DNA from: Sphingomonadales bacterium
GTDB taxonomy: Bacteria > Pseudomonadota > Alphaproteobacteria > Sphingomonadales > Govanellaceae
Reading direction: 5' to 3'
NCBI GenBank assembly: GCA_019455285.1
Contig: JACFMS010000003.1
Coordinates: 10,909 to 74,908, forward strand
DNA: 64,000 nt
In this document: piece by piece, positions 1 through 64,000 of the stretch
Layout of the letters: each line of letters begins with the position of its first letter
Numbering within the stretch: position 1 is the first letter of the stretch
The notes under the pieces: generated by a model
Database searches by the model: none
Told to the model about the DNA's origin: nothing
The model's input: the letters and a program-made list of their open reading frames with translations, nothing else
Translations under genes and position numbers: made by a program

Positions 1-130
1 AATAGAACTGCTCGAAAACCGCCGCCGTATGTTCCGGCCGCAAAAATTTATCAACCACCCACACCGCCATCACCAGCGCGACGCTGAGGCGGATAAACAA
101 GAGCGGAAACCGGACGTCTTTTGCCAGCAT
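1..130 (-). CDS. Partial membrane protein, N-terminal 43 residues
   Basis: The reading frame starts at ATG 130 and runs off the left edge of the window, so only 43 residues are visible. A hydrophobic stretch at about residues 8-26 (PLLFIRLSVALVMAVWVV) looks like the first membrane helix. It is followed by a DKFLRPEH-type segment of the kind seen after helix 1 in DoxX-like small membrane proteins. A strong purine-rich ribosome site (GGGGGAG) lies about 6 bases upstream, which supports this start. A short palindrome, CCCTTAT-TTT-ATAAGGG (141-157), lies in the leader. The DoxX-like assignment is a guess from the first helix only; the function cannot be decided from this fragment. Confidence 0.5.
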   Translation of the reverse strand, partial: MLAKDVRFPLLFIRLSVALVMAVWVVDKFLRPEHTAAVFEQFY

Positions 131-196
131 AAAACGCTCCCCCTTATTTTATAAGGGCTTACTCTATCAGGAAGAGAGTGATTATTGAACCGCCTA

Positions 197-988
197 TTAT
201 TGCCGCCAGGACGGCGGGCGTTTTTCAAGAAAGGCGCAAAATCCTTCCCTCGCCTCAGCGTCCATCATGTTGTCGGCCATCACCTGCTCGGCCAGGCGAT
301 AGGCCGCCTTTATGGGCTGTTCTGACTGGGCATAAAACAGCTCTTTGCCGCGGGCGATGGAGATCGCCGGTTTGGAAATGATCTTGGCGCACAGCGCGGC
401 AATCTCATCGTCCAGGCGATCGGCCGGCACGGCGCGGTTGACGAGACCCAAGGTCGTCGCCGTCGCGGCGTCGATGAACTCGCCGGTGAGCAGCATTTCC
501 ATGGCCGGCTTGCGCGGCATGTTGCGCACCAGCGCTACCGATGGGGTGGAGCAAAAAAGGCCATAGGCGATGCCTGATACGGCAAAACGGGCCTTGTCGC
601 TGGCGATCGCCAGATCGCACATGCCGACCAGCTGGCAGCCGGCGGCGGCGGCGGTGCCGTGCACCCGGGCAATGACCGGCTGCGGCAGCGCCGGCAGCGC
701 CATCATCAGGTCGGAGCAGGCGGCAAACAGCTCCTCATAGAAGGCGCGCTCGGGGCGGGCGACCATTTCGCCCAGATCGTGACCGGCGCAAAACGCCTTG
801 CCGGCGCCGCCCAGCACGATCACCCGCACCGCAGGGTCTTTGCCGACTTCCTGCAACGCCGCGCCCAGCGCCCGGATCATGGCGAAGGACAGGGGATTGT
901 ACTGCTCCGGTCGATTAAGGGTGAGGTGCGCCACCGCGCCGCGCCGGTCAACGAGCACCAGATCGTTCTTTAAGTCCGCCTCTGCCAT
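197..988 (-). CDS. Enoyl-CoA hydratase/isomerase family protein (ECHDC3-like)
   Basis: 263-residue crotonase-fold protein. The first oxyanion-hole segment is visible as GKAFCAGHDL (about residues 63-72), and the second as HGTAAAAGCQLVGMCDLAIA (about 109-128). The HGTAAAAGCQLV form is typical of the ECHDC3 branch (enoyl-CoA hydratase domain-containing protein 3) rather than of true crotonases, which carry a catalytic Glu after that loop; I do not see that Glu. The exact reaction is therefore unknown, although a role on acyl-CoA thioesters is likely. The start ATG follows AAGGAACAGGACC. It is separated by about 1.8 kb from the anthranilate-type operon, so I do not assign it to that pathway. Confidence 0.9.
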   Translation of the reverse strand: MAEADLKNDLVLVDRRGAVAHLTLNRPEQYNPLSFAMIRALGAALQEVGKDPAVRVIVLGGAGKAFCAGHDLGEMVARPERAFYEELFAACSDLMMALPALPQPVIARVHGTAAAAGCQLVGMCDLAIASDKARFAVSGIAYGLFCSTPSVALVRNMPRKPAMEMLLTGEFIDAATATTLGLVNRAVPADRLDDEIAALCAKIISKPAISIARGKELFYAQSEQPIKAAYRLAEQVMADNMMDAEAREGFCAFLEKRPPSWRQ

Positions 989-1130
989 GGTCCTGTTCCT
1001 TGTCGCTTTCCGCTAACCGTTCGCTAACGAGCCGCCCGCCATCATAGAGCGTTGTCCGACCAAATCGGAAAATTTTTCATCACGGCCAGCGCCGTCAGCC
1101 GTCATGGCGGCAAAAGGAGAACGCAAAACG

Positions 1131-1805
1131 ATGGTTGGGCGCTATCTTGGCATCCTCGCAGCCGGCCTCCTGGCCGCCGGCGCCGCTTGGCCTACCGCAG
1201 CGGCGGTCAAGAGCCCGCATTGCTACCAGAGCTGCCCGGAAGCGTTGGTCGGCGACCAGGGCGTGGTGCGCCACGGCGCTTTCACGCTTGCCCCTGATCC
1301 CGAAACTAAAATCGCCCAGTGGGTGGCCTACAAGATCACCGCCGCCACCTTGGGCGACTCCCGTCCCCGCCGTTGGCAGGCCGATCCAGCCCTGCCCGAT
1401 GCCGATGCCCTGGAGCCCGCTGATTACCAGGGCGCGGCCCGTGCCGGGTATGACCGCGGGCACCTCGCCCCCTTGGCCTCGCTGGCCGGCACCGCCGGGT
1501 GGGCGGAGACCAACTATAGCTCTAACTTGGCGCCGCAATTGCGGTCGCTGAACCGTGGCTCATGGGCGCGCCAGGAGGCGGCTGAGCGTCGATTGATCAC
1601 CCACGACGGCTACCGCGCGGTCTATGTCGTGGTGCGGCCGCTCTATGAGCGGCCGATGCCGCCCTTGCCCAATGCCGATGAGACGCACCGGGTGCCCAGC
1701 GGCTTTATCAAAACCATCATAGCGGTCAAAGGCGATCACGTGTGGCGAAGCGAGCTGCGCATCAATCAAAATGATACGACGGCGCGTTGGCGGCGTCGCC
1801 CTTAG
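1131..1805 (+). CDS. Secreted DNA/RNA non-specific endonuclease
   Basis: Sugar-non-specific nuclease of the beta-beta-alpha-metal (NUC1/Serratia nuclease) family, 224 residues from ATG 1131. An upstream in-frame ATG at 1104 exists, but AAGGAGA sits about 10 bases before 1131 and the product then begins directly with a signal peptide (hydrophobic run ending near TAAA, residue 25). The hallmark DRGHLAPLAS motif is present, with its catalytic His. It is followed by NYSSNLAPQ, where the metal-binding Asn is expected, and then a Gln/Arg-rich helix. The family cleaves DNA and RNA with Mg2+; here it would act in the periplasm or outside the cell, for nutrient scavenging or DNA removal. It stands alone, with no visible immunity partner. 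Confidence 0.9.
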   Translation: MVGRYLGILAAGLLAAGAAWPTAAAVKSPHCYQSCPEALVGDQGVVRHGAFTLAPDPETKIAQWVAYKITAATLGDSRPRRWQADPALPDADALEPADYQGAARAGYDRGHLAPLASLAGTAGWAETNYSSNLAPQLRSLNRGSWARQEAAERRLITHDGYRAVYVVVRPLYERPMPPLPNADETHRVPSGFIKTIIAVKGDHVWRSELRINQNDTTARWRRRP

Positions 1806-1845
1806 GGCTGCATCACAACTTACCTAGCCAGGCGTCCGCAGTTTC

Positions 1846-2109
1846 ATGGAAGCAACTGTCGAATGGCTGGTCGGCTGTCTGCGTATCGCAGATAAAGGCG
1901 ATGTCGAGTCCTATCGTCTTTCCGCAACGATCCTGCGCAAAGGAGATACCGTCTGGATCATGGGCGTCAGCGCCATTCGGTGTAAACCCCAAGAACTCAA
2001 GACAGCCATGCAGGAATGGTGCGTCGCCAACGGCGTGAAGCACGTTCACTGGGAACGCCGCAAAGGTAGGCGACGGACAGTAAAATACAGTCTGGCATCA
2101 GTGATCTAG
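1846..2109 (+). CDS. Small hypothetical protein
   Basis: 87 residues, no family recognised. Composition looks like a real protein: an alternating hydrophobic N-terminal half (WLVGCLRIA, TVWIMGVSAI) and a basic C-terminal end (HWERRKGRRRT) that could bind nucleic acid. No clear ribosome-binding site precedes ATG 1846. A frame on the opposite strand (1813-2049) overlaps it but has a less protein-like composition. It lies 40 bases after the nuclease gene on the same strand. Whether it is expressed is uncertain. Confidence 0.4.
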   Translation: MEATVEWLVGCLRIADKGDVESYRLSATILRKGDTVWIMGVSAIRCKPQELKTAMQEWCVANGVKHVHWERRKGRRRTVKYSLASVI

Positions 2110-2343
2110 GACCAGGATTACCCCACTGGGTAGAGTAACGATCTTGAGGACGGGGCGGCGGCAAAAGGGTAGAGCCGCGCCAATTTTAGGAAATAAGGGC
2201 TTTTTCCCGGGTGCTGGCTGAAATCCTGCCCGCCCGGCCCCCCGTAAGGCCCCTTGCCAACCTTAAGACATTCACGGCTCTGTCCGCTTGCCGTCATGAA
2301 CGACGAGCGGCGGGGGGCAATGGCAGTTGATAGAGCTTAGAAC

Positions 2344-2670
2344 ATGTATCTGGCCTCCTTGGAAGAACTTGAGGGTCTTGCCCTCGATTACGCCTGCCGG
2401 CCCGCCATGCGCCACGGCATCCGCATGCGGCTTTACGGCAATGCCGCCGATATTCTGCTGGTCATTTTCTGGGGCATGGGGTCGTTCGCCTGCGAACGGG
2501 CGATCGAGCGCCTCGCCCGACGCCAGGGAGGCAGGTGCGAGTTGAGGCGCGCCCGAACGGATCTGTTGGCCTTTGCCGGCTTTGACGATCTGGTGGCGGC
2601 GGCGGCCGCGCGGGAAGTCGCCTATCTCATCGCCTTCGTGCTCGATGAGCAGTGGCGTGAGGGAGGGTGA
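2344..2670 (+). CDS. Small hypothetical protein
   Basis: 108 residues, no family recognised. It carries one moderately hydrophobic segment (ADILLVIFWGMGSFACE, about residues 35-51), and the rest is Ala/Arg/Leu-rich and probably helical. No good ribosome-binding site is seen before ATG 2344. A minus-strand frame of similar length (2272-2676) covers the same DNA, so the coding strand is not certain. The 234 bases before it (2110-2343) contain nothing I can identify. Confidence 0.35.
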   Translation: MYLASLEELEGLALDYACRPAMRHGIRMRLYGNAADILLVIFWGMGSFACERAIERLARRQGGRCELRRARTDLLAFAGFDDLVAAAAAREVAYLIAFVLDEQWREGG

Positions 2671-2681
2671 AGTCAATCACC

Positions 2682-2775
2682 CTTGTCATCGCGAGGCGCT
2701 AGAGCGCCGAAGCGATCCATAAAGAATTTTAGATGGATTGCTTCGCTTCGCTTTGCGCCGCTCGCAATGACAAAG
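2682..2775. repeat. Dispersed palindromic repeat (GTCATYGCGAG type)
   Basis: Imperfect inverted repeat of about 94 bases. The left arm begins CTTGTCATCGCGAGGCGC and the right arm ends GCTCGCAATGACAAAG, with inner arms CGATCCAT / ATGGATTG around an AT-rich loop. This GTCATTGCGAG...CTCGCAATGAC layout is a familiar intergenic repeat of proteobacterial genomes. It sits between the convergent ends of the hypothetical gene and the RidA gene, where it could also act as a bidirectional terminator. A short fragment of the same repeat (TCGCTCGCAATGAC) reappears at about 57889. Confidence 0.75.
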
Positions 2776-2796
2776 AGATGGTCTATCGGTAGCCTA

Positions 2797-3192
2797 TTAT
2801 CGCGGCAGCACGGCGGTGGCTTCGATTTCCAATAGCCCGCCGTGTTCGATCAGGCCTTTGACCACGATCACCGACATCACCGGATAATTGCGGCCCATGA
2901 TCTCGCGGTAAATTTCACCGATTTCACGCTGCGCGCCTAAATATGCTTCCTTGTCGGTGATGAACCAGGTCATGCGCACCACGTGCTCAGGCCCGGCGTT
3001 GGCCGCTTTCAACACCGCGGCAATGTTGAGCATTGCCTGGCGGAACTGGCCGACGAAATCCGCATGATCAAATTCAGAGGTTATCGGATTCCACCCCACC
3101 TGACCGGCAATAAATAAAATCCGCCCGTCAGCGATAATGCCGTTGGAGTACCCTTTAGCCCGGGGCCATTCCGGCGGTTGCACTATTTCCAT
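2797..3192 (-). CDS. RidA family enamine/imine deaminase
   Basis: 131 residues, the usual length for RidA (YjgF/YER057c/UK114). Visible features are the N-terminal YSNGIIADGRILFIAGQVGW segment and the C-terminal region PVMSVIVVKGL...LLEIEATAVL. RidA proteins hydrolyse reactive enamines/imines to ketones and ammonia. It is the last gene of the anthranilate-type operon, six bases after the CoA ligase. That position suggests it releases ammonia from the aminocyclohexene-type product made by the upstream monooxygenase/reductase; this is an inference from context. The family's usual Arg should be checked by alignment. Confidence 0.93.
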   Translation of the reverse strand: MEIVQPPEWPRAKGYSNGIIADGRILFIAGQVGWNPITSEFDHADFVGQFRQAMLNIAAVLKAANAGPEHVVRMTWFITDKEAYLGAQREIGEIYREIMGRNYPVMSVIVVKGLIEHGGLLEIEATAVLPR

Positions 3193-3198
3193 ACTCGA

Positions 3199-4848
3199 TT
3201 AACTCCTTTGTGTTGGTTTGCCGTATTTTGCTGCTTCTTCTTCCCATTGTCTTAAGCGGAACCGCTGGATTTTCCCTGTGCCGGTTTTCGGCAGTTCGCT
3301 GACAAATGCGACTGCGCGCGGGTATTTGAAGGGAGCGATGGTGTTCTTGACGTGATCTTGCAGTTCCTTGACCAATCCCGGATTGCCCTCGATGCCGGAG
3401 TGGAGAACCACATAAGCTTTGACGATGTGGCCGCGCGCTTCATCGGGCGAGGCGACCACGGCGCATTCGGCGACCTTGGGGTGGGACAGCAGCGCCGCCT
3501 CGACCTCCGGCCCGGCGATGTTGTAGCCGGCAGAGACGATCATGTCGTCGTTGCGGGCCTGGAACCAGAAATAGCCATCCTCATCCATCATGAACGAATC
3601 GCCGGTCAGGTTCCAGCCGTGAGAGACGTAATTGCTCTGCCGTTCATCGGCGAGATAGCGGCAGCCGGTGGGTCCGCGCACCGCCAATCGCCCGACTGTG
3701 CCGGGCGGCACCGGCTGAAAGTTGTCGTCAAGAATGCAGGCCTCATAGCCGGGCACCACGCGCCCGGTGGAGCCGGCGCGGATATCCTTGCCCGCCGCGG
3801 AGATGAAGATATGGGTCATCTCGGTGGCGCCGATGCCGTCGATGATGCGAATGCCGGTGGCTTCCTTCCATATGTCCGACGTCGGGTGCGGCAAGTGCTC
3901 GCCCGCTGATACGCATTTCTTCAACGACGATAAGTCGCGATCCTTCACCTGACCGACCAGGGTTTTATACATGGTGGGCGCGGTAAAAAGCGTGGTGACA
4001 TGGTGGCGGGCGATGGTGTCAAGAAGCTCGTCGGGTGAGGGATGTTCCGACAGCGCCACGGTACAGCCGAAACGCAACGGAAACGCCACCATCACGCCAA
4101 GACCATAAGTGAAAGCGAGCGGCGGCGAGCCGGAAAAAATTTCATCGCGCGCCGGACGCAGGGTATAGCGGGCGAAAGTATCGGTCATGGCCAGCACATC
4201 GCGATGGAAATGCATGGTGGCCTTGGGTTTGCCGGTGGTGCCCGAAGTGAAGCCTAGGAGCGCCACATCATCGCGGCCGGTGGCCACGTTCCGGAAGCGG
4301 CCGTCCTTCTTGGCCATGCGTTCCTCAAGTTCGCCTTTGTCGTAAGCGACGATGGCGAGCATAAAAGACGTTTGCGCCTGGGCGGCCTCCATTTCCTCCA
4401 TCAGCCGCGCGTCGCAGAGCGCCATGCTGATCTCTGCCTTATCGATGATGGCCTTTAGTTCAACGGCGCGCAGCAGCGGCATGGTGGCGACGGCCACCGC
4501 GCCGGCCTTGACGATACCGAGCCAGCACGCCACCGCCATGGCGTTATTAAAGCAGCGCAGCAATACGCGATTGCCGGGAACGACGCCGAAATCCTCCGTC
4601 AATACCCGCGCGATGCGGTTGGCGGCGTCTTGCAGTTGGCCATAGCTCCAGGTGTGATCGGCGGCGATGACCGCTGTCTTATTGGCAAAGCCCGATGCGA
4701 CCGGCACATCAACGAGCGCTTCCGCCGCATTCACGCGCTCGCCGTATTGCAGCTCCGGCAAGGTGAACAGAAACTTCGGCCACATATCCGGCGGCGGCAG
4801 GTTATCCCGGGTAAAGGTATCCACATGAGAGGTATAAGTTGACAACAT
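3199..4848 (-). CDS. 2-Aminobenzoate/benzoate-CoA ligase (ANL superfamily)
   Basis: AMP-forming aryl-CoA synthetase, 549 residues from ATG 4848, which follows GGGGGAG; an upstream in-frame extension to 5013 overlaps the acyl-CoA dehydrogenase and is not protein-like. Motifs in order: the P-loop GFTSGTTGKPKATM, GIGATEMTHIF (A5), the TGDSF adenylate-binding region, and the C-terminal PKTGTGKIQRFRL with the catalytic Lys. The N-terminal STYTSHVDTFTRDNLPPPDMW segment is characteristic of the 2-aminobenzoate-CoA ligase branch. The enzyme would activate anthranilate (or a related benzoate) with ATP and CoA as the first step of the pathway encoded by the same operon. Substrate choice between anthranilate, benzoate and salicylate cannot be settled from sequence alone. 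Confidence 0.88.
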   Translation of the reverse strand: MLSTYTSHVDTFTRDNLPPPDMWPKFLFTLPELQYGERVNAAEALVDVPVASGFANKTAVIAADHTWSYGQLQDAANRIARVLTEDFGVVPGNRVLLRCFNNAMAVACWLGIVKAGAVAVATMPLLRAVELKAIIDKAEISMALCDARLMEEMEAAQAQTSFMLAIVAYDKGELEERMAKKDGRFRNVATGRDDVALLGFTSGTTGKPKATMHFHRDVLAMTDTFARYTLRPARDEIFSGSPPLAFTYGLGVMVAFPLRFGCTVALSEHPSPDELLDTIARHHVTTLFTAPTMYKTLVGQVKDRDLSSLKKCVSAGEHLPHPTSDIWKEATGIRIIDGIGATEMTHIFISAAGKDIRAGSTGRVVPGYEACILDDNFQPVPPGTVGRLAVRGPTGCRYLADERQSNYVSHGWNLTGDSFMMDEDGYFWFQARNDDMIVSAGYNIAGPEVEAALLSHPKVAECAVVASPDEARGHIVKAYVVLHSGIEGNPGLVKELQDHVKNTIAPFKYPRAVAFVSELPKTGTGKIQRFRLRQWEEEAAKYGKPTQRS

Positions 4849-4871
4849 CGGAAGCTCCCCCAAAAGTTTTT

Positions 4872-6034
4872 TTACGTCACATACCCGCCCAATGTCTGCC
4901 GGGCGATGACGAGTTGTTGTACCTCGCTGGCGCCTTCGTAAATCCGCAAGGCGCGGATTTCGCGATAAAGCGTCTCCACCGCCGAGCCGGAAACCACGCC
5001 GAGCCCGCCCCATAGCTGCACCGCCTGATCGATCACCCGCTGCGCCGCTTCGGTGGCGTAAAGCTTGGCCATGGCGGCTTCCCGCGTCACCCGCGCGCCC
5101 AGCGTATCCTTGACCCAGGCGGCGCGATAGATCAGAAGCGCGCTGGCGTCCACATCCACCGCCATGTCAGCAATTTTCGCCTGCACCAGCTGCAGTTCGG
5201 CCATGGGCGCGCCGAAAAGTTCGCGCGTCGTCGCCCGTCTCGCCGCTTCATCGAGCGCGCGCCTGGCAAAGCCCAGCGCCGCCGCCCCCACCGTGGAACG
5301 GAAAATATCCAGGGTGGCCATGGCGATCTTGAAGCCGTCGCCGGGCTTGCCTAACAAATTCTCTTTAGGAATGCGGCAATTGGTGAACTTCAAGCGCGCC
5401 AAGGGATGGGGAGCGATGACATTGATGCGCTCGGCGATCTCCAGCCCCGGCATATCGGCATCCACCACGAAGGCGCTCAAGCCCTTGGCCCCTGGCGCTT
5501 CGCCGGTACGCACAAAGAGGGTGTAGAAATCGGCGATGCCGCCGTTGGAAATCCAGGTTTTCTCGCCATTGATCAGATAATGATCGCCCATATCCTCGGC
5601 GCTGGCGGTCATCGCCGCCACGTCGGAGCCGGCCACCGGCTCGGAGAGCGCGAACGCCGCCACTTTCTCGCCGCGCGCCACGGCCGGCAGATAGCGCTCC
5701 TTTAATGCCGCCGATCCGGCGATGGTGATAGGGCCGCTGCCCAACCCCTGCATGGCGAAGACGAAATCGGCAAGACCCGAGCGATAGGACAAGGTTTCGC
5801 GAGTCAAGCACAGCGTACGCACGTCAAGGGCATCGCTTGATCCGCCGTAGGCCGCCGGAACGCAGGCGCGCGTCCAGCCGGCGGCGGCCAGGGATTTGAG
5901 GATTTTCGCGCAATCGCCGTCCACGTCGCCGGAATGGGGCAGTGAAGCGTCTTGCACCCAGGCTTGCAGTTTGGCTGCGTGATCGCGGTGGCGGTCGTCG
6001 AAAAACGGCCAGGCGAGAAAACTTTTGTCAGCCA

Positions 6035-6035
<1 letters not shown>
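4872..6035 (-). CDS. Acyl-CoA dehydrogenase family protein
   Basis: 387 residues, full length for the family. ATG 6035 overlaps the stop of the enoyl-CoA hydratase in an ATGA, indicating translational coupling; the longer upstream frame is rejected for that reason. Signatures include [15 protein letters not shown] (FAD/substrate loop), [10 protein letters not shown], and the C-terminal [20 protein letters not shown] and [19 protein letters not shown]. The segment where many members carry the catalytic base is [10 protein letters not shown]. Flavin-dependent alpha,beta-dehydrogenation of a CoA ester is expected. In this operon it would act on ring-reduced or ring-opened CoA intermediates downstream of the monooxygenase/reductase. 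Confidence 0.92.
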
Positions 6036-6862
<827 letters not shown>

Positions 6863-7360
6863 CTACTTCCCCTTTTTATCGTGCTTGATCACCGATTCCT
6901 TGGCCTTGACCAGAAGCGCCATGAAGGCGTCCATCTCCTTGGTGGAAAAATCGGCGAAGATATCGGAAATCCATTCTTCGTGCTCGCGCGCCCAGCCCTC
7001 GAACGCGGCGCGGCCGGCGGGCGTCATGGTGACGATCTGACTGCGGCGGTCGTTGGGCGCGGGCCGACGGGTGATCAACCCTTCCTTTTCCAGCCGCTCG
7101 GCAACGCCGGTGACGTTGCCGTTCGACACCAGGAGCCAGCGCGACAGCTCGCCCATGGTCAAGCCATCCTCGGCGCGATAGAGCGCCGCCATCAGGTCGA
7201 AGCGCGGCAGCGTGGTATCGAAACGGTCTTTCAAAAAATTGCGCAGCCGCTGTTCGATCATGGTGGTGGAGGAAAAAAGCCGCAGCCACAGCCGCAGCGC
7301 CTGCTTGGTGGCCGGCACCGCCGCGACTTTTTCATCGACAACCCGCACTTCCTGCACCAT
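6863..7360 (-). CDS. MarR family transcriptional regulator
   Basis: 165 residues. The winged helix-turn-helix is visible as LTMGELSRWLLVSNGNVTGVAERLEKEGLITRRPAPNDRR in several short blocks (about residues 69-108), with the wing DRRSQIVTMTPAGR. The N- and C-terminal helices for dimerisation are present. Its start overlaps the SDR stop by one base (TAATG). MarR regulators inside aromatic-acid operons usually bind a CoA ester and release a palindromic operator. The perfect palindrome ATTTTAAGCTTAAAAT at 10469-10484, upstream of the first gene of this operon, is the likely target; that link is inferred. Confidence 0.93.
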   Translation of the reverse strand: MVQEVRVVDEKVAAVPATKQALRLWLRLFSSTTMIEQRLRNFLKDRFDTTLPRFDLMAALYRAEDGLTMGELSRWLLVSNGNVTGVAERLEKEGLITRRPAPNDRRSQIVTMTPAGRAAFEGWAREHEEWISDIFADFSTKEMDAFMALLVKAKESVIKHDKKGK

Positions 7361-8130
7361 TACATGACCTCCCCGCCGGCCACCGCGATGGCCTGCCCCG
7401 TCATCGAACGCTGTTCCGGCAGGCAGAGCCAGGCCACCGCCGACGCCACTTCCTCAGGCTGCACCAGCCTTCCTTGCGGATTGCGCGCCGTCAGTTCGGC
7501 GCGGGCTTCCGCCTCGCTGCGGCCGGTTTTGGCCATGATGTTGGCCACCGCGTCTTTGACGATATCGGTTTCGGTGTAGCCGGGACAGACGGCATTGACG
7601 GTAACGCCGCTCTTGGCAAGCTCCAGCGCCAACGCCCGGGTCAATCCCACCACGCCATGCTTAGCCGCCGCATAGGCGGTGACATAGGCATAGCCGATGA
7701 GCCCCGCGGTGCTCGCCACATTGACGATATGGCCCGCTTTGCGCGCGCGCATGTCCTCAACCACGGCGCGGCAGCACAGGAAAGTGCCCGTCAGATTGAC
7801 ATCGATGGTGTTGCGCCAGGTGGCGAGATCAAGCTTGTGAAAAGGTATGCCCTCGGCCACGCCCGCATTGTTGACGAGAATATCCACCGCGCCAAAATGG
7901 TTGCGCGCGCGCTCAAAGGCCGCTGCTACGGCGTCGCCATCGGTGATATCGACGGCTACAGCCTGCGCTTCACCCAACGCTTGCGCCTTGGCGCGCAGGC
8001 GTTCTTCGCTGCGCGCCATCAAGGTCAATCGCGCGCCTAAGACAGACAAACGATCGGCAATGGCGGCCCCGATGCCGGAGCCGCCACCTGTGATCACCGC
8101 ATGTCGGCCAGAAAGCGGCCGATCAGTCAT
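7360..8130 (-). CDS. SDR family dehydrogenase (3-hydroxyacyl-CoA type)
   Basis: Classical short-chain dehydrogenase, 256 residues from ATG 8130, which overlaps the stop of the monooxygenase/reductase as ATGA. Motifs: GGGSGIG cofactor loop (about residues 15-21), NNAG, a catalytic Ser in NVASTAG, YAAAKHG (Tyr and Lys), and the PGYTETD segment. The C-terminal GEVM end is normal. In the operon it probably oxidises a 3-hydroxyacyl-CoA intermediate with NAD(P)+. The long upstream extension of this frame (to 8295) lies inside the previous gene and is not used. Confidence 0.92.
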
Positions 8131-10433
8131 ACCAATAATCCTCCCGCCTGCGCTTGCGCCCGCTCCAGGTTCCGCTCGGTCTGAGCAAAGCCTGAAATAT
8201 ACTGCGGCGGGCACGGCGCGCCATGGTAATTCTGCGCGGCGGCCGCCTTCAAGGTCCAAAACGGCTCCAGAAGATGCGGCCGGGCCAGCGCGCACAGGTC
8301 GGCACGACCCGCCGCCACGATGCTGTTGACGTGATCGGTTTCAAAGATGCTGCCCACCGCGATGGTGGGAATGCCGGTTTCCATGCGAATTTTATCGGCA
8401 AACGGCGTCTGGAACATGCGGCCGTAGATCGGCTTGGCCCGGGTCGAGGTCTGGCCAGCCGAGACATGGATAATATCGGCGCCCGCCGCGTAGAACGCTT
8501 TGGCGATATCGACCGCTTCGTCGCCGTCGACGCCCTCGCCCTCCACCCAGTCGGTGGCGGAGATACGCACCGACATCGGCTTATGCGCCGGCCAAACGGC
8601 GCGAATCGCCTTGAATACTTCCAGCGGAAAGCGCAGGCGGTTTTCCAACGAGCCGCCGTATTCATCGCTCCGTTTGTTGGTCAGGGGCGTGATGAAGGCC
8701 GACAACAGATAGCCATGAGCGCAATGCAGCTCCAGCATATCAAAGCCCGCTTCCTCGGCGCGCCTGGCAGCGCGCACGAAATCGTCGCGCACCTTGTCCA
8801 GATCGGCGCGGGTCATTTCCCGGGGCGTCTGATTGCGCGCCGACCACGCCACCGGCGAGGGCGCGATGATTTCCCAGTTGCCGCTGTCCAACGGCTCATC
8901 GTTGCCTTCCCAGGCGCGCTTGGTCGACGCCTTGGGGCCGGCATGGGCGATCTGCATGGCGATCTTGGCGCTGGAATGAGCGTGCACATAATCGACGATG
9001 CGTTTCCAGGCGGCCACGTGGGCGTCGCTGTAAATGCCGGCGCAGCCGGGCGAGATGCGGCCTTCCGGCGACACGTCGGTCATTTCGGTGAACAGGATCC
9101 CCGCCCCGCCCTGGGCGCGGCTGCCGTAGTGCACCAGATGGAAGTCGTTGACCAGGCCATCTTCGGCTGAATACATGCACATCGGCGACACCGCGACGCG
9201 ATTCATGATCTGCATGTCGCGCAACTTAAAGGGCGTGAACATCGGCGGAATGCGTTCGTTGCCGGCCTTGGCGCCGGTGCGCTCGGCGAACCACTTTTCA
9301 TAGCCTTCCAGCCATGTCTTGTCGCGCACCCGCAAGTTTTCGTGGCTGACGCGCTGCGAGCGGGTCAGCAGCGAATACATGAACTGCTCGGGCTCCAGAG
9401 CGTCGAGATAGCGCGGTACGTTCTCGAACCATTCCATGGAATTGCGCGCGGTGTTCTGCAGTTTGAGCACCTCGACATTGCGCTGTTCCTGATATTCGCG
9501 GATGCCGCGATCGAGATCTGGCACCTCATGCAGCTTGGTCGCCAAGGATATGGCGTCCTCGAAGCCAAGCTTGGTACCCGAGCCGATGGAATAATGCGCG
9601 GTGTGGGCGGCGTCGCCCATGAGAATGATCTTGCCGTGCCGCCAGTTGCCGCAAACGATGCGTGGAAAGGCCAGCCACGCCGAACCGCGAATGTGATTGG
9701 CGTTGCTTATCAGCTTGTTGCCGTCGAGATATTTGGCGAAAACCTTCTCCAGATAGGCGGCGTTTTCCTCCTTCGACATTTTAGCAAAGCCGATGGCGTC
9801 GTAGGTCGTCTGCTGACATTCGACGATGAAGGTGGAGGTGTCTTTATCAAACTTATAGGCGTGCACCCACAGCCAGCCGTGCTCGGTTTTCTCAAAGATG
9901 AAGGTGAAGGCGTCGAAGATCTTATGGGTGCCGAGCCAGACGAACTGATTGGGCCGCACCACGATGTCGGCCTTGAAGATGTCCTGATAGCGGGTGCGGA
10001 CTTTGGAATTCAGGCCATCGCAGGCGATGATGAGATCGGCGTCGGCGTACTTGGTCTCCAGATCCTCGACCTCGACTTCGGTCTGATACTGTATCTTGAC
10101 CCCCAGTTCGGCGGCGCGGGCCTGCAAGATGTTCAAAAGCTTCATCCGGCCGATGCCGATGAAGCCGTGGCCGCCGGAGGTCAAGACCCGGCCATGGACG
10201 TGCACGTCGATGTCGTCCCAATGGGCGAACTGGTTGGCCATCTCCTCGGCGCTTTTCGGGTCGTTGCGCCGCAAGTTTTCCATGGTGCCGTCGGAAAACA
10301 CCACCCCCCAGCCGAAGGTATCATCTGGCCGGTTGCGCTCCACCACCAGAACGTCGTGGGCGGGATTGCGCAGCTTCATGGAAATCGCAAAATAAAGGCC
10401 CGTGGGGCCGCCACCAATGCAGACGACTTTCAT
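8127..10433 (-). CDS. 2-Aminobenzoyl-CoA monooxygenase/reductase-like (salicylyl-CoA 5-hydroxylase/oxidoreductase family)
   Basis: 768-residue fusion of two flavoprotein modules. Residues 1 to about 370 form a class A flavin monooxygenase, with the FAD-binding [10 protein letters not shown] near the N-terminus and [14 protein letters not shown] later. From about residue 395, an Old Yellow Enzyme barrel follows, with [53 protein letters not shown] and [10 protein letters not shown]. This two-domain build is that of 2-aminobenzoyl-CoA monooxygenase/reductase known from Azoarcus evansii and of proteins named bifunctional salicylyl-CoA 5-hydroxylase/oxidoreductase. It would hydroxylate and then reduce the aromatic ring of the CoA ester, using O2 and NADH. 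It is the first gene of the seven-gene operon. Confidence 0.92.
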
Positions 10434-10468
10434 CGCGGTCTTCCTTCTCCTGATAACCGTTGGAAGAT

Positions 10469-10484
10469 ATTTTAAGCTTAAAAT
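10469..10484. promoter_or_regulatory. Perfect 16-bp palindrome, candidate MarR operator
   Basis: ATTTTAAGCTTAAAAT is fully self-complementary and lies 36 bases upstream of the start codon of the monooxygenase/reductase, at the head of the anthranilate-type operon. Size, AT-richness and position fit a MarR dimer site, and a MarR gene is the third gene of the operon. Binding by that protein is an inference. Confidence 0.6.
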
Positions 10485-10599
10485 AAATCCCGACGCAAGC
10501 CCCTTTTTCAGGATGCCAAAGGCGGCAGGACTGGACGAGACGGCCGTCGGCCTCTACCCTGCGCGGCGACCGTCAGGGTTTACTTAAGGGATTTGAGCG

Positions 10600-10845
10600 A
10601 TGCGGCCGGTGTTCGTTTTCATCAAGTGCGAGTTGGGTAAAACCTATGAGGTAGCCGACCAATTGGTTGACACCATCGAGGAGGTATCGGAGGTCTATTC
10701 GGTGTCCGGCCAGTACGAGCTCTTGGCCAAGTTCAACCTGGAAGATGACCAGGATATCGGCCATTTCGTCTGTGAAAAAGTGCAGAAGCTGCCCCACATC
10801 AAGGACACCTTCACCCTGATTTCGTTCAAAGTGTTTACCGGCTAG
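10600..10845 (+). CDS. Stand-alone Lrp/AsnC ligand-binding (RAM) domain protein
   Basis: 81 residues, corresponding to only the effector-binding half of an Lrp/AsnC regulator; no helix-turn-helix is present. Recognisable are VFVFIKCELGKTYEVADQL, VSGQYELLAKF and KLPHIKDTFTLISFKVF, which together make the alpha/beta RAM fold. Such single-domain proteins form oligomers that bind amino acids or other small ligands, and may associate with full-length Lrp proteins. It is transcribed divergently from the anthranilate-type operon. Its last 11 bases overlap the end of the convergent sugar dehydrogenase gene. The ligand is unknown. Confidence 0.88.
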   Translation: MRPVFVFIKCELGKTYEVADQLVDTIEEVSEVYSVSGQYELLAKFNLEDDQDIGHFVCEKVQKLPHIKDTFTLISFKVFTG

Positions 10846-11953
10846 CGCGATAGGCGATTCGGTAGATATTGCCGGCATAATCATCGCTGACGTAGATCGC
10901 CCCATCGGGTCCGACGATCACATCCACCGGCCGGCCATGGGTCTTTTGCCCGTCCAGAAAGCCGGTCATGAAATCCCGCTCTACGATGCTGCCGTCATCC
11001 CGCCAGTGCAGGCTGACCACCTTATAGCCGGCCTTCTTGCTACGGTTCCACGAGCCGTGGAGGGTGGCCAAGGCGGCGCGTTCGAAGCCCCGCGGCAGCG
11101 TCGCCTTGGCGAGAAAAGCCAGCCCCAACGGCGCCACATGGGCGCCAAAGCCATGGGCCGGCGGCAGTGATTCGGCGACTTTTTGCGGCGCCTTAGCGCC
11201 ATAGTCGGGGTCAGCCACCCGGTTGCCATTGGCGTACGGCCAGCCATAAAAGCCGCCCTTGACGATACGGTTGAGCTCGCAGGGCGGAAAATCGTCGCCC
11301 AGCCAGTCGCGGCCATTATCGACGCCATAGAGCGCGCCATCCCAGGGCGCCCAATCAAAGCCCACAGTATTACGCAGACCGGTGGCGTAAATCTCCCAGG
11401 CGCTGCCGTCCGGCCGCACCCGCAGCATGGCGGCGCGGCGCTGATCCTGTTCGATGCAGACGTTGCAGGAGGAGCCGGCGGTCACATAAAGCCAGCCGTC
11501 GGCGCCCAGCCGGACGGTGCGCGTCCAATGCCCTTTCGCGGAGGGAAGGTCGAGGATTTTGACCCCCTGGCCAGTAATCTGTCCGGTCTTGCCATTAAAG
11601 GGGTAACGGCGCAGAGCCTGGGTTTCCGCCACGAACAGCGCGTCACCGCCCACTTCGACGCCATGGGGGCCGTCAAGACCATCCAGCAGCGTGCGCCGGC
11701 CGTCGGAAGCGCCGTCGCCGTTGCGATCGGGCTCCAAGAGCAGCACCTTGTCCTGGCTCGGCGTGGTAACCAGAAGCGCGCCAGTTTCGGTGAATTGCAT
11801 TTTGCGGGCGTTCTTGATGCCGGAAGCATAGATCGTCCAGGAAAAGCCGTCCGGCACCTTCAGACGCTGTTCCAGATCGCCGGCCGCTGCTTCGCTACGG
11901 CCACCCACTGCAGCCGCGAGGAGAAAGATCCCTACCCAAAATCGGCGCATCAT
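10835..11953 (-). CDS. PQQ-dependent sugar dehydrogenase family protein, secreted
   Basis: 372 residues from ATG 11953, preceded by AAGGAAGG. A signal peptide is visible (MMRRFWVGIFLLAAAVGG, then SEAAAG). The body is a beta-propeller related to sorbosone/soluble glucose dehydrogenases, with FTETGALLVTTPSQDKVLLL, DGPHGVEVGGDALFVAE, RLGADGWLYVTAGSSCNVC, GFDWAPWDGALYGVDNGRDW, GGFYGWPYANG and GPDGAIYVSDDYAGNIYRI. Family members oxidise sugars or aldehydes in the periplasm using PQQ. Many homologues have no proven substrate. No PQQ biosynthesis gene is in the window. Confidence 0.85.
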   Translation of the reverse strand: MMRRFWVGIFLLAAAVGGRSEAAAGDLEQRLKVPDGFSWTIYASGIKNARKMQFTETGALLVTTPSQDKVLLLEPDRNGDGASDGRRTLLDGLDGPHGVEVGGDALFVAETQALRRYPFNGKTGQITGQGVKILDLPSAKGHWTRTVRLGADGWLYVTAGSSCNVCIEQDQRRAAMLRVRPDGSAWEIYATGLRNTVGFDWAPWDGALYGVDNGRDWLGDDFPPCELNRIVKGGFYGWPYANGNRVADPDYGAKAPQKVAESLPPAHGFGAHVAPLGLAFLAKATLPRGFERAALATLHGSWNRSKKAGYKVVSLHWRDDGSIVERDFMTGFLDGQKTHGRPVDVIVGPDGAIYVSDDYAGNIYRIAYRASR

Positions 11954-12048
11954 GATCCTTCCTTGCTGATTTTCTTTTCCGTCCAAGCCCATTATAACGC
12001 GCAGTCAACAGGGTATGACACTCCCTGCCAACGCCTGAGGATTTGCCC

Positions 12049-13275
12049 ATGACCGGCCCCTTGTCCCACCTCCGCGTTCTCGACCTAAGCCGCGTGCTGG
12101 CCGGCCCGTGGGCCGGGCAGATCCTGGCCGATCTTGGGGCCGAGGTGATCAAGGTCGAACGGCCTGGAACCGGGGATGACACCCGCGGCTGGGGGCCGCC
12201 GTTTTTAAAAGACCGCGATGGCCGGGAAACCCAGGAATCGGCCTATTACCTCTCCACCAACCGCGGCAAGCAATCGGTAGCCGTAGATATTACGACGCCC
12301 GCAGGCCAGGAGATCATCCGCAAGCTCGCCGCCCGCTCCGACATCCTATTGGAGAACTACAAGGTCGGCGGCTTGAAGAAGTACGGCCTGGATTATGCCT
12401 CGTTGTCGAAAATCAATGATCGGCTGATTTACTGCTCGATCACCGGCTTCGGTCAGACCGGACCTTATAAGGACCGCGCCGGCTATGATTTTCTCCTTCA
12501 GGGCATGGGCGGGTTGATGAGCATCACCGGCGAGCCCGACGGCCGGCCTGGCGGCGGGCCGATGAAGGTCGGCGTCGCCATCGTCGATGTGATGACCGGC
12601 ATGTATGCGGCGGTGGCGGTGCTGGCGGCGCTCGCCCATCGCGAACGCACGGGCAAGGGCGACCATATCGACTTGTCGCTCTTGGACGTGCAGGTGGCGT
12701 CGCTGGCCAATCAGGCGATGAATTACCTCATCGGCGGCGCGGCGCCGGGCCGGCTGGGCAACGCCCATCCCAACATCGTGCCCTACCAGGCCTTTGCCAC
12801 TGCTGAGGGGCATCTGATTCTGGCCATCGGCAACGATCAGCAGTTCGCCCGCTTCTGTGCTGTCGCCAGCGCGCCGGAGCTGGCCCTTGACCCGCGTTTT
12901 GCCACCAACGCCGCCCGGGTGAAGAACCGCGACATCATCGTCGGCCGCATCGCCGAGCTGTTGGCCGCTCGCCCAGCCACGGAGTGGCTCGTCATTTTGG
13001 AGAAAGAAGGGGTGCCCTGCGGTCCCATCAACACCATCGACCAGGTGTTCGCCAATCCCCAGGTGGTCTATCGCGGCCTAAAGATCGACCTTCCCCATCC
13101 CTTGGCGGGTACGGCCCCGGCCGTCAAATCCCCCATCAACTTCCGCAACACTGACCTTAAATACGACGCCGCCGCGCCGCTCCTCGGCGCTCATACCGAG
13201 CGGGTGCTGCGTGAGCTGGGCTATGACGCGGCCGCCATCGCCGCCTTCAAAGCGGACGGCATTACCGGAGATTGA
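12049..13275 (+). CDS. CaiB/BaiF (class III) CoA-transferase
   Basis: 408 residues from ATG 12049 (a TTG two codons upstream is less likely). Family hallmarks: the N-terminal LRVLDLSRVLAGPWAGQILA and GAEVIKVERP, the CoA-binding region SILLEN-like DILLENYKVGGL, SITGFGQTGPY, GYDFLLQGMGGLMS and the HIDLSLLDVQ segment carrying the catalytic Asp (about residue 213). The protein resembles the glutarate/hydroxymethylglutarate CoA-transferase (SUGCT) branch. If so, it would move CoA between succinyl-CoA and a dicarboxylate such as glutarate, a downstream product of aromatic ring degradation. That substrate assignment is tentative. It is monocistronic and diverges from the sugar dehydrogenase gene. 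Confidence 0.9.
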   Translation: MTGPLSHLRVLDLSRVLAGPWAGQILADLGAEVIKVERPGTGDDTRGWGPPFLKDRDGRETQESAYYLSTNRGKQSVAVDITTPAGQEIIRKLAARSDILLENYKVGGLKKYGLDYASLSKINDRLIYCSITGFGQTGPYKDRAGYDFLLQGMGGLMSITGEPDGRPGGGPMKVGVAIVDVMTGMYAAVAVLAALAHRERTGKGDHIDLSLLDVQVASLANQAMNYLIGGAAPGRLGNAHPNIVPYQAFATAEGHLILAIGNDQQFARFCAVASAPELALDPRFATNAARVKNRDIIVGRIAELLAARPATEWLVILEKEGVPCGPINTIDQVFANPQVVYRGLKIDLPHPLAGTAPAVKSPINFRNTDLKYDAAAPLLGAHTERVLRELGYDAAAIAAFKADGITGD

Positions 13276-13367
13276 CCAATAAACTGTCGGATTTATTTAC
13301 AAGTTCTGCAGCAGGAGTCGCCCCAATCTTCGCCTATTTACTTATAAATAATAGACTTTCTATTTTC

Positions 13368-13381
13368 GGCACAAATTATGC
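13368..13381 (+). promoter_or_regulatory. Sigma-54-type promoter of PEP-CTERM gene 1
   Basis: The sequence TTCGGCACAAATTATGCTTT contains GG and GC dinucleotides separated by exactly ten bases (GG 13368-13369, GC 13380-13381), the invariant elements of a -24/-12 RpoN promoter. The flanking GGCACA closely matches the -24 consensus. Transcription would start near 13393, about 30 bases before the ATG. A second PEP-CTERM gene in the window has the same arrangement. Confidence 0.7.
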
Positions 13382-13424
13382 TTTCCTCTATTCGATACGC
13401 AGGACGCAATAGGGGAGCGACGAC

Positions 13425-14129
13425 ATGAGACTGGCACGGATTCTTGGTTTTCTCGCCGCCGCAGGCGCGGCGCTGGTCAGCGGCTCGGCCATGGCGGGCC
13501 TAAGCAACGCCATCTTCGCCTATTCTCCCGATGGTGTGCAGGAACTGCATTTGACCACCACCGACGGCAATACCGTGCTTGGCGCGACCTTCACCGGCTG
13601 GTGGGACGAAACCGGATCCCATAACGGCGGAAATTCCAATTACATAGCCGGCATCTGCGGCAGCTCGGATAGCTGCTTTGGCAACGACATGGAACTTCGC
13701 AACTTTTTCGTTTTCGATCTGGAGAATGTCACCGGCACCATTCTTGCAGCCAACTTGAGCATCGGCAATGACTCATCGCTAGGCTACATTAGCCCAAATC
13801 CCTCAAGCTTTTTCGACGTCTTCGCCGTGCTGACCCCCATTGATGAGCTGACCGCCAGCGACACTGGCCGCACCGATATCTTCGGCGATCTGGCGGACGG
13901 CGTGCTTTATGCCAGCAAATCGGTGAGCGCCGCCGACAACGGCACCCAGGTGATCATCAATCTTAATAACGACGCCATCGCCGCCTTGAATGACGCCATC
14001 GGCAGCTCCTTCGCCTTCGGCGGCGCGGTCCGGCTCAATGGTGGACATGAGGTGCCGGAACCCGCTTCCCTGGCTCTGATCGGCTTTGGCCTGGCCGGCC
14101 TGGGACTGGCCCGCCGCCGGAAGGGTTAA
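13425..14129 (+). CDS. PEP-CTERM sorting domain protein
   Basis: 234 residues. N-terminal signal peptide (LARILGFLAAAGAALVSGSAMA) and a C-terminal sorting tail: VPEPASLALIGFGLAGLGLA followed by RRRKG. This is the classic PEP-CTERM signal recognised by exosortase. The mature central part is polar, Asn/Gly/Asp-rich with two Cys in GICGSSDSCFGND, and resembles no enzyme. It is presumably exported, cleaved after PEP and placed in the extracellular polysaccharide or on the cell surface. Ribosome site GGGGAG is about 9 bases upstream. A sigma-54-type promoter lies just ahead and a strong terminator follows. No exosortase gene is in this window. Confidence 0.93.
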   Translation: MRLARILGFLAAAGAALVSGSAMAGLSNAIFAYSPDGVQELHLTTTDGNTVLGATFTGWWDETGSHNGGNSNYIAGICGSSDSCFGNDMELRNFFVFDLENVTGTILAANLSIGNDSSLGYISPNPSSFFDVFAVLTPIDELTASDTGRTDIFGDLADGVLYASKSVSAADNGTQVIINLNNDAIAALNDAIGSSFAFGGAVRLNGGHEVPEPASLALIGFGLAGLGLARRRKG

Positions 14130-14151
14130 CCGCGTTTTTCACAAAATCCTA

Positions 14152-14183
14152 ACGGCCTCGGCGCTGCCGGGGCCGTTTTTTAT
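14152..14183 (+). terminator. Rho-independent terminator after PEP-CTERM gene 1
   Basis: Stem ACGGCCTCGG / CCGGGGCCGT (ten pairs with one wobble) around the loop CGCTG, immediately followed by a six-T tract. It is 22 bases past the PEP-CTERM stop. Confidence 0.9.
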
Positions 14184-14264
14184 TGTCAGAGAACCCTCCA
14201 TTCACGCATCGGATTTTCAACCGTCCTGTCATGATCTGACACTCAAGACGGCAGGAGATCCGAC

Positions 14265-15113
14265 ATGACCATCCGCATCCGCGTCATCGAACCCATCGGC
14301 ACCGACGCCTACGTGGCCCATACCGCAAGGCAAGCCGCCGGCATCATCAACCCCGGCACCGAGGTGGAGGTGGTGTCGTTGCAGACCCCCCATTGCCGTC
14401 ACCATCTGGAATACCATGCTTACGAAGGTCTGGTGACCGGCGATATCGTCAAGGTGATGCGCGACACCGCGCGCCAAGGCTTTGATGCGGCGGTCATCGC
14501 CTGTTTTTATGATCCGGCGCTGCGCGAGGCGCGGGAGATTTCCGGCAACACGGTGGTCACCGCCCCGTGTCAGGCCTCGTTGGAAGCGGTGGCGTCGCTG
14601 GCCAACCGTTTTTCCATCATCGTCGGGCGGCGCAAATGGATCGACCGCATGGGCGAGCGGGTGCGCGAGTATGGCTACGGCCATCGCCTCGCCTCCTTCC
14701 GCTCTCTCGACCTGGGCGTCGAGGACTTTCAACAGGATCGCACTGAGACGGCGCGACGCATGATGGCGGCGGGCCGCAAAGCCATCGACGAGGACGGCGC
14801 GGAAGCGCTCATCCTCGGCTGCACCATCGAGTACGGCTTCTTTCGCGAGCTGCAAGACGCGCTCGGCGTGCCGGTGATCGATTGCGCCTATGCCGCGATC
14901 AAGCGCGCCGAACAATTGGCTGATTTAAAGCAGCGCTTCGGTTGGGGGCCGAGCCGGGTGGGGACTTGCGAAGCGCCGCCGGAGGAAAAAGAGCTGCGCG
15001 CCTGGCGGGTTTTCGACGACGACAACCCGCCCATTGGCGGCCGTATGTGGGTAGCCTATTCCTCCGCCCAACCGCAGGTTTTATCGGCGTTGGCCGAGGC
15101 AAGCCAAGTCTGA
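14265..15113 (+). CDS. Aspartate/glutamate/hydantoin racemase family protein
   Basis: 282 residues. Two Cys residues sit where the Asp/Glu racemase superfamily has its catalytic pair: AAVIACFYDPALREA (first, about residue 79) and EALILGCTIEYGFF (second, about 186). The N-terminal RIRVIEPIG and the GIINPGTEVEVVS segment are typical of the hydantoin racemase branch. The C-terminal tail of about 70 residues after VPVIDCAYAAIKRAEQL is longer than in simple racemases. A racemase or C-C/C-N bond-cleaving role on a carboxylic acid is possible; the substrate is not predictable. Its last 58 bases overlap the end of the convergent M2 peptidase gene. Confidence 0.85.
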   Translation: MTIRIRVIEPIGTDAYVAHTARQAAGIINPGTEVEVVSLQTPHCRHHLEYHAYEGLVTGDIVKVMRDTARQGFDAAVIACFYDPALREAREISGNTVVTAPCQASLEAVASLANRFSIIVGRRKWIDRMGERVREYGYGHRLASFRSLDLGVEDFQQDRTETARRMMAAGRKAIDEDGAEALILGCTIEYGFFRELQDALGVPVIDCAYAAIKRAEQLADLKQRFGWGPSRVGTCEAPPEEKELRAWRVFDDDNPPIGGRMWVAYSSAQPQVLSALAEASQV

Positions 15114-16888
15114 AGCGGCGCGAAATATTCTTTGAGCGCCGCGGCATCCATGCGTCGCGTGCCGGTCAATGCTTGCAGCGCCTCGGGCCAGGGACGGCTT
15201 TGACCCATCTCCATCATGCGCTTGAATTTCTCGCCGGCCTCCCGGCTGCCATAAATCGAGCAGGTGTAGAGCGGCCCGTCATGGCCCGCCGCATCGCACA
15301 AGCCCTTATAGAACTGAAACTGCATGACGAACGACAGGAAATAACGCAGGTATGGCGTGTTGCCGGGAATATGGTATTTGGCGCCGGGATCGAAATCATT
15401 CTCGCTGCGCGCCACCGGCGGCTCAATCCCTTGGTATTTGCGGCGCAAGCGCCACCAGCCTTCATTATATTTTTCCGGCGCAATGGCGCCCGAGAACACT
15501 TGCCAGCGCCATTCATCCATCAAGCGGCCGAACGGCAGGAAAGCGATCTTGTCCAAAGCCATGGCCATCTGCGCGTTGATGGTCGCCTCCTGGCTCTCGA
15601 CGTTTTGCGACAACAGGCCCACCTGTTGTAAATAAGCCGGCGTGATGCTGAGCGCGATGGCGTCGCCGATCGCCTCATGAAAACCGTCATGCGCGCCGCC
15701 TTGATAAAGCAGCGGCAGTTTGTTGTAGGCGCGCTGATAATAATTGTGTCCCAACTCGTGGTGAATGGTGATCAGGTCTTCCTGATTGATCTTGGTGCAC
15801 ATCTTGATGCGCAGATCATCGCCAAAGTCGAGATTCCACGCCGAAGCATGACAGATCACTTCCCGACCTTCCGGCTTGGTCAGCATGGAGCGCCGCCAGA
15901 AGGTTTCCGGCAGCGGCGCAAAGCCCAGGGAAGAAAAGAACGATTCCCCCAACTTCACCATGCGTACCGCGTCATACCCTTGTTCGACCAGAGCGGGGGT
16001 GACATCGAGCCTTTGCGCATCAGGGTAAGGCAACGCCAAGTCGCCGATATTGCCCCACTGCTGCGCCCACATGTTGCCCAGAAGGTGCGCCGGGATGCGG
16101 CCGGTGGGTGGCGCCTTGTCGGCGCCATATTTTTCCGCCAATTTGCCGCGCACGTAACAATGAAGCGCCTCATAGAGCGGCGCCACCTCGGACCACAGCC
16201 GGTCCACTTCCGCTGACAGTTCCTCCGGCGGCATGTCGTAGCCGGCGCGCCACAACACGCCGAGGTCAGCATAGCCGATTTCCCGCGCCCCTTCGTTCGC
16301 CAACTCGACAAAGCGGGCATAAAGCGGCCGCAAGGGGCGCGCCGCATCATGCCAGCCCACCCAGGCGGCGGTCAGCGCGTCATAGTCGCGGCTGTGGGCA
16401 AGCACATCCTCCAACTCACCCAAGGCGCGGCAATTACCACCGGCGTCACAGGCTTTCGCCGCGCCATACATGGCGTCCATACGGCTGGTGAGGTCGGCCA
16501 GTTCCTGGGTTTTCGCCGCATCACTGGGCGCCGGCGCCACCGAGATTTGCTTTAAGATTTCCAACTGCCGGCGGGTGTCGAAATCCACGTCTACGTCGTT
16601 GTAGCGCGCCGCCTCGCGGATCGCCTGCGCCTCCCGCGCCAGCACCTTGGCCGACATGGCGGCCTCGGCGGCGATGGTCTCCTCGGTGATGTTGGTAGCC
16701 TTGGCCCAGGAGACTTGGCTCGATTCGATGTAAAGCGGCTTTAAGTCGGCGCTGGTGTTCTCGACAAAAGCCTTGGCCTCGGCGGCGCGGGGGTCTTCAG
16801 GCGCGGGCTTGGTGCACGCGGTTATACTTAAGCCCACTATCAGCATCCCAACCGAATAGACTTTCCTGTTTCCTGTCAGCGCCTTCAT
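15056..16888 (-). CDS. M2 family peptidyl-dipeptidase lipoprotein (ACE-like)
   Basis: 610 residues from ATG 16888; the extension to 17002 is not signal-like. The N-terminus MLIVGLSITAC is a lipoprotein signal with the lipidated Cys at about residue 25. The zinc site HHELGHNYYQ (HELGH, about residues 377-381) and the third ligand in HDGFHEAIGDAIALS match peptidase family M2 (angiotensin-converting enzyme-like). Size and the downstream RWRWQVFSG-type segment (DEWRWQVFSG) also fit. Bacterial members remove C-terminal dipeptides from oligopeptides, here at the outer surface of a membrane in the periplasm. Convergent with the racemase gene; the two coding ends overlap by 58 bases. Confidence 0.93.
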   Translation of the reverse strand: MKALTGNRKVYSVGMLIVGLSITACTKPAPEDPRAAEAKAFVENTSADLKPLYIESSQVSWAKATNITEETIAAEAAMSAKVLAREAQAIREAARYNDVDVDFDTRRQLEILKQISVAPAPSDAAKTQELADLTSRMDAMYGAAKACDAGGNCRALGELEDVLAHSRDYDALTAAWVGWHDAARPLRPLYARFVELANEGAREIGYADLGVLWRAGYDMPPEELSAEVDRLWSEVAPLYEALHCYVRGKLAEKYGADKAPPTGRIPAHLLGNMWAQQWGNIGDLALPYPDAQRLDVTPALVEQGYDAVRMVKLGESFFSSLGFAPLPETFWRRSMLTKPEGREVICHASAWNLDFGDDLRIKMCTKINQEDLITIHHELGHNYYQRAYNKLPLLYQGGAHDGFHEAIGDAIALSITPAYLQQVGLLSQNVESQEATINAQMAMALDKIAFLPFGRLMDEWRWQVFSGAIAPEKYNEGWWRLRRKYQGIEPPVARSENDFDPGAKYHIPGNTPYLRYFLSFVMQFQFYKGLCDAAGHDGPLYTCSIYGSREAGEKFKRMMEMGQSRPWPEALQALTGTRRMDAAALKEYFAPLQTWLASANADKTCGWAEE

Positions 16889-17046
16889 CTTACCGCACTC
16901 CTTAGTGTCTATTCTCCAGACAAGCGGTAGCATCGACAGCCATGAGTCACAACCTTGCAAAGTGTCGGACGTCTTGACAATCTGGACTCTTTCAAATTTC
17001 AAACTACCCGCTTAACCAACTGATTTCTTTAAGTAGTTCTATTGTT

Positions 17047-17060
17047 GGCATGATTCATGC
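17047..17060 (+). promoter_or_regulatory. Sigma-54-type promoter of PEP-CTERM gene 2
   Basis: TTGGCATGATTCATGC contains GG (17047-17048) and GC (17059-17060) separated by exactly ten bases, with a perfect TTGGCA -24 half. A start of transcription near 17072 gives a leader of about 48 bases. An imperfect inverted repeat upstream (ACTAC...CTTAA to TTAAGTAGT, about 17005-17039) could be an activator site, but this is weak. Confidence 0.7.
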
Positions 17061-17119
17061 CTAAAGGACCGTAACGCCCCAAATATCATGTAGAAGCTCA
17101 GGTCTAAGGGAATACTTTT

Positions 17120-17617
17120 ATGAAATCAATTCTTGTGAAGACGATCGCCATCGGCGCGTTGGCGCTTGGCATAGCTACTGGGGCACAAGCCGCGCCGATC
17201 GATACCAGTCCCATCACCTCGGATTACTATATTTCGCACAACGGCCTTTTCTGGGCCTGGGCCTCGCCGGTATCCGTTGATGGATTTGGCGGCAATACGC
17301 TCTACCTACCTGACATTCAGGACGGCTGGCGTTTCGCCACGGACGATGAATGGGCGTTGCGCCCAACGGCCTCTGATTTTTGGGCTCAAGACAGCTTAAA
17401 ATGCGCCGCACGCTTCTGGAACTCTTATTATGACCATTGCGATTATTCAGATGGGAGTGGCGGCTACTGGACCCACGAGTGGGGTTCTAACGCATGGGAT
17501 CTCCTTTATGTCAGCGGCGACCGGCAACCCAACGGCGAAGTACCCGCCCCGGCGGCACTGAGCCTCCTCGGCGTGGCGCTGGCCGGTCTTGGGCTGGCCC
17601 GCCGCAGGCGTGCGTAA
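17120..17617 (+). CDS. PEP-CTERM-like sorting domain protein (VPAP variant)
   Basis: 165 residues. Signal peptide (ILVKTIAIGALALGIATGAQA) and C-terminal VPAPAALSLLGVALAGLGLA followed by RRRRA. The tail has every part of a PEP-CTERM signal (motif, hydrophobic helix, Arg cluster), but the motif reads PAP instead of PEP, a known variant in this family. The central region is rich in Trp, Tyr, Asp and Ser (DGWRFATDDEWAL, SGGYWTHEWGS), with Cys pairs that could form disulfides, and matches no enzyme I know. It has its own sigma-54-type promoter and diverges from the M2 peptidase gene. Confidence 0.88.
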   Translation: MKSILVKTIAIGALALGIATGAQAAPIDTSPITSDYYISHNGLFWAWASPVSVDGFGGNTLYLPDIQDGWRFATDDEWALRPTASDFWAQDSLKCAARFWNSYYDHCDYSDGSGGYWTHEWGSNAWDLLYVSGDRQPNGEVPAPAALSLLGVALAGLGLARRRRA

Positions 17618-17642
17618 ATTTTCAACGCCAGATAATGGTCGG

Positions 17643-17670
17643 TAAGGGCGATGCCGCGGCATCGCCCTTA
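17643..17670. terminator. Perfect 28-bp palindrome between convergent genes
   Basis: TAAGGGCGATGCCG followed directly by its exact reverse complement CGGCATCGCCCTTA. It lies between the end of PEP-CTERM gene 2 (17617) and the end of the ornithine cyclodeaminase-family gene (17675, minus strand), and so could terminate transcription from both sides. T-tracts are weak, and the lack of a loop means a central base or two must open. Confidence 0.65.
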
Positions 17671-17674
17671 CTCG

Positions 17675-18622
17675 TTATTTCCTAGCTTGAGCCAGCGCCA
17701 GCGCGCCGGCGGCCAAGTCTTCCACCGCCGTGCCGACGGATTTAAAGAGCGTGATCTCGTCCGCCGATCGCCGTCCGGCGACGCGCCCGCTCACCAGGTC
17801 GGAAAAATCCCCTAGCACATGGCTTTCGGTGATCTTGCCGGATTTTAACGGGATGAGGATTTCGCCTGCCTCGGCGAATACGTTGGACCTCACATCGGCA
17901 TAGACGCGGGCGCGCACCACCGCCTCGTCATCGCATTCCCGGCTGGTGGGCGTATGCGCGCCGACCAGGTCGAGATGAACGCCGGGGTTAAGCCAGCGGC
18001 CGAACACCACCGGCTCGGTTGAGGCGGTAACAGAGGAGACGATATCGGCGCTTCCCACCGCCGCCTCCAGGTCTGTCGCCGCCGCGATATCCAGCTTTGG
18101 GTATGCCGCCGCCAGTTCCGCCGCCGCCGCTTGCGCCTTGGCGGCGTCACGGCCCCATAGCCGGACTTCTCTGATGGGACGCACCGCCGCCATGGCGCCG
18201 ACGAAATGCCGGCCGAGCGCGCCGGGGCCGACGATGAGGAGCCGCGCGGCATCCTGGCGCGCCAGATAATCGGCGGCCAACGCCGAGGCGGCGGCGGTAC
18301 GGCGATAGGTCACCTCGGTGCCGTCGACGACGCCGATGGGGGTGCCGGTGGCGCCATCAAACAGCGCCACCACCGCCTGCACCGTGGGCAGGCCTTTCTG
18401 CGCATTGCCGGGAAACACGGTGATGAGCTTGGCGCCGATCACCTCGCCCGCCGCCCAGCCCGGCATGACGCCGTAGATCGCCGTAGCGCCATCGGCCAGC
18501 GGGATTTTGTGCATGCCGCGCAGCGGCACCGTATAGTCTTTTTTGAATGCCTCACGCAGGGCTTCGACCAACGCGCCATACGGCAACGCCGTCGCGGTTT
18601 CATATTTATCAAGAACAATCAA
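17675..18622 (-). CDS. Ornithine cyclodeaminase/mu-crystallin family protein
   Basis: 315 residues from a TTG at 18622, chosen because GAGAGGAGAAG lies seven bases upstream and no ATG fits. Rossmann region: ARLLIVGPGALGRHFVGAMA (GxGxxG-like, about residues 120-139); substrate-side residues are in LRGMHKIPLADG (Arg/Lys pair) and LVGAHTPTSRECDDE. The family includes ornithine cyclodeaminase, lysine cyclodeaminase, ketimine reductases and alanine dehydrogenases, all acting on amino or imino acids with NAD(P)H. It follows the ThDP-enzyme gene in the same direction with a 73-base gap. An 8-bp hairpin (18634-18661) ends right at its ribosome site. Confidence 0.88.
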   Translation of the reverse strand: MIVLDKYETATALPYGALVEALREAFKKDYTVPLRGMHKIPLADGATAIYGVMPGWAAGEVIGAKLITVFPGNAQKGLPTVQAVVALFDGATGTPIGVVDGTEVTYRRTAAASALAADYLARQDAARLLIVGPGALGRHFVGAMAAVRPIREVRLWGRDAAKAQAAAAELAAAYPKLDIAAATDLEAAVGSADIVSSVTASTEPVVFGRWLNPGVHLDLVGAHTPTSRECDDEAVVRARVYADVRSNVFAEAGEILIPLKSGKITESHVLGDFSDLVSGRVAGRRSADEITLFKSVGTAVEDLAAGALALAQARK

Positions 18623-18695
18623 TGAACTTCTCCTCTCGGCAAGGCGGTGATCCTGCCGAGAAGGAGAGCCCGTGGTCAAGAGGTGAATTAGCCGG

Positions 18696-20411
18696 TTACC
18701 CCGCGACGCTGGAGAAATCCACGCCCCGTAAAATCACGTGCACCCAGAACGGATCAATGGGATGGGCGGCGAATTCCACCGGCACGTCGATCAGCGTCGG
18801 CTTGTTGGCTTTCAAGCCGGCGGCAACGCGCTGCTTTACTTCATCCAGCGTTGTCGCCCGGTGCCCCTCGCAGCCGAAGCCGCGGGCCACGTTGACGAAA
18901 TCGACGGTGGTCAGCTTGGTGCCGATCTTCTGGTTTTGCAAAAAGTCGCCGAACGGCTTGTACATGCCCCAGAAGCTGTCGTTCATCACCAACACCAGCA
19001 CGTTGATGCCATAGCGCGCCGCCGTCTCCAGCTCCTGAATGGTGCAGCCCATGGCGCCGTCGCCGGTGATCAGCACCACCGGCTGGTTGGGCTTGGCCAC
19101 CTTGGCCCCCAGCGCGAACGGCAAGCCGGAGCCCAAGTGCCCCATGCCGGGGTTATGCACATGGTGATGAGGATTCTTGGTTTTGACGAAGGACAGCGCC
19201 CATTGCATGGTCTGGCCGCCGTCGACGCAGACGATGGCGTCATCGGGCAGAAGGTCGGCGATGAAGCGCACCACGGCGGCGGAATTCATCGCGCCGGGAT
19301 TGGATGTCGGCGCGTCGGCCGCGGCGTTGAGCTTGGCGACATACTCTTCCCGTTTCCGGCGCAGCGAGGCGAGCCAGGCCGGATCGGCGTTCAATTTGCG
19401 TCCCTTCAAACGCTCGGCCAGCAGCGTCGCCGTTTCCCGGGCGTCGCCGACCAGGCCGACGTCCACCGGCAGGTTGGCGCCCAGGGCTTCGGAAGAAATA
19501 TCGATATGGATGATCTTCTGGCCCGGCACCAGGGGATAAGTCGGCAGCTTGTTGATGGGAATCCAGGTGGAGAACTTACAGCCGATGGCCATCACCACAT
19601 CGGCCTCCTGGCAGGCGGCGATGAGGCCATCGCCACCCAAGATGCCGGCGCTGCCGACATGGCTTGGACAATCGGGGTCGACCACCCCCTTGCCTTTGAC
19701 CGAAGTGCCGACGGCAAAACCCGTCACCTCCACCAATTTGCGGAACGCCGCCGTGCCTTCCGAACGCACCACGCCGCCGCCAGCAAGCAACAGCGGCCGC
19801 TTGGCGTTGGCCAGCAGGTCGGCCACTTTGTCGAGCTCCGCCGCCGAGGGCACCGGGCGCTGTTCGACAAACGCTTCGCCCGAAGCGTCGTAGGCGCAGG
19901 GCAGGCTGCCAATGTCGCATGGGATATCGAGCTGGACGATCCCCGGCCGGCCGGACTTGGCCATCCGCACCGCGCGCTCGATCAGTTCCGGTGCGCGCTT
20001 GGCGTCGCGCAGCTGCGCCCGCCACTTGGTGATGGGCTTATAAAGCGAGATCTGGTCGGCGGCCTGCAATACGTCGCCGTAAGGGTCGAGAAGATCGAGC
20101 TGGTTGTTGGGCGTCAGCACGATCATCGGGATGTTATCGGCCGCCGCCGCCGCCACCCCCGGCAGCATGTTGGTGACGCCCGGACCCACCGTGCCGAAGC
20201 ACACCGCCACCTCGCCCGAGGCGCAATGGAGCGCATGCGCCATGTGGCCGGTCGCCTCCTCGTGCCGGGTGGTCATGTAGGTAAAGTAGTTGTCCTTGCT
20301 AGCCTCGTGCATGACGAGACCCAGCTGCGCTGAAGGCAGGCCGAAAATGCGGCGAATGCCATGTTTCTTGAAAATATCGAGCATGACGCGGCTCAATGAC
20401 GGTGTGGCCAT
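18696..20411 (-). CDS. Thiamine diphosphate-dependent enzyme (acetolactate synthase-like)
   Basis: 571 residues with the three POX-family domains in order. The N-terminal Pyr domain carries the activating Glu in TTRHEEATGHMAHA (about residue 51). A central domain follows (AKRPLLLAGGGVVRSEG). The C-terminal PP domain has the ThDP motif GDGAMGCTIQELETA ending in LVMND. Such enzymes decarboxylate 2-oxo acids and ligate or release the product (acetolactate synthase, benzoylformate decarboxylase, sulfoacetaldehyde acetyltransferase and others). No small regulatory subunit is adjacent, which speaks against biosynthetic acetolactate synthase. It is co-directional with an ornithine cyclodeaminase-family gene. 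The substrate is not predictable. Confidence 0.9.
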   Translation of the reverse strand: MATPSLSRVMLDIFKKHGIRRIFGLPSAQLGLVMHEASKDNYFTYMTTRHEEATGHMAHALHCASGEVAVCFGTVGPGVTNMLPGVAAAAADNIPMIVLTPNNQLDLLDPYGDVLQAADQISLYKPITKWRAQLRDAKRAPELIERAVRMAKSGRPGIVQLDIPCDIGSLPCAYDASGEAFVEQRPVPSAAELDKVADLLANAKRPLLLAGGGVVRSEGTAAFRKLVEVTGFAVGTSVKGKGVVDPDCPSHVGSAGILGGDGLIAACQEADVVMAIGCKFSTWIPINKLPTYPLVPGQKIIHIDISSEALGANLPVDVGLVGDARETATLLAERLKGRKLNADPAWLASLRRKREEYVAKLNAAADAPTSNPGAMNSAAVVRFIADLLPDDAIVCVDGGQTMQWALSFVKTKNPHHHVHNPGMGHLGSGLPFALGAKVAKPNQPVVLITGDGAMGCTIQELETAARYGINVLVLVMNDSFWGMYKPFGDFLQNQKIGTKLTTVDFVNVARGFGCEGHRATTLDEVKQRVAAGLKANKPTLIDVPVEFAAHPIDPFWVHVILRGVDFSSVAG

Positions 20412-20574
20412 GGCTGAAGCCTCCTTAGCTGATGAATTTTGGACACATGAAGCTGGCGCGGCTGTTGCTGATCAGCCGTACGACCTCACTCTATTGGTAG
20501 CACCGGACGATCGCGCGGAAACTGACGGGATTCACTTAATGGAACGTCGCCTTGGCCGGGGTTTTCCTTGGTAA

Positions 20575-20588
20575 TTGACGTAGGTCAA
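20575..20588 (+). promoter_or_regulatory. FNR/DNR-type operator upstream of norB
   Basis: TTGACGTAGGTCAA is a perfect TTGAC-N4-GTCAA palindrome, the layout recognised by Crp/FNR-family regulators of anaerobic and NO-responsive genes (FNR, DNR, NnrR). It lies 71 bases upstream of the nitric oxide reductase start, a typical activator distance. Confidence 0.7.
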
Positions 20589-20659
20589 GTGATCGTCACA
20601 ATAATTTTTGGTAGAGTGTCCAAAAATATTTCCTGTTATTTTATGGGGATGTGCGAATC

Positions 20660-22975
20660 ATGAGCGCTCAGGCCAATATCTGGACCCGCTTTGTCATGAA
20701 GCGGAGCAACTGGTGGCTGCCTCTCCTTATCGTCATGCTGGTGGGCGCGGGCAGTCTGGCGTTCGTCGGCAAGGAAACCTACACTGAAGCGCCGCCCATT
20801 CCCGATTTCGTCGGCACCGACGGCGCGCCGCTCATCCGGTCCGCCGACATCACCCGCGGCCAGACGGTTTTTCTGCAAAAAGCCTTGATGGAATACGGCA
20901 GCATGTTCGGCGACGGCGCCGGCCGGGGGCCGGATTTCACCGCCGAGGCGTTGCAGCTTACCGCCCGCCACATGCGGGATTACTATCTGAAACAAAGCGG
21001 CGCCGACCCCGCTGACGAGTTGCAGCAAGCCCTGGCGACCTCACGGGCGCAGGTGGAGATCAAGAAAAACACCTATGATGCGTCCACCAACACCGTCCGC
21101 CTGAGCGCCGGGCAGGTCTATGCCCTTGGGCGATTGGAGGAGCATTACAAGGAATTTTTCACCACCGTCTTTCAGCCCGCCGGCTATATCGCCGATCCGG
21201 CGGAGATTCGCAGCCTGGCGGCATTCTTTTTCTGGGGCGGCTGGGTGTGCGGCGCGGAGCGGCCCGGCTTTGACTACAGTTACACCCACAACTGGCCGTT
21301 CGACCCCCTGGCCGGCAATCGCCCGGCCGGTCCTTTGGTATTGTGGAGCGTCATCGGCAGCATGGGGCTGATGGTGGCGCTGGGCGTCGTGTTGTTCCTT
21401 TACGGCCGCTACAATTCCATCGCCGGCTGGGGCGCGGCGGAGCGCGCGCCCACCGTCGCCACCACGCGCCGCGTAACGGCCCATGCGCCAAGCCAAATCC
21501 AAAAAGCCACCTACAAGTTTTTCGCCACCGCGGCGGCGCTGTTCGTGCTGCAAATCATCGCCGGCATTCTGACCGTGCATGATTTTCTGGGCTTAACGTC
21601 GCTGTTTGGCATTGATCTTTCAACGTCGCTGCCGATCACTATCACCCGTAGTTGGCACTTGCAGTTGGCGCTGATGTGGATTTCCGCCTGTTGGATCGGC
21701 GCCTCGATTTTTGTCCTCTCCACCGCTACCGAAGAGATGCCGCGCGGCCAACTGGCGCTGGTCAACGTCATTTATGGGCTGACGGTGACGATGGTTGCCG
21801 GCAGCCTGGTTGGCGTGTTTATGGGTCCCCATGGTCTGTTGGGGGCGCATTGGAATTTGCTGGGTAATCAAGGCTGGGAATTCGTCGAACAGGGCAAGTT
21901 CTGGCAAGGCATGCTGTTTGTCATCTTCGCCCTGTGGGCGGTGGCGGTGGCGCGATTCGTGCTGCCCACCTGGCGCGACAATCCGCCGTGGACGCTACCC
22001 AAATGGCTGCTTTATGCGGTGGTCGCCATCGTCGTGCTGTTCATCTCCGGTTTTGTGGCGACGCCTGAGACCAATTTCGTCATCGCCGACTTCTGGCGCT
22101 GGGCGGTAATTCATATGTGGGTCGAGGCCTTCTTCGAGGTCTTCGCCACCATCGTGCTCGCCTACTTCATGTACCTGATGGGCTTTGTCAGTCACAACGC
22201 CGCCTCGCGCATCGTTTATCTGGCGGCCTTGCTGTTCCTCGGCTCTGGCCTCCTCGGCATCGCACACAACTTCTACTGGAACGCCAAGCCGGTGGCGATG
22301 GTGGCCATCGGCAGCGTCTTCTCCACCTTGCAAGTGGTGCCGCTGATCCTCTTGACGCTGGAGGCTTGGCAGTTCCGCAAAACGCCGGAACGGCTGATGA
22401 ATGGGCGCGGCGTCGATCAGGGCGAAATTTTCGGCCAACAGGAAGCCTTTCTTTTCCTGCTGGGCGTCAACTTCTGGAATTTTTTGGGCGCCGGCGTGTT
22501 CGGCTTCATCATCAACCTGCCGATCGTCAACTACTATGAACACGGCACTTACCTCACCGTCAATCACGGCCATGCGGCGCTGATGGGGGTTTATGGCAAC
22601 CTGGCGCTGGCGGCGGTGATTTTCTGCGCCCGTTATCTGGTGCGCCCGCAAGCTTGGAACGCCAAGCTCCTCCATACCGCCTTCTGGTCGATCAATATCG
22701 GCTTGGCGCTGATGGTGGTCATGGACTTGTTCCCGGTGGGGATTGACCAGTTCATGGCCGTGCTCGATCATGGCTTCTGGTATGCCCGTTCCGCCGACTA
22801 TATCAACAGCGCGACCTTCCAGAGCCTGACCTGGGCCCGCATCCTGGGCGGCGCGATCTTCACGCTGGGCGGCGTACTGCCCTTGGCGTGGTTCGCCATC
22901 AGCCGCTTAGGCGCGCTGAAGCCGGCAAGCGACCTGAAGGCGGACCTAGAACCAGCCGTCCAGCCGGCGGAATAG
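20660..22975 (+). CDS. norB: Quinol-dependent nitric oxide reductase (qNOR)
   Basis: 771 residues from ATG 20660 (GGGGA ten bases upstream; a GTG at 20651 is possible). The single-chain quinol form is shown by the long N-terminal extension with a soluble domain (about residues 40-210, including FFFWGGWVCGAERPGFDYSYTHNW in part) fused to a 12-helix heme-copper-oxidase-like core. His-rich helices include TRSWHLQLALMW, FMGPHGLLGAHWN, WAVIHMWVEAFFE, GIAHNFYWNA and VNHGHAALMGVYGN, which supply heme b, heme b3 and FeB ligands. It reduces 2 NO to N2O with quinol, for detoxification or denitrification. No other denitrification gene is nearby, so detoxification is the simpler reading. An FNR/DNR-type box lies upstream. 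Confidence 0.96.
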   Translation: MSAQANIWTRFVMKRSNWWLPLLIVMLVGAGSLAFVGKETYTEAPPIPDFVGTDGAPLIRSADITRGQTVFLQKALMEYGSMFGDGAGRGPDFTAEALQLTARHMRDYYLKQSGADPADELQQALATSRAQVEIKKNTYDASTNTVRLSAGQVYALGRLEEHYKEFFTTVFQPAGYIADPAEIRSLAAFFFWGGWVCGAERPGFDYSYTHNWPFDPLAGNRPAGPLVLWSVIGSMGLMVALGVVLFLYGRYNSIAGWGAAERAPTVATTRRVTAHAPSQIQKATYKFFATAAALFVLQIIAGILTVHDFLGLTSLFGIDLSTSLPITITRSWHLQLALMWISACWIGASIFVLSTATEEMPRGQLALVNVIYGLTVTMVAGSLVGVFMGPHGLLGAHWNLLGNQGWEFVEQGKFWQGMLFVIFALWAVAVARFVLPTWRDNPPWTLPKWLLYAVVAIVVLFISGFVATPETNFVIADFWRWAVIHMWVEAFFEVFATIVLAYFMYLMGFVSHNAASRIVYLAALLFLGSGLLGIAHNFYWNAKPVAMVAIGSVFSTLQVVPLILLTLEAWQFRKTPERLMNGRGVDQGEIFGQQEAFLFLLGVNFWNFLGAGVFGFIINLPIVNYYEHGTYLTVNHGHAALMGVYGNLALAAVIFCARYLVRPQAWNAKLLHTAFWSINIGLALMVVMDLFPVGIDQFMAVLDHGFWYARSADYINSATFQSLTWARILGGAIFTLGGVLPLAWFAISRLGALKPASDLKADLEPAVQPAE

Positions 22976-23044
22976 CTTTCCCTATCCGGCCTTTCTCAGA
23001 GCAAGCGTCGGCCCCCGGTGTCGGGGCCGGCGGCGGCAACGCCG

Positions 23045-23091
23045 TTGACTTGAGGCACGGTTTGCGCTTATGGTATATTGGTAAGACCAAT
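23045..23091 (+). promoter_or_regulatory. fuc operon promoter with GntR operator ATTGGT-AAG-ACCAAT
   Basis: A -35 TTGACT (23045-23050) and a -10 TATGGT (23069-23074) with an 18-base spacer are followed directly by ATTGGTAAGACCAAT (23077-23091). That palindrome has 6-bp arms around AAG and would cover the transcription start. The TGGT-N3-ACCA core is the site type of FadR-subfamily GntR regulators, and five more copies lie in this island. Confidence 0.75.
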
Positions 23092-23128
23092 TAAATAGCT
23101 ATGCCGCATCAAGACGAAGAGGGAGGCC

Positions 23129-23572
23129 ATGCTGAAAGGTATCGACCCGCTCCTTGGCCCTGATCTTTTGCATCTCATTGCCGCCATGGGCCATGGCGAT
23201 GAACTGGTCATCGCCGACGCCAATTTTCCCGCCACCAGCGTGGCCCGGCGGCTGGTGCGTTGCGACGGCGTAAACGTCACGCAGGCATTGGCGGCGATTT
23301 TGACGCTCTATCCCCTCGACCAGTATGTGCCCAAGCCGGCGATGGTGATGGCGGTGGTGGGCGATCCATCGGCGACGCCGGATACCTACGCCGACTTTTC
23401 CCGCGCCATCGCCTCGGCGGAAGGCAAACCGGTTGACCTGGAGCGCATCGAACGCTTCGCCTTTTATGAGCGCGCCCGCCAGGCGTACGGCGTAGTGGCG
23501 ACCTCCGATACCCGGCTTTATGGCAATATCATCATCGCCAAAGGCGTCGTCGCGCCCAGCCTAAATAAGTAA
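23129..23572 (+). CDS. fucU: L-fucose mutarotase-type protein (RbsD/FucU family)
   Basis: 147 residues, the normal size for FucU. Diagnostic segments are LLGPDLLHLIAAMGHGDELV (catalytic-pocket His in MGHGD), IADANFPATS and the C-terminal YGNIIIAKGV with the conserved Tyr. FucU interconverts alpha and beta L-fucose, giving the anomer needed by the next enzyme. It is the first gene of a plus-strand operon with fuconate dehydratase 13 bases downstream, which fits fucose. Activity on L-rhamnose or other 6-deoxy sugars cannot be excluded. Confidence 0.9.
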   Translation: MLKGIDPLLGPDLLHLIAAMGHGDELVIADANFPATSVARRLVRCDGVNVTQALAAILTLYPLDQYVPKPAMVMAVVGDPSATPDTYADFSRAIASAEGKPVDLERIERFAFYERARQAYGVVATSDTRLYGNIIIAKGVVAPSLNK

Positions 23573-23585
23573 AAGGACATCTCTC

Positions 23586-25642
<2,057 letters not shown>

Positions 25643-25643
25643 C

Positions 25644-26666
25644 ATGACGACCATCAAGACACGCCCCATCGGCAAAACCAAAGTCCGGGTCAGCGAGATG
25701 GGCTTTGGCGGCGCGCCGTTGGGCAATCTTTATGCCGAGCTGGCGGATGACGAAGCCTTGGCCACCGTGCGCGCCGCCTATGACGGCGGCATTCGCTATC
25801 TGGACACCGCCCCCTACTACGGCCACGGCTTAAGCGAGCATCGCATCGGCCAGGCCTTGCGTAACGTACCGCGCGATAGCTTCGTTTTGTCCACCAAGAT
25901 CGGCCGCTTGCTCAAACCCGAAGACCCCAGCCGCATCGAGCCCGGACAGTTTCCCGGCTGCCTGCCCTTCAAGCCGGTGTTCGATTATTCCTATGACGGC
26001 GTCATGCGCTCCTTCGAGGACAGCTTGCAGCGCTTGGGCTTTCACCGCATCGACATCATGCTCATTCACGACGTCGATATGTGGACCCATCAAACCCAGG
26101 AAGCCACCGATGCGCGCTTTCGCGAAGTGATGGAGGGCGGCTATAAGGCGCTGCATAAATTGCGCGCCGAAGGCGTGATCGGCGCCATCGGCTGCGGCCT
26201 GAACGAATGGCAGGCCTGCGAGCGCTTCGCCCGCGCCGGCGACTTTGATTGTTTTCTCTTGGCCAGCCGCTATACGCTCTTGGAGCAGCAATCGCTCGAT
26301 ACTTTGCTGCCGTTGTGCCAACAAAAATCCATCAGCATCATCATCGGCGGACCATATAATACCGGCATTTTGGCCACCGGCGCGACGCCCGGCGCTTATT
26401 ACAATTACGTGTCCGCGCCGCCGGAAATCCTTGATAAGGTGCGCAAGATCGAAGCCGTCTGCGCCCGCCATGAGGTTGCCCTGCCCGCCGCCGCCCTGGC
26501 TTTTCCGCTGCATCACCCGGCGGTGGCGGCGGTCATTCCCGGCGCGCGATCAGTGACGGAAATCAAGCGCAACATCGCCACCTACCAAACAAAAATTCCG
26601 ACGGCGTTATGGCGTGACCTGAAGAGCGAGGGACTGCTGCGCGCTGATGCGCCAACGCCGTTGTGA
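25644..26666 (+). CDS. Aldo/keto reductase, probable L-fucose (D-threo-aldose) 1-dehydrogenase
   Basis: 340 residues from ATG 25644, one base after the SDR stop. The AKR tetrad is visible: Asp and Tyr in YLDTAPYYGHG, Lys in VLSTKIG, His in LIHDVD. The protein resembles D-threo-aldose 1-dehydrogenase/pyridoxal 4-dehydrogenase-type AKRs, which oxidise the C1 hydroxyl of L-fucose to a lactone with NAD(P)+. In operon context it would perform the first step of fucose breakdown. A lactonase to open the product is not found in the window, so spontaneous opening or an enzyme elsewhere must be assumed. Confidence 0.87.
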   Translation: MTTIKTRPIGKTKVRVSEMGFGGAPLGNLYAELADDEALATVRAAYDGGIRYLDTAPYYGHGLSEHRIGQALRNVPRDSFVLSTKIGRLLKPEDPSRIEPGQFPGCLPFKPVFDYSYDGVMRSFEDSLQRLGFHRIDIMLIHDVDMWTHQTQEATDARFREVMEGGYKALHKLRAEGVIGAIGCGLNEWQACERFARAGDFDCFLLASRYTLLEQQSLDTLLPLCQQKSISIIIGGPYNTGILATGATPGAYYNYVSAPPEILDKVRKIEAVCARHEVALPAAALAFPLHHPAVAAVIPGARSVTEIKRNIATYQTKIPTALWRDLKSEGLLRADAPTPL

Positions 26667-26690
26667 TTTCCCCGAGCATATCGAAAAATC

Positions 26691-27497
26691 ATGCACGCTA
26701 GCCTCACTTCAGAGCAAATAGACCGCTATCGGCGGGATGGCTTTCTATATTACCCGAATTTTCTGGATCAATCGGAAGTCGCGGAGTTGAAAGACGCGGT
26801 TCTTGCCGCCATATCGACCATGGGCAAGCGCAAAGTGGCGGGCGATGGCGCCAACTTGATGGAAGGCGACAGCCATTATGACCGTGTTTTCACCCAGCGC
26901 ATAAACCTGTGGAAAATCAGCGACACGGTCAGGCGCTACCTGCAGGCGCGGGATCTCGGCCGCCTTCTATGCGAATTGGAGGGCGTGCCCGCCATGCGGG
27001 TGTGGCACGACCAGGCCTTCATCAAGGAGCCTTACGCCAACGCCACCACGCTGCACCTGGACGATCCCTACTGGTCGTTTTATTCGCGCCACGCCATCAC
27101 CATCTGGATCGCCCTGGAAGAAGCAACCATCGCCAACGGTTGTCTATGTTTCATCCCCGGCAGTCATCAGATCGCCACCTATGATAATATCAACATTGGC
27201 CGCAACATGGATTTTGGCGCTTTGATGCAGGTCTATCCGCAACTGGCGGCGATTGACCCGGGGCTTGTGCCCATGAAAGCCGGCGATTCCAGCTTTCATA
27301 ACGGCTTGACGGCGCATGGCGCCGGCGTCAACATGACCCGACAGCGCCGCATCGCCATGACCTGCGCCTACATGCCCGATGGCAGCGCCTTCAATGGTCA
27401 GCAAAATATCCTGCCTGATGACTATTTCCGCTCTCTGGCCATCGGCGATATTTTGAATGATGGCCAGCAAAACCCGCTGGTTTACGCTAAAGAATGA
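26691..27497 (+). CDS. Phytanoyl-CoA dioxygenase (PhyH) family protein
   Basis: 268 residues. The Fe(II)/2-oxoglutarate site is visible as HLDDP (His and Asp, about residues 121-123) and a distal His in FHNGLTAHGAGVN, plus an Arg-containing MTRQRRIAM for 2-oxoglutarate. N-terminal GFLYYPNFLDQSEVAEL is typical of PhyH proteins. The family hydroxylates many small molecules and can remove O-methyl groups through hemiacetals. It sits inside the fucose operon, 24 bases after the dehydrogenase, so a modified sugar (for example an O-methyl-6-deoxyhexose) is a plausible substrate; this is a guess from position. Confidence 0.88.
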   Translation: MHASLTSEQIDRYRRDGFLYYPNFLDQSEVAELKDAVLAAISTMGKRKVAGDGANLMEGDSHYDRVFTQRINLWKISDTVRRYLQARDLGRLLCELEGVPAMRVWHDQAFIKEPYANATTLHLDDPYWSFYSRHAITIWIALEEATIANGCLCFIPGSHQIATYDNINIGRNMDFGALMQVYPQLAAIDPGLVPMKAGDSSFHNGLTAHGAGVNMTRQRRIAMTCAYMPDGSAFNGQQNILPDDYFRSLAIGDILNDGQQNPLVYAKE

Positions 27498-27513
27498 TGG
27501 AAAGGATAAGCAG

Positions 27514-28401
27514 ATGCGCGGCCTTACGGTTCTGATACTCCTATCATCCCTGGTGCTGGGCGGTTGCGCGACGAGCGACAAAAAGCAGGCGGCGGCAGAA
27601 ATAGCGGTCCGCTCATACTATGTCGCCTTCCCGCCCACCGGCGATGCGCCGCCGCACACCATCGCCGGCGTCTTGCGCGTGCCGCAGGGCGTCGACGGCA
27701 AGCTGCCAGCCGTCGTCATCGTCCATGGCTCCAATGGCGTCGATGGCCGCGGCGGTTATCATGCGGCATCGCTCAATGCCCATGGCATCGCTACTTTGGA
27801 GATCGATTTATGGGCGGCGCGGCGCAACTTTGCCGGCGCCGGCGGACGCCCCAAGAGCGTGCCTGAAACCCTGCCCGACGCCTTCGGCGCGCTTAAGTAT
27901 CTTGCCGGTCTGCCATTCATCGACCCCACCCGCATCGGCATTACCGGTTATTCATGGGGCGGCGTCGTCTCCATGCTGACGGCGACCAAACCCTATGCGG
28001 ATAAATTCAGCCGCGACGGCCTGCGCTTTGCCGCCCATGTTCCGTTCTACCCGGTATGCTGGGTTTATAACACGGTGCCGGGGTATGAATTTGCGCAACT
28101 GACCGGCGCGCCGGTGCTGTTGCTGGCAGGCGCGGACGATGCCTATGACGAGCCGGACACCTGCAATAAACTGGTCGAGGGACTGCCTGCCAATGCCAGA
28201 CAATATGTCTCCGCAACCGTCTACCCCGGCGCCACGCACGCCTGGAACATGCCGGGCGATATCTTGCTGATCGTCAATGATCCGTTTGCCCATAAGGGCA
28301 AGGGCGGCGAGGTGCGTTTTCAATCCAATCCAGAAGTGACGGAACAATCGCGGGTGGCAACGGATGCATTTTTCGTCAAAGCCCTGGGAGTGAAGAAATA
28401 A
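27514..28401 (+). CDS. Dienelactone hydrolase-like alpha/beta hydrolase, lipoprotein
   Basis: 295 residues from ATG 27514 (AAAGGA upstream). N-terminal lipoprotein signal LTVLILLSSLVLGGC with lipidated Cys at about residue 18. The alpha/beta hydrolase body shows VVIVHGSNGVDGRGGYH, a nucleophile elbow GITGYSWGGVVSM (Ser), an acid loop GADDAYDEPDTC and a late His in YPGATHAWNMPG. It would be anchored in the envelope and hydrolyse an ester or lactone. As the last gene of the fucose operon it might deacylate an incoming sugar or open a sugar lactone in the periplasm, either of which would fill a gap in the pathway. The substrate is not proven. Confidence 0.85.
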   Translation: MRGLTVLILLSSLVLGGCATSDKKQAAAEIAVRSYYVAFPPTGDAPPHTIAGVLRVPQGVDGKLPAVVIVHGSNGVDGRGGYHAASLNAHGIATLEIDLWAARRNFAGAGGRPKSVPETLPDAFGALKYLAGLPFIDPTRIGITGYSWGGVVSMLTATKPYADKFSRDGLRFAAHVPFYPVCWVYNTVPGYEFAQLTGAPVLLLAGADDAYDEPDTCNKLVEGLPANARQYVSATVYPGATHAWNMPGDILLIVNDPFAHKGKGGEVRFQSNPEVTEQSRVATDAFFVKALGVKK

Positions 28402-28464
28402 ACCCCTTAAACCGGCTCGGTATTGCGTCGAATCGTCCCATTGTGGGTTGACAAGAATTTTAAC

Positions 28465-28475
28465 TGGTCATACCA
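28465..28475 (+). promoter_or_regulatory. GntR operator TGGT-CAT-ACCA before TonB receptor
   Basis: TGGTCATACCA within AACTGGTCATACCAATT, 114 bases before the ATG of the TonB-dependent receptor. A consensus -35 TTGACA (28448-28453) lies 11 bases upstream of the site. Same core as the other five sites in the island. Confidence 0.65.
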
Positions 28476-28588
28476 ATTATACCTGCTGGGGACAAAACAA
28501 CGAATTGCAAGCGGCGTAAGACCGGAAGCCGGGGTTTTCGCATACCCCGCCCATGCCACTTTATTATAATTCTAGGAGGAGTCGCACC

Positions 28589-30904
28589 ATGTTCTCTTTC
28601 ATGTCTTCGCGTCTAGGATCTGCGTTAAATCCCAGGTCGGCGCAGCTTATCTGCTCAACGTCTCTCTTGGCCTTGTCGTTATGTTTGCCGGCTGCTCCTG
28701 GGCTGGCACAAGACACGCCAAGCTCCGCCTTTATCACCGAGGAGATCGTCGTCACAACCCGGAAGCGGGAAGAGCTGTTGCAGGATGTTCCCATCTCCAT
28801 CGCCGCCTTTACAACGCGGGATATCGAAAAAACCGGCATGCAGAATGTGGAAGACGTCGCCCGCTTGACGCCGGGATTTACCTTCGCGCCCCTGTTCGGC
28901 GGCGATGCCTCGACGCCGGTCATTCGTGGCCTATCCACCACCATTGGCGAACCTAACGTCGGGTTCTTCGTTGATGGCGTCTATCAATCCTCCCGCGCGG
29001 CCATGGATGCCCTGCTGGCCAACAGCATCGAGCGGATCGAAGTCGCCAAGGGTCCGCAAAGCGCGCTCTATGGCCGCAATACCTTCGGCGGCGCCGTCAA
29101 CTTCATCACCAAGCGCGCCTCCAACGCGTTTGAGGGACAGGCGGAAGCGACCTATGGCCGCAAGGATAGAATTGACATCAAGGGCAGCATCAGCGGTCCC
29201 ATTGTGGAGGACCGGCTGTTTGCCCGCATCGCAGGCTCCTATTTCGAGCGTGACGGCTACTTCGTCAACGAGCTGACGGGCGATGATCTCGACGACAAAC
29301 AGACCGCGGCCGTTGCCGGGTCGCTGGAAGCCAGACCCAGCGACAATCTGCGCATTACCTGGCGCATGTCGTATGAGGATACCGATGACGGCGATGATCC
29401 GTTGCGCTTTGTTGCCAACAATGCGCGGCTTCACACCATTGCTATAGCGCCCGCTTTCCAATTCGTGTCCGGCGAAGTTCCCGGCGCCAGAAGCGGTTTT
29501 GCCGTCACTCCGGGGTTCTTCAAGCGCAACAACCTGACGACCTCGTTGGCCCTTGACTGGGACGTGGGCGATTACACCATCACCTCCATCACCGGCTACA
29601 ATGACCTGAAAACCAAGCGCGACCAGGATAGTGATTTCGAGGCGCGCAGCATCCGCTATCTGAATAGCAGGGTGGACTTGGAGGAAATCAGCCAGGAGCT
29701 GCGCATCACCTCGCCGCAGGAGGAGCGTTTCCGCTGGATGGTGGGCGCTTACTACTATGACCTCGATTCGGAAACCAACAATCGCGATCTGCGGACGGGA
29801 CTTGGCTCGGCCATTCCAGGCGTTCCGCCTTTTACCAGCATTTTCTCCGCCGGTTTGATCAACGAAACGCAAGAAAAGACTGAGAACTTCGCCATCTTTG
29901 GCGAGGCCGGGTTTGATCTTACCCAAGACCTGAAAGCAACCTTCTCCGGCCGCTATAGCTGGGAAGAAAAGAAGGTGATGGCGGTGGACACCAATCCGCT
30001 GACATTGGCGTCCGGCACCTTCGAGGATAAGGCGAACTTTAATAACTTCACGCCGCGCTTTACCTTGGACTATCACGTCACGGAAGACGCATTGGTCTAT
30101 GGTAGCGTTGCGCGCGCCGTGAAATCCGGCGGCTTTAACGTTGTCACCGTGGCGGGCCTCATTCTTGATGAGGAGCGGTCATATAACCCCGAGAAGAGCT
30201 GGCATTACGAATTGGGCGCAAAAACTAATTGGTTCGACAACCGCCTGACGTTCAATGCGGCCGCATTCTATATCCGCTGGACAGATCAGATCGTACGCGC
30301 GGTAGGCGCCACCGGCGCTTTGTTGAACGTGAACGCCGGCAAAACCACCTCCCAGGGCTTTGAGCTGGAAATGTCGGCCCGTCCGGCGGAAGGACTTGAG
30401 ATTAATGGCGGCTTTGCCTACACCGATTCGAAGTACAAGGATTACTTCTTTGCCGCCCTGGTCTCATTCGTTGGCTTCACGCCGGAAGAAGCGCAGCTCG
30501 CCGGCACCAATCTACAATATGTCTCCAAGTACACCGCCAATGGATCAATCCAGTACACCCATCCCATCGCCAACGACTTCGACTGGTTTGGTCGGGTTGA
30601 CTTGAGCTATCAATCCAAGCAGAGCATCGTGCAGCCAGGCGGTTCCTATGTCGGCGACCGCACGCTGGTCAATCTGCGTACCGGCGTTGAAACTGAGCGC
30701 TACTCGCTGACCTTCTGGGTCAACAATCTCTTTAAAGACAAGGGCGCCGTTACCGGTGTTTACACCACCAATCCCGCCAGCCGCTATGATACGGCGGCAG
30801 GTCTGATCGGTTTGGGGCCAGTGGTGGGCATGCAAGCCTTTGGTGCGCTGGTCACCTCCGCCGATCCACGTACGTGGGGCGTCACCGCCCGGGCGAAGTT
30901 TTAA
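28589..30904 (+). CDS. TonB-dependent receptor (sugar island, first copy)
   Basis: 771 residues from ATG 28589, placed by AGGAGG ten bases upstream. Signal peptide ending near GLAQ. A TonB-box-like ITEEIVVTTRKREE is followed by the plug domain (DVPISIAAFTTRDI, GMQNVEDVARLTPGF, RIEVAKGPQSALYGRNTFGG) and a 22-strand barrel ending in GVTARAKF. The IVVTxRKREE start marks the large TonB receptor group common in sphingomonads and related alphaproteobacteria that import plant glycosides and other carbon sources. Its operator and neighbours suggest uptake of a fucose- or rhamnose-containing compound across the outer membrane. A strong terminator follows. Confidence 0.95.
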   Translation: MFSFMSSRLGSALNPRSAQLICSTSLLALSLCLPAAPGLAQDTPSSAFITEEIVVTTRKREELLQDVPISIAAFTTRDIEKTGMQNVEDVARLTPGFTFAPLFGGDASTPVIRGLSTTIGEPNVGFFVDGVYQSSRAAMDALLANSIERIEVAKGPQSALYGRNTFGGAVNFITKRASNAFEGQAEATYGRKDRIDIKGSISGPIVEDRLFARIAGSYFERDGYFVNELTGDDLDDKQTAAVAGSLEARPSDNLRITWRMSYEDTDDGDDPLRFVANNARLHTIAIAPAFQFVSGEVPGARSGFAVTPGFFKRNNLTTSLALDWDVGDYTITSITGYNDLKTKRDQDSDFEARSIRYLNSRVDLEEISQELRITSPQEERFRWMVGAYYYDLDSETNNRDLRTGLGSAIPGVPPFTSIFSAGLINETQEKTENFAIFGEAGFDLTQDLKATFSGRYSWEEKKVMAVDTNPLTLASGTFEDKANFNNFTPRFTLDYHVTEDALVYGSVARAVKSGGFNVVTVAGLILDEERSYNPEKSWHYELGAKTNWFDNRLTFNAAAFYIRWTDQIVRAVGATGALLNVNAGKTTSQGFELEMSARPAEGLEINGGFAYTDSKYKDYFFAALVSFVGFTPEEAQLAGTNLQYVSKYTANGSIQYTHPIANDFDWFGRVDLSYQSKQSIVQPGGSYVGDRTLVNLRTGVETERYSLTFWVNNLFKDKGAVTGVYTTNPASRYDTAAGLIGLGPVVGMQAFGALVTSADPRTWGVTARAKF

Positions 30905-30920
30905 GAGTATATCGATAAAG

Positions 30921-30957
30921 GACGTTGGCGCGCCAAAATGCGCCAACGTCTTTTTTT
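30921..30957 (+). terminator. Rho-independent terminator after TonB receptor gene
   Basis: Perfect 11-bp stem GACGTTGGCGC / GCGCCAACGTC with an eight-base loop, followed by seven T. It separates the plus-strand receptor gene from the end of the convergent 14-gene operon. Confidence 0.95.
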
Positions 30958-30969
30958 ATGCAATAATTG

Positions 30970-31431
30970 CTATTTCCGCAGTTGCGCGATGACGTCGATT
31001 TCGATCAGAAAGCCGTGTCCCCATTCCACCCCGGGCACCGTGGTGCGGGCAGGTTTGTAGGTGGGAAAATAGGTCGCATAGATGGCGTTCATGGCGGCAA
31101 AGTCCGAAGGATTTTGCAGATACACGCTGACCTTGACCACATCATCCAAGCTGGCTCCGCCGGCCGCCAGCACCATTTTCAGCGTTTTAAATACCCGGTG
31201 CATCTGCGCTTCCAGATCGCCATCCACCACCTTCCCTGTTGCCGGGTCCAAGGGAACGACGCCGGAAACGAACAAAAACCCATTGGCGGCGATGGCGTGG
31301 GAATAGGGCGGTCCCGCCGGCAACTCGGGCACATTGATGACCGTTTTCTGGGCCGGCGGCTGATGCTGACATCCGCCGATCATCGTGGCGGCGCAGATCA
31401 TGCCCGCCGCCAAGGCCATTTTCATCCGCAT
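30970..31431 (-). CDS. RidA family protein with lipoprotein signal
   Basis: 153 residues. The first 21 form a lipoprotein signal (MALAAGMICAATMIGGC, Cys about residue 21). The rest is a RidA-fold domain: PPYSHAIAANGFLFVSGVVP, DLEAQMHRVFKTLKMVL, VKVSVYLQNPSDFAAMN and a C-terminal PGVEWGHGFLIEIDVIAQL. The usual RidA catalytic Arg region (ARxxV) appears as PARTTVPGVEW. Most RidA proteins are cytosolic deaminases, so an envelope-anchored copy is unusual. Last gene of the GntR-headed operon, 15 bases after a second exported RidA gene. Its substrate in the periplasm is unknown. Confidence 0.88.
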   Translation of the reverse strand: MRMKMALAAGMICAATMIGGCQHQPPAQKTVINVPELPAGPPYSHAIAANGFLFVSGVVPLDPATGKVVDGDLEAQMHRVFKTLKMVLAAGGASLDDVVKVSVYLQNPSDFAAMNAIYATYFPTYKPARTTVPGVEWGHGFLIEIDVIAQLRK

Positions 31432-31446
31432 CGCGGACCCTTTCTG

Positions 31447-32019
31447 TCAGACGCGCACTTCAAAAATCGCATCGATTTCCACGGCGATATTGATCGGCAG
31501 CGAACTGACGCCGACGGCGGTGCGCGCGTGCAGGCCGGCATCGCCGAAAACCTGCACCAAGAGGTCGGATGCGCCGTTGATCACCTTGGGCTGATCGGTG
31601 AATCCCTCAACGGCGTTGACGAAACCACCGACCCGCACACATTGCACCACCCGGTCAAGATCGCCATCGCAGGCCAGCTTTAACACCGCAAGAATATTAA
31701 GTCCCACCTGACGGGCGCAAAGATAGCCTTCCTCCACCGTCATGTCCTGTCCGACACGGCCATAGGATTTGACACCCTCGGCCGCCGCCGGTCCCTGCCC
31801 CGCGGTATAAACCAGATTCCCGACTTTACGGAACGGTACGTAGGTCGCTACCGGCTTGGGCGCTGGCGGCAAAACAATGCCCAGTTCCTTCAGACGCGAG
31901 TCGATGCGACCGCCAGACAGCGATGATACGCTCCCCTCGCCGCTGTGCGCTTTGCCGGCGGCGAGAAACGATAACAAGCCGCCGGCCGCTATGGCGCTGA
32001 AAAAATCACGCCTAATCAT
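31447..32019 (-). CDS. RidA family protein with Tat-like signal
   Basis: 190 residues. The N-terminus MIRRDFFSAIAAGGLLSFLA carries the twin-Arg RRDFF pattern of Tat signals, ending near KAHS. The remainder belongs to the longer RidA subgroup (YjgF-like, with VPFRKVGNLVYTAGQGP, GRVGQDMTVEEGYLCARQV and a C-terminal HARTAVGVSSLPINIAVEID). It overlaps the lactate dehydrogenase-type gene by four bases (ATGA). Export of a folded RidA protein suggests it works on a periplasmic imine, enamine or similar keto intermediate. This is the second of two exported RidA proteins in tandem. Confidence 0.87.
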   Translation of the reverse strand: MIRRDFFSAIAAGGLLSFLAAGKAHSGEGSVSSLSGGRIDSRLKELGIVLPPAPKPVATYVPFRKVGNLVYTAGQGPAAAEGVKSYGRVGQDMTVEEGYLCARQVGLNILAVLKLACDGDLDRVVQCVRVGGFVNAVEGFTDQPKVINGASDLLVQVFGDAGLHARTAVGVSSLPINIAVEIDAIFEVRV

Positions 32020-33170
32020 GACTGGATCCTTTCCACTTTATCGCGCGTGATCTGGGCAACGCTGGTGCAGCCCATCAGCGCCATATCGCGCTCGACCTCG
32101 GCCCGCAAACGGGCGAGCACTCGCTCCACCCCCGCCTGCCCGCCGGCGGCCAGGCCATAAAGATAGGGACGGCCCATGGAGCACGCCTTGGCCCCCAGCG
32201 CCAGGGCTTTCAAGACATGGGTGCCGCGCCGCACGCCGCCATCGAGGATGACCTCAAGCTTATCGCCCAGCGCATCGACGATGGGCGCGATGCAATCGAT
32301 GGGCGCGGGCGCGCTGTCAAGCTGACGACCGCCATGATTGGAAACCATCACCGCGCTGGCGCCCACCTCCGCCGCCCGCTTGGCGTCGGCCACCGACATC
32401 ACGCCCTTGATGGCGAACGGGCCGCCCCAGGCGGCAATGGCCTTCTCGGCATCCTTCCAGGTCAGCGAGCGGTCGAATTGCGCGTTGATGTAGTCGATAA
32501 CGGAACTTGAGGAGCCGGTGCCCGCCGCGATGCGATCGGCGACGTTGGCGAGCTTGAACTTCTCATGAGTCAAATAATTGAGCGTCCATGCCGGATGCAG
32601 CGCAAAGCTCAACAGACTGGCCAGCGTGAGCTTGGGCGGCGTGGTCATGCCGGTCACCAGATCCCGCTCACGATTGCCGGCAACGATGGTATCCACCGTC
32701 AGGCACATGGCGTTGTAGCCTGCCGCCTTGCAGCGGTTGATGAATTCGTAAGTTAAGCCGCGATCCTTATGGATATAGATCTGAAACATCTTCGGCCCGG
32801 TGGTGAGCGCGCCGATCTCCTCGATGCTGACGGCGGAGAGCGTCGATAAGCTATAGATCGTGCCGGCCTTGGCGGCGGCCCGCGCCACCGCCCGCTCGCC
32901 CTCATGATGAAACAGCCGCGTCAACCCGGTGGGGGCCAGGAACAGCGGCCAGTCGATTTTCTGCCCCAGCACCCTGGTTGTCATGTCGATGGCGCTGACG
33001 TCCACCAGCCCTTGCGGCATCAGGCTGTAATTATCAAAAGCGGTGGTATTGCGGCGCAAGGTCATTTCGTCATCTGAGCCGCCGTCGATATAGTGAAACA
33101 GCGGCACCGGCAGGCGGCGGCGCGCCAATTTACGAAAATCAGTTATGTTGTTACAATCGTTAATGCCCAT
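32016..33170 (-). CDS. lldD: FMN-dependent alpha-hydroxy acid dehydrogenase (L-lactate dehydrogenase type)
   Basis: 384 residues, typical of the LldD/glycolate oxidase family. Features: N-terminal DFRKLARRRLPVPLFHYIDG, FMN site PLFLAPTGLTRLFH, and the active-site block VSNHGGRQLDSAPAPID, with catalytic His and Arg. L-lactate is oxidised to pyruvate with electrons passed to quinone at the inner membrane. Both deoxyhexose arms encoded in this island end in pyruvate plus L-lactate, which gives this enzyme an obvious job. Other L-2-hydroxy acids remain possible. It is coupled by overlap to the exported RidA gene downstream. Confidence 0.9.
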   Translation of the reverse strand: MGINDCNNITDFRKLARRRLPVPLFHYIDGGSDDEMTLRRNTTAFDNYSLMPQGLVDVSAIDMTTRVLGQKIDWPLFLAPTGLTRLFHHEGERAVARAAAKAGTIYSLSTLSAVSIEEIGALTTGPKMFQIYIHKDRGLTYEFINRCKAAGYNAMCLTVDTIVAGNRERDLVTGMTTPPKLTLASLLSFALHPAWTLNYLTHEKFKLANVADRIAAGTGSSSSVIDYINAQFDRSLTWKDAEKAIAAWGGPFAIKGVMSVADAKRAAEVGASAVMVSNHGGRQLDSAPAPIDCIAPIVDALGDKLEVILDGGVRRGTHVLKALALGAKACSMGRPYLYGLAAGGQAGVERVLARLRAEVERDMALMGCTSVAQITRDKVERIQS

Positions 33171-33203
33171 GTATTTGCCCCTGGTGGTTTTTCGGCTTTA
33201 TTG

Positions 33204-33956
33204 TCAAGCCATGGTCATGCCGCCGTCAATGACGAATCTGGCGCCGGTGACGTGGGCGGATTCGTCCGAAACCAGGTAGAGGACCATGGCCGCCACCTCC
33301 TGCGGCTTGGCGAATTCGCCAAGCGGGATGGTTTTCAGCTTCTCCGCCCGCTCCTCGGCCGAAAAGGTTGCTTCAAAGAGGCCGGTGGCCACCAGGCCCG
33401 GATGCACCGAATTGCAGCGAATTTTATAGCCCTTACGGGCGCAATGGAGGGCGACGGTCTTGGTCAATTGCGTCACCGCCGCCTTGGACGCGCCATAGGC
33501 CGCCAGCGTCGGCGTGCCCACCAAGGCGGCGATGGACGACAGGTTGACAATGGAACCGCCCGCCTGCCGCAGCGCCCGGATGGCATGCTGACAGCCCAAC
33601 AGCACGCCTTCCACATTGACCGCCTGAATGGCGCGCCAGTCTTCTACCGCCACCTGCTCCACGTCCTGCGGCTGGCTCGTTGCGGCGATGCCGGCGTTAT
33701 TGACCACGCCGTCGATGCGGCCGAAGTGCATCGCCGCCTGCTCCATCATCCGGCCCCAAGCGGCATCATCGCGCACATCCAGGGCCACGCCCGACGCGGC
33801 TTCGCCCAGACTTGCTGCTGCCTCCGCCGCCGCCTCGGCACGCACATCCGCCAGCACCACCCGCGCGCCTTCCGCCACCAGCCTTTTGGCGATTTCATAG
33901 CCGATGCCGGCGGCGGCGCCAGTAACGATGATGGTCTTGTTGTCTACCCTTCCCAT
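33204..33956 (-). CDS. SDR family oxidoreductase
   Basis: 250-residue classical SDR: GAAAGIGYEIAKRL cofactor loop, VLADVR (Asp after beta-2, NAD preference), NNAGIAA, Ser in NLSSIAALVG, YGASKAA, and HPGLVATGLF. It lies between the L-lactate dehydrogenase-type gene and a Gfo/Idh gene in the GntR-headed operon. Candidate roles are L-rhamnose 1-dehydrogenase (the known bacterial enzymes are SDRs) or a keto-deoxy acid dehydrogenase. Three SDRs are in this operon and sequence alone does not say which does which. Confidence 0.88.
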   Translation of the reverse strand: MGRVDNKTIIVTGAAAGIGYEIAKRLVAEGARVVLADVRAEAAAEAAASLGEAASGVALDVRDDAAWGRMMEQAAMHFGRIDGVVNNAGIAATSQPQDVEQVAVEDWRAIQAVNVEGVLLGCQHAIRALRQAGGSIVNLSSIAALVGTPTLAAYGASKAAVTQLTKTVALHCARKGYKIRCNSVHPGLVATGLFEATFSAEERAEKLKTIPLGEFAKPQEVAAMVLYLVSDESAHVTGARFVIDGGMTMA

Positions 33957-33964
33957 GGCACGGC

Positions 33965-35077
33965 CTATATGCGTTGCCGGATGGCGTCCACGAGCGGCGA
34001 CGGCAGAATGACATCAATGCAGGTCTGCTGCCGAACGCTGCGCGCCAAAGCATCCAAGGTCAACACGTTCACCACCGATTCATCAAGGCTGATTTTCGGC
34101 AAGGCTGTACCTCGAATGACGTTTGCGAAATTCGCCAACTGACGGCGGAACACCGGGAAATCCACCAGCCGCCCATCGTGGGGTTCCGCAAACGGCACGG
34201 CGATGACTTCAGAACGGCGTTGAATAAAACCAGGACTGCGGCTCAATGTGATGTCGCCATCGCCGGGAATGGTCCAGGCCTGGGGCAGACTAAGCTCGGC
34301 CTGATCGCCGGTGATCACCAGACGCTGGCCGAACACTGCCTTGCGGCTGCTTTCCACCGTGGCAACGACGCCGTTTTCATAGCCGATCCAACCGTACAGC
34401 CGGTTAAGCGTGCCATAGCACGGACTTTCAAAACCGATCGCCGATACCCGTTGCGGCAAACTGCCGGCAAAGCGATTGGCGGCATCCACCGGATAACAGA
34501 GAAAATCATGGATCACGCCGCCGCCCGTCTCCTGCTTTTGTCGCCAGGAGCGATCGGCCGCGTCCGCCGCGGCGCTTTCGGGATCGAACATGTGAAACGT
34601 GGCGTTGATGCTGTCCACCGCGCCAATGACGCCCTCCGCCACCAGTGATGACAGTTTATCCATCACCGGATGGTGGCGATACATGAAGCCTTCCATCACC
34701 ACCGCGCCGAGAGCGCGGCTGCGATGCCAGATGGCCAAGGCGTCCTCCGGCGATATGGTCAGGGCTTTTTCGCATAAAATATATCGGACGCCAGCGTTCA
34801 GGCAGTCCTCGATGTGCGCGCGATGATCGGCCGGCCAGGTGGCGATGACCACGCCGTCCAGACGCTCACGGGCCAGCATGTCGCGGTAATCGGTGTAGGC
34901 GTGATCGCAGCCGTAGTCCCGGCCCCAAGCGGCGGCACGCTCGGCGTCCCGGCTGGCGCAGGCAGCAAAGCGAACCTCGCTCGCCAGAGTTTTCGCGGCA
35001 CGGCCATGGGCATGGGAGATCAGGCCGCAGCCGATCATGCCCAAATGCAGCGGCGCTTGACTTCGAGGCGCACTCAC
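33965..35077 (-). CDS. Gfo/Idh/MocA family oxidoreductase
   Basis: 370 residues. N-terminal Rossmann domain (LGMIGCGLISHAHGRAAKTL), the ILCEKALT motif with the conserved Lys, and the C-terminal segment GFMYRHHP...GGVIHDFLCYPVDAANRF holding the His of the active site. The sequence resembles D-xylose 1-dehydrogenase/dihydrodiol dehydrogenase-like members. Members oxidise sugars at various carbons, and several recently characterised ones act on 3-keto-glycosides. Start overlaps the UxaA-type gene stop by four bases. A role in sugar C1 or C3 oxidation is likely; the position is undecided. Confidence 0.88.
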   Translation of the reverse strand: MSAPRSQAPLHLGMIGCGLISHAHGRAAKTLASEVRFAACASRDAERAAAWGRDYGCDHAYTDYRDMLARERLDGVVIATWPADHRAHIEDCLNAGVRYILCEKALTISPEDALAIWHRSRALGAVVMEGFMYRHHPVMDKLSSLVAEGVIGAVDSINATFHMFDPESAAADAADRSWRQKQETGGGVIHDFLCYPVDAANRFAGSLPQRVSAIGFESPCYGTLNRLYGWIGYENGVVATVESSRKAVFGQRLVITGDQAELSLPQAWTIPGDGDITLSRSPGFIQRRSEVIAVPFAEPHDGRLVDFPVFRRQLANFANVIRGTALPKISLDESVVNVLTLDALARSVRQQTCIDVILPSPLVDAIRQRI

Positions 35078-36606
35078 ATGGTGGCCCCGATCTGCCAGGG
35101 CGTGAATTCATTGCCGCCCATGCCCAATTCCTCGCTCTTTGTGCGCTCGCCCGAAGCCACCGCCAGGATGCGGTCAAATATCTCCTGCCCCATTTGTGCG
35201 ATGGTTACTTCACCATCGATGACGCGGCCACAGTTGATATCCATGTCCTCCGTCATGCGGTTATAGAGCGGCGTATTGGTGGCAAGCTTTAATGACGGCG
35301 ACGGCTTGAAACCGAACACCGAGCCGCGGCCGGTGGTAAAGCAAATGATGTTGGCGCCGCTGGCCACCTGGCCGGTCACGGATGCCGAATCATACCCCGG
35401 CGAATCCATGAACACGAAGCCCTTGGCAGTGATGGGCTCGGCATATTTATAAACATCCATCAAGTTGGTGGTGCCGCCCTTGGCCGCCGCGCCCAGCGCC
35501 TTTTCCAGGATGGTGGTCAGCCCGCCCGCCTTGTTGCCCGGCGAAGGATTGTTGTTCATATTGCCGCCATTACGCGCAGTGTAGTCTTCCCACCATTTGA
35601 TTCGTTCGATCAGCTTCTCGCCCACGTCGCGGCTTTGCGCGCGGGCAATAAGTAAATGCTCCGCGCCGTAAATCTCTGGCGTCTCGCTCAAAATGGCGCT
35701 GCCGCCGTGACGTACCAAGAGATCCGCCGCCGCGCCCAAGGCAGGATTGGCGCTGATGCCCGAATAGCCGTCCGAGCCGCCGCATTGCAGCGCCAGGGTC
35801 AGATGGCTGGCGGAAACCGTCTGTCGCCGCGCCTTCTCGGCGGCGGGCAGCATGGCCTTGACCCGGGCGATGCCTTCGGCAACGGTCTGGCGCGTACCGC
35901 CGGTATCCTGAATAGTCATGGCGTGAAGCCTGTCGCTTTGTTCCAGCCCCATGTCGGCCAGCACGCCCGCCACCTGATTGACCTCGCAGCCAAGCCCCAC
36001 CATCAGCACGCCGGCGAAGTTGGGATGCCGGGCAAAGCCCGCCATCACCCGCTGCAGATTGCGATGTCCCTCGCCGCCCGCCTCGATGCCACAGCCGGTG
36101 GCGTGGGGAAACGCCACCACGCCATCGACATGGGGAAACGCCGCCATATCCTCGGGCCGGCTGAAAGCGGCGGCGATCTGATTGACCACCGTGGCGGAAC
36201 AGTTCACCGTCGACAGGATGCCGATGTAATTGCGCGTCCCCACCCGGCCATCGGCGCGAACGAAGCCCTGGAACGTCGCGCGCTGCTCTTCCGGCACGAA
36301 ATCGGTGGGCCGTGCGGCGCTGCCGAAATCATAATCGCGATCAAAGGCTTTAAGCGCCACGTTGTGGGTGTGCACATGCTGCCCCGGCGCGATATCAATC
36401 GACGCAAAGCCGATGACCTGGGCATATTTGTAAATCGCCTCTCCCTTAGCAATAGTGCGTGCGGCGACCTTATGGCCCCGGGGAATGGCGGTTTTAACCT
36501 GAATACCTTCCCGCACCAGCATGGTGCCGGCGGCGATATCGTCATTGGCGACAACGACATTATCATTCCCATGCAAGCGAATAATCTGGTCTCTATCCTT
36601 GCTCAT
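35074..36606 (-). CDS. UxaA/altronate dehydratase family protein
   Basis: 510 residues: an N-terminal SAF domain (about 1-95, with DDIAAGTMLVREGIQVK and ARTIAKGEAIYKY) fused to the large dehydratase domain, with GRVGTRNYIGILSTVNCSATV, HATGCGIEAGGEG, GGSDGYSGISANPALG, and NPSPGNKAGGLTTILEKALG. Cys residues in NCSA, TGCG and GLGCEVN suit an iron-dependent site. Known members dehydrate altronate, galactarate or related aldonates. In this island it is an extra acid-sugar dehydratase beside FucD and RhmD, so it may handle a different aldonate or a stereoisomer. Substrate not determinable here. Confidence 0.9.
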   Translation of the reverse strand: MSKDRDQIIRLHGNDNVVVANDDIAAGTMLVREGIQVKTAIPRGHKVAARTIAKGEAIYKYAQVIGFASIDIAPGQHVHTHNVALKAFDRDYDFGSAARPTDFVPEEQRATFQGFVRADGRVGTRNYIGILSTVNCSATVVNQIAAAFSRPEDMAAFPHVDGVVAFPHATGCGIEAGGEGHRNLQRVMAGFARHPNFAGVLMVGLGCEVNQVAGVLADMGLEQSDRLHAMTIQDTGGTRQTVAEGIARVKAMLPAAEKARRQTVSASHLTLALQCGGSDGYSGISANPALGAAADLLVRHGGSAILSETPEIYGAEHLLIARAQSRDVGEKLIERIKWWEDYTARNGGNMNNNPSPGNKAGGLTTILEKALGAAAKGGTTNLMDVYKYAEPITAKGFVFMDSPGYDSASVTGQVASGANIICFTTGRGSVFGFKPSPSLKLATNTPLYNRMTEDMDINCGRVIDGEVTIAQMGQEIFDRILAVASGERTKSEELGMGGNEFTPWQIGATM

Positions 36607-36627
36607 GGTCTGGATACTTTCAATAAC

Positions 36628-38751
36628 TCACGCCCATTCCGCGACAATCATAGCAAATAGCATCAGATTTGGCAGCACGCCGGAAAGGGCGCCCTCCTCC
36701 CCCCGCGTCACGGCAAGTTCATCCCCGCTAGGGGCCATCCTGACCTTCCCGAAGGTTTGCCCCGGCGGCGGCCGAAGTTGAAATTGTACATTGGCGATCG
36801 GCAATACCGGTAAATCACGCTGATAATTCAATAAATTCATAACGGTGCGGCGCTGGTCCGGCTGATCGAACGCCGTCACCCAAACTGCCGGATGGACGGT
36901 TGCGGCAAAGCGCGGTGTTGACCCCAGGAGCCGCCGCACCAGCGCCACGAACAGCTGGCGATTGGCCGGCGTGGCGACGCCTTCCACATCGGCGGCGGCG
37001 TAAATCACTCTGCCCTTGCCAAAGGAGTTCTCAACAATCGTCGGCGCATTTATGCTCGTCCACGGCGGCGAGCTGTGAATGCTGGCCCAATCCCGGCCCG
37101 CAATGGAGCCTTCGCTGGGATAGCCGTAGGGCAAGACCAGCGTCGCCAGCGCTTGCCCGTCGCCGCCGCGCAGACGCAAGGCGCCGCTCATCTGCCGCGC
37201 GTCGCGCCAGTGGCTGAGCATATCCTGCGGCGCAATGGCGTTGATCAGATTTTGATCGGTTGGTCTTAGATACACAATCCGCCCGGTCTCCTCGGCGGCA
37301 AAATGACAGCCGAAGACATCGGCCAGCAGGAAGTCGTCATGGCGGCGTCCCGATGAGTCGGTGAGCGATGTCCAGCGGCTGGCATATACGCGGCCGCCCT
37401 GTCGCACATACTCCCGGATGGCGTCGACCTCATCGGCAGTCATGCGCAACAGATTGGGCAGCACCACTACCTTGTAGCGTGAGAGCTCGCCAAGCTGCTT
37501 CCTGGTGATGACGCCGAACGGCAGGTGCGCCGCCTGCAGCGCCCGACACGCCCCGGCCAGGCTATGAAAATGCGGATAATCGGGGGCGCTGGACGCCACC
37601 GCCTCGCCAAGCGGCGTGCCGTTATCGGCAAAGTTCATCTTGGAATCGTCGGAAAAGTAGACGGCGATGTCCTCCACCGGCTCCCCACCCAGATAAGGCT
37701 CATAGGACGCCGCGCGATCATAAACCGCCCCGACCCGCTGCGGCATCGCCGGATTCAAGCGCCCATCTGGGTCAAACGCCGTGATCATCAGAAAGGCCGA
37801 TGAGGTCGCCACGGCAGCGAAGACCTGCTGCGTCAACGCCTCTTCTTCCTTCAACCCCACGTGCTCGATCAGATTGGCGGCCACCGTGGTCATGAATTCT
37901 ACCGGCTTATGTTCCGACAGGTTGAGCATCAAGCGGGAGATCACCAGCTGCTCGGTCTGGTCGCCATAAAAGTCGCCGCCCAGAAAATCATGGCCCCTGG
38001 CCGATTGGAAGGAAACCGCCCGCGTCCAATTGGACATCCCCAACGCGAAGTTGTGGTAGACTTGCAAATGCGGCTTCCTTTGCCGCACCAGATCGCGCAG
38101 CTCGATAATGAATTCTGTGACCCAACGTTCTCTGGCGCTTTGAAAAGCGCACCATGCCAGATCGAGCCAGTCTATGGTTTCCGGGATCGTCGCATCTTGC
38201 TCTTGTTTATAGCGTTCACGGCAGGCGGCGCAGCCGCACACCCCCGCCCACCACATCATATCAAAGAATACGGCGTCCATGTCATAAGCATCGAGGAATT
38301 CATGGACCTGCGCATGAACGAACGCTCGGTAGTCCTGATTATTCATGCAGCACAGGCCATAGCGTTCGCGCGGCAGAATGCCCATGGAACTTTTGGTGAG
38401 CGGCTCAATGCGCCAATCAGGGTGTTCGAGATAAGCCCAATTGTTGAAATTGACGCTGTAGTAGGCGCACACGGGGATCTGGCGCGCCTTCATCGCCGCC
38501 AGCGTTTCCGCCACCATGTCGCGGCCGTGGAAAGCCTGATGCTGCGCCCCGGTTTTCGTCGGCCAGTTGCAGACGCCAAGATGAGACTGGAAATAGACCA
38601 TCACCGCCTGCGCGCCAGAGGCGACTACGTCATCCGCCACCCGCACGGGATCATACTTGGCCAAGAATTTGGGGTCCCAATCCGGAATCTGGGTATCAAT
38701 CAGCAGGCGGCGGTAGGACCGTTCGCTCCATGGCTTTGGCGCGCCACTCAT
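36628..38751 (-). CDS. Putative glycoside hydrolase with GH42-like trimerisation domain (family unclear)
   Basis: 707 residues with no signal peptide, so probably cytoplasmic. Residues 1 to about 340 look like a TIM barrel of the hypothetical GHL6/alpha-fucosidase-like kind: AQAVMVYFQSHLGVCNWPTK, VCAYYSVNFNNWAY, DMDAVFFDMMWWAGVCGCAA and VYHNFALGM. About 350-560 is a flavodoxin-like domain like the GH42 middle domain (VVVLPNLLRMTADEVDAIRE, VRQGGRVYASR), and a beta-rich tail follows. Acidic residues in FFDMMWW may be catalytic. It overlaps the GH78 gene by four bases, so the two probably act on one glycan or glycoside. Linkage specificity is unknown. Confidence 0.72.
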   Translation of the reverse strand: MSGAPKPWSERSYRRLLIDTQIPDWDPKFLAKYDPVRVADDVVASGAQAVMVYFQSHLGVCNWPTKTGAQHQAFHGRDMVAETLAAMKARQIPVCAYYSVNFNNWAYLEHPDWRIEPLTKSSMGILPRERYGLCCMNNQDYRAFVHAQVHEFLDAYDMDAVFFDMMWWAGVCGCAACRERYKQEQDATIPETIDWLDLAWCAFQSARERWVTEFIIELRDLVRQRKPHLQVYHNFALGMSNWTRAVSFQSARGHDFLGGDFYGDQTEQLVISRLMLNLSEHKPVEFMTTVAANLIEHVGLKEEEALTQQVFAAVATSSAFLMITAFDPDGRLNPAMPQRVGAVYDRAASYEPYLGGEPVEDIAVYFSDDSKMNFADNGTPLGEAVASSAPDYPHFHSLAGACRALQAAHLPFGVITRKQLGELSRYKVVVLPNLLRMTADEVDAIREYVRQGGRVYASRWTSLTDSSGRRHDDFLLADVFGCHFAAEETGRIVYLRPTDQNLINAIAPQDMLSHWRDARQMSGALRLRGGDGQALATLVLPYGYPSEGSIAGRDWASIHSSPPWTSINAPTIVENSFGKGRVIYAAADVEGVATPANRQLFVALVRRLLGSTPRFAATVHPAVWVTAFDQPDQRRTVMNLLNYQRDLPVLPIANVQFQLRPPPGQTFGKVRMAPSGDELAVTRGEEGALSGVLPNLMLFAMIVAEWA

Positions 38752-41327
38752 GACTTTATTTCCTTAAACTTGATAACATGGGCGCCGGGGCCGAGGCGCG
38801 CTTCGCCATGCACAATCTCATAGCCGGGCGGGGCGATGACGTCGCCTTCCGCGCCATCAGGGATCGTCACGGTTAAATCCAGATCATGCGTGCCGCGCCG
38901 CCATTCAACGGCGATATCGCCCTTGACGGTCGGATATACGCCCCGGACGTGGGAAAGATCGGCGGGCTGCGGCGCCAGGCGAAAATGGCGAAACCCAGGG
39001 GATGTCGGCTGCACGCCCAGGGAGTGGGCCGATAATTGGTAGACCGGCGACGCCGAAAAGGCATGGCACAGGCTTGCCGATGGTTCATATCCCTCCCACA
39101 AGGTTTGCGCGCCCTGATCCAGCATAGGTTTGTAGTTTTTACGAATGGCCGCCAACGCCAGATCGAACCGCCCCGCCTTGGCGAGCGCAGAATAGACAAA
39201 GTGGCTGAAGTAGGTATTGGCTTCCACCACATCATGCCTGTTATCAAACGACTCACCATGCATGACGATGGGCGGCACCGAGGTCAGCTTGGCGCGCGCC
39301 GGATCGGTGATATAGGCAATCATCGCCGGCCAACGCGCCGGCGGCGCGATACTCCAAAGTATCATCGCCGCATTGGCGTGCTGGGAGACGCGCTCGCGGC
39401 GTTCTCCCGTCACTGGGTCCGCCATATCCACATAAACCTGGCGCTGATCGTCCCAATGCCTGGCATTGAGCGCCGCGGCGATGCGCGCCGCCAGATCAGC
39501 GTAACGCTTCTGCTGACGCGGCATGTCGAGCCAACCGGCAGTCTCCGACGCCATCTGCAGCGCGCCGACGAACATCGCGTTAATGACCGCCGACTGCCCC
39601 TCGCGACCGATATCGGCCCACTCGATGAAGTGCCAGAACGGCAGATCGGCCAGCAGAAAATCCGACCCCAACTGGCGCTCAAACCAGGCGAGCGCGCGTT
39701 CAGCCGCCGGAAAAAGCTCCTCCGCCGTCACTTCGTCCCCGGTGTGCAGGAAATAGTGGTAAAGCGCGCCAATCCAATGCAGATTGAAATCAGGAATGAT
39801 GACGCCGTTGGTATAATGATCGCCCGGCGCAAACATCTGCATCAAGCCATCGGGTCGTTGGCTCATCGCGCCATCATATAAGAACTTGCAATCCACCGGC
39901 TGGCTTGAGGGACCGAATGCCGCCGCACCGGCCAGATAATGGACGATGCCGTCACCGATCCATTGCCGCTTCTCGCGCCCCGGGCAATCCTCCCACGCGT
40001 CATGGGTGCATTCCTGCACGGTGTAGCGACCGATCCGCCACAGGCGGGTTAAGAACTCATCATTGCAGTCATAAGCACCGCTATAGTCCAGCGGATAATG
40101 AGTATGAAGAGCGCCAGCATGGCGGATCTTGACGCCGTTCGGCGCATTACGCACGATAATCTGCATGTAGCGCACGGCGGTCCATTCGAATTTCTCGAAC
40201 CGCTGCGCGCCGGGCCGCGCGGTATAGCGAAAGAGATGCGCGCAATCAAGATAGGTCACCCGCGTCAGGCGGGGCTGCTCTGGCTGTTGAGCGTCAAATT
40301 CACCAGCGAAAGTTTCGCTTACCCCCACCTCGATGATCTCGCCGCCGTGCGCCTCAAGTTCGATGAAAGGATAGCCGGAGCGAATTTTATCGAACGCCAG
40401 AAACAGCGACACGTCGCGATCCGGCAGGGTGCGCGCTAGCGTTGCCTCTGGACCAGGCGTGAGCAGCGCCGTGGGGTTTTCAACCAGACCCGGCGGCAGC
40501 TCCGTCAGAATTTCATCATATAGCCGCCGATCTATGGCCAGGTCGGGTGATGGGATGACGGCATATTGCGCGATAATTTTTTCCGGCGCCACCGGCGTCT
40601 CCGCCAGGGGTGACAGATCATTAGGCACCAGGCATGAGAACGGCTCCGGCGCGCGCCAACCCTTGGCGCGGTCGTTGGGCTCGGGCGGAATGCGCAATAC
40701 CTGCACGCCATCCCAGGCCGCATCGTCGAAGTCAACCGCCGCCCAGTCGGCGGGTATTTTGTTGGCGTCGAAATCCTCGACGAAGTCCTGTCCCCAGCCG
40801 GCGCGCGGCGTATCCTGCCGCCACGCGGTGCAAATCTGACTGCGCCAAGAGGCATCAGACAAGACATCGATGACAGTATTATTTTGGCAGCGAATGCGGG
40901 CATCGCAATAAAGCCCGCCATCGCCGTAAAACGGCTGCCAATGGCCTTTGACCGTCTCATACCACGCCGTATCGACGCCATAGACATGGACCAGAACGGC
41001 AATAACGTTCTCTCCCGCCCTCAACAAGTGGGCAATATCATAGGTATCGTAGCGCTGATAGTGAGGAGTGGAGCGTACCGGCCCGCGCCCCGCGCGCGTG
41101 CCGTTGATGAATAGCTGATAGCGGCCATCCACCGTGATATCCAAGCTCGCCTGCGCCGCCGGCGCCGCCAGGTTGAACCGCCGCCGGAACAGCAGCCAGC
41201 GATTGACCCCATCGTCCCGCCGCACCGGGCCGTCTCGCAGCAGATGCCGGAAGCCAAGCTCGCGATTGATTCCTTGCCGCGGCGTCCAGATGAAGGGCGC
41301 GCGGCGACTGGCAGCCCGCGCCGCCAT
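38748..41327 (-). CDS. GH78-type alpha-L-rhamnosidase, apparently cytoplasmic
   Basis: 859 residues without signal peptide. N-terminal beta-sandwich carbohydrate-binding domain (RYQLFINGTRAGRGPVRS, YDIAHLLRAGENVIAVLVH). The (alpha/alpha)6 barrel contains the catalytic acidic cluster in WEDCPGREKRQWIGDG (residues 445-460), which matches the DCPxRxER pattern of GH78. A later TLWEGYEPSASLCHAFSASP corresponds to the WE...NH segment, and a C-terminal beta-sandwich ends the protein. It would release L-rhamnose from imported rhamnosides. Start abuts the FAH-family gene stop. The presence of L-rhamnonate dehydratase in the same operon strongly supports rhamnose as product. Confidence 0.88.
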   Translation of the reverse strand: MAARAASRRAPFIWTPRQGINRELGFRHLLRDGPVRRDDGVNRWLLFRRRFNLAAPAAQASLDITVDGRYQLFINGTRAGRGPVRSTPHYQRYDTYDIAHLLRAGENVIAVLVHVYGVDTAWYETVKGHWQPFYGDGGLYCDARIRCQNNTVIDVLSDASWRSQICTAWRQDTPRAGWGQDFVEDFDANKIPADWAAVDFDDAAWDGVQVLRIPPEPNDRAKGWRAPEPFSCLVPNDLSPLAETPVAPEKIIAQYAVIPSPDLAIDRRLYDEILTELPPGLVENPTALLTPGPEATLARTLPDRDVSLFLAFDKIRSGYPFIELEAHGGEIIEVGVSETFAGEFDAQQPEQPRLTRVTYLDCAHLFRYTARPGAQRFEKFEWTAVRYMQIIVRNAPNGVKIRHAGALHTHYPLDYSGAYDCNDEFLTRLWRIGRYTVQECTHDAWEDCPGREKRQWIGDGIVHYLAGAAAFGPSSQPVDCKFLYDGAMSQRPDGLMQMFAPGDHYTNGVIIPDFNLHWIGALYHYFLHTGDEVTAEELFPAAERALAWFERQLGSDFLLADLPFWHFIEWADIGREGQSAVINAMFVGALQMASETAGWLDMPRQQKRYADLAARIAAALNARHWDDQRQVYVDMADPVTGERRERVSQHANAAMILWSIAPPARWPAMIAYITDPARAKLTSVPPIVMHGESFDNRHDVVEANTYFSHFVYSALAKAGRFDLALAAIRKNYKPMLDQGAQTLWEGYEPSASLCHAFSASPVYQLSAHSLGVQPTSPGFRHFRLAPQPADLSHVRGVYPTVKGDIAVEWRRGTHDLDLTVTIPDGAEGDVIAPPGYEIVHGEARLGPGAHVIKFKEIKS

Positions 41328-42179
41328 TTAGTCGCCTCCGCTATAGGCGACAACTTCCTGGCGCTGTTCGCCCAATCCTTCGACCGCGAGCCGCATGACG
41401 TCGCCGGGTTTGAGAAATACCGGCGGTTTTTGCCCTACCCCGGTGCCTTCCGGGGTGCCGGTGCTGATCACGTCGCCCGGCTCCAAGGTCATGAACTGGC
41501 TTAGGTAGCTGACCATGAACGGAACGGAGAAAATGTTGTCGCTGGTATTGCTGCTCTGATAGCGATGACCGTTGACTTCCAGCCATAATTTAAGCCGGTG
41601 CGGATCAGAAATTTCATCCTTGGTCACCAGCCACGGGCCCATCGGCGCGAAGGTATCGCAGCTTTTGCCCTTGGTCCATTGCCCCACCCGCTCCATCTGG
41701 AAAGCGCGTTCCGACACATCATTCAGTACGCAATAGCCCGCCACATGGTCCATCGCCCGCGCCTCGCTGACATAACGGGCGGTCTTGCCGATGATGATGG
41801 CGTATTCCACCTCCCAATCGCCCTTGGTGGCTCCCTTGGGCAGGATCACCGGATCATAAGGACCGCTGATGGCCGATGTCGCCTTCATGAAAACCAGCGG
41901 CTCCGCCGGCACGGCCATGCCGGTCTCATGGGCATGCTTGCGGTAGTTAAGACCGATGCAAATAATTTTTCGCACGCCGGCAACGGGCGGACCGATCCTG
42001 ACGTTAGCAGGCGCCGGCGGCAGTTTTGCTATGTCGAGCGTCGCCAATCGTCCCAGATCATTTTCCAGAACCTGCGGCGTGATGTCATCGACGACGCCGG
42101 AGAGGTCCCGGATGACGCCCTGCTGATCGAGGATGCCGGGCTTCTCGCGTCCTTTGGGGCCGTATCTCAGCAACTTCAT
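41328..42179 (-). CDS. FAH family hydrolase, probable 2,4-diketo-3-deoxy-L-fuconate/rhamnonate hydrolase
   Basis: 283 residues. Fumarylacetoacetate hydrolase fold with IICIGLNYRKHAHETG, the metal-site residues in DWEVEYAIIIGK (Glu, Glu) and the closing GTPEGTGVGQKPPVFLKPGD. In the known fucose and rhamnose non-phosphorylative pathways, an FAH-family enzyme cleaves 2,4-diketo-3-deoxy-fuconate/rhamnonate to pyruvate and L-lactate. It is the only such enzyme in the window, while both arms are present, so one hydrolase probably serves both. It lies between the rhamnose-arm SDR and the rhamnosidase. Confidence 0.88.
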   Translation of the reverse strand: MKLLRYGPKGREKPGILDQQGVIRDLSGVVDDITPQVLENDLGRLATLDIAKLPPAPANVRIGPPVAGVRKIICIGLNYRKHAHETGMAVPAEPLVFMKATSAISGPYDPVILPKGATKGDWEVEYAIIIGKTARYVSEARAMDHVAGYCVLNDVSERAFQMERVGQWTKGKSCDTFAPMGPWLVTKDEISDPHRLKLWLEVNGHRYQSSNTSDNIFSVPFMVSYLSQFMTLEPGDVISTGTPEGTGVGQKPPVFLKPGDVMRLAVEGLGEQRQEVVAYSGGD

Positions 42180-42194
42180 ACGAGTAATCTTTCT

Positions 42195-42947
42195 CTAGTA
42201 GGTGCAACGACCACCGGAGGTATCAAACACCGCGCCGGTGGAAAATGAACAATCGGGCGAACACAAAAAGGCGATCATGGCGGCGTTTTCCTCCACGGTG
42301 CCGAGCCGGCCCATGGGAATGCGCGACAGCATGTAATCCACCTGCTCCTGGCCGAACTGCTTGAGAATGTCGGTCGCCACCGTGGCGGGCGTGATGGCAT
42401 TGACGCGAATGCCGGTTTTCGCCAGCTCCTTGCCCAGCGATTTCGTCAATCCGATCACCCCGGCCTTGGCGGCGCTGTAGCCGGAGGCGTTGGGGTTGCC
42501 TTCCTTGCCCGCTACCGAGGCGACGTTGACGATTCTGCCTGCGCCTTTCTTCAACATTTCCGGCACCACGGCGCGGCAGCACAGAAAGACGCCGACAAGA
42601 TCGATCTCCACGATCTGTCGCCAACCATCGATGGGAAACTCCCACAGCGGCAGATTGGGTCCGGCGATGCCGGCATTGTTGACCAGAATGTCGATGCCGC
42701 CGAAAGCCGCCAGCGTTGCATCCTTCGCCGCCACCACGTCTTCCCACTTGGTGATATCCACCGCTTGCGCCATTACCCGGCCGGGAGCGTTGAGCGCCTT
42801 GGCCGCCGCCTCAGCGGCCGCGCCATCCACATCCCAAATGCTCACGTAAGCGCCGGATTGCAGCAGGCGCTCGGCGGCCGCATAACCAATGCCTCGCGCC
42901 GCGCCGGTGATGATCGCAACTTGGCCGTCCAAATCGTAGCGGTTCAT
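42195..42947 (-). CDS. SDR dehydrogenase, probable 2-keto-3-deoxy-L-rhamnonate dehydrogenase
   Basis: 250 residues from ATG 42947, overlapping the rhamnonate dehydratase stop by four bases; the longer frame to 43010 lies inside that gene. SDR marks: ITGAARGIG, IWDVDG, NNAGIAG, NVASVAG, YSAAKAG, ITPATVATD. Position between RhmD and the FAH-family hydrolase matches the order of the Sphingomonas-type L-rhamnose pathway (dehydratase, dehydrogenase, hydrolase). Predicted reaction: 2-keto-3-deoxy-L-rhamnonate to the 2,4-diketo acid with NAD+. Confidence 0.88.
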   Translation of the reverse strand: MNRYDLDGQVAIITGAARGIGYAAAERLLQSGAYVSIWDVDGAAAEAAAKALNAPGRVMAQAVDITKWEDVVAAKDATLAAFGGIDILVNNAGIAGPNLPLWEFPIDGWRQIVEIDLVGVFLCCRAVVPEMLKKGAGRIVNVASVAGKEGNPNASGYSAAKAGVIGLTKSLGKELAKTGIRVNAITPATVATDILKQFGQEQVDYMLSRIPMGRLGTVEENAAMIAFLCSPDCSFSTGAVFDTSGGRCTY

Positions 42948-44140
42948 GCGGCATCTCCCGCATAGGGGCGGTGCAGCGTCACCGCGCCGCGATTGAGCTT
43001 CAATCCCCAACCCGGCTCATCGCTGGGCCGCACCGCGCCGTTTTTCGGCAACACTTCATTGGTAAACAGCGCGCCGAACACCGGCAGAATCTGATCCGCG
43101 CCGGGGCTGGTGTTGATGTATTCGCAGAACGGGCAATGGGGTTGCGAGATGACGAAGTGATAGCTGTAGGCGCCGCTGCCATGCGGCACCACCGGAATAT
43201 CATAGGCCGCCGCCATGGCGGAGACGCGCAACAGCTCGGTCAAGCCGCCGACCCACATCACATCAGGCTGAATGATATCTACCGCACGATCGGTGATCAG
43301 CTGGCGAAAGCCGTAGCGGCTGTATTCATGCTCGCCGGTAGTCCAGCGCATGAATGGCGCGCGCTCCTTCAATAAGCGGTGGCCGTCGATATCATCCGGC
43401 GATAAACATTCCTCCAGCCAATAGATATCCAAATGTCGCACCGCATTTGCGAGCTCCACGGCGTAAGCCACGTCGAGCGACATGTAGCAATCCACCTTAA
43501 GCTTGAAATCCGCTCCTACCTTCTCGCGGTGATCGGCCAGAAACTTGACATTGGCGCGCAAGCCATCGGGGCCGTCCGCGGGACCATGGGGCAGCGGCAC
43601 CTTGGCGCCGATGAAGCCAAGCTTCTTGGCGGTTTCAGCATAAGCGCCGGTTTGATAGACCATCAGTTCCTCTCGCGTGGCGCCGCCGATCAGTTTATAG
43701 ACCGGCTCGCCGCGCAACAGGCCAAGAATATCCCACAGCGCCAGATCGACCACGCTCAAGGCGGCCAGCGGCAGGCCCTTGCGGCCATAGGGCAGGCTGG
43801 CGCGGTACATCTGATCCCACATCTTGGCGATGTCGCGCGGGTCTTGGCCGATGAGAAAACGGCGGAAATGGTGTTCAATGAGAAAACACGCCGCCTCCCC
43901 GCCTAATCCGGTGGCGACGCCCACCGTGCCGTCATCGGTTTCGATCTCCACGACGATGCTGCCCAAGACGCCAATGCCCCAACTGGTGCGCGACGCCTTG
44001 TAGTCAGGATATTTCGACATCGGGTTGGCGATCAGCGTATCGACCAGCCAATGTCCCTTCTCACGGTCATGATATTCGCCGCCGGCCCCCTTCTCCGCCA
44101 CGGTGTAAGCGCGAACATCGACTATCTTATTTCTGATCAA
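42944..44140 (-). CDS. rhmD: L-rhamnonate dehydratase (enolase superfamily)
   Basis: 398 residues from a TTG at 44140, preferred because GGAG lies eight bases upstream and the TTGA overlap with the preceding stop fits the operon; a GTG at 44149 is the alternative. Strong likeness to E. coli RhmD: PMSKYPDYKASRTSWGIGVL, CFLIEHHFRRFLIGQ, VDLALWDILGLLRGEPVYKL, FIGAKVPLPHGP, IIQPDVMWVGGLTELL, VVPHGSGAYSYHFV and GWGLKLNRG. Metal ligands are in KLKVDCYMS, WLEECL and GEHEYS; the base His is in PHGSGAYSYH. It dehydrates L-rhamnonate to 2-keto-3-deoxy-L-rhamnonate. Confidence 0.92.
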   Translation of the reverse strand: MIRNKIVDVRAYTVAEKGAGGEYHDREKGHWLVDTLIANPMSKYPDYKASRTSWGIGVLGSIVVEIETDDGTVGVATGLGGEAACFLIEHHFRRFLIGQDPRDIAKMWDQMYRASLPYGRKGLPLAALSVVDLALWDILGLLRGEPVYKLIGGATREELMVYQTGAYAETAKKLGFIGAKVPLPHGPADGPDGLRANVKFLADHREKVGADFKLKVDCYMSLDVAYAVELANAVRHLDIYWLEECLSPDDIDGHRLLKERAPFMRWTTGEHEYSRYGFRQLITDRAVDIIQPDVMWVGGLTELLRVSAMAAAYDIPVVPHGSGAYSYHFVISQPHCPFCEYINTSPGADQILPVFGALFTNEVLPKNGAVRPSDEPGWGLKLNRGAVTLHRPYAGDAA

Positions 44141-44919
44141 CTGACACACTCCGAAATTGACATCTTGCTACTATGACTGAGCCGCGCCTTGAACGCCGGG
44201 TCCGTGAACACCACTTCACTGCCAGACAGATCGCGCGGACGATGAAGGCACAGCCAGGCGATGGCGGCGGCCGGCGCCGCCGGCGGATCGAATGTTGCTG
44301 GATCAAGATCAGCAATGCGGTTGACCTTATGTTGCAGCGCCGAGCGCGTAAGCTCGGTATTGACCATGCCGGGCTGAAAGCTATAGACGCGAATATCGCT
44401 GCCCGCCGTTTCCGCCGCCAATACTCGGGTCAGCATGGCGAGCCCCGCCTTGGCGGCGCAATAGGCGCTCCAGCCTTCCAGGGCATGAAATGCCGCGCCG
44501 GAACTTAAATTGATGATGACGCCGCTGTTTTGCGCGCGAAATATCGGCAAGGCGGCGTGGCAGGCATAAAAACTGCCATTCAGATTAATCTCGATGCATC
44601 GCGCCCAGGCATCCGGCGGACATTCCTCGATCGGCGCGAGGGGATCCATCACGCCGGCGCTGTTGATGACATAATCCAGGCGGCCGAAGCGCTGCATCGC
44701 AAGCGCAATAGCCGCGTCTACCTGATCGTTGTGGCTGACGTCGCAAGACATGGCCAAGGCCTTGCCGCCTCTGGCCATGACCTTGTCGGCCACAAGGTGA
44801 CACGACGATTCGCTGCGGGCGGCCACGACCACAGACACGCCATGCTCGGTAAGCGCCAGCGCGGTTGCCGCGCCGATGCCATGGCTGCCGCCAAAAACGA
44901 TGCCGACCGGCGATGTCAT
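44137..44919 (-). CDS. SDR family oxidoreductase (atypical cofactor loop)
   Basis: 260 residues. SDR fold with cofactor loop GGSHGIGAATAL, VVAARSE (Arg/Ser after beta-2, suggesting NADP), INSAGVM in place of NNAG, Ser in NLSSGAAF, and YCAAKAG. The C-terminus ends with a short Ser/Lys-rich tail. It lies between the TIM-barrel isomerase and rhamnonate dehydratase with overlapping ends on both sides. L-rhamnose 1-dehydrogenase would be the reaction missing from the rhamnose arm, and this or the SDR at 33204-33956 could supply it. Confidence 0.86.
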   Translation of the reverse strand: MTSPVGIVFGGSHGIGAATALALTEHGVSVVVAARSESSCHLVADKVMARGGKALAMSCDVSHNDQVDAAIALAMQRFGRLDYVINSAGVMDPLAPIEECPPDAWARCIEINLNGSFYACHAALPIFRAQNSGVIINLSSGAAFHALEGWSAYCAAKAGLAMLTRVLAAETAGSDIRVYSFQPGMVNTELTRSALQHKVNRIADLDPATFDPPAAPAAAIAWLCLHRPRDLSGSEVVFTDPAFKARLSHSSKMSISECVS

Positions 44920-45731
44920 ATATACCTCGACACAAGGTCGCGCATCTGAATGATTTCGCTTAACACATCATCATAGCGCGTGTTCATGTAGTCCTGATGA
45001 ACGTTTTCCAGCACCAGGTAGCCGTCATACCGTACGCTGCGCAGCGTGCCGATGAGGGCCGGAAAATTGATTGTTCCATATTCGAATTTGGCTTGCAGCT
45101 CGCCGGGCTTGGCCTGGCGCAGATGCATATGGGCGGCATGAGGCGCCAGGGGATCAATGTCTTCCTGGCGAAAGCCGAGGCAGACAAAATGCGAATAGTC
45201 CAGCGTCAATTTTAGTCCCGGCACTTGGCGCAACAGCGCAAGCGCTACCTGCGGCGATTCGGCGAAGGAGCGCACATGCGCCTCGATGGTCAGCGTAATG
45301 CCAACCTCTTGGGCGATCGGCAGCAACCGATTAAGCCCGGTTGCGGACGCCTCAAGCGCGGTTGCCACCGTCTGCCCGGGATTGACGACGCCGGGAAGCA
45401 GAAAGATGCGGCCAATGCCGGCTGCAGCGCAAAACGCCACGACTTTTTTGAAGTCTTCCGCATTGGCGGCGTGATTTTCAGGAGCCGCCAGATTGCGTTC
45501 GTCCAACGCAGCGCCAAAGCGGTAGTAGAAACATGGCATGTCGATATTCAGATCGCGTAAAGTCCGGCCGGCCCGCTCCGGCGCTGATAACAACGCGCTT
45601 CGGTCAATGGCGGCGCGGTAATCAACGCCAATGTCGAGCGCCGGCACGCCCAAGGCCTTGGCGATATCGGCGCATTCATTCAGGGTGCAGTGGGGAAACG
45701 ACCAGGAGGCCAAGGCCATTTTCATTGACAT
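44916..45731 (-). CDS. Sugar phosphate isomerase/epimerase family TIM-barrel protein
   Basis: 271 residues of the AP-endonuclease-2/xylose-isomerase-like fold: MKMALASWSFPHCTLNECAD, GVPALDIGV, IGRIFLLPGV, ITLTIEAHVRS, LTLDYSHF, HMHLRQAK and YLVLENVHQDY. The metal ligands expected of the fold (Glu in IEAH, Asp in LDYSH, His in HMHLR, Glu in VLENV) are all visible. The family contains epimerases and isomerases, and also lyases/hydratases acting on 3-keto-glycosides. Second gene of the GntR-headed operon. Its exact role, epimerisation of a keto sugar or 3-keto-glycoside cleavage, is open. Confidence 0.87.
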   Translation of the reverse strand: MSMKMALASWSFPHCTLNECADIAKALGVPALDIGVDYRAAIDRSALLSAPERAGRTLRDLNIDMPCFYYRFGAALDERNLAAPENHAANAEDFKKVVAFCAAAGIGRIFLLPGVVNPGQTVATALEASATGLNRLLPIAQEVGITLTIEAHVRSFAESPQVALALLRQVPGLKLTLDYSHFVCLGFRQEDIDPLAPHAAHMHLRQAKPGELQAKFEYGTINFPALIGTLRSVRYDGYLVLENVHQDYMNTRYDDVLSEIIQMRDLVSRYI

Positions 45732-45754
45732 TCGGCGGTTTCCCTCCTCCCCCC

Positions 45755-46471
45755 TCAGGCCTGCTGATGCTTCAGGTAGGCGGCGCGGACATTGCGCAGA
45801 TGGCGTTCCATGGCTGCGCCGGCCTTTTCCGCGTCGCGCTCCTCCAGCGCTTCGAGTATTTTTTGGTGATCCTTGATGCTCTTCTTTAACACCCCCGGTA
45901 TGTACCCGGTGATCTCCCGGCTGGCGCGCCCGAGCACGTGCAGGCTGGTGGCGACCCGGATCAGGAAGGAATTTTCCGCCGCATCGAAGATCGTGCGGTG
46001 AAACTGCACGTCGGCATCGATGAATTTCTGCGGATCGTCCAGCAGGCTGTCCTCATCGCTCACCAACGTTCTAAGATGTGTGAGCTGCTCGCCAGAAATC
46101 TTTTTCGCCGCCAGCTTGGCGATCGCCGACTCCACCACGATGCGCGCTTCAAACAGATCCTCGATGTTATGATCATCGAGACTGATGAAGAAATGGATCG
46201 GTCCCAACAGGGATTCAGGGTCCAGGGCCGACACGTAAACGCCGCCGCCTTGGCGGATTTTCACCACGCCCAAAAGTGACAACGCTCGCAACGCCTCCCG
46301 CAAGCTCGGTCGGCTGACATCGAGAATGGTCGCCAGCTCTCGTTCCGGCGGCAGCTGCTGCCCCGGCTTTAAGTTCCCCGATTGAATTAAGCCCAAAAGC
46401 TGCTGCGCCACCTGCTCCGCCACAGGCTGACGTTGAATCGGACTGACATTTTGCTTACTGATCGTCATCAC
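45755..46471 (-). CDS. GntR family regulator, FadR subfamily
   Basis: 238 residues. N-terminal winged helix-turn-helix (VAEQVAQQLLGLIQSGNLKP, LPPERELATILDVSRPSLRE, LSLLGVVKIRQGGGVYV), then an all-helical FCD effector domain with metal/ligand residues in FEARIVVES, DADVQFHRTIF and a late H in AMERHLRNV. FadR-subfamily regulators that control sugar-acid genes bind TGGT-N3-ACCA type palindromes. Such a site lies about 90 bases upstream of this gene and five more sit before other genes of the island. It heads a 14-gene operon, so it is probably autoregulated; the inducer is likely a sugar acid or keto acid. Confidence 0.93.
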   Translation of the reverse strand: MMTISKQNVSPIQRQPVAEQVAQQLLGLIQSGNLKPGQQLPPERELATILDVSRPSLREALRALSLLGVVKIRQGGGVYVSALDPESLLGPIHFFISLDDHNIEDLFEARIVVESAIAKLAAKKISGEQLTHLRTLVSDEDSLLDDPQKFIDADVQFHRTIFDAAENSFLIRVATSLHVLGRASREITGYIPGVLKKSIKDHQKILEALEERDAEKAGAAMERHLRNVRAAYLKHQQA

Positions 46472-46562
46472 GGCGTGCCACCATTCCCCAGAGTGAATTC
46501 AAGCTGTTATCACTTAAACTTAGGGGCAATTTAACATGGCCTCCACGTCTTTTCTATATCAA

Positions 46563-46584
46563 TGGTAAGACCAATTTGGTCTTT
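46563..46584 (-). promoter_or_regulatory. GntR operator before the 14-gene operon
   Basis: TGGTAAGACCA (46563-46573), immediately followed by TTTGGTCTT, so that AAGACCAATTTGGTCTT forms a second, overlapping near-palindrome. It lies about 90 bases upstream of the GntR start codon and after the esterase stop, and thus in the position of the main operon promoter and of autoregulation. Confidence 0.68.
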
Positions 46585-46617
46585 CCAAGTACACCTGTTT
46601 CATCTCGCTTCCGGCCG

Positions 46618-47604
46618 TCACTTGAGGCCCGCCGCCAGCGCGCGACCAGCATCTTCCAACGCCTGATTGGCGGCATCGAGCGCGCTGCCCATCAGCGTGA
46701 ATCCATGCACCACGCCGGGATATTCCTTGACCGTCACCGGCACGCCGGCGCCGCACAACCGCTCGGCCAACAGCCGGCTGTCGTCACGCAGCGGATCAAG
46801 CCCCGCCACTGCCAGGAAAGCCGGCGGCAAGCCGCGCAAGTCGGCCCGCACCGGGGCTACCAGGGGATCCGCCCGCTGCGCCGGATCGCGCAGATACTGC
46901 GCGTAAAAGAAAGCCATGGCCTCCCGCGGCAAACCATAATCGATGCCGCCGAACCGACGGTAGCTTTCGCTTTGCGGATCATCACCGAACACGCCATAGA
47001 ACAGCAGCAGGAAATGTGGGCGAGGACCGCCACAGTCGCGCAGCATGAGTGTCGTCGCCATGGCGAGATTGGCCCCGGCCGAGCCGCCGCCCAGCGCCAG
47101 CCGCGCCGGATCGAGCCCCAGTTCGGCGGCATGATCGGCAATCCAGGTAAACGCCGCCGCGCAATCCTCAACCGGGATTGGAAACTTATGTTCAGGCGCC
47201 AAGCAATAGTCAACTGATACGATGGCAACGCCGCTGGCCAACGCCAACTGGCGCAACGAGCGGTCCTCGGTATCAAGGCTGCCGATCACCCATCCGCCGC
47301 CATGAAAATAGATCAAGGCGGGACGGGGCTTTCCAGTGGGGGACGGGTCATAGAGCCGAATCCGCGTCTCCCCGAACGGCCCCGGAATGGTCCTGTCCTC
47401 AATCCGTGAAACAGCAGGGGGGTTTTCGTTCCAGCGCGCAAGGTCAACGGCGGCGCGGGCGCGCATTTCCGCCGGCGTGACCTCGGTCATCGGCGCGCGC
47501 GCCGTCATGCGCGCGATCATGGCATCCAGGATCGGCCGCATCTGCGGGTCGATCCATACTGGCTCAGCGGCCGGCATTGGTGATTTACTGGTGTTTGAAC
47601 TCAT
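46618..47604 (-). CDS. HSL-family alpha/beta hydrolase (esterase)
   Basis: 328 residues. Hormone-sensitive-lipase family marks: oxyanion HGGGWVIGS (about residues 100-108), nucleophile elbow ALGGGSAGANLAMA (Ser), acid in DPLRDDSRLLAERL and His in YPGVVHGFTLM. No signal peptide, so cytoplasmic. It follows the TonB receptor gene in the same direction (93-base gap), probably in one operon. A role in removing acyl or aromatic ester groups from the imported glycoside is plausible from context, since plant rhamnosides are often acylated; the real substrate is unknown. Confidence 0.9.
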   Translation of the reverse strand: MSSNTSKSPMPAAEPVWIDPQMRPILDAMIARMTARAPMTEVTPAEMRARAAVDLARWNENPPAVSRIEDRTIPGPFGETRIRLYDPSPTGKPRPALIYFHGGGWVIGSLDTEDRSLRQLALASGVAIVSVDYCLAPEHKFPIPVEDCAAAFTWIADHAAELGLDPARLALGGGSAGANLAMATTLMLRDCGGPRPHFLLLFYGVFGDDPQSESYRRFGGIDYGLPREAMAFFYAQYLRDPAQRADPLVAPVRADLRGLPPAFLAVAGLDPLRDDSRLLAERLCGAGVPVTVKEYPGVVHGFTLMGSALDAANQALEDAGRALAAGLK

Positions 47605-47697
47605 AACTTCATGCCAGCGCTCGTCGGAAGAGAAAAGGAACGAGGCGCACTTTGTCCATGGCCTCGTTCCTTGAGATTACAAATCCCTTATCTCACC

Positions 47698-49788
47698 TCA
47701 GTACTTGTACCGTATCGTCGCCAGCCAGCGCCGCGGATAGTTCGGGAAGTGGACGCTGGAGATGAACCCATTGGCGATATTGAAGGTGTGGATATTGACG
47801 AACTTGTCGGTCAGGTTATAGCCGGAAACGCTGGCCGACCAATGTCCATCGTCGCTTTCATAGGTGACATAAGCGTCAACGATGGCGTACTTGCCGGTGT
47901 TGGTGAAGGGACCGTTGTTGGTATCGTTGAACGAGTCGGAGTTATAGTTGACATCGCCGCCGATCCGCAGCGATCCGCTCATCTCCGTTACCGGTATGGT
48001 ATAGGCGGCGCCGCCGCGGATACTCCATTTGGGCGTATTCTTCAACACCAAGTCTGAATCCTTGATGTTATCGAACATCAATCCCAGCGAGGCGTTGAGC
48101 TCCAAGCCTTCCACCGGGATCGCCACCATGTCGGCTTCCAGGCCGTGCACCGTGGCCTCGACGTTACGGGTGGAAATGGTGCCGTCGCTTTGCGTGATGG
48201 CCTGCTGCAGGTTCTCATAAAGCGACCAGAAATAAGCGGCGTTGAAGCGCACCCGTTTATCCCACAACTGCGATTTGAAGCCGCCCTCGATGCTGGTGGA
48301 ATCTTCCGGCCCGAAGCTGCCCGACAGAATGGAGGGCACATCGCGGGCGCTGCCGTTAAAGCCGCCGCTGCGGAAACCGGTGGAGGCGCTGACATAGAGC
48401 ATCAGATCCTCGGTTGCCTGATAATCGGCTGCCGCTCGCCAGGTAACCTTGTTGGCCTTGATCGAGTCGGCGAAGACGAAATTGGGGTTCAGCGTGCCAT
48501 CGGCCAGGTATTGAATGGCCTCGATGGATTTCTTCTCATAGGTGTAACGCGCGCCGCCAGTGATATTCAGCTTGTCGGTTGCGGGATACGTCAACTGGGC
48601 ATAGGCCGCGAATGAATCGGTATCCTGGTCGAAACGCTGCGTGGTGGGCGGCGCAAAAATCCGCAGCGCCCAGTGGAAGGTGTTCTTTTCTTGCAGATAA
48701 AAAGCACCCGCCACCCACTTCAATGGCGTATTGCCGAGCTCATCGCCGCTGGCAAATAGTTCTTGGCTAAATTGCCACTGGTCGAGATCCTGACGCTGCA
48801 CTTGGAAGCTCTGCACGTCATCCCGGCCATCGACGTCACCGGCGTTGCGATACTTCAAATCGCGATAGGCGGTGATCGAGGTCACATCCACGCCATTGCC
48901 GGACCATTCCACCGTGGCGGACGTGCCCCATGGACGAATGTTGTCGACGCTGGGAATGCCCGGCGTCGCTTCATACGTATAGATATCGTCATCAGGATCG
49001 ATCAGGAAGTTGGAGCCGATACGGGTTTTCGATTTGTCCGACATGTAATCGCCACGCAGGGTGATGCGCCATGCCTCGGAGGGCGCGAACAACAAACTGG
49101 CGCGGCCGGCCTGGACGTCTTCCGTCATGCGCTTCTCGCCGGTGTTCATGTCCGTCATCCAGCCGTCGTTGTTACGGGTGGACAACGCGATACGCATGCC
49201 GACCTTATCCTCGGTGATGGGAACGCTGACCATCAGGCGGGCGTTCATTTGCTCCTTGCTGCCATAGGCAGCTTCGGCCATGACCTCCACGTCCTTCAAG
49301 TTCGGCGACTTGGTGATCAGGCGAATGGCGCCGACGCTGCTGTTGCGGCCATAAATGGTGCCTTGCGGACCGCGCAGCACTTCCACCCGTTCCAGGTCAA
49401 AGAGATCGCCCATGGCGCCGGTGACGCGGGCGTAATAGACGTTATCGACATAAAAGCCGATCGGCGAATCGAAGGAGAATACCTGATTGTCAACGCCGAT
49501 GCCGCGTATCCATGCCTTGGGCGTGGTTACTGCGCTCAGCGCTTCCTCCAGGTAAAGGTTGGGCACCACCTTTTTAATATCCTGCATGTTGCCCAGGAAT
49601 TTCTTCTCGATATCCGCCGAGGTTACCGCGGTCACCGCCACAGGCACTTTCTGCAGGCTTTCTTCCCGCTTTTGCGCCGTGACGATGATTTCTTCGAGGG
49701 CAGGCGCTTCGGCAGCCATGCCGACGGAGGCAACGGTGATGAGCGCAGCCGTGCTGGCCGCACCAAAAAGAACAGCTTTCTTGGTCAT
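47698..49788 (-). CDS. TonB-dependent receptor (sugar island, second copy)
   Basis: 696 residues from ATG 49788 (GGAGG six bases upstream); the extension to 49893 runs through the promoter and operator and is rejected. Signal peptide (AVLFGAASTAALITVASVGMAAE), TonB-box-like LEEIIVTAQKREESLQ, plug (VPVAVTAVTSADI, RVEVLRGPQGTIYGRNSSVG), and barrel ending RRWLATIRYKY. It belongs to the same large receptor group as the copy at 28589 but is clearly a separate gene. Operator upstream; an esterase gene follows. Likely outer-membrane importer for the glycoside used by this island. Confidence 0.95.
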   Translation of the reverse strand: MTKKAVLFGAASTAALITVASVGMAAEAPALEEIIVTAQKREESLQKVPVAVTAVTSADIEKKFLGNMQDIKKVVPNLYLEEALSAVTTPKAWIRGIGVDNQVFSFDSPIGFYVDNVYYARVTGAMGDLFDLERVEVLRGPQGTIYGRNSSVGAIRLITKSPNLKDVEVMAEAAYGSKEQMNARLMVSVPITEDKVGMRIALSTRNNDGWMTDMNTGEKRMTEDVQAGRASLLFAPSEAWRITLRGDYMSDKSKTRIGSNFLIDPDDDIYTYEATPGIPSVDNIRPWGTSATVEWSGNGVDVTSITAYRDLKYRNAGDVDGRDDVQSFQVQRQDLDQWQFSQELFASGDELGNTPLKWVAGAFYLQEKNTFHWALRIFAPPTTQRFDQDTDSFAAYAQLTYPATDKLNITGGARYTYEKKSIEAIQYLADGTLNPNFVFADSIKANKVTWRAAADYQATEDLMLYVSASTGFRSGGFNGSARDVPSILSGSFGPEDSTSIEGGFKSQLWDKRVRFNAAYFWSLYENLQQAITQSDGTISTRNVEATVHGLEADMVAIPVEGLELNASLGLMFDNIKDSDLVLKNTPKWSIRGGAAYTIPVTEMSGSLRIGGDVNYNSDSFNDTNNGPFTNTGKYAIVDAYVTYESDDGHWSASVSGYNLTDKFVNIHTFNIANGFISSVHFPNYPRRWLATIRYKY

Positions 49789-49863
49789 AAGACCTCCCAT
49801 TAACTTGGTTGTCGCGCGATGTTGACGTGGGCCTACGTTGGGGTTTTTCTGGCCTGGTGGACT

Positions 49864-49878
49864 ATTGGTAATACCAAT
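49864..49878 (-). promoter_or_regulatory. GntR operator ATTGGT-AAT-ACCAAT before second TonB receptor
   Basis: Perfect 6-bp arms around AAT, 76 bases upstream of the receptor start. On the coding (minus) strand a consensus -35 TTGACA lies about ten bases upstream of the site, as in the first receptor's promoter region. Confidence 0.72.
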
Positions 49879-49946
49879 TTTATCTACTGTCAATACAGAG
49901 CCTAGTCAATCAAGGCTTGACGAGTCCGGGGGCGGCGCTTCATAAA

Positions 49947-49976
49947 TTGAAATTGGTCTGACCATTATATTATAAC
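49947..49976 (+). promoter_or_regulatory. Promoter with embedded GntR operator before the GPH symporter
   Basis: TTGAAA (49947-49952) and TATAAC (49971-49976) form a promoter with an 18-base spacer, and TGGTCTGACCA (49954-49964) lies inside that spacer. A repressor bound there would block RNA polymerase. The start codon is about 80 bases downstream. Confidence 0.68.
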
Positions 49977-50054
49977 CATTCAGGACTTAAATCCAGCGCC
50001 TCGCCTCGCCCTTGGGCAAGACCGGCGCGGCGCGACAGGGATCGGCATTTTTTC

Positions 50055-51419
50055 ATGCAAAAAGAAGGACATAAGCTGCCGCAGTCGATACAGCTAGGCT
50101 GGGCGGTCGGGGAGTTGGGAATTGCCACCTATGTCGGCATTACCATGATTTATATGCTGTTCTTCCTGACCCAGGCTCTAAACATCAGCCCGATGTGGGC
50201 CGGGATCGCCCTTCTCATCCCGCGCCTGTGGGACGTGATAACCGATCCCATCATGGGGGCGATCTCAGACCGCACCAAAACCCGCATGGGCCGCCGCCGG
50301 CCATATCTGCTCATCGGCGGGCTGACATTCGGCGCGAGCTTCATTCTGATCTTCTTTGCCCCCGCTCAGGAACCAGAATGGGTCAAGATTCTCTACGTCA
50401 CCTTAATGTATATCGTCGCCAGCACCGCTTATACCATCTATGACGTGCCCTATTCCGCCATGGTGCCGGAAATGACCAGCGATTATAAGGAGCGCACCAC
50501 GCTGACCGGCTATAAGATGATGGCGGCGCGGCTTGGCATCGTGATGTGCGTGACGCTCGCCCCCTGGCTCTTCAATTCCCGCGCCACGCTGGCCGACGGC
50601 TTTCGTTTCATGGGGATTGCGTTCGGTATTTTTATGATCATCACCGGCCTTTATGCCTTCTTCGCTACCAAGAAAGCGCCGCGAATCGAAGTCCCAGCCC
50701 ACAAATTCAGCTTGAAATCCGAATTCAACGCCATCCGCTACAACCGTCCGTTCCGCATTTTATGGACAGTCTTCCTGTTTCAAAACTTGGCCATCGGCGC
50801 GGCATCAACCACGCTGATCTATTTCCTGATTTTTGTGATCAAGGTCGATAAGTCGATCCTGGGTCCGATGTTGGCGGTGGGCGCGGTCACAGCGACAATC
50901 GTGACGCCGTTCTGGATTTGGGTGGCGCGGCGCATCGGCAAGCGCGAGGCCTATTATCTCGGCCTTGCCATCACGGCTGTCATGAGCCTGCCGGCCCTGT
51001 TCATTCCCGCCGGCTTTGTGGTCACGTTGTTCATCGTGCTGATGCTGGGCGGGATTGGCGACGCCTGCAACCAGCTCGCCTCCAACTCCATGGTGCCCGA
51101 TACCGTCGAGTTTGATGAATTGCGAACCGGCGAGCGACGCGAAGGCGCCATCTTCGGCGCCTGGGCGTTCTGCCGCAAGCTCGGCATGGCTGCCGGCGCT
51201 TTTCTCGTCAGCATCGGCCTGTCGCTGTTCGGGTTTGAAAGCGGCAATGGCTCCTCTATCGTTCAGGATGAGACGGCGATCTTAGGCATTCGCATCACCT
51301 ATTCGCTGATCCCCTTTGCGCTCTGGATCGCCGCCATACTGATGCTGAAGAAATACAAACTGAACGAGCGGATGTTCAACGAGATCAAGGCCGAGATTCG
51401 CAGCAAGGCCGCCGGCTGA
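50055..51419 (+). CDS. GPH-family sugar:cation symporter (MelB-like MFS)
   Basis: 454 residues with about 12 membrane helices. The glycoside-pentoside-hexuronide signature is clear: WAVGELGIATYVGITMIYML, ALLIPRLWDVITDPIMGAISDRTKTRMGRRRPYLL (in part) and YDVPYSAMVPEMTSDYKERT, with the cation-site Asp residues of helices II and IV. These carriers bring in glycosides or sugar acids with Na+ or H+. The operator in its promoter and its place within the island make it the inner-membrane partner of the TonB receptors. Because both glycosidases lack signal peptides, it may import intact glycosides. Confidence 0.93.
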   Translation: MQKEGHKLPQSIQLGWAVGELGIATYVGITMIYMLFFLTQALNISPMWAGIALLIPRLWDVITDPIMGAISDRTKTRMGRRRPYLLIGGLTFGASFILIFFAPAQEPEWVKILYVTLMYIVASTAYTIYDVPYSAMVPEMTSDYKERTTLTGYKMMAARLGIVMCVTLAPWLFNSRATLADGFRFMGIAFGIFMIITGLYAFFATKKAPRIEVPAHKFSLKSEFNAIRYNRPFRILWTVFLFQNLAIGAASTTLIYFLIFVIKVDKSILGPMLAVGAVTATIVTPFWIWVARRIGKREAYYLGLAITAVMSLPALFIPAGFVVTLFIVLMLGGIGDACNQLASNSMVPDTVEFDELRTGERREGAIFGAWAFCRKLGMAAGAFLVSIGLSLFGFESGNGSSIVQDETAILGIRITYSLIPFALWIAAILMLKKYKLNERMFNEIKAEIRSKAAG

Positions 51420-51423
51420 ATTC

Positions 51424-52980
51424 TTACATCCTGCCGGCGCTGATTTCCTTTGCAATATGCTCAGCCTGACGGATGGCCAGCGCCACGATGGTCAGCGTCG
51501 GATTGGCCGAGGATGAGCTGGAAAACGCGCTGCCGTCGGAAATGTAGAGGTTGGGGATATCATGGGTGCGGCCCCATTTGTCGCACACGCCGTCTTGCGA
51601 CCGCGCGCTCATGCGGCAGATGCCCATATTGTGGGTCGCCGATTTCAAGGGATAGGTGAAAATCCGCTCCGCCCCCAGGCTTTGAAAAATCTTGCGGGCG
51701 GCGGCAACGCCGTGCCGGCGCAACGCCACGTTGTTGGCGTGGTCGCGATAGCGCACCACCGGCACCGGCAGGCCATAAGCATCCCGCTCCTCCCCGTGCA
51801 GCAGGATACGGTTGTCGGCCTGCGGGAAATCCTCGCCCTGAATCAGCAGACTGGCGAAGTGGTTGTACTTTTCCATGATGGCGGCAAAGTCGTCACCCCA
51901 GCCGCCCGGCGATACCAGACGCGCCAGGGAGGTCGGCGGAAACGGCAGGATTTCGATCTGATAGCCGCCGGAAAAGCCGCGCTCCGGGCGATGGTCCGCC
52001 TCGTCCTGCACATGCCCGGCCTGCTGTGTGCCGCGATGGAAATTGACCGGCCCCGGCATGATCGCCGCGACGCCGGCGAACACGTGGCGCATGTAGTGGC
52101 GTCCCACTTGATCCGCTCTATTGGCAAGACCGGCGGGAAAAAGATCGCTTTTGGAGTTTAAGAGCAGCCGCGCGGTTTCAATGGCGTTGCCGGCAACACA
52201 CGCAACGCGCGCCTTCTGCTCCCGGCGCGTTCCATCCTGGTCGACATAAACCACGCCGGCAACACGGCCATCGGCATCATGATTGATGCGCACCGCCATG
52301 GCTTGCGGCCGCAGCTCGAAATGCCCGGTTTCCTCGGCGCGGGGAATTTCGGTATAAAGCGTCGACCACTTGGCAGCGATGACGCAGCCGCTCATGCAAA
52401 AGCCGATCTGCCGGCACGCCGGACGGCCATCGCGATCCTCGGAATTGATCGCCATATTGCCGGTGTTGAAATGGCGATAACCGACGCGCTTGGCACCGGC
52501 TTTCAGCACCTTGTAATGATTGGATTCCGGCAGGCGCGGGATGCCATGGGTGCCGGTGACGCCCATTTTATCCTCGGCGCGGTCATAGTAGGGCGCCAAC
52601 TCCTCGGGCGAGAGCGGCCAGTCGATCAGGCTGGCGTTGTCGATCTTGCCGTAGGTGGTTTGCGGCCGCAGTTCGTGATCCTGCATCCGAAGCGCGGTGG
52701 CGGTCCAATGCACCGTGGTGCCGCCCACGGTCTTGCAGGTGAACACCGGAAAATTCGCCTCCGTATCACCGACGCCGATGCGGCGATCGAGCCACGTCAG
52801 CCGGGCGGTCATCTCCTCGGCGTCGTTGACGAACTCACTTGCTTCCTGGCGCGGTCCCGCCTCCAGACACACCACATCGACGCCCTGGCGCGCCAGCTCG
52901 TAGCCAAGCGTGCCGCCGCCCGCGCCGGAACCGATGATCACCACCACCGAGGAATCGTTTAAGGAAAACGTCTTGCTCAT
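51424..52980 (-). CDS. GMC family oxidoreductase (gluconate 2-dehydrogenase/LacA-like flavoprotein)
   Basis: 518 residues from ATG 52980; a TTG at 53010 would overlap the upstream gene. FAD-binding VIIGSGAGGGTLGYELARQG, GGTTVHWTATALRM, and the C-terminal active-site region with His in ATHNMGICRM and Asn in SSSANPTLTIVALA. No signal peptide; homologues are exported as a folded complex with the Tat-bearing small subunit encoded just upstream (11-base gap). Such pairs oxidise sugars in the periplasm at C1, C2 or C3 (for example 3-keto-lactose formation). No cytochrome c subunit is adjacent. Confidence 0.9.
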   Translation of the reverse strand: MSKTFSLNDSSVVVIIGSGAGGGTLGYELARQGVDVVCLEAGPRQEASEFVNDAEEMTARLTWLDRRIGVGDTEANFPVFTCKTVGGTTVHWTATALRMQDHELRPQTTYGKIDNASLIDWPLSPEELAPYYDRAEDKMGVTGTHGIPRLPESNHYKVLKAGAKRVGYRHFNTGNMAINSEDRDGRPACRQIGFCMSGCVIAAKWSTLYTEIPRAEETGHFELRPQAMAVRINHDADGRVAGVVYVDQDGTRREQKARVACVAGNAIETARLLLNSKSDLFPAGLANRADQVGRHYMRHVFAGVAAIMPGPVNFHRGTQQAGHVQDEADHRPERGFSGGYQIEILPFPPTSLARLVSPGGWGDDFAAIMEKYNHFASLLIQGEDFPQADNRILLHGEERDAYGLPVPVVRYRDHANNVALRRHGVAAARKIFQSLGAERIFTYPLKSATHNMGICRMSARSQDGVCDKWGRTHDIPNLYISDGSAFSSSSSANPTLTIVALAIRQAEHIAKEISAGRM

Positions 52981-52991
52981 GGGTATGGGCG

Positions 52992-53486
52992 CTACTCTTT
53001 GGGAAGCCAATCGATATCGTCAAACCCACGCTCCAGATAACCGCCATGCTCCACCGATGAGCCTTCATAACCGATGACGCGCCACACTTCGGGATCGCGG
53101 TAAATGCTGGTCAGCAGGTGCTGATAGGCGGCGGCGAAAAAGGCGCTGCTTTCGATGCGCTTAATGTCGGCCAGTTGTTGCTGTTCGCTGGCCGCCGTCC
53201 AGTCACCGGGCGACGCTTGCTGTAACGAACGGACGCCATCCTCGATCGTGGCGGAAAGTGGAGCGGATTTTTCGGCGTGCGCCAGAAGCGCCGCGGCGGC
53301 CGCCAGATAGGCGCGGTCGGAAACGGCGCGGTGGGGAAACAAGCGCCGCGCCAGGATCGACAGCAGACGCGCGCGATCAGGCGGGGACTCCGCCGCCCAG
53401 AGATGCTTGGCCGCCAGCGCCAGCCCGACCAGCCACGGCAGGCCCAGGAGCACGCGCCGACGCGCCATATCCATGTCAGGGACCAT
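52992..53486 (-). CDS. Gluconate 2-dehydrogenase subunit 3 family protein
   Basis: 164 residues from ATG 53486. This start follows GGGAAGG and leaves a leader of about 60 bases after the predicted promoter, whereas the GTG at 53537 would begin only a dozen bases after it. N-terminal MARRRVLLGLPWLVGLALAA is a Tat/Sec-type signal with an Arg cluster. The rest is helical with FFAAAYQHLLTSIYRDPEVW and a C-terminal YEGSSVEHGGYLERGFDDIDW that fits this family. The protein chaperones and exports the GMC flavoprotein encoded next. Confidence 0.85.
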   Translation of the reverse strand: MVPDMDMARRRVLLGLPWLVGLALAAKHLWAAESPPDRARLLSILARRLFPHRAVSDRAYLAAAAALLAHAEKSAPLSATIEDGVRSLQQASPGDWTAASEQQQLADIKRIESSAFFAAAYQHLLTSIYRDPEVWRVIGYEGSSVEHGGYLERGFDDIDWLPKE

Positions 53487-53555
53487 CTTGGAACCAAGCC
53501 TTCCCGCCTCACTGCCCGGGAAGATTGGTGATTCCACCGGCCGAGGTCAAGGCTT

Positions 53556-53584
53556 ATTTAAAATTGGTCATGCCAATTTTTCAA
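53556..53584 (-). promoter_or_regulatory. Promoter with embedded GntR operator before GMC pair
   Basis: On the minus strand TTGAAA (53584-53579) and TTAAAT (53561-53556) are separated by exactly 17 bases, and that spacer is the palindrome AATTGGCATGACCAATT. The core is GGCATGACC, one base off the TGGT-N3-ACCA pattern in the left half, with outer 7-bp arms AAATTGG / CCAATTT. Same layout as the symporter promoter. Confidence 0.7.
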
Positions 53585-53623
53585 CTGAACAGAAATAGCT
53601 GTATGCGCGGAAGGTGCGGGTGA

Positions 53624-53712
53624 TGGTGCCCACGGCCGGAGTCGAACCGGCACAGGAGTTGCCTCCCGAGGGATTTTAAGTCCCTTGCGTCTACCAGTTT
53701 CGCCACGTGGGC
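53624..53712 (-). tRNA. tRNA-Leu (anticodon TAA)
   Basis: The minus strand folds as a class II tRNA: acceptor GCCCACG / CGTGGGC, D-arm GGCGAAACTGGTAGACGC, anticodon stem GGGA with loop CTTAAAA (anticodon TAA at 53676-53678), a long variable arm CGGGAGGCAACTCCTG, and the T-arm GCCGGTTCGACTCCGGC. The 3' CCA is encoded (53624-53626). Confidence 0.97.
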
Positions 53713-53875
53713 ATCAAGGATCGGGCGAGGTCGGCTGGCGACGGCCCCTATATGCCTCAAACGCTGCGTAAAATAAACAGCGCTTCGAAGGATAAAAATT
53801 GCCGTCACCCCCTTGCCTCCGGCGTCTGTCTCGGCAAACTGGCTCCTCCCCTTATCCCCCACGGAGTATGACCCC

Positions 53876-54511
53876 ATGAAGCTCTACCTGTTCCCGGCCT
53901 CGCCCAATGCCTTAAAGCCCAATGTCGTCGCCTACCATGTGGGCAGCAAGCTGGAGCGGGTGATCATCGACCTGCGCAAGGGCGAGCAAAAGACCCCGGA
54001 ATTCTTGAAGCTCAACCCCAACGGCAAGATGCCGCTTCTGGTGGATGGCGATTTCAAGCTTTGGGAATCGTCGGCGATCATGGCCTACCTCGCCCATCAG
54101 GCGAAAAGCCCGCTCTGGCCGACCGCGCCGCAGCCGCAGGCCGACGTCATGCGCTGGTTGTCCTGGGAGTTGGCCCATTGGGGGCCTGCCGCCACCATCC
54201 TGATCCGCGAAAATCTGGTCAAGAAGCTGTTTTCCGGGGCCGATCCCGACCCGGCGGAAGTGGCGCGGGGGCTGGAGCTGTTCCGTCAGTACGCCACGAT
54301 CTTGAACGATCACTTAAAAGGGCGGAATTATCTGGTGGGTAATGCGCTCACCATCGCCGACTACGCCCTGGCGGCCACCCTGCTGCTATCAAAGCCCGCC
54401 GGCATCCCGGTGGCGGAGTTTGCCAACATTCAGATGTGGTATGACCGCGTCGCCGCCGAGCCGGCCTGGCAGCAGGCGGTGGAAGACGGCAATAAGGCGA
54501 TGGCGGGCTAG
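53876..54511 (+). CDS. Glutathione S-transferase family protein
   Basis: 211 residues from ATG 53876. N-terminal thioredoxin-fold domain with MKLYLFPASPNALKPNVVAY, LNPNGKMPLLVDGDFKLWES (cis-Pro and Glu-Ser that bind glutathione), then an all-helical domain with NYLVGNALTIADYALAATLL. The catalytic residue is likely a Ser or Tyr in the N-terminal PASPN region. GSTs conjugate or reduce electrophiles with glutathione in the cytosol. The 163 bases between the tRNA and this gene show nothing else. A short intergenic repeat follows it. Confidence 0.92.
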   Translation: MKLYLFPASPNALKPNVVAYHVGSKLERVIIDLRKGEQKTPEFLKLNPNGKMPLLVDGDFKLWESSAIMAYLAHQAKSPLWPTAPQPQADVMRWLSWELAHWGPAATILIRENLVKKLFSGADPDPAEVARGLELFRQYATILNDHLKGRNYLVGNALTIADYALAATLLLSKPAGIPVAEFANIQMWYDRVAAEPAWQQAVEDGNKAMAG

Positions 54512-54549
54512 AACAAGTTACGTCGAGATGTATCTACTTTCAGTTTGTG

Positions 54550-54622
54550 CCGTCATTCCCGCGTAAGCGGGAACCCATATTGAAATCAAATAGATGGATC
54601 CCCGCTTTCGCGGGGATGACAG
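54550..54622. repeat. Dispersed palindromic repeat (GTCATYCCCGCG type)
   Basis: Arms CGTCATTCCCGCGTAAGCGG and CCGCTTTCGCGGGGATGAC with inner GGAACCCAT / ATGGATCCCC around an AT-rich loop. This GTCATTCCCGCG...CGCGGGGATGAC layout is a common proteobacterial intergenic repeat. It lies between the convergent GST and CinA-type genes. Confidence 0.8.
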
Positions 54623-54662
54623 CGAAAGATGGGCTTTTGCGCTTCCCTTTGAAGCAACTATT

Positions 54663-55442
54663 TTAACTTACCGCCCGGTGCGGTGGGGCTTCGCCGTCGA
54701 GGGGCAAAAACCCGGCCTCGGCAAGCGCCGATCTAAGCTCGGTCAAGGCCGCAGCCAGTCGTGCTGGATCGGCCGAGCGCAAGACCAGGCTCGCGCCATA
54801 TTTGTCGTCATGGGCGAAGGGGTAGCTGCCGATGGCGACATCGGGGTAGGCATTCTGCACCCGGCTTAAGGTTGGGGCCATGAAGCTCTCCCCGGCGTAG
54901 ACATGGATCGCCGCCGTTTCCACCTTGCGGCCACGTCGCAGGCTGCCGCGCAAGGTCTCCAGCATGGCCTGCATGACCTGGGGACTGCCGGCCATGACAT
55001 GGACATTGCCGAGGATAAACCCCGGCGCGCCGGAAACCGGATTTTTGATCAGCCGCGCCCCTTTGGGGATCATCGCCATGCGCCGCCGGCCCTCGTTCAA
55101 GGGCCCGGTGAGCCGCACCATCAGCTCGGCCGCCGCCGCGTCGCTGAATTCCAGCGGCGCGCCGAATGCCTCCGCCACACACTCAGCGGTGATGTCGTCA
55201 TGGGTAGGACCGATGCCGCCGGTGGTGAAGACATAATCGAACTTGGTCCTGACCTCCCGCACCGTCGCCACGATCACCGCCGCGATATCCGGGATGACCC
55301 GCGCCTCGCGCAAGACAATTCCCTCTTCATTCAGCCACTTGGCGAGATAGGTCAGGTTGGCGTCCCGAGTCCGGCCGGAGAGGATCTCATCGCCGATGAT
55401 GAGCAGGCAGGCGGTGACCACCTCTGTATTCGATTCAGCCAT
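54663..55442 (-). CDS. CinA/MoaB-like molybdopterin-binding family protein
   Basis: 259 residues, ATG 55442 preferred (AGGAAGG upstream; ATG 55454 directly abuts it). N-terminal MoCF domain: ACLLIIGDEILSGRTRDANL, VFTTGGIGPTHDDITAECVA and GAPGFILGNVHVMAGSPQVM. This corresponds to the N-terminal half of CinA (competence/damage-inducible protein). The C-terminal amidase domain of long CinA is replaced by a shorter domain (HVYAGESFMAPTLSRVQ...). Stand-alone members have been linked to nucleotide repair or FAD-related hydrolysis, without firm function. Divergent from sfsA, with 61 bases between the starts. Confidence 0.88.
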   Translation of the reverse strand: MAESNTEVVTACLLIIGDEILSGRTRDANLTYLAKWLNEEGIVLREARVIPDIAAVIVATVREVRTKFDYVFTTGGIGPTHDDITAECVAEAFGAPLEFSDAAAAELMVRLTGPLNEGRRRMAMIPKGARLIKNPVSGAPGFILGNVHVMAGSPQVMQAMLETLRGSLRRGRKVETAAIHVYAGESFMAPTLSRVQNAYPDVAIGSYPFAHDDKYGASLVLRSADPARLAAALTELRSALAEAGFLPLDGEAPPHRAVS

Positions 55443-55503
55443 TGTCGGCGGCATCCTTCCTATGAAATTGCCTTGCGGGCCTGAACTCGCTACAACCCGC
55501 CCC

Positions 55504-56211
55504 ATGAAATTCGACCATCCGCTGATCCCTGGCAAGCTTTTGCAGCGCTACAAGCGCTTTCTCGCCGATGTCGAGCTGGCGTCCGGCGAGGTGGTTACCG
55601 CCCACTGCATGAATTCAGGCTCCATGCTAGGGCTTATCGATCCCAGCAACCCGGTCTGGCTGTCGCCGGCGGCCAACCTTGCAGCCAAATTGAAATGGAA
55701 ATGGGAGATTGTCGAGGTCGAAGGCGTGGCGGTCGGCATCAACACCAGCCATCCCAACCGCCTGGCCGCCGAGGCCATCGCCGCCGGCCAGATCCCGGAG
55801 CTTGCCGGCTACCGCTCGATCCGCCGCGAGGTCAAGTTCGGCCAGGAAAACTCCCGGGTTGACCTTCTTCTCGAAGATCATCAGACCGGGCTGCCGCCGG
55901 CCTATGTGGAGGTCAAGAACGTCACCTTGAAGGAAGGCAAGGCCGCCGCCTTTCCCGATGCGGTGACCGCCCGGGGGGCCAAGCACCTGCGCGAACTGGC
56001 CGCCATGCGGGCCAAGGGCGCGCGCGCGGTGATGTTCTATATTGCGCAACGGGCCGATTGCACCCATTTTTCATTGGCGGAAAGAATCGACCCGGCCTAT
56101 GCCGATGCCTTCCGGGCGGCGCAGGCGGCGGGCGTCGAGGCGATCGCCTACCAATGCCAAGTCAGCCCGGCGGAAATTTATATCGACAGGCCGCTGGCGA
56201 TTAGGGTGTGA
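55504..56211 (+). CDS. sfsA: Sugar fermentation stimulation protein SfsA
   Basis: 235 residues. SfsA family marks: RYKRFLADVELASGEVVTAH, CMNSGSMLGL, NTSHPNRLAAEAI, SRVDLLLED, YVEVKNVTL (nuclease-like Asp/Glu/Lys), FPDAVTARGAKHLREL and RADCTHFSLAERIDPAYA. The fold has an OB domain plus a restriction-nuclease-like domain, and DNA binding has been proposed; the physiological role is still unclear. It is followed closely by map and radC, an order common in alphaproteobacteria. Confidence 0.96.
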   Translation: MKFDHPLIPGKLLQRYKRFLADVELASGEVVTAHCMNSGSMLGLIDPSNPVWLSPAANLAAKLKWKWEIVEVEGVAVGINTSHPNRLAAEAIAAGQIPELAGYRSIRREVKFGQENSRVDLLLEDHQTGLPPAYVEVKNVTLKEGKAAAFPDAVTARGAKHLRELAAMRAKGARAVMFYIAQRADCTHFSLAERIDPAYADAFRAAQAAGVEAIAYQCQVSPAEIYIDRPLAIRV

Positions 56212-56242
56212 GGGCCAAGAGGGAATGAAAAGGACCAGCGAT

Positions 56243-57067
56243 ATGACCTATGTCATGGCTTCGGAGTCGCCGTTGACGGCGACCCACGCCATCAAGATCC
56301 ACACGCCCGAGGACTTCGCCGGCATGCGCAAGGCGGGCCGGCTCGCCGCCGAAACCTTGGATTACATCACCCCCTTCGTGCAGCCGGGGGTGACCACCGA
56401 TGAGCTTGATCGGCTGTGCGAGGCGTTCATCCGCGCCCGTGGCGGCGTCTCGGCCCCCCTGCACTACCGCGGCTACCCCAAATCCATCTGCACCTCGGTC
56501 AACCATGTGGTCTGCCACGGCATCCCCGGCGACCGCAAGCTCTTGGACGGCGATATTATCAATATCGACGTCACCCCCATCGTCGACGGCTGGCACGGCG
56601 ACTCCAGCCGCATGTACCTGGTGGGCGAGGTCTCGATCAAGGCGCGCCGCCTGGTGGATGTCACCTACGAATGCCTGATGCGCGGCGTGGCGGCGGTCAA
56701 GCCCGGCGCCCACTTGGGCGACATTGGCCACGCCATCGAAAAGTACGCCCATCAGCACCGCTGCAGCGTGGTGGAGGTGTTTTGCGGCCATGGCCTGGGG
56801 CGGGTCTTCCATGACGCCCCCAACGTTCTCCATTACGGCGAGCCGGGCAGCGGGCCGGAATTGCGGGAAGGCATGTTTTTCACCATCGAGCCGATGATCA
56901 ATCTCGGCCGGCAGGACGTCAAAATCCTCGATGACGGCTGGACGGCGGTGACCAAGGACCGCTCGCTCTCCGCCCAGTTCGAGCACAGCGTCGGCGTGAC
57001 CAAGGACGGCGTGGAGATCTTCACCTTATCGCCGGCGGGCTACACCAAGCCCCCTTACGCCGCATAA
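56243..57067 (+). CDS. map: Methionine aminopeptidase, type I
   Basis: 274 residues from ATG 56243, eight bases after AAGGA; an ATG at 56225 has the ribosome site too close. Metal-site residues are visible in order: VCHGIPGDRKL (His of substrate pocket), DIINIDVTP and GWHGDSSRMY (two Asp), HGLGRVFHDAP (His), FTIEPM (Glu) and QFEHSVGVT (Glu). It removes the initiator Met from nascent proteins and is essential. The N-terminal SH3-binding extension of eukaryotic forms is absent. Map sits between sfsA and radC in one likely transcription unit. Confidence 0.97.
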   Translation: MTYVMASESPLTATHAIKIHTPEDFAGMRKAGRLAAETLDYITPFVQPGVTTDELDRLCEAFIRARGGVSAPLHYRGYPKSICTSVNHVVCHGIPGDRKLLDGDIINIDVTPIVDGWHGDSSRMYLVGEVSIKARRLVDVTYECLMRGVAAVKPGAHLGDIGHAIEKYAHQHRCSVVEVFCGHGLGRVFHDAPNVLHYGEPGSGPELREGMFFTIEPMINLGRQDVKILDDGWTAVTKDRSLSAQFEHSVGVTKDGVEIFTLSPAGYTKPPYAA

Positions 57068-57076
57068 TCCGCGCCC

Positions 57077-57769
57077 ATGGGCTCCTTGAAGGAAGACGCG
57101 CCCCATTATCTTGGCCATCGCCAGCGCCTGCGCGCCCGCTTCCTGGAAAAAGGCGCGGAAGCCCTGAATGATTACGAGCTTCTGGAGCTTCTGTTGTGCA
57201 TCGCCATCCCCCGGCGCGACGTCAAGCCCTTGGCCAAGGACCTGATGAAGCGGTTCGGCAGCTTCGCCGGGGTGATCAGCGCCCCCATCGAACGCCTAAG
57301 CGAGATCAACGGCGTCGGTGATGCCGCGATCACCGCCTTGAAGATCGCCCGCGCCTCGGCGCTGGCCCTGCAGCGTGAGGAAGTGCTGGAGAAGCCGGTG
57401 TTGAGCTCGTGGCGGGCGCTCTTGGCCTATTGCCACTCAGCCATGGCCCATGAACTGAACGAGCACTTCCGCATCCTGTTTCTCGATAAAAAGAACACCC
57501 TGATCGCCGATGAGGTGCAGCAGAAGGGCACGGTGGACGAAACCCCGATTTATCCCCGGGAAGTGATCAAGCGCGCCCTGGAGCTGGGCGCCACCGCCAT
57601 CATCCTGGTCCACAACCACCCCGGCGGCGACCCCAGCCCCAGCCGCGAAGACATCGCCATGACCCGCGAAGTGGCGGAAGCGGCCGGCAAACTCGGTATC
57701 ATCATCCATGACCATCTCATCATCGCCAAGCGCGGCCACGCCAGTTTTAAGACGCTGGGGTTGTTGTAA
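57077..57769 (+). CDS. radC: RadC family JAMM-domain protein
   Basis: 230 residues. N-terminal helix-hairpin-helix region ([39 protein letters not shown]), then the JAMM metalloprotease-like domain with the zinc motif [18 protein letters not shown] and the following [14 protein letters not shown]. Despite its name, a direct DNA-repair function is not established. It begins nine bases after map. The repeat cluster at 57785 follows. Confidence 0.95.
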
Positions 57770-57784
57770 ACGTTCCTTGATCTT

Positions 57785-57905
57785 ACGTGACACCCCCTCA
57801 CCCAGCTCCGACTAAGCTTGGTCTGCGACCGAGCATAAGTCTTCGCATCCCTCTCCCCCTTCAAGGGGGAGAGGGGTAGGGTGAGGGGGTCGCTCGCAAT
57901 GACCG
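57785..57905. repeat. Dispersed repeat CCCCCTCACCC type, copy 1, plus fragment
   Basis: Begins CACCCCCTCACCCAGCTCCG and ends GGGTAGGGTGAGGGGGT, with an inner hairpin CTCTCCCCCTTCAAGGGGGAGAG. It is directly followed by a fragment (TCGCTCGCAATGAC) of the repeat seen at 2682-2775. The same CCCCCTCACCC element occurs inverted at 58435-58537, on the other side of the DUF2946 gene. Confidence 0.82.
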
Positions 57906-57992
57906 AGCTCAGCTTTTTTAATGGCCTGTTGATTGACAAGCCGGCCGGCAGCCCGTAGCGTCCGCACCCAGGACGATGAGAAGGGGCGCATC

Positions 57993-58364
57993 GTGCGGCG
58001 CTTGAGAACAAATCACGGGGGCATCTTCGCGGCGTTTTTGGCGCTGTTCCTGCAGCTTGCCCTGACCACCGTAACCAGCGCCGCGCTTCCCGACGCCAGC
58101 ACCCAATTAGAAGCTGACTTGGCGATACTCTGCACGCCCACGGGGGCGGCGCATCAGGGCGGAGCGCCTCTGCAACCAGGGAATGGCTGCGATCACTGCA
58201 CGCTCTGTCCGTCGTTTAGCCTTGGCGCCACGCTGCCGAGCCTGACTTCGCTCTGTGCGCCCATGGCTTCGACTACGGCGACTGGTTTTTCCCAAGCGTT
58301 AATCCTTGTTCCCTCATCTCTAGAGCGGCCTTCCAGCCGCGGCCCGCCCTCGTTCCATATCTGA
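57993..58364 (+). CDS. DUF2946-type small secreted protein
   Basis: 123 residues from GTG 57993, six bases after AAGGGG. N-terminal signal or membrane segment (GGIFAAFLALFLQLALTTVTSA), then a Cys motif GNGCDHCTLCPSFS (CxxCxxC) near residue 67 and a second hydrophobic stretch. The family often lies beside TonB receptors and copper or other metal handling genes, and a metal-binding role is likely from the Cys cluster. It precedes a TonB receptor and PepSY gene pair. It is enclosed by two inverted copies of the same intergenic repeat. Confidence 0.72.
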   Translation: MRRLRTNHGGIFAAFLALFLQLALTTVTSAALPDASTQLEADLAILCTPTGAAHQGGAPLQPGNGCDHCTLCPSFSLGATLPSLTSLCAPMASTTATGFSQALILVPSSLERPSSRGPPSFHI

Positions 58365-58434
58365 CGCCGTTGTTCTTGAGTGGCCGCTTTTTTAAAGCAC
58401 TTAGGGTCGAACGTTTCTTCTTCTACAACCCGTC

Positions 58435-58537
58435 TACCCCCTCACCCTATCCCTCTCCCCCTGTAAGGGGGAGAGGGTTGAGAAGGCTTAGCGATGCCGA
58501 AGGCAGCGCTTAGCCGGAGCTGGGTGAGGGGGTAAAA
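58435..58537. repeat. Dispersed repeat CCCCCTCACCC type, copy 2 (inverted)
   Basis: Reverse-complement arrangement of the 57785 copy: begins ACCCCCTCACCCTATCCCTC, with an inner hairpin CTCTCCCCCTGTAAGGGGGAGAG, and ends CTTAGCCGGAGCTGGGTGAGGGGGT. The middle differs between the two copies, as expected for old copies of one element. Confidence 0.82.
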
Positions 58538-58612
58538 AGACAGGGAAATTAAAGAACGCATCCGATCCGCCTGGAAATATCCCAAACTTTTTTCCAGATA
58601 TGGAACTGCTAC

Positions 58613-60631
58613 ATGTTGAAAAAATGTCATTGGACTTCTACCCCCACTTTCGCCGCAGCAGCGCTGCTCCTTCATGCCAGCGCGGCGCAGGCCGACCCCA
58701 TGCTTGCCGATGAGGTTTTGGTGCTGGGCCACTTGAGCGTGCAAAGTCCCGACGCCGCGCGCGAACAGTTGGCGAAAGTGCCAGGCGGCACCGCGCTGAT
58801 TACGGCGGAAGACTTTGAAAATCGCTACGCCGTCGGCTTTCAGGACATGCTGGCCAACGTGCCGGGCGTATTCGCTCATCTGCGCTATGGCGAGGAAGTG
58901 CGCCTCTCCATCCGCGGCTCCGGCCTGTCGCGCAGCTTTCATTTGCGCGGCATCCGTCTCCTTCTGGATGGCGTGCCGCTGACGGCGGCCGATGGCGGAG
59001 GCGACTTTCAGGAAATAGACCCGCTGATCGTGCGTCACATCGAAGTCTATAAGGGCGGCAACGGTCTGCGCTACGGCGCGGCGAGCTTGGGCGGCGCGGT
59101 CAACGTTGTCTCCCCAACCGCCCGCACCGTCGATTACCGGGGATTGCTGCAGGCTGAAGGCGGCAGCTTTTCAACGGCGCGGCTCCATGGCGCTTACGCC
59201 TGGGCCGGCGAGACGGCGGACGCTTATATCGCGGCGACCGGCGTCACTTCCGATGGCTATCGCGCGCAAAGCAAGCAAGACAAGGTACGCATGAGCGGCA
59301 ATGTCGGCTTGAAAATCGGTGATGGTGGCGAGACGCGGTTTTACCTGTGGGCCAACGAGATCAACCAAGAAGTGCCCGGCGCGCTTTCGCTGACCAATGC
59401 GCTGCAAAATTCCAAAGCCGTGCAACCAATCAACGAGATCAACGATTACGCCCGCGATATCCGCTCACTGCGCATCGCCAACCGCACGATATTGCCGGCG
59501 GCGGAGGGGCTTTTAGAATTCGGCGTCTATGGCACCTTGAAAAGCCTTTATCACCCGATCTTCCAGGTGATCGACCAGGATTCCAAGGAAGCGGGCGCGT
59601 ATATCCGCTGGAGCGGTGACGTAGGACCGGTCGAGTGGACGCTGGGCGCAAACCTCGGCTGGGGCATCGTCGACGCCAAGCAGTTCATCAACGTCGGCGG
59701 CCATCGCGGCGCGCTGACCGCCGACAGCGACCAGAAAAGCCTCAATGTGGAAGGCTACGGCGAAGCAAGATTCCAGGTCGATGACGCCTGGACGCTGATC
59801 GCTGGCGCGCAAGTCCTCCGCGCGCGGCGTATTTACGATAATCATCGCTCGCCGGCAGCGAACGATCGCGAGACGTTTTCCAGCTTCAGCCCGAAAGTCG
59901 GCGTCCTGTGGGAGCCTGGTGAAGAAACGCAAGTTTTCGCCAACCTGTCGCGCAGCTTTGAGCCGCCGACATTTTCCGAACTGGTGCAGTTTCCGGTGGT
60001 GGGCTTCGTGCCCCTGGACGCCCAACGCGCCTGGACGGCGGAAGTCGGATCGCGTGGGGAATCGGGCCGCTTTACCTGGGACATTACCGGTTACTGGTCG
60101 TGGCTAAAGGGCGAGATGCTGCAATTTATCACCAATCCCACCATTCCCGCCGCCACCTTCAACGCCGATAAGACCACGCACCGCGGCATCGAAGCCGGCG
60201 CGGGTGTCACGGTGACGAACGATCTCATCTTGCGCCTGATTTATACCTTCAACGATTTCCGCTTCCGCAACGACGTGCAGTATGGCGACAACAAGATCGC
60301 CGGTCTGCCGCGCCATATGGCGCGCATCGAAGCGAGCTATAGCCACGATTGCGGCTTGACGCTGACCCCTAGCGTCGAGTGGGCGATGTCGCGCGCCTAT
60401 GTGGATTTCGCCAATACCATGACCGCGCCGCGTTACGCCGTGATCAACCTGGCGGCATCCTGGCGACATGAAGATGGTTGGCGGCTTTATCTCGACGCGC
60501 GCAACCTCGCCAACAAGCATTATGTCTCCGATATCGGCACGGTGGTCAACGCCGCGACCGCGCCGAGCCTCAACGTGTTTTATCCCGGCGACGGACGTTC
60601 CGTGTACGCCGGCGTGGTGCGGGAATTTTAA
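58613..60631 (+). CDS. TonB-dependent receptor (siderophore/metal type)
   Basis: 672 residues. N-terminal signal (HWTSTPTFAAAALLLHASAAQA), plug with VPGGTALITAEDFE, FQDMLANVPGVFAHLRYGEE, RLSIRGSGLSRSFHLRGI, RHIEVYKGGNGLRYGAASLG, then a barrel with ANLSRSFEPPTFSEL and a C-terminal SVYAGVVREF. The sequence type differs from the sugar-island receptors and is that of FecA/FepA-like siderophore or metal receptors. The PepSY membrane protein encoded two bases downstream is typical for iron or copper receptor units. No obvious ribosome site precedes ATG 58613. Confidence 0.93.
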   Translation: MLKKCHWTSTPTFAAAALLLHASAAQADPMLADEVLVLGHLSVQSPDAAREQLAKVPGGTALITAEDFENRYAVGFQDMLANVPGVFAHLRYGEEVRLSIRGSGLSRSFHLRGIRLLLDGVPLTAADGGGDFQEIDPLIVRHIEVYKGGNGLRYGAASLGGAVNVVSPTARTVDYRGLLQAEGGSFSTARLHGAYAWAGETADAYIAATGVTSDGYRAQSKQDKVRMSGNVGLKIGDGGETRFYLWANEINQEVPGALSLTNALQNSKAVQPINEINDYARDIRSLRIANRTILPAAEGLLEFGVYGTLKSLYHPIFQVIDQDSKEAGAYIRWSGDVGPVEWTLGANLGWGIVDAKQFINVGGHRGALTADSDQKSLNVEGYGEARFQVDDAWTLIAGAQVLRARRIYDNHRSPAANDRETFSSFSPKVGVLWEPGEETQVFANLSRSFEPPTFSELVQFPVVGFVPLDAQRAWTAEVGSRGESGRFTWDITGYWSWLKGEMLQFITNPTIPAATFNADKTTHRGIEAGAGVTVTNDLILRLIYTFNDFRFRNDVQYGDNKIAGLPRHMARIEASYSHDCGLTLTPSVEWAMSRAYVDFANTMTAPRYAVINLAASWRHEDGWRLYLDARNLANKHYVSDIGTVVNAATAPSLNVFYPGDGRSVYAGVVREF

Positions 60632-60633
60632 TC

Positions 60634-61347
60634 ATGCGCAAGTTCGTGCTCTCTCCCAAGGGCCGGCGGCTGCATCGCGTCCTTGGCCTCATTTTCGGCA
60701 TCTATCTTATTACGGCGGCATTGAGCGGCATCGCGCACAACGTCATCGCATTGGCCTATCCGCCGCCGCCGCCGGCGCTGCCGCCGGGAGATGTGGGGAT
60801 TGATGCGGCAATCATCAGCCCGGCCGAGGCGGCGCGCATCACCGGCATCGCAAGCACCGTGGCCGCCGTTAATGTACGAACCATCGGCGGCAATGTGATC
60901 TATCAACTTTTGTCCGCGACTGCCGCCAGGCCGGTTTATGTGGATGCGGCGACTGGCGCGGTGCATAACAATCTGGACGCCCGCTATGCCGCCGAGATCG
61001 CCGGGCGCGCCCTGCCCAGTCAGCGCTTGAGCAACACCGCTTATCTCACCGCATTCGACGCCGAATACACCCAAATGTACCGCACCCTCCCCGTCTACCG
61101 CTTCGACGCGGCGGGCGATGATGGGGCGCGGATCTATGTGTCAACAGCCACCGGCGGCGTCACTTTCTGGACCAACGACGCCCGGCGGACGCTCAGCGCC
61201 ATTTTCAGAAATCTCCACATGCTGTCGTTCATCGGCAATCACCCGGTACAGATGTGGATATTAATCGTATTCGCGGTGGGGGCGACGGCCATGGCCGGGC
61301 TGGGGCTGGCTATGGTATGGGCGCGGGACAGCGGCCGGCGCAAGTAG
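60634..61347 (+). CDS. PepSY domain membrane protein
   Basis: 237 residues from ATG 60634, two bases after the receptor stop. N-terminal membrane helix (RRLHRVLGLIFGIYLITAALSGIAH), a periplasmic region with two PepSY-like units (EAARITGIASTVAAVNVR...PVYVDAATGAVH; MYRTLPVYRFDA...RIYVSTATGGVTFW), the helix IFRNLHMLSFIGNHPVQMWIL, and a last membrane helix. The layout resembles PepSY-associated TM proteins paired with siderophore receptors, which may reduce or release ferric ligands; exact activity is unproven. Confidence 0.85.
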   Translation: MRKFVLSPKGRRLHRVLGLIFGIYLITAALSGIAHNVIALAYPPPPPALPPGDVGIDAAIISPAEAARITGIASTVAAVNVRTIGGNVIYQLLSATAARPVYVDAATGAVHNNLDARYAAEIAGRALPSQRLSNTAYLTAFDAEYTQMYRTLPVYRFDAAGDDGARIYVSTATGGVTFWTNDARRTLSAIFRNLHMLSFIGNHPVQMWILIVFAVGATAMAGLGLAMVWARDSGRRK

Positions 61348-61361
61348 CCGTGCGCCATCCA

Positions 61362-61471
61362 TCCGCCCTTCGACAAGCTCAGGGCGAACGGTATAAGCAA
61401 AGCCGTTCGTGGTGAGCCCTTCGACGCCGCCTGCGGCGTCGCTCAGGACAGGCTTGTCGAACCACGGACGG
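61362..61471. repeat. Dispersed repeat (CCCTTCGACAAGCTCAGG type)
   Basis: Contains CCCTTCGACAAGCTCAGGGC, CCGTTCGTGGTGAGCCCTTC and the inverted arm CAGGACAGGCTTGTCGAACC, with an inner hairpin GACGCCGCCTGCGGCGTC. The GTTCGTGGTGAGCCCTTCGAC element is a well-known intergenic repeat of sphingomonads and related alphaproteobacteria. It fills the gap between the PepSY gene and purB. Confidence 0.82.
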
Positions 61472-61567
61472 CCCAAGGCGTAGCCTTTTGGTAACGCAAC
61501 AAGGCTTGAGGGCGGCGGCGATGTCTGCTAGAGCGGTTGCACCTGAACCCCTAGGAGACCCGCCCGC

Positions 61568-62863
61568 ATGATCCCCCGCTATTCCCGGCCCGAGATGGTG
61601 GCGATCTGGTCGCCCGAGTCGAAATTCCGCATCTGGTTCGAGATCGAGGCCCACGCCTGCGACGCCCAGGCCAAACTCGGGGTGATCCCGGAAGCGGCAG
61701 CCAAGGCGGTATGGGAACGCGGCGCTTTTGAGGTCGAGCGCATCGATGAGATTGAGCGCGAGGTCAAGCACGACGTCATCGCCTTTCTGACCAATTTGGC
61801 CGAGCACGTCGGTCCGGAGGCGCGCTTCGTCCATCAGGGCATGACCTCCTCCGACGTTCTCGACACCTGCTTTAATATCCAATTGGTGCGGGCGGCGGAT
61901 ATTATGCTCCGCGATCTGGATGAACTCCTGGAGGTACTGAAGCGCCGCGCCCTTGAGCACAAGATGACGGCGTGCATCGGCCGCAGTCACGGCATCCACG
62001 CCGAGCCTACCACTTTTGGCCTGAAGCTGGCGCAGGCTTACGCTGAATTTACCCGCAACCGCGCCCGCCTGGCCGCCGCGCGCGCGGAGGTGGCGACCTG
62101 CGCCATCTCCGGCGCGGTCGGCACGTTTGCCAACATCGACCCTTACGTGGAAGAACACGTGGCGAAAGCGCTGGGACTTGCGGTGGAGCCGATTTCGACC
62201 CAGATCATCCCGCGCGACCGCCACGCCATGTATTTCGCGACATTGGCCGTCATCGCCAGCTCCATCGAGCGGTTGGCGGTGGAAATCCGTCATCTGCAAC
62301 GCACCGAGGTGCTGGAAGCCGAGGAATATTTCTCGCCTGGGCAAAAAGGCTCCTCGGCGATGCCGCACAAGCGCAACCCCGTCTTGACCGAAAACTTGAC
62401 CGGCCTGGCGCGCATGATGCGCGGCTACGCCATCCCGGCACTGGAAAACGTCGCGCTGTGGCACGAGCGTGATATTTCCCATTCCTCGGCCGAGCGCATG
62501 TTCGGCCCTGACGCCACGGTGATCTTGGATTTCGCGCTCGCCCGCCTGACCAACATCATGGCCAATCTGGTGGTCTATCCTGAGAGCATGCAGAAGAACC
62601 TCGATCGCTTGGGCGGTCTGGTGCATTCCCAGCGCGTCATGCTGGCCTTGACCCAGGCCGGGGTCAGCCGCGAGGACTCCTACCGCCTGGTACAACTAAA
62701 CGCCATGACGGTGTGGCGGGAAGGCAAGGATTTCCTGACCTTGTTGAAGGCCGACAAGGAAGTATCCGCCAAATTGCCGGCCAAGCAGTTGGAAGAGCTG
62801 TTCGATCTCGGCTACCACACCAAGCATGTGGATACCATTTTCAAGCGGGTGTTCGGCTCTTAA
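61568..62863 (+). CDS. purB: Adenylosuccinate lyase
   Basis: 431 residues, normal for the short PurB type. Fumarase/aspartase superfamily signature GQKGSSAMPHKRNP (about residues 257-270) with the catalytic Ser, the His-containing FVHQGMTSSDVLDTCF, and GRSHGIHAEPTTFGLK. It splits adenylosuccinate to AMP and fumarate, and SAICAR to AICAR, in purine synthesis. Stop overlaps the convergent TetR gene end by a few bases. Confidence 0.97.
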   Translation: MIPRYSRPEMVAIWSPESKFRIWFEIEAHACDAQAKLGVIPEAAAKAVWERGAFEVERIDEIEREVKHDVIAFLTNLAEHVGPEARFVHQGMTSSDVLDTCFNIQLVRAADIMLRDLDELLEVLKRRALEHKMTACIGRSHGIHAEPTTFGLKLAQAYAEFTRNRARLAAARAEVATCAISGAVGTFANIDPYVEEHVAKALGLAVEPISTQIIPRDRHAMYFATLAVIASSIERLAVEIRHLQRTEVLEAEEYFSPGQKGSSAMPHKRNPVLTENLTGLARMMRGYAIPALENVALWHERDISHSSAERMFGPDATVILDFALARLTNIMANLVVYPESMQKNLDRLGGLVHSQRVMLALTQAGVSREDSYRLVQLNAMTVWREGKDFLTLLKADKEVSAKLPAKQLEELFDLGYHTKHVDTIFKRVFGS

Positions 62864-63537
62864 GGCTTGCGATTGGGATTCTCCGCCAGCCGCCGCAGGC
62901 CGAAGGCGGCATATTCAATGAACTGCCGATAGCCGGCGTTGATTTCCTTCGCCGACACCAGCCCCTCGGAAACCAGATCAATGCGCGGCGTTTCCGAGAA
63001 GATGAAAATGCCGCAGCCCAGCGTCAACATCATCCCCCAGTTCAGGTGAACTTCGTCGATGGTCGGCAGCGCCAAGCGAAACGCGTTGTTGAAGTGGCGC
63101 TCCACCTCGCCCATGTGGCGGTGGAAAATTCCGGCGAGACTCGGCGTCAGCGTCATTCGCGCCACCAACATCGAGTAGTAGCGCCAGCCCGGATCACCGC
63201 TGGTGTGATATTCAAGCCATGGCCGATACATGGCATCGAGCACATCCTCGACGCTGGGCTGGTTGCGGGTGCGCGTTAGCACATCCGCCAGCGCTTTCAG
63301 GCGCGCTTCATTCATCGCCGCCACCCGCCGGGCGATCACCGCTTCCACCAGGCTTTCCTTGTTGCCGAAATGATAGGTGATGGACGCGGCATCGACCTTG
63401 GCGTCGATGGCCACTTGGCGCAAGGACACGGCGTTTACCCCTTCGATGGCGAACAGCCGTTCGGCCGATTCGAGAATCGCCACATCCGCTTTCTTGGCTG
63501 CCGTCTTGCGAACCGTCGATTTGCGCCGTTGCCGCAT
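62860..63537 (-). CDS. TetR family transcriptional regulator
   Basis: 225 residues. N-terminal helix-turn-helix: ILESAERLFAIEGVNAVSLR, VAIDAKVDAASITYHFGNKE, SLVEAVIARR (about residues 20-68). An Arg/Lys-rich start precedes it, and a helical effector domain follows (YRPWLEYHTSGDPGWRYYSM, HRHMGEVERHFNNAF). It diverges from the TonB receptor gene cut by the right edge; two palindromes in the shared 195-base region are candidate binding sites. Ligand unknown. Confidence 0.93.
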   Translation of the reverse strand: MRQRRKSTVRKTAAKKADVAILESAERLFAIEGVNAVSLRQVAIDAKVDAASITYHFGNKESLVEAVIARRVAAMNEARLKALADVLTRTRNQPSVEDVLDAMYRPWLEYHTSGDPGWRYYSMLVARMTLTPSLAGIFHRHMGEVERHFNNAFRLALPTIDEVHLNWGMMLTLGCGIFIFSETPRIDLVSEGLVSAKEINAGYRQFIEYAAFGLRRLAENPNRKP

Positions 63538-63608
63538 TCCTCACCTGTTACGAGTCGAATTCCTGTCAGTCCGTCTTCATGGCAAAAATGCCCCAAAATC
63601 CAAGCTCC

Positions 63609-63648
63609 TGTCAATTCCTGTTGACAAAAAATTCAACATGTATTGAAA
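63609..63648. promoter_or_regulatory. Two palindromes between TetR and TonB receptor genes
   Basis: TGTCAA-TTCCTG-TTGACA (63609-63626) and ATTCAA-CATGTA-TTGAAA (63631-63648), the second with TTCAA/TTGAA arms, share the same 6-6-6 geometry. The right arm of the first coincides with a consensus -35 TTGACA for the rightward gene. They are likely regulator sites; binding by the adjacent TetR protein is inferred. Confidence 0.5.
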
Positions 63649-63732
63649 TTAAATCACATACTATAAAACTGAAGACTAGGGACGGCAGGTGCCAGTGCGC
63701 CGCAAGACAACATCGTCAAGGAGGAGATTCAG

Positions 63733-64000
63733 ATGAGCAAAGCTGTGCGCGCAGAATCATCTGCGCTGACAACCGGACGGCCGCCCTATGGCCGCGTCAT
63801 ATTAGGAACGGCGGCCATCGGGCTGGCGTTGACGGCGCTCGCCCCCATGGCCGCCGCGCAAGAAATGCCGGGGCTGGAGGAGGTGGTGGTCACCGCGCAA
63901 AAGCGCACCGAGAATTTGCAAACCACCCCGGTGGCGGTCACCGCCCTCAGCGGCGACATGATGGAATCGCACGGGCTGAGCAACCTGTCCGACATCGCCC
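63733..64000 (+). CDS. TonB-dependent receptor, partial (N-terminus)
   Basis: Starts at ATG 63733 behind GGAGGAG and runs off the right edge after 89 codons with no stop. Signal peptide (VILGTAAIGLALTALAPMAAAQ), then the TonB-box-like LEEVVVTAQKRTENLQ and the start of the plug (TPVAVTALSGDMMESHGLSN). This is the same broad receptor group as the two in the sugar island. Divergent from a TetR gene that probably controls it. Substrate unknown. Confidence 0.9.
   Translation, partial: MSKAVRAESSALTTGRPPYGRVILGTAAIGLALTALAPMAAAQEMPGLEEVVVTAQKRTENLQTTPVAVTALSGDMMESHGLSNLSDIA

Follow-up and report, generated by a model that had tools for sequence, protein, structure and literature searches.

Two genes of the Rid family lie in tandem on the minus strand, at the end of a predicted L-rhamnose operon, in a 64,000-nucleotide stretch of DNA from a sphingomonadalean bacterium (family Govanellaceae; assembly GCA_019455285.1, contig JACFMS010000003.1, positions 10,909 to 74,908), which is referred to here as the window and belongs to genome G000. 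The last gene of the array, that of RidA1 (P0001; 30970..31431, minus strand), encodes a canonical RidA-subfamily protein of 153 amino acids that is a predicted lipoprotein. Its match to PF01042 (113.9 bits, cut-off 27.3) places it in the RidA subfamily, and like Salmonella and E. coli RidA and TdcF it has a domain that scores above the TIGR00004 cut-off (111.8 bits against 106.25) and keeps the Arg, Glu and Tyr, here R129 (in PAR-T), E144 (in LIE-I) and Y43 as aligned with 2dyy and 1xrg. R129 and E144 correspond to R105 and E120 in E. coli numbering. The best-known bacterial RidA members are cytosolic. RidA1 departs from its subfamily in the Val that replaces the usual Gln after Ser-Gly and in its lipoprotein signal: the N-terminus, MRMKMALAAGMICAATMIGGC, has, by rules and by eye, a hydrophobic core behind a short and basic n-region, then a lipobox (I18-G19-G20-C21), and the rule-based signal peptide with its lipobox Cys covers residues 1-20 (31372..31431, minus strand), with Gln at the +2 position. 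Under the sorting rule for lipoproteins, Gln at +2 would direct the protein to the outer membrane. The signal is retained as MWTKMAMAAGMICAAMMIGGCQPQ in G003, another genome of this genus. The sequence AAAGGG, resembling a ribosome-binding site, stands six bases 5' of the RidA1 ATG (31438..31443, minus strand), with AAAGG also present in G003, and the alternative starts GTG34 and TTG37 would lose the signal and have no comparable ribosome-binding site. Between RidA1 and a convergent TonB-receptor gene, a hairpin followed by a T-run (30921..30957), read from the sequence, is likely to be a terminator shared by the two.

RidA2 (P0002; 31447..32019, minus strand), of 190 amino acids, is a Rid1-like protein and a predicted Tat substrate. 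It matches PF14588 with 86 bits (cut-off 35) and, more weakly, PF01042 with 51.5 bits; its PDB matches are 3d01, 2otm, 9bk9 and 9bkb, and the PDB relatives that bear a Rid name are PA0814 and ACIAD3089, which together with the PF14588 domain assigns it to the Rid1 subfamily. In PMC5619798, PA0814 and ACIAD3089 are classed as Rid1 and deaminate 2-aminoacrylate and several imines. RidA2 keeps the catalytic Arg and Glu of this subfamily (R166 and E181) together with Y60. The PDB matches start no earlier than P0002 residue 39, whereas RidA2 adds a Tat-type signal and falls in a clade of exported proteins described below. The signal, read by eye, spans about residues 1-26 (31942..32019, minus strand), and in MIRRDFFSAIAAGGLLSFLAAGKAHS comprises an RR-D-F-F motif, a mild Gly/Ala-rich h-region and a Lys in the c-region. 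Ile precedes the twin arginine, where most relatives have the more usual Lys or Glu, and the model TIGR01409 returned no match for RidA2 up to E 10, one relative reaching 7.6 bits against a cut-off of 16.7. The twin arginine itself, R3R4, is present in all 12 exported RidA2-type rows aligned, and the window genome encodes TatC. A sequence resembling a ribosome-binding site, GGAAAGGA (32027..32034, minus strand), lies seven bases 5' of the RidA2 ATG, inside the 3' end of the upstream flavin gene, whose stop overlaps the RidA2 start as ATGA; the only other ATG, GTG or TTG codons ahead of the domain core are TTG15 and TTG50. Because RidA1 (PF01042/TIGR00004) and RidA2 (PF14588) belong to different Rid subfamilies, the pair is not the product of a recent tandem duplication.

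The two signals were judged by these rules, read by eye, and by their conservation. Both are kept in G003 in nearly the same gene order, and AAAGG-type ribosome-binding sites lie 6-7 bases 5' of both first ATGs in G000, with similar ones in G003. Between the two genomes, third codon positions account for 13 of 23 substitutions in the first 45 codons of RidA2 and for 5 of 10 in the first 40 codons of RidA1. The signal regions diverge faster than the domains, yet they stay in frame: for RidA2 dN is 0.117 and dS 0.556 over 37 codons of the signal region (domain 0.016 and 0.229), and for RidA1 dN is 0.104 and dS 0.164 over 28 codons (domain 0.007 and 0.209). Nine Rid-family proteins are encoded in the window genome, of which only RidA1 and RidA2 have an export signal, the other seven having none of this kind. 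The initial annotation had described a tandem of two RidA genes, one with a lipobox and one with a Tat-type signal, and the description holds: both reading frames are where it placed them, on the minus strand, and the active-site Arg and Glu agree with those of canonical RidA at R129/E144 and R166/E181. It had also raised starts downstream of the signals, against which stand the ribosome-binding sites at the first ATGs, their retention in G003 and the overlap of the RidA2 start with the flavin-gene stop. A third RidA-family gene of the window (L004; 2797-3192, minus strand) has no export signal and lies in an aromatic-degradation-like cluster; the same cluster contains a two-domain protein (FAD_binding_3 and Oxidored_FMN, 8127-10433) that we take to be reminiscent of aminobenzoyl-CoA monooxygenase/reductase.

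The L-rhamnose operon

The Rid pair closes a minus-strand array that begins with a GntR-type regulator and ends with RidA2 and then RidA1, and the initial annotation's placement of the pair at the end of a sugar-acid operon was correct. The regulator (assigned by eye), a xylose-isomerase-like TIM barrel and an SDR that is a candidate L-rhamnose dehydrogenase occupy 44137..46471. They are followed, all on the minus strand, by an L-rhamnonate dehydratase (42944..44077, the longest open reading frame extending to 44149; NF011968 482.1 bits, cut-off 393), a member of the SDR family whose place in the gene order makes it a candidate 2-keto-3-deoxy-L-rhamnonate dehydrogenase (42195..42947), and a FAH-type protein resembling 2,4-didehydro-3-deoxy-L-rhamnonate hydrolase (41328..42179; best match NF053535 at 410.5 bits, below the cut-off of 500). 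Profile matches then identify a GHL6/GH42M-like glycosidase and a GH78 alpha-L-rhamnosidase-like protein (36628..41327) and, in the same operon, an SDR, a Gfo/Idh oxidoreductase and a galactarate/altronate-dehydratase-like gene (33204..36606); an FMN-dependent alpha-hydroxy-acid dehydrogenase resembling LldD (32016..33170; PF01070 455.9 bits; PRK11197 327.5 bits, below the cut-off of 376) immediately precedes the Rid pair. Judged from these matches, the operon appears to be of the L-rhamnonate/diketo-hydrolase type, with the hydrolase match lying under its cut-off, and it resembles the non-phosphorylative L-rhamnose pathway of the Sphingomonas type in its rhamnonate dehydratase, FAH hydrolase, SDRs, GH78 protein and LldD-like gene. 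The diketo route of L-rhamnose breakdown yields pyruvate and L-lactate, and for this reason the LldD-like flavin gene fits the operon as an L-lactate dehydrogenase; as L-lactate accounts for the flavoenzyme, no link to Rid chemistry is needed. In PMC3870299, lldD appears in the RhaR regulons of some Actinomycetales and Rhodobacterales, and the terms RidA and YjgF do not occur.

No amine-producing exported enzyme was found in the window operon. The rhamnose operon of G003 includes a Tat-type M19 dipeptidase gene (L128:14194-15378), between UxaA-like and GHL6 genes, that is absent from the window. The absence of amino acid genes that the initial annotation noted for the operon does not extend to the window as a whole, where an Asp/Glu racemase-like gene (14265-15113) and an ornithine cyclodeaminase-like gene (17675-18679) lie with TPP-enzyme genes in the interval 14265-20411, about 11-17 kb from the Rid pair. 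The interval 51424-53537 (minus strand) holds a GMC-like oxidoreductase gene (51424-53010, by eye) and an overlapping short gene with a Tat-like N-terminus, whose protein (52992-53468) matched no Pfam family.

When 385 genomes of the class were searched for the rhamnonate dehydratase at E<=1e-120, nine had it, the window's own included. The other eight loci, with flanks of at most about 9 kb (less where the contig ended), were searched in all frames with two local Rid profiles, the Rid1 profile having been built without rows L012 and L165_10. No Rid gene was found within these flanks at any of the eight other alphaproteobacterial loci, and the same search recovers both genes in G003; relative to these eight loci, the exported Rid genes of the window operon are extra. 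In another family, a 3.2-kb contig (G074:C79, locus L129) carries a rhamnonate dehydratase, an SDR and a FAH gene, 80, 76 and 68% identical to those of the window, and behind them an exported RidA2 relative (58%). The association of Rid with rhamnose genes recurs, yet the pathway elsewhere runs without Rid. Presumably the pair joined the L-rhamnose operon in the window genus as an accessory and is co-expressed with it.

Rid1 proteins with export signals and their neighbours

At E<=1e-20, relatives of RidA2 occur in 293 of the 296 genomes examined in the order, and at E<=1e-46 in 130 of the 385 genomes of the class-wide sample. Among the order-wide matches listed, many start near RidA2 residue 36-40 and so leave out the signal region, while the ones that extend to residue 1 or close to it belong to the window genus (g1) and to two genera of family f8, g20 and g23. 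Of the class-wide loci read by eye, none but the window's own has an export signal. In a tree of 74 rows built on the domain alone, all 35 exported Rid1 rows form a single clade (support 100/97), and export can therefore be regarded as an inherited trait of the clade. One of its branches unites the window with G003 and L129 (94/65) and the other g23 with g20, and Y60, R166 and E181 (RidA2 numbering) are kept in every one of the 35 rows. The label of exported had at the outset been attached to 38 rows (37 by a regular expression, plus the window row); L173, L181 and L165_10 fell outside the clade, had no signal by eye and were dropped. Two plasmid hits, H32 and H38, were left uncounted: their alignments enter the signal region and their annotated starts lie downstream.

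A second combination of Tat-type and lipoprotein Rid proteins is found in g20, where two Rid1 genes lie in tandem with their ends overlapping or closely spaced, the first copy being Tat-type (MERRSFFAAAG-type) and the second carrying a lipobox (MLRRALFAS...LAAC-type). In G114 of this genus the stretch examined holds the Tat-type copy only. The two kinds of copy are sister groups within the exported clade, which indicates that the g20 pair arose by duplication. The window came to this arrangement by a different way, its lipoprotein being a RidA of another subfamily, and two independent arrivals at one soluble and one tethered protein suggest that the pairing matters.

Outside the window branch, the usual neighbours of the exported Rid1 genes encode exported amidohydrolases or Tat-type PLP enzymes of the aminotransferase/C-S-lyase kind. 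In g23, a gene for an exported amidohydrolase adjoins the Rid gene in 11 of 15 loci; those without it are L130 and L131, which by eye have housekeeping-type neighbours only, L133, and the short locus L032. The 10 loci of g20 include three with an amidohydrolase and eight with a PLP enzyme within 2 kb (seven within 0.5 kb), and each of the 10 has one or the other. These PLP enzymes have Tat-type N-termini, except that the N-terminus of L146 is cut off by the contig end. One of them scores 21.3 bits against PF10518 (cut-off 22.7), all three that were scanned match Aminotran_1_2, and the single protein tested reached 319 bits as a PatB C-S lyase, below the cut-off of 340. Beta-elimination by PLP enzymes gives rise to 2-aminoacrylate. 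Several g20 and g23 loci also hold a FAD-dependent DAO-family oxidase and a D-serine-dehydratase-like PLP enzyme. At E<=1e-50 the g20-type PLP protein is present in 14 of 296 genomes of the order (13 of g20 and one other) and absent from the window genome, which has 18 Aminotran_1_2 matches and six M19 peptidase matches. The g20 genomes G083, G091 and G100 encode the PLP enzyme, but their Rid matches are weaker, the best lying between 2.8e-40 and 9.7e-44, and among those inspected none was recognised as exported. On contig C15 of the window genome, five M19 dipeptidase paralogues are found within 13 kb (G000:C15:95631-108674; L204-L208, L233, L234), the M19 peptidases of this contig having no clear signal by eye, and a signal-less RidA-family gene, L005, lies about 7 kb away.

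On the side of RidA1, 80 named relatives were put through a rule-based signal scan, L051, L061, L083 and L096 being left out for their truncated translations. The 18 rows called 'SEC?' appear to have been called in error, on the RidA core or from wrong starts, and were not accepted as exported. The lipobox rows counted are L048, from the same genus, and L059, from an Acidobacteria MAG, in which the lipoprotein-type RidA (L059:1645-2109) adjoins, by eye, a multihaem-type protein and a large CHAT/TPR-like protein. In G047, the gene for a canonical RidA with a Sec-type export signal (L227:8758-9207) lies between those of exported beta-lactamase-fold proteins, in a region (L227:5003-10496) with a penicillin amidase near. 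In the RidA tree, which is poorly resolved, these lipoprotein and Sec-type canonical proteins (P0001/L048, L059 and L227) do not group together.

A proposed envelope role and its alternatives

What is new here is a clade of Rid1 proteins that combine export signals with intact catalytic residues and are often encoded beside exported amidohydrolases or Tat-type PLP enzymes; searches of the open-access literature gave no earlier account of exported bacterial Rid proteins, as a pair or as a clade. In the main text of Niehaus et al. 2015 (PMC4433059), signal peptide, periplasm and lipoprotein do not occur as terms, and the Arg is given as essential for imine hydrolysis in RidA, with Rid1-3 keeping both Arg and Glu. 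An exported RidA is nevertheless not without precedent. Chlamydomonas has been described as having a periplasmic amino-acid oxidase, LAO1, with LAO2/RIDA as small subunit, and Gluconacetobacter has a lao-cccA-ridA operon with a Tat-type oxidase, for which a periplasmic oxidase/RidA pair has been proposed. The window pair is like these systems in that RidA is tied, here by prediction, to deamination outside the cytosol, and unlike them in that no amino-acid oxidase is encoded among the genes of the window operon and in that two Rid subfamilies are combined with two different export signals. The initial annotation had proposed an unrecognised envelope role: the export signals, the catalytic Arg and Glu and the position at the operon end do point to the envelope, whereas the word unrecognised is only partly right in view of the Chlamydomonas and Gluconacetobacter precedents.

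To the reading that RidA1 and RidA2 are imine/enamine hydrolases located in the envelope we give about an even chance. RidA2 would be exported in the folded state via Tat to the periplasm, and RidA1 would be lipidated and, as its +2 Gln suggests, placed in the outer membrane. Each would assemble into Rid-type trimers in which the catalytic Arg and Glu sit where two subunits meet, and the two would convert alpha-imino and enamine acids to 2-oxo acids and ammonia outside the cytosol. Sources of the imines could include exported amidohydrolases, peptidases, PLP enzymes and flavin oxidases, or the medium. We infer that the window pair shares the function of the exported clade, and the exported amide, peptide and PLP neighbours favour envelope imine/enamine hydrolysis over sugar tautomerisation. 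Against the reading count the lack of a g20-type PLP enzyme at E<=1e-50 in the window genome and of an exported amine-producing enzyme in its operon, the housekeeping-type surroundings of L130 and L131, the three g20 genomes that have the PLP enzyme but no exported Rid recognised, and, for the signal of RidA2, the unusual Ile and the missing TIGR01409 score.

The latter had been the suggestion of the initial annotation, namely that the pair hydrolyses or tautomerises, in the envelope, reactive keto or imino sugar intermediates of the L-rhamnose pathway. Such a role has in its favour the position of the pair in the operon, the recurrence of an exported relative behind the rhamnonate genes of another family (G074:C79, L129), and the cytosolic RidA OngD, essential for an amino-sugar-acid pathway (PMC9537276). 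We nonetheless consider it unlikely, as Rid is missing from the flanks searched at all eight other rhamnonate loci, the pathway enzymes have no export signal by eye and their intermediates should be cytosolic, alpha-imino acids are known ligands of Rid active sites, PMC9537276 leaves the role of OngD itself undefined, and the relatives of RidA2 adjoin exported amidohydrolases or Tat-type PLP enzymes. Equally doubtful, in our estimation, is that the exported Rids are partner subunits that stabilise or speed a periplasmic oxidase or dehydrogenase and not free scavengers. The pairing of LAO1 with LAO2/RIDA and the lao-cccA-ridA operon with its Tat-type oxidase are models for such a partnership, and the window pair overlaps a flavoenzyme gene and shares the window with the GMC-type oxidoreductase gene at 51424-53010 (so identified by eye); the overlapping flavoenzyme, however, has no export signal and is accounted for by L-lactate, and no oxidase of this kind stands beside the g20 pair.

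Two further explanations are still less probable. RidA turns into a chaperone on N-chlorination, as has been reported. Exported copies might accordingly guard periplasmic proteins as holdases or in oxidant defence, which would agree with their export, their conserved fold and published work on chlorination of Rid-family proteins; we regard this as very improbable, the retention of the catalytic residues in 35 of 35 rows and the hydrolase- and PLP-type neighbours fitting catalysis better. The least probable alternative is that the N-termini do not function in export and the proteins act in the cytosol. RidA2 does lack a score with the Tat model TIGR01409, and dN is higher in the signal regions than in the domains (0.104 and 0.117 against 0.007 and 0.016), but the ribosome-binding sites that precede the first ATGs, the conservation seen in G003, twin arginines throughout a whole clade and clear lipoboxes in the duplicated copies all argue for export.

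The preferred reading, catalysis by Rid proteins in the envelope, can be carried a step further, although we put this forward tentatively, as possible rather than probable. Bacteria may defend themselves against reactive intermediates in the envelope too, by means of a Tat-exported Rid and a lipoprotein Rid that work as a pair and detoxify imines and enamines from exported PLP enzymes and hydrolases. The two proteins might even form mixed trimers, the soluble partner being held at the membrane by the lipoprotein; the pairing would have evolved at least twice, from different Rid subfamilies. The g20 loci, with an exported amidohydrolase, a Rid pair and a PLP enzyme, constitute a directly testable set for such an envelope role. 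A PLP enzyme that is exported via Tat together with its cofactor would need an imine hydrolase of its own on the same side of the membrane. Rid proteins have been studied as cytosolic guards of PLP enzymes, and the existence of an exported clade implies either imine/enamine stress in the envelope or a deliberate release of amines there.
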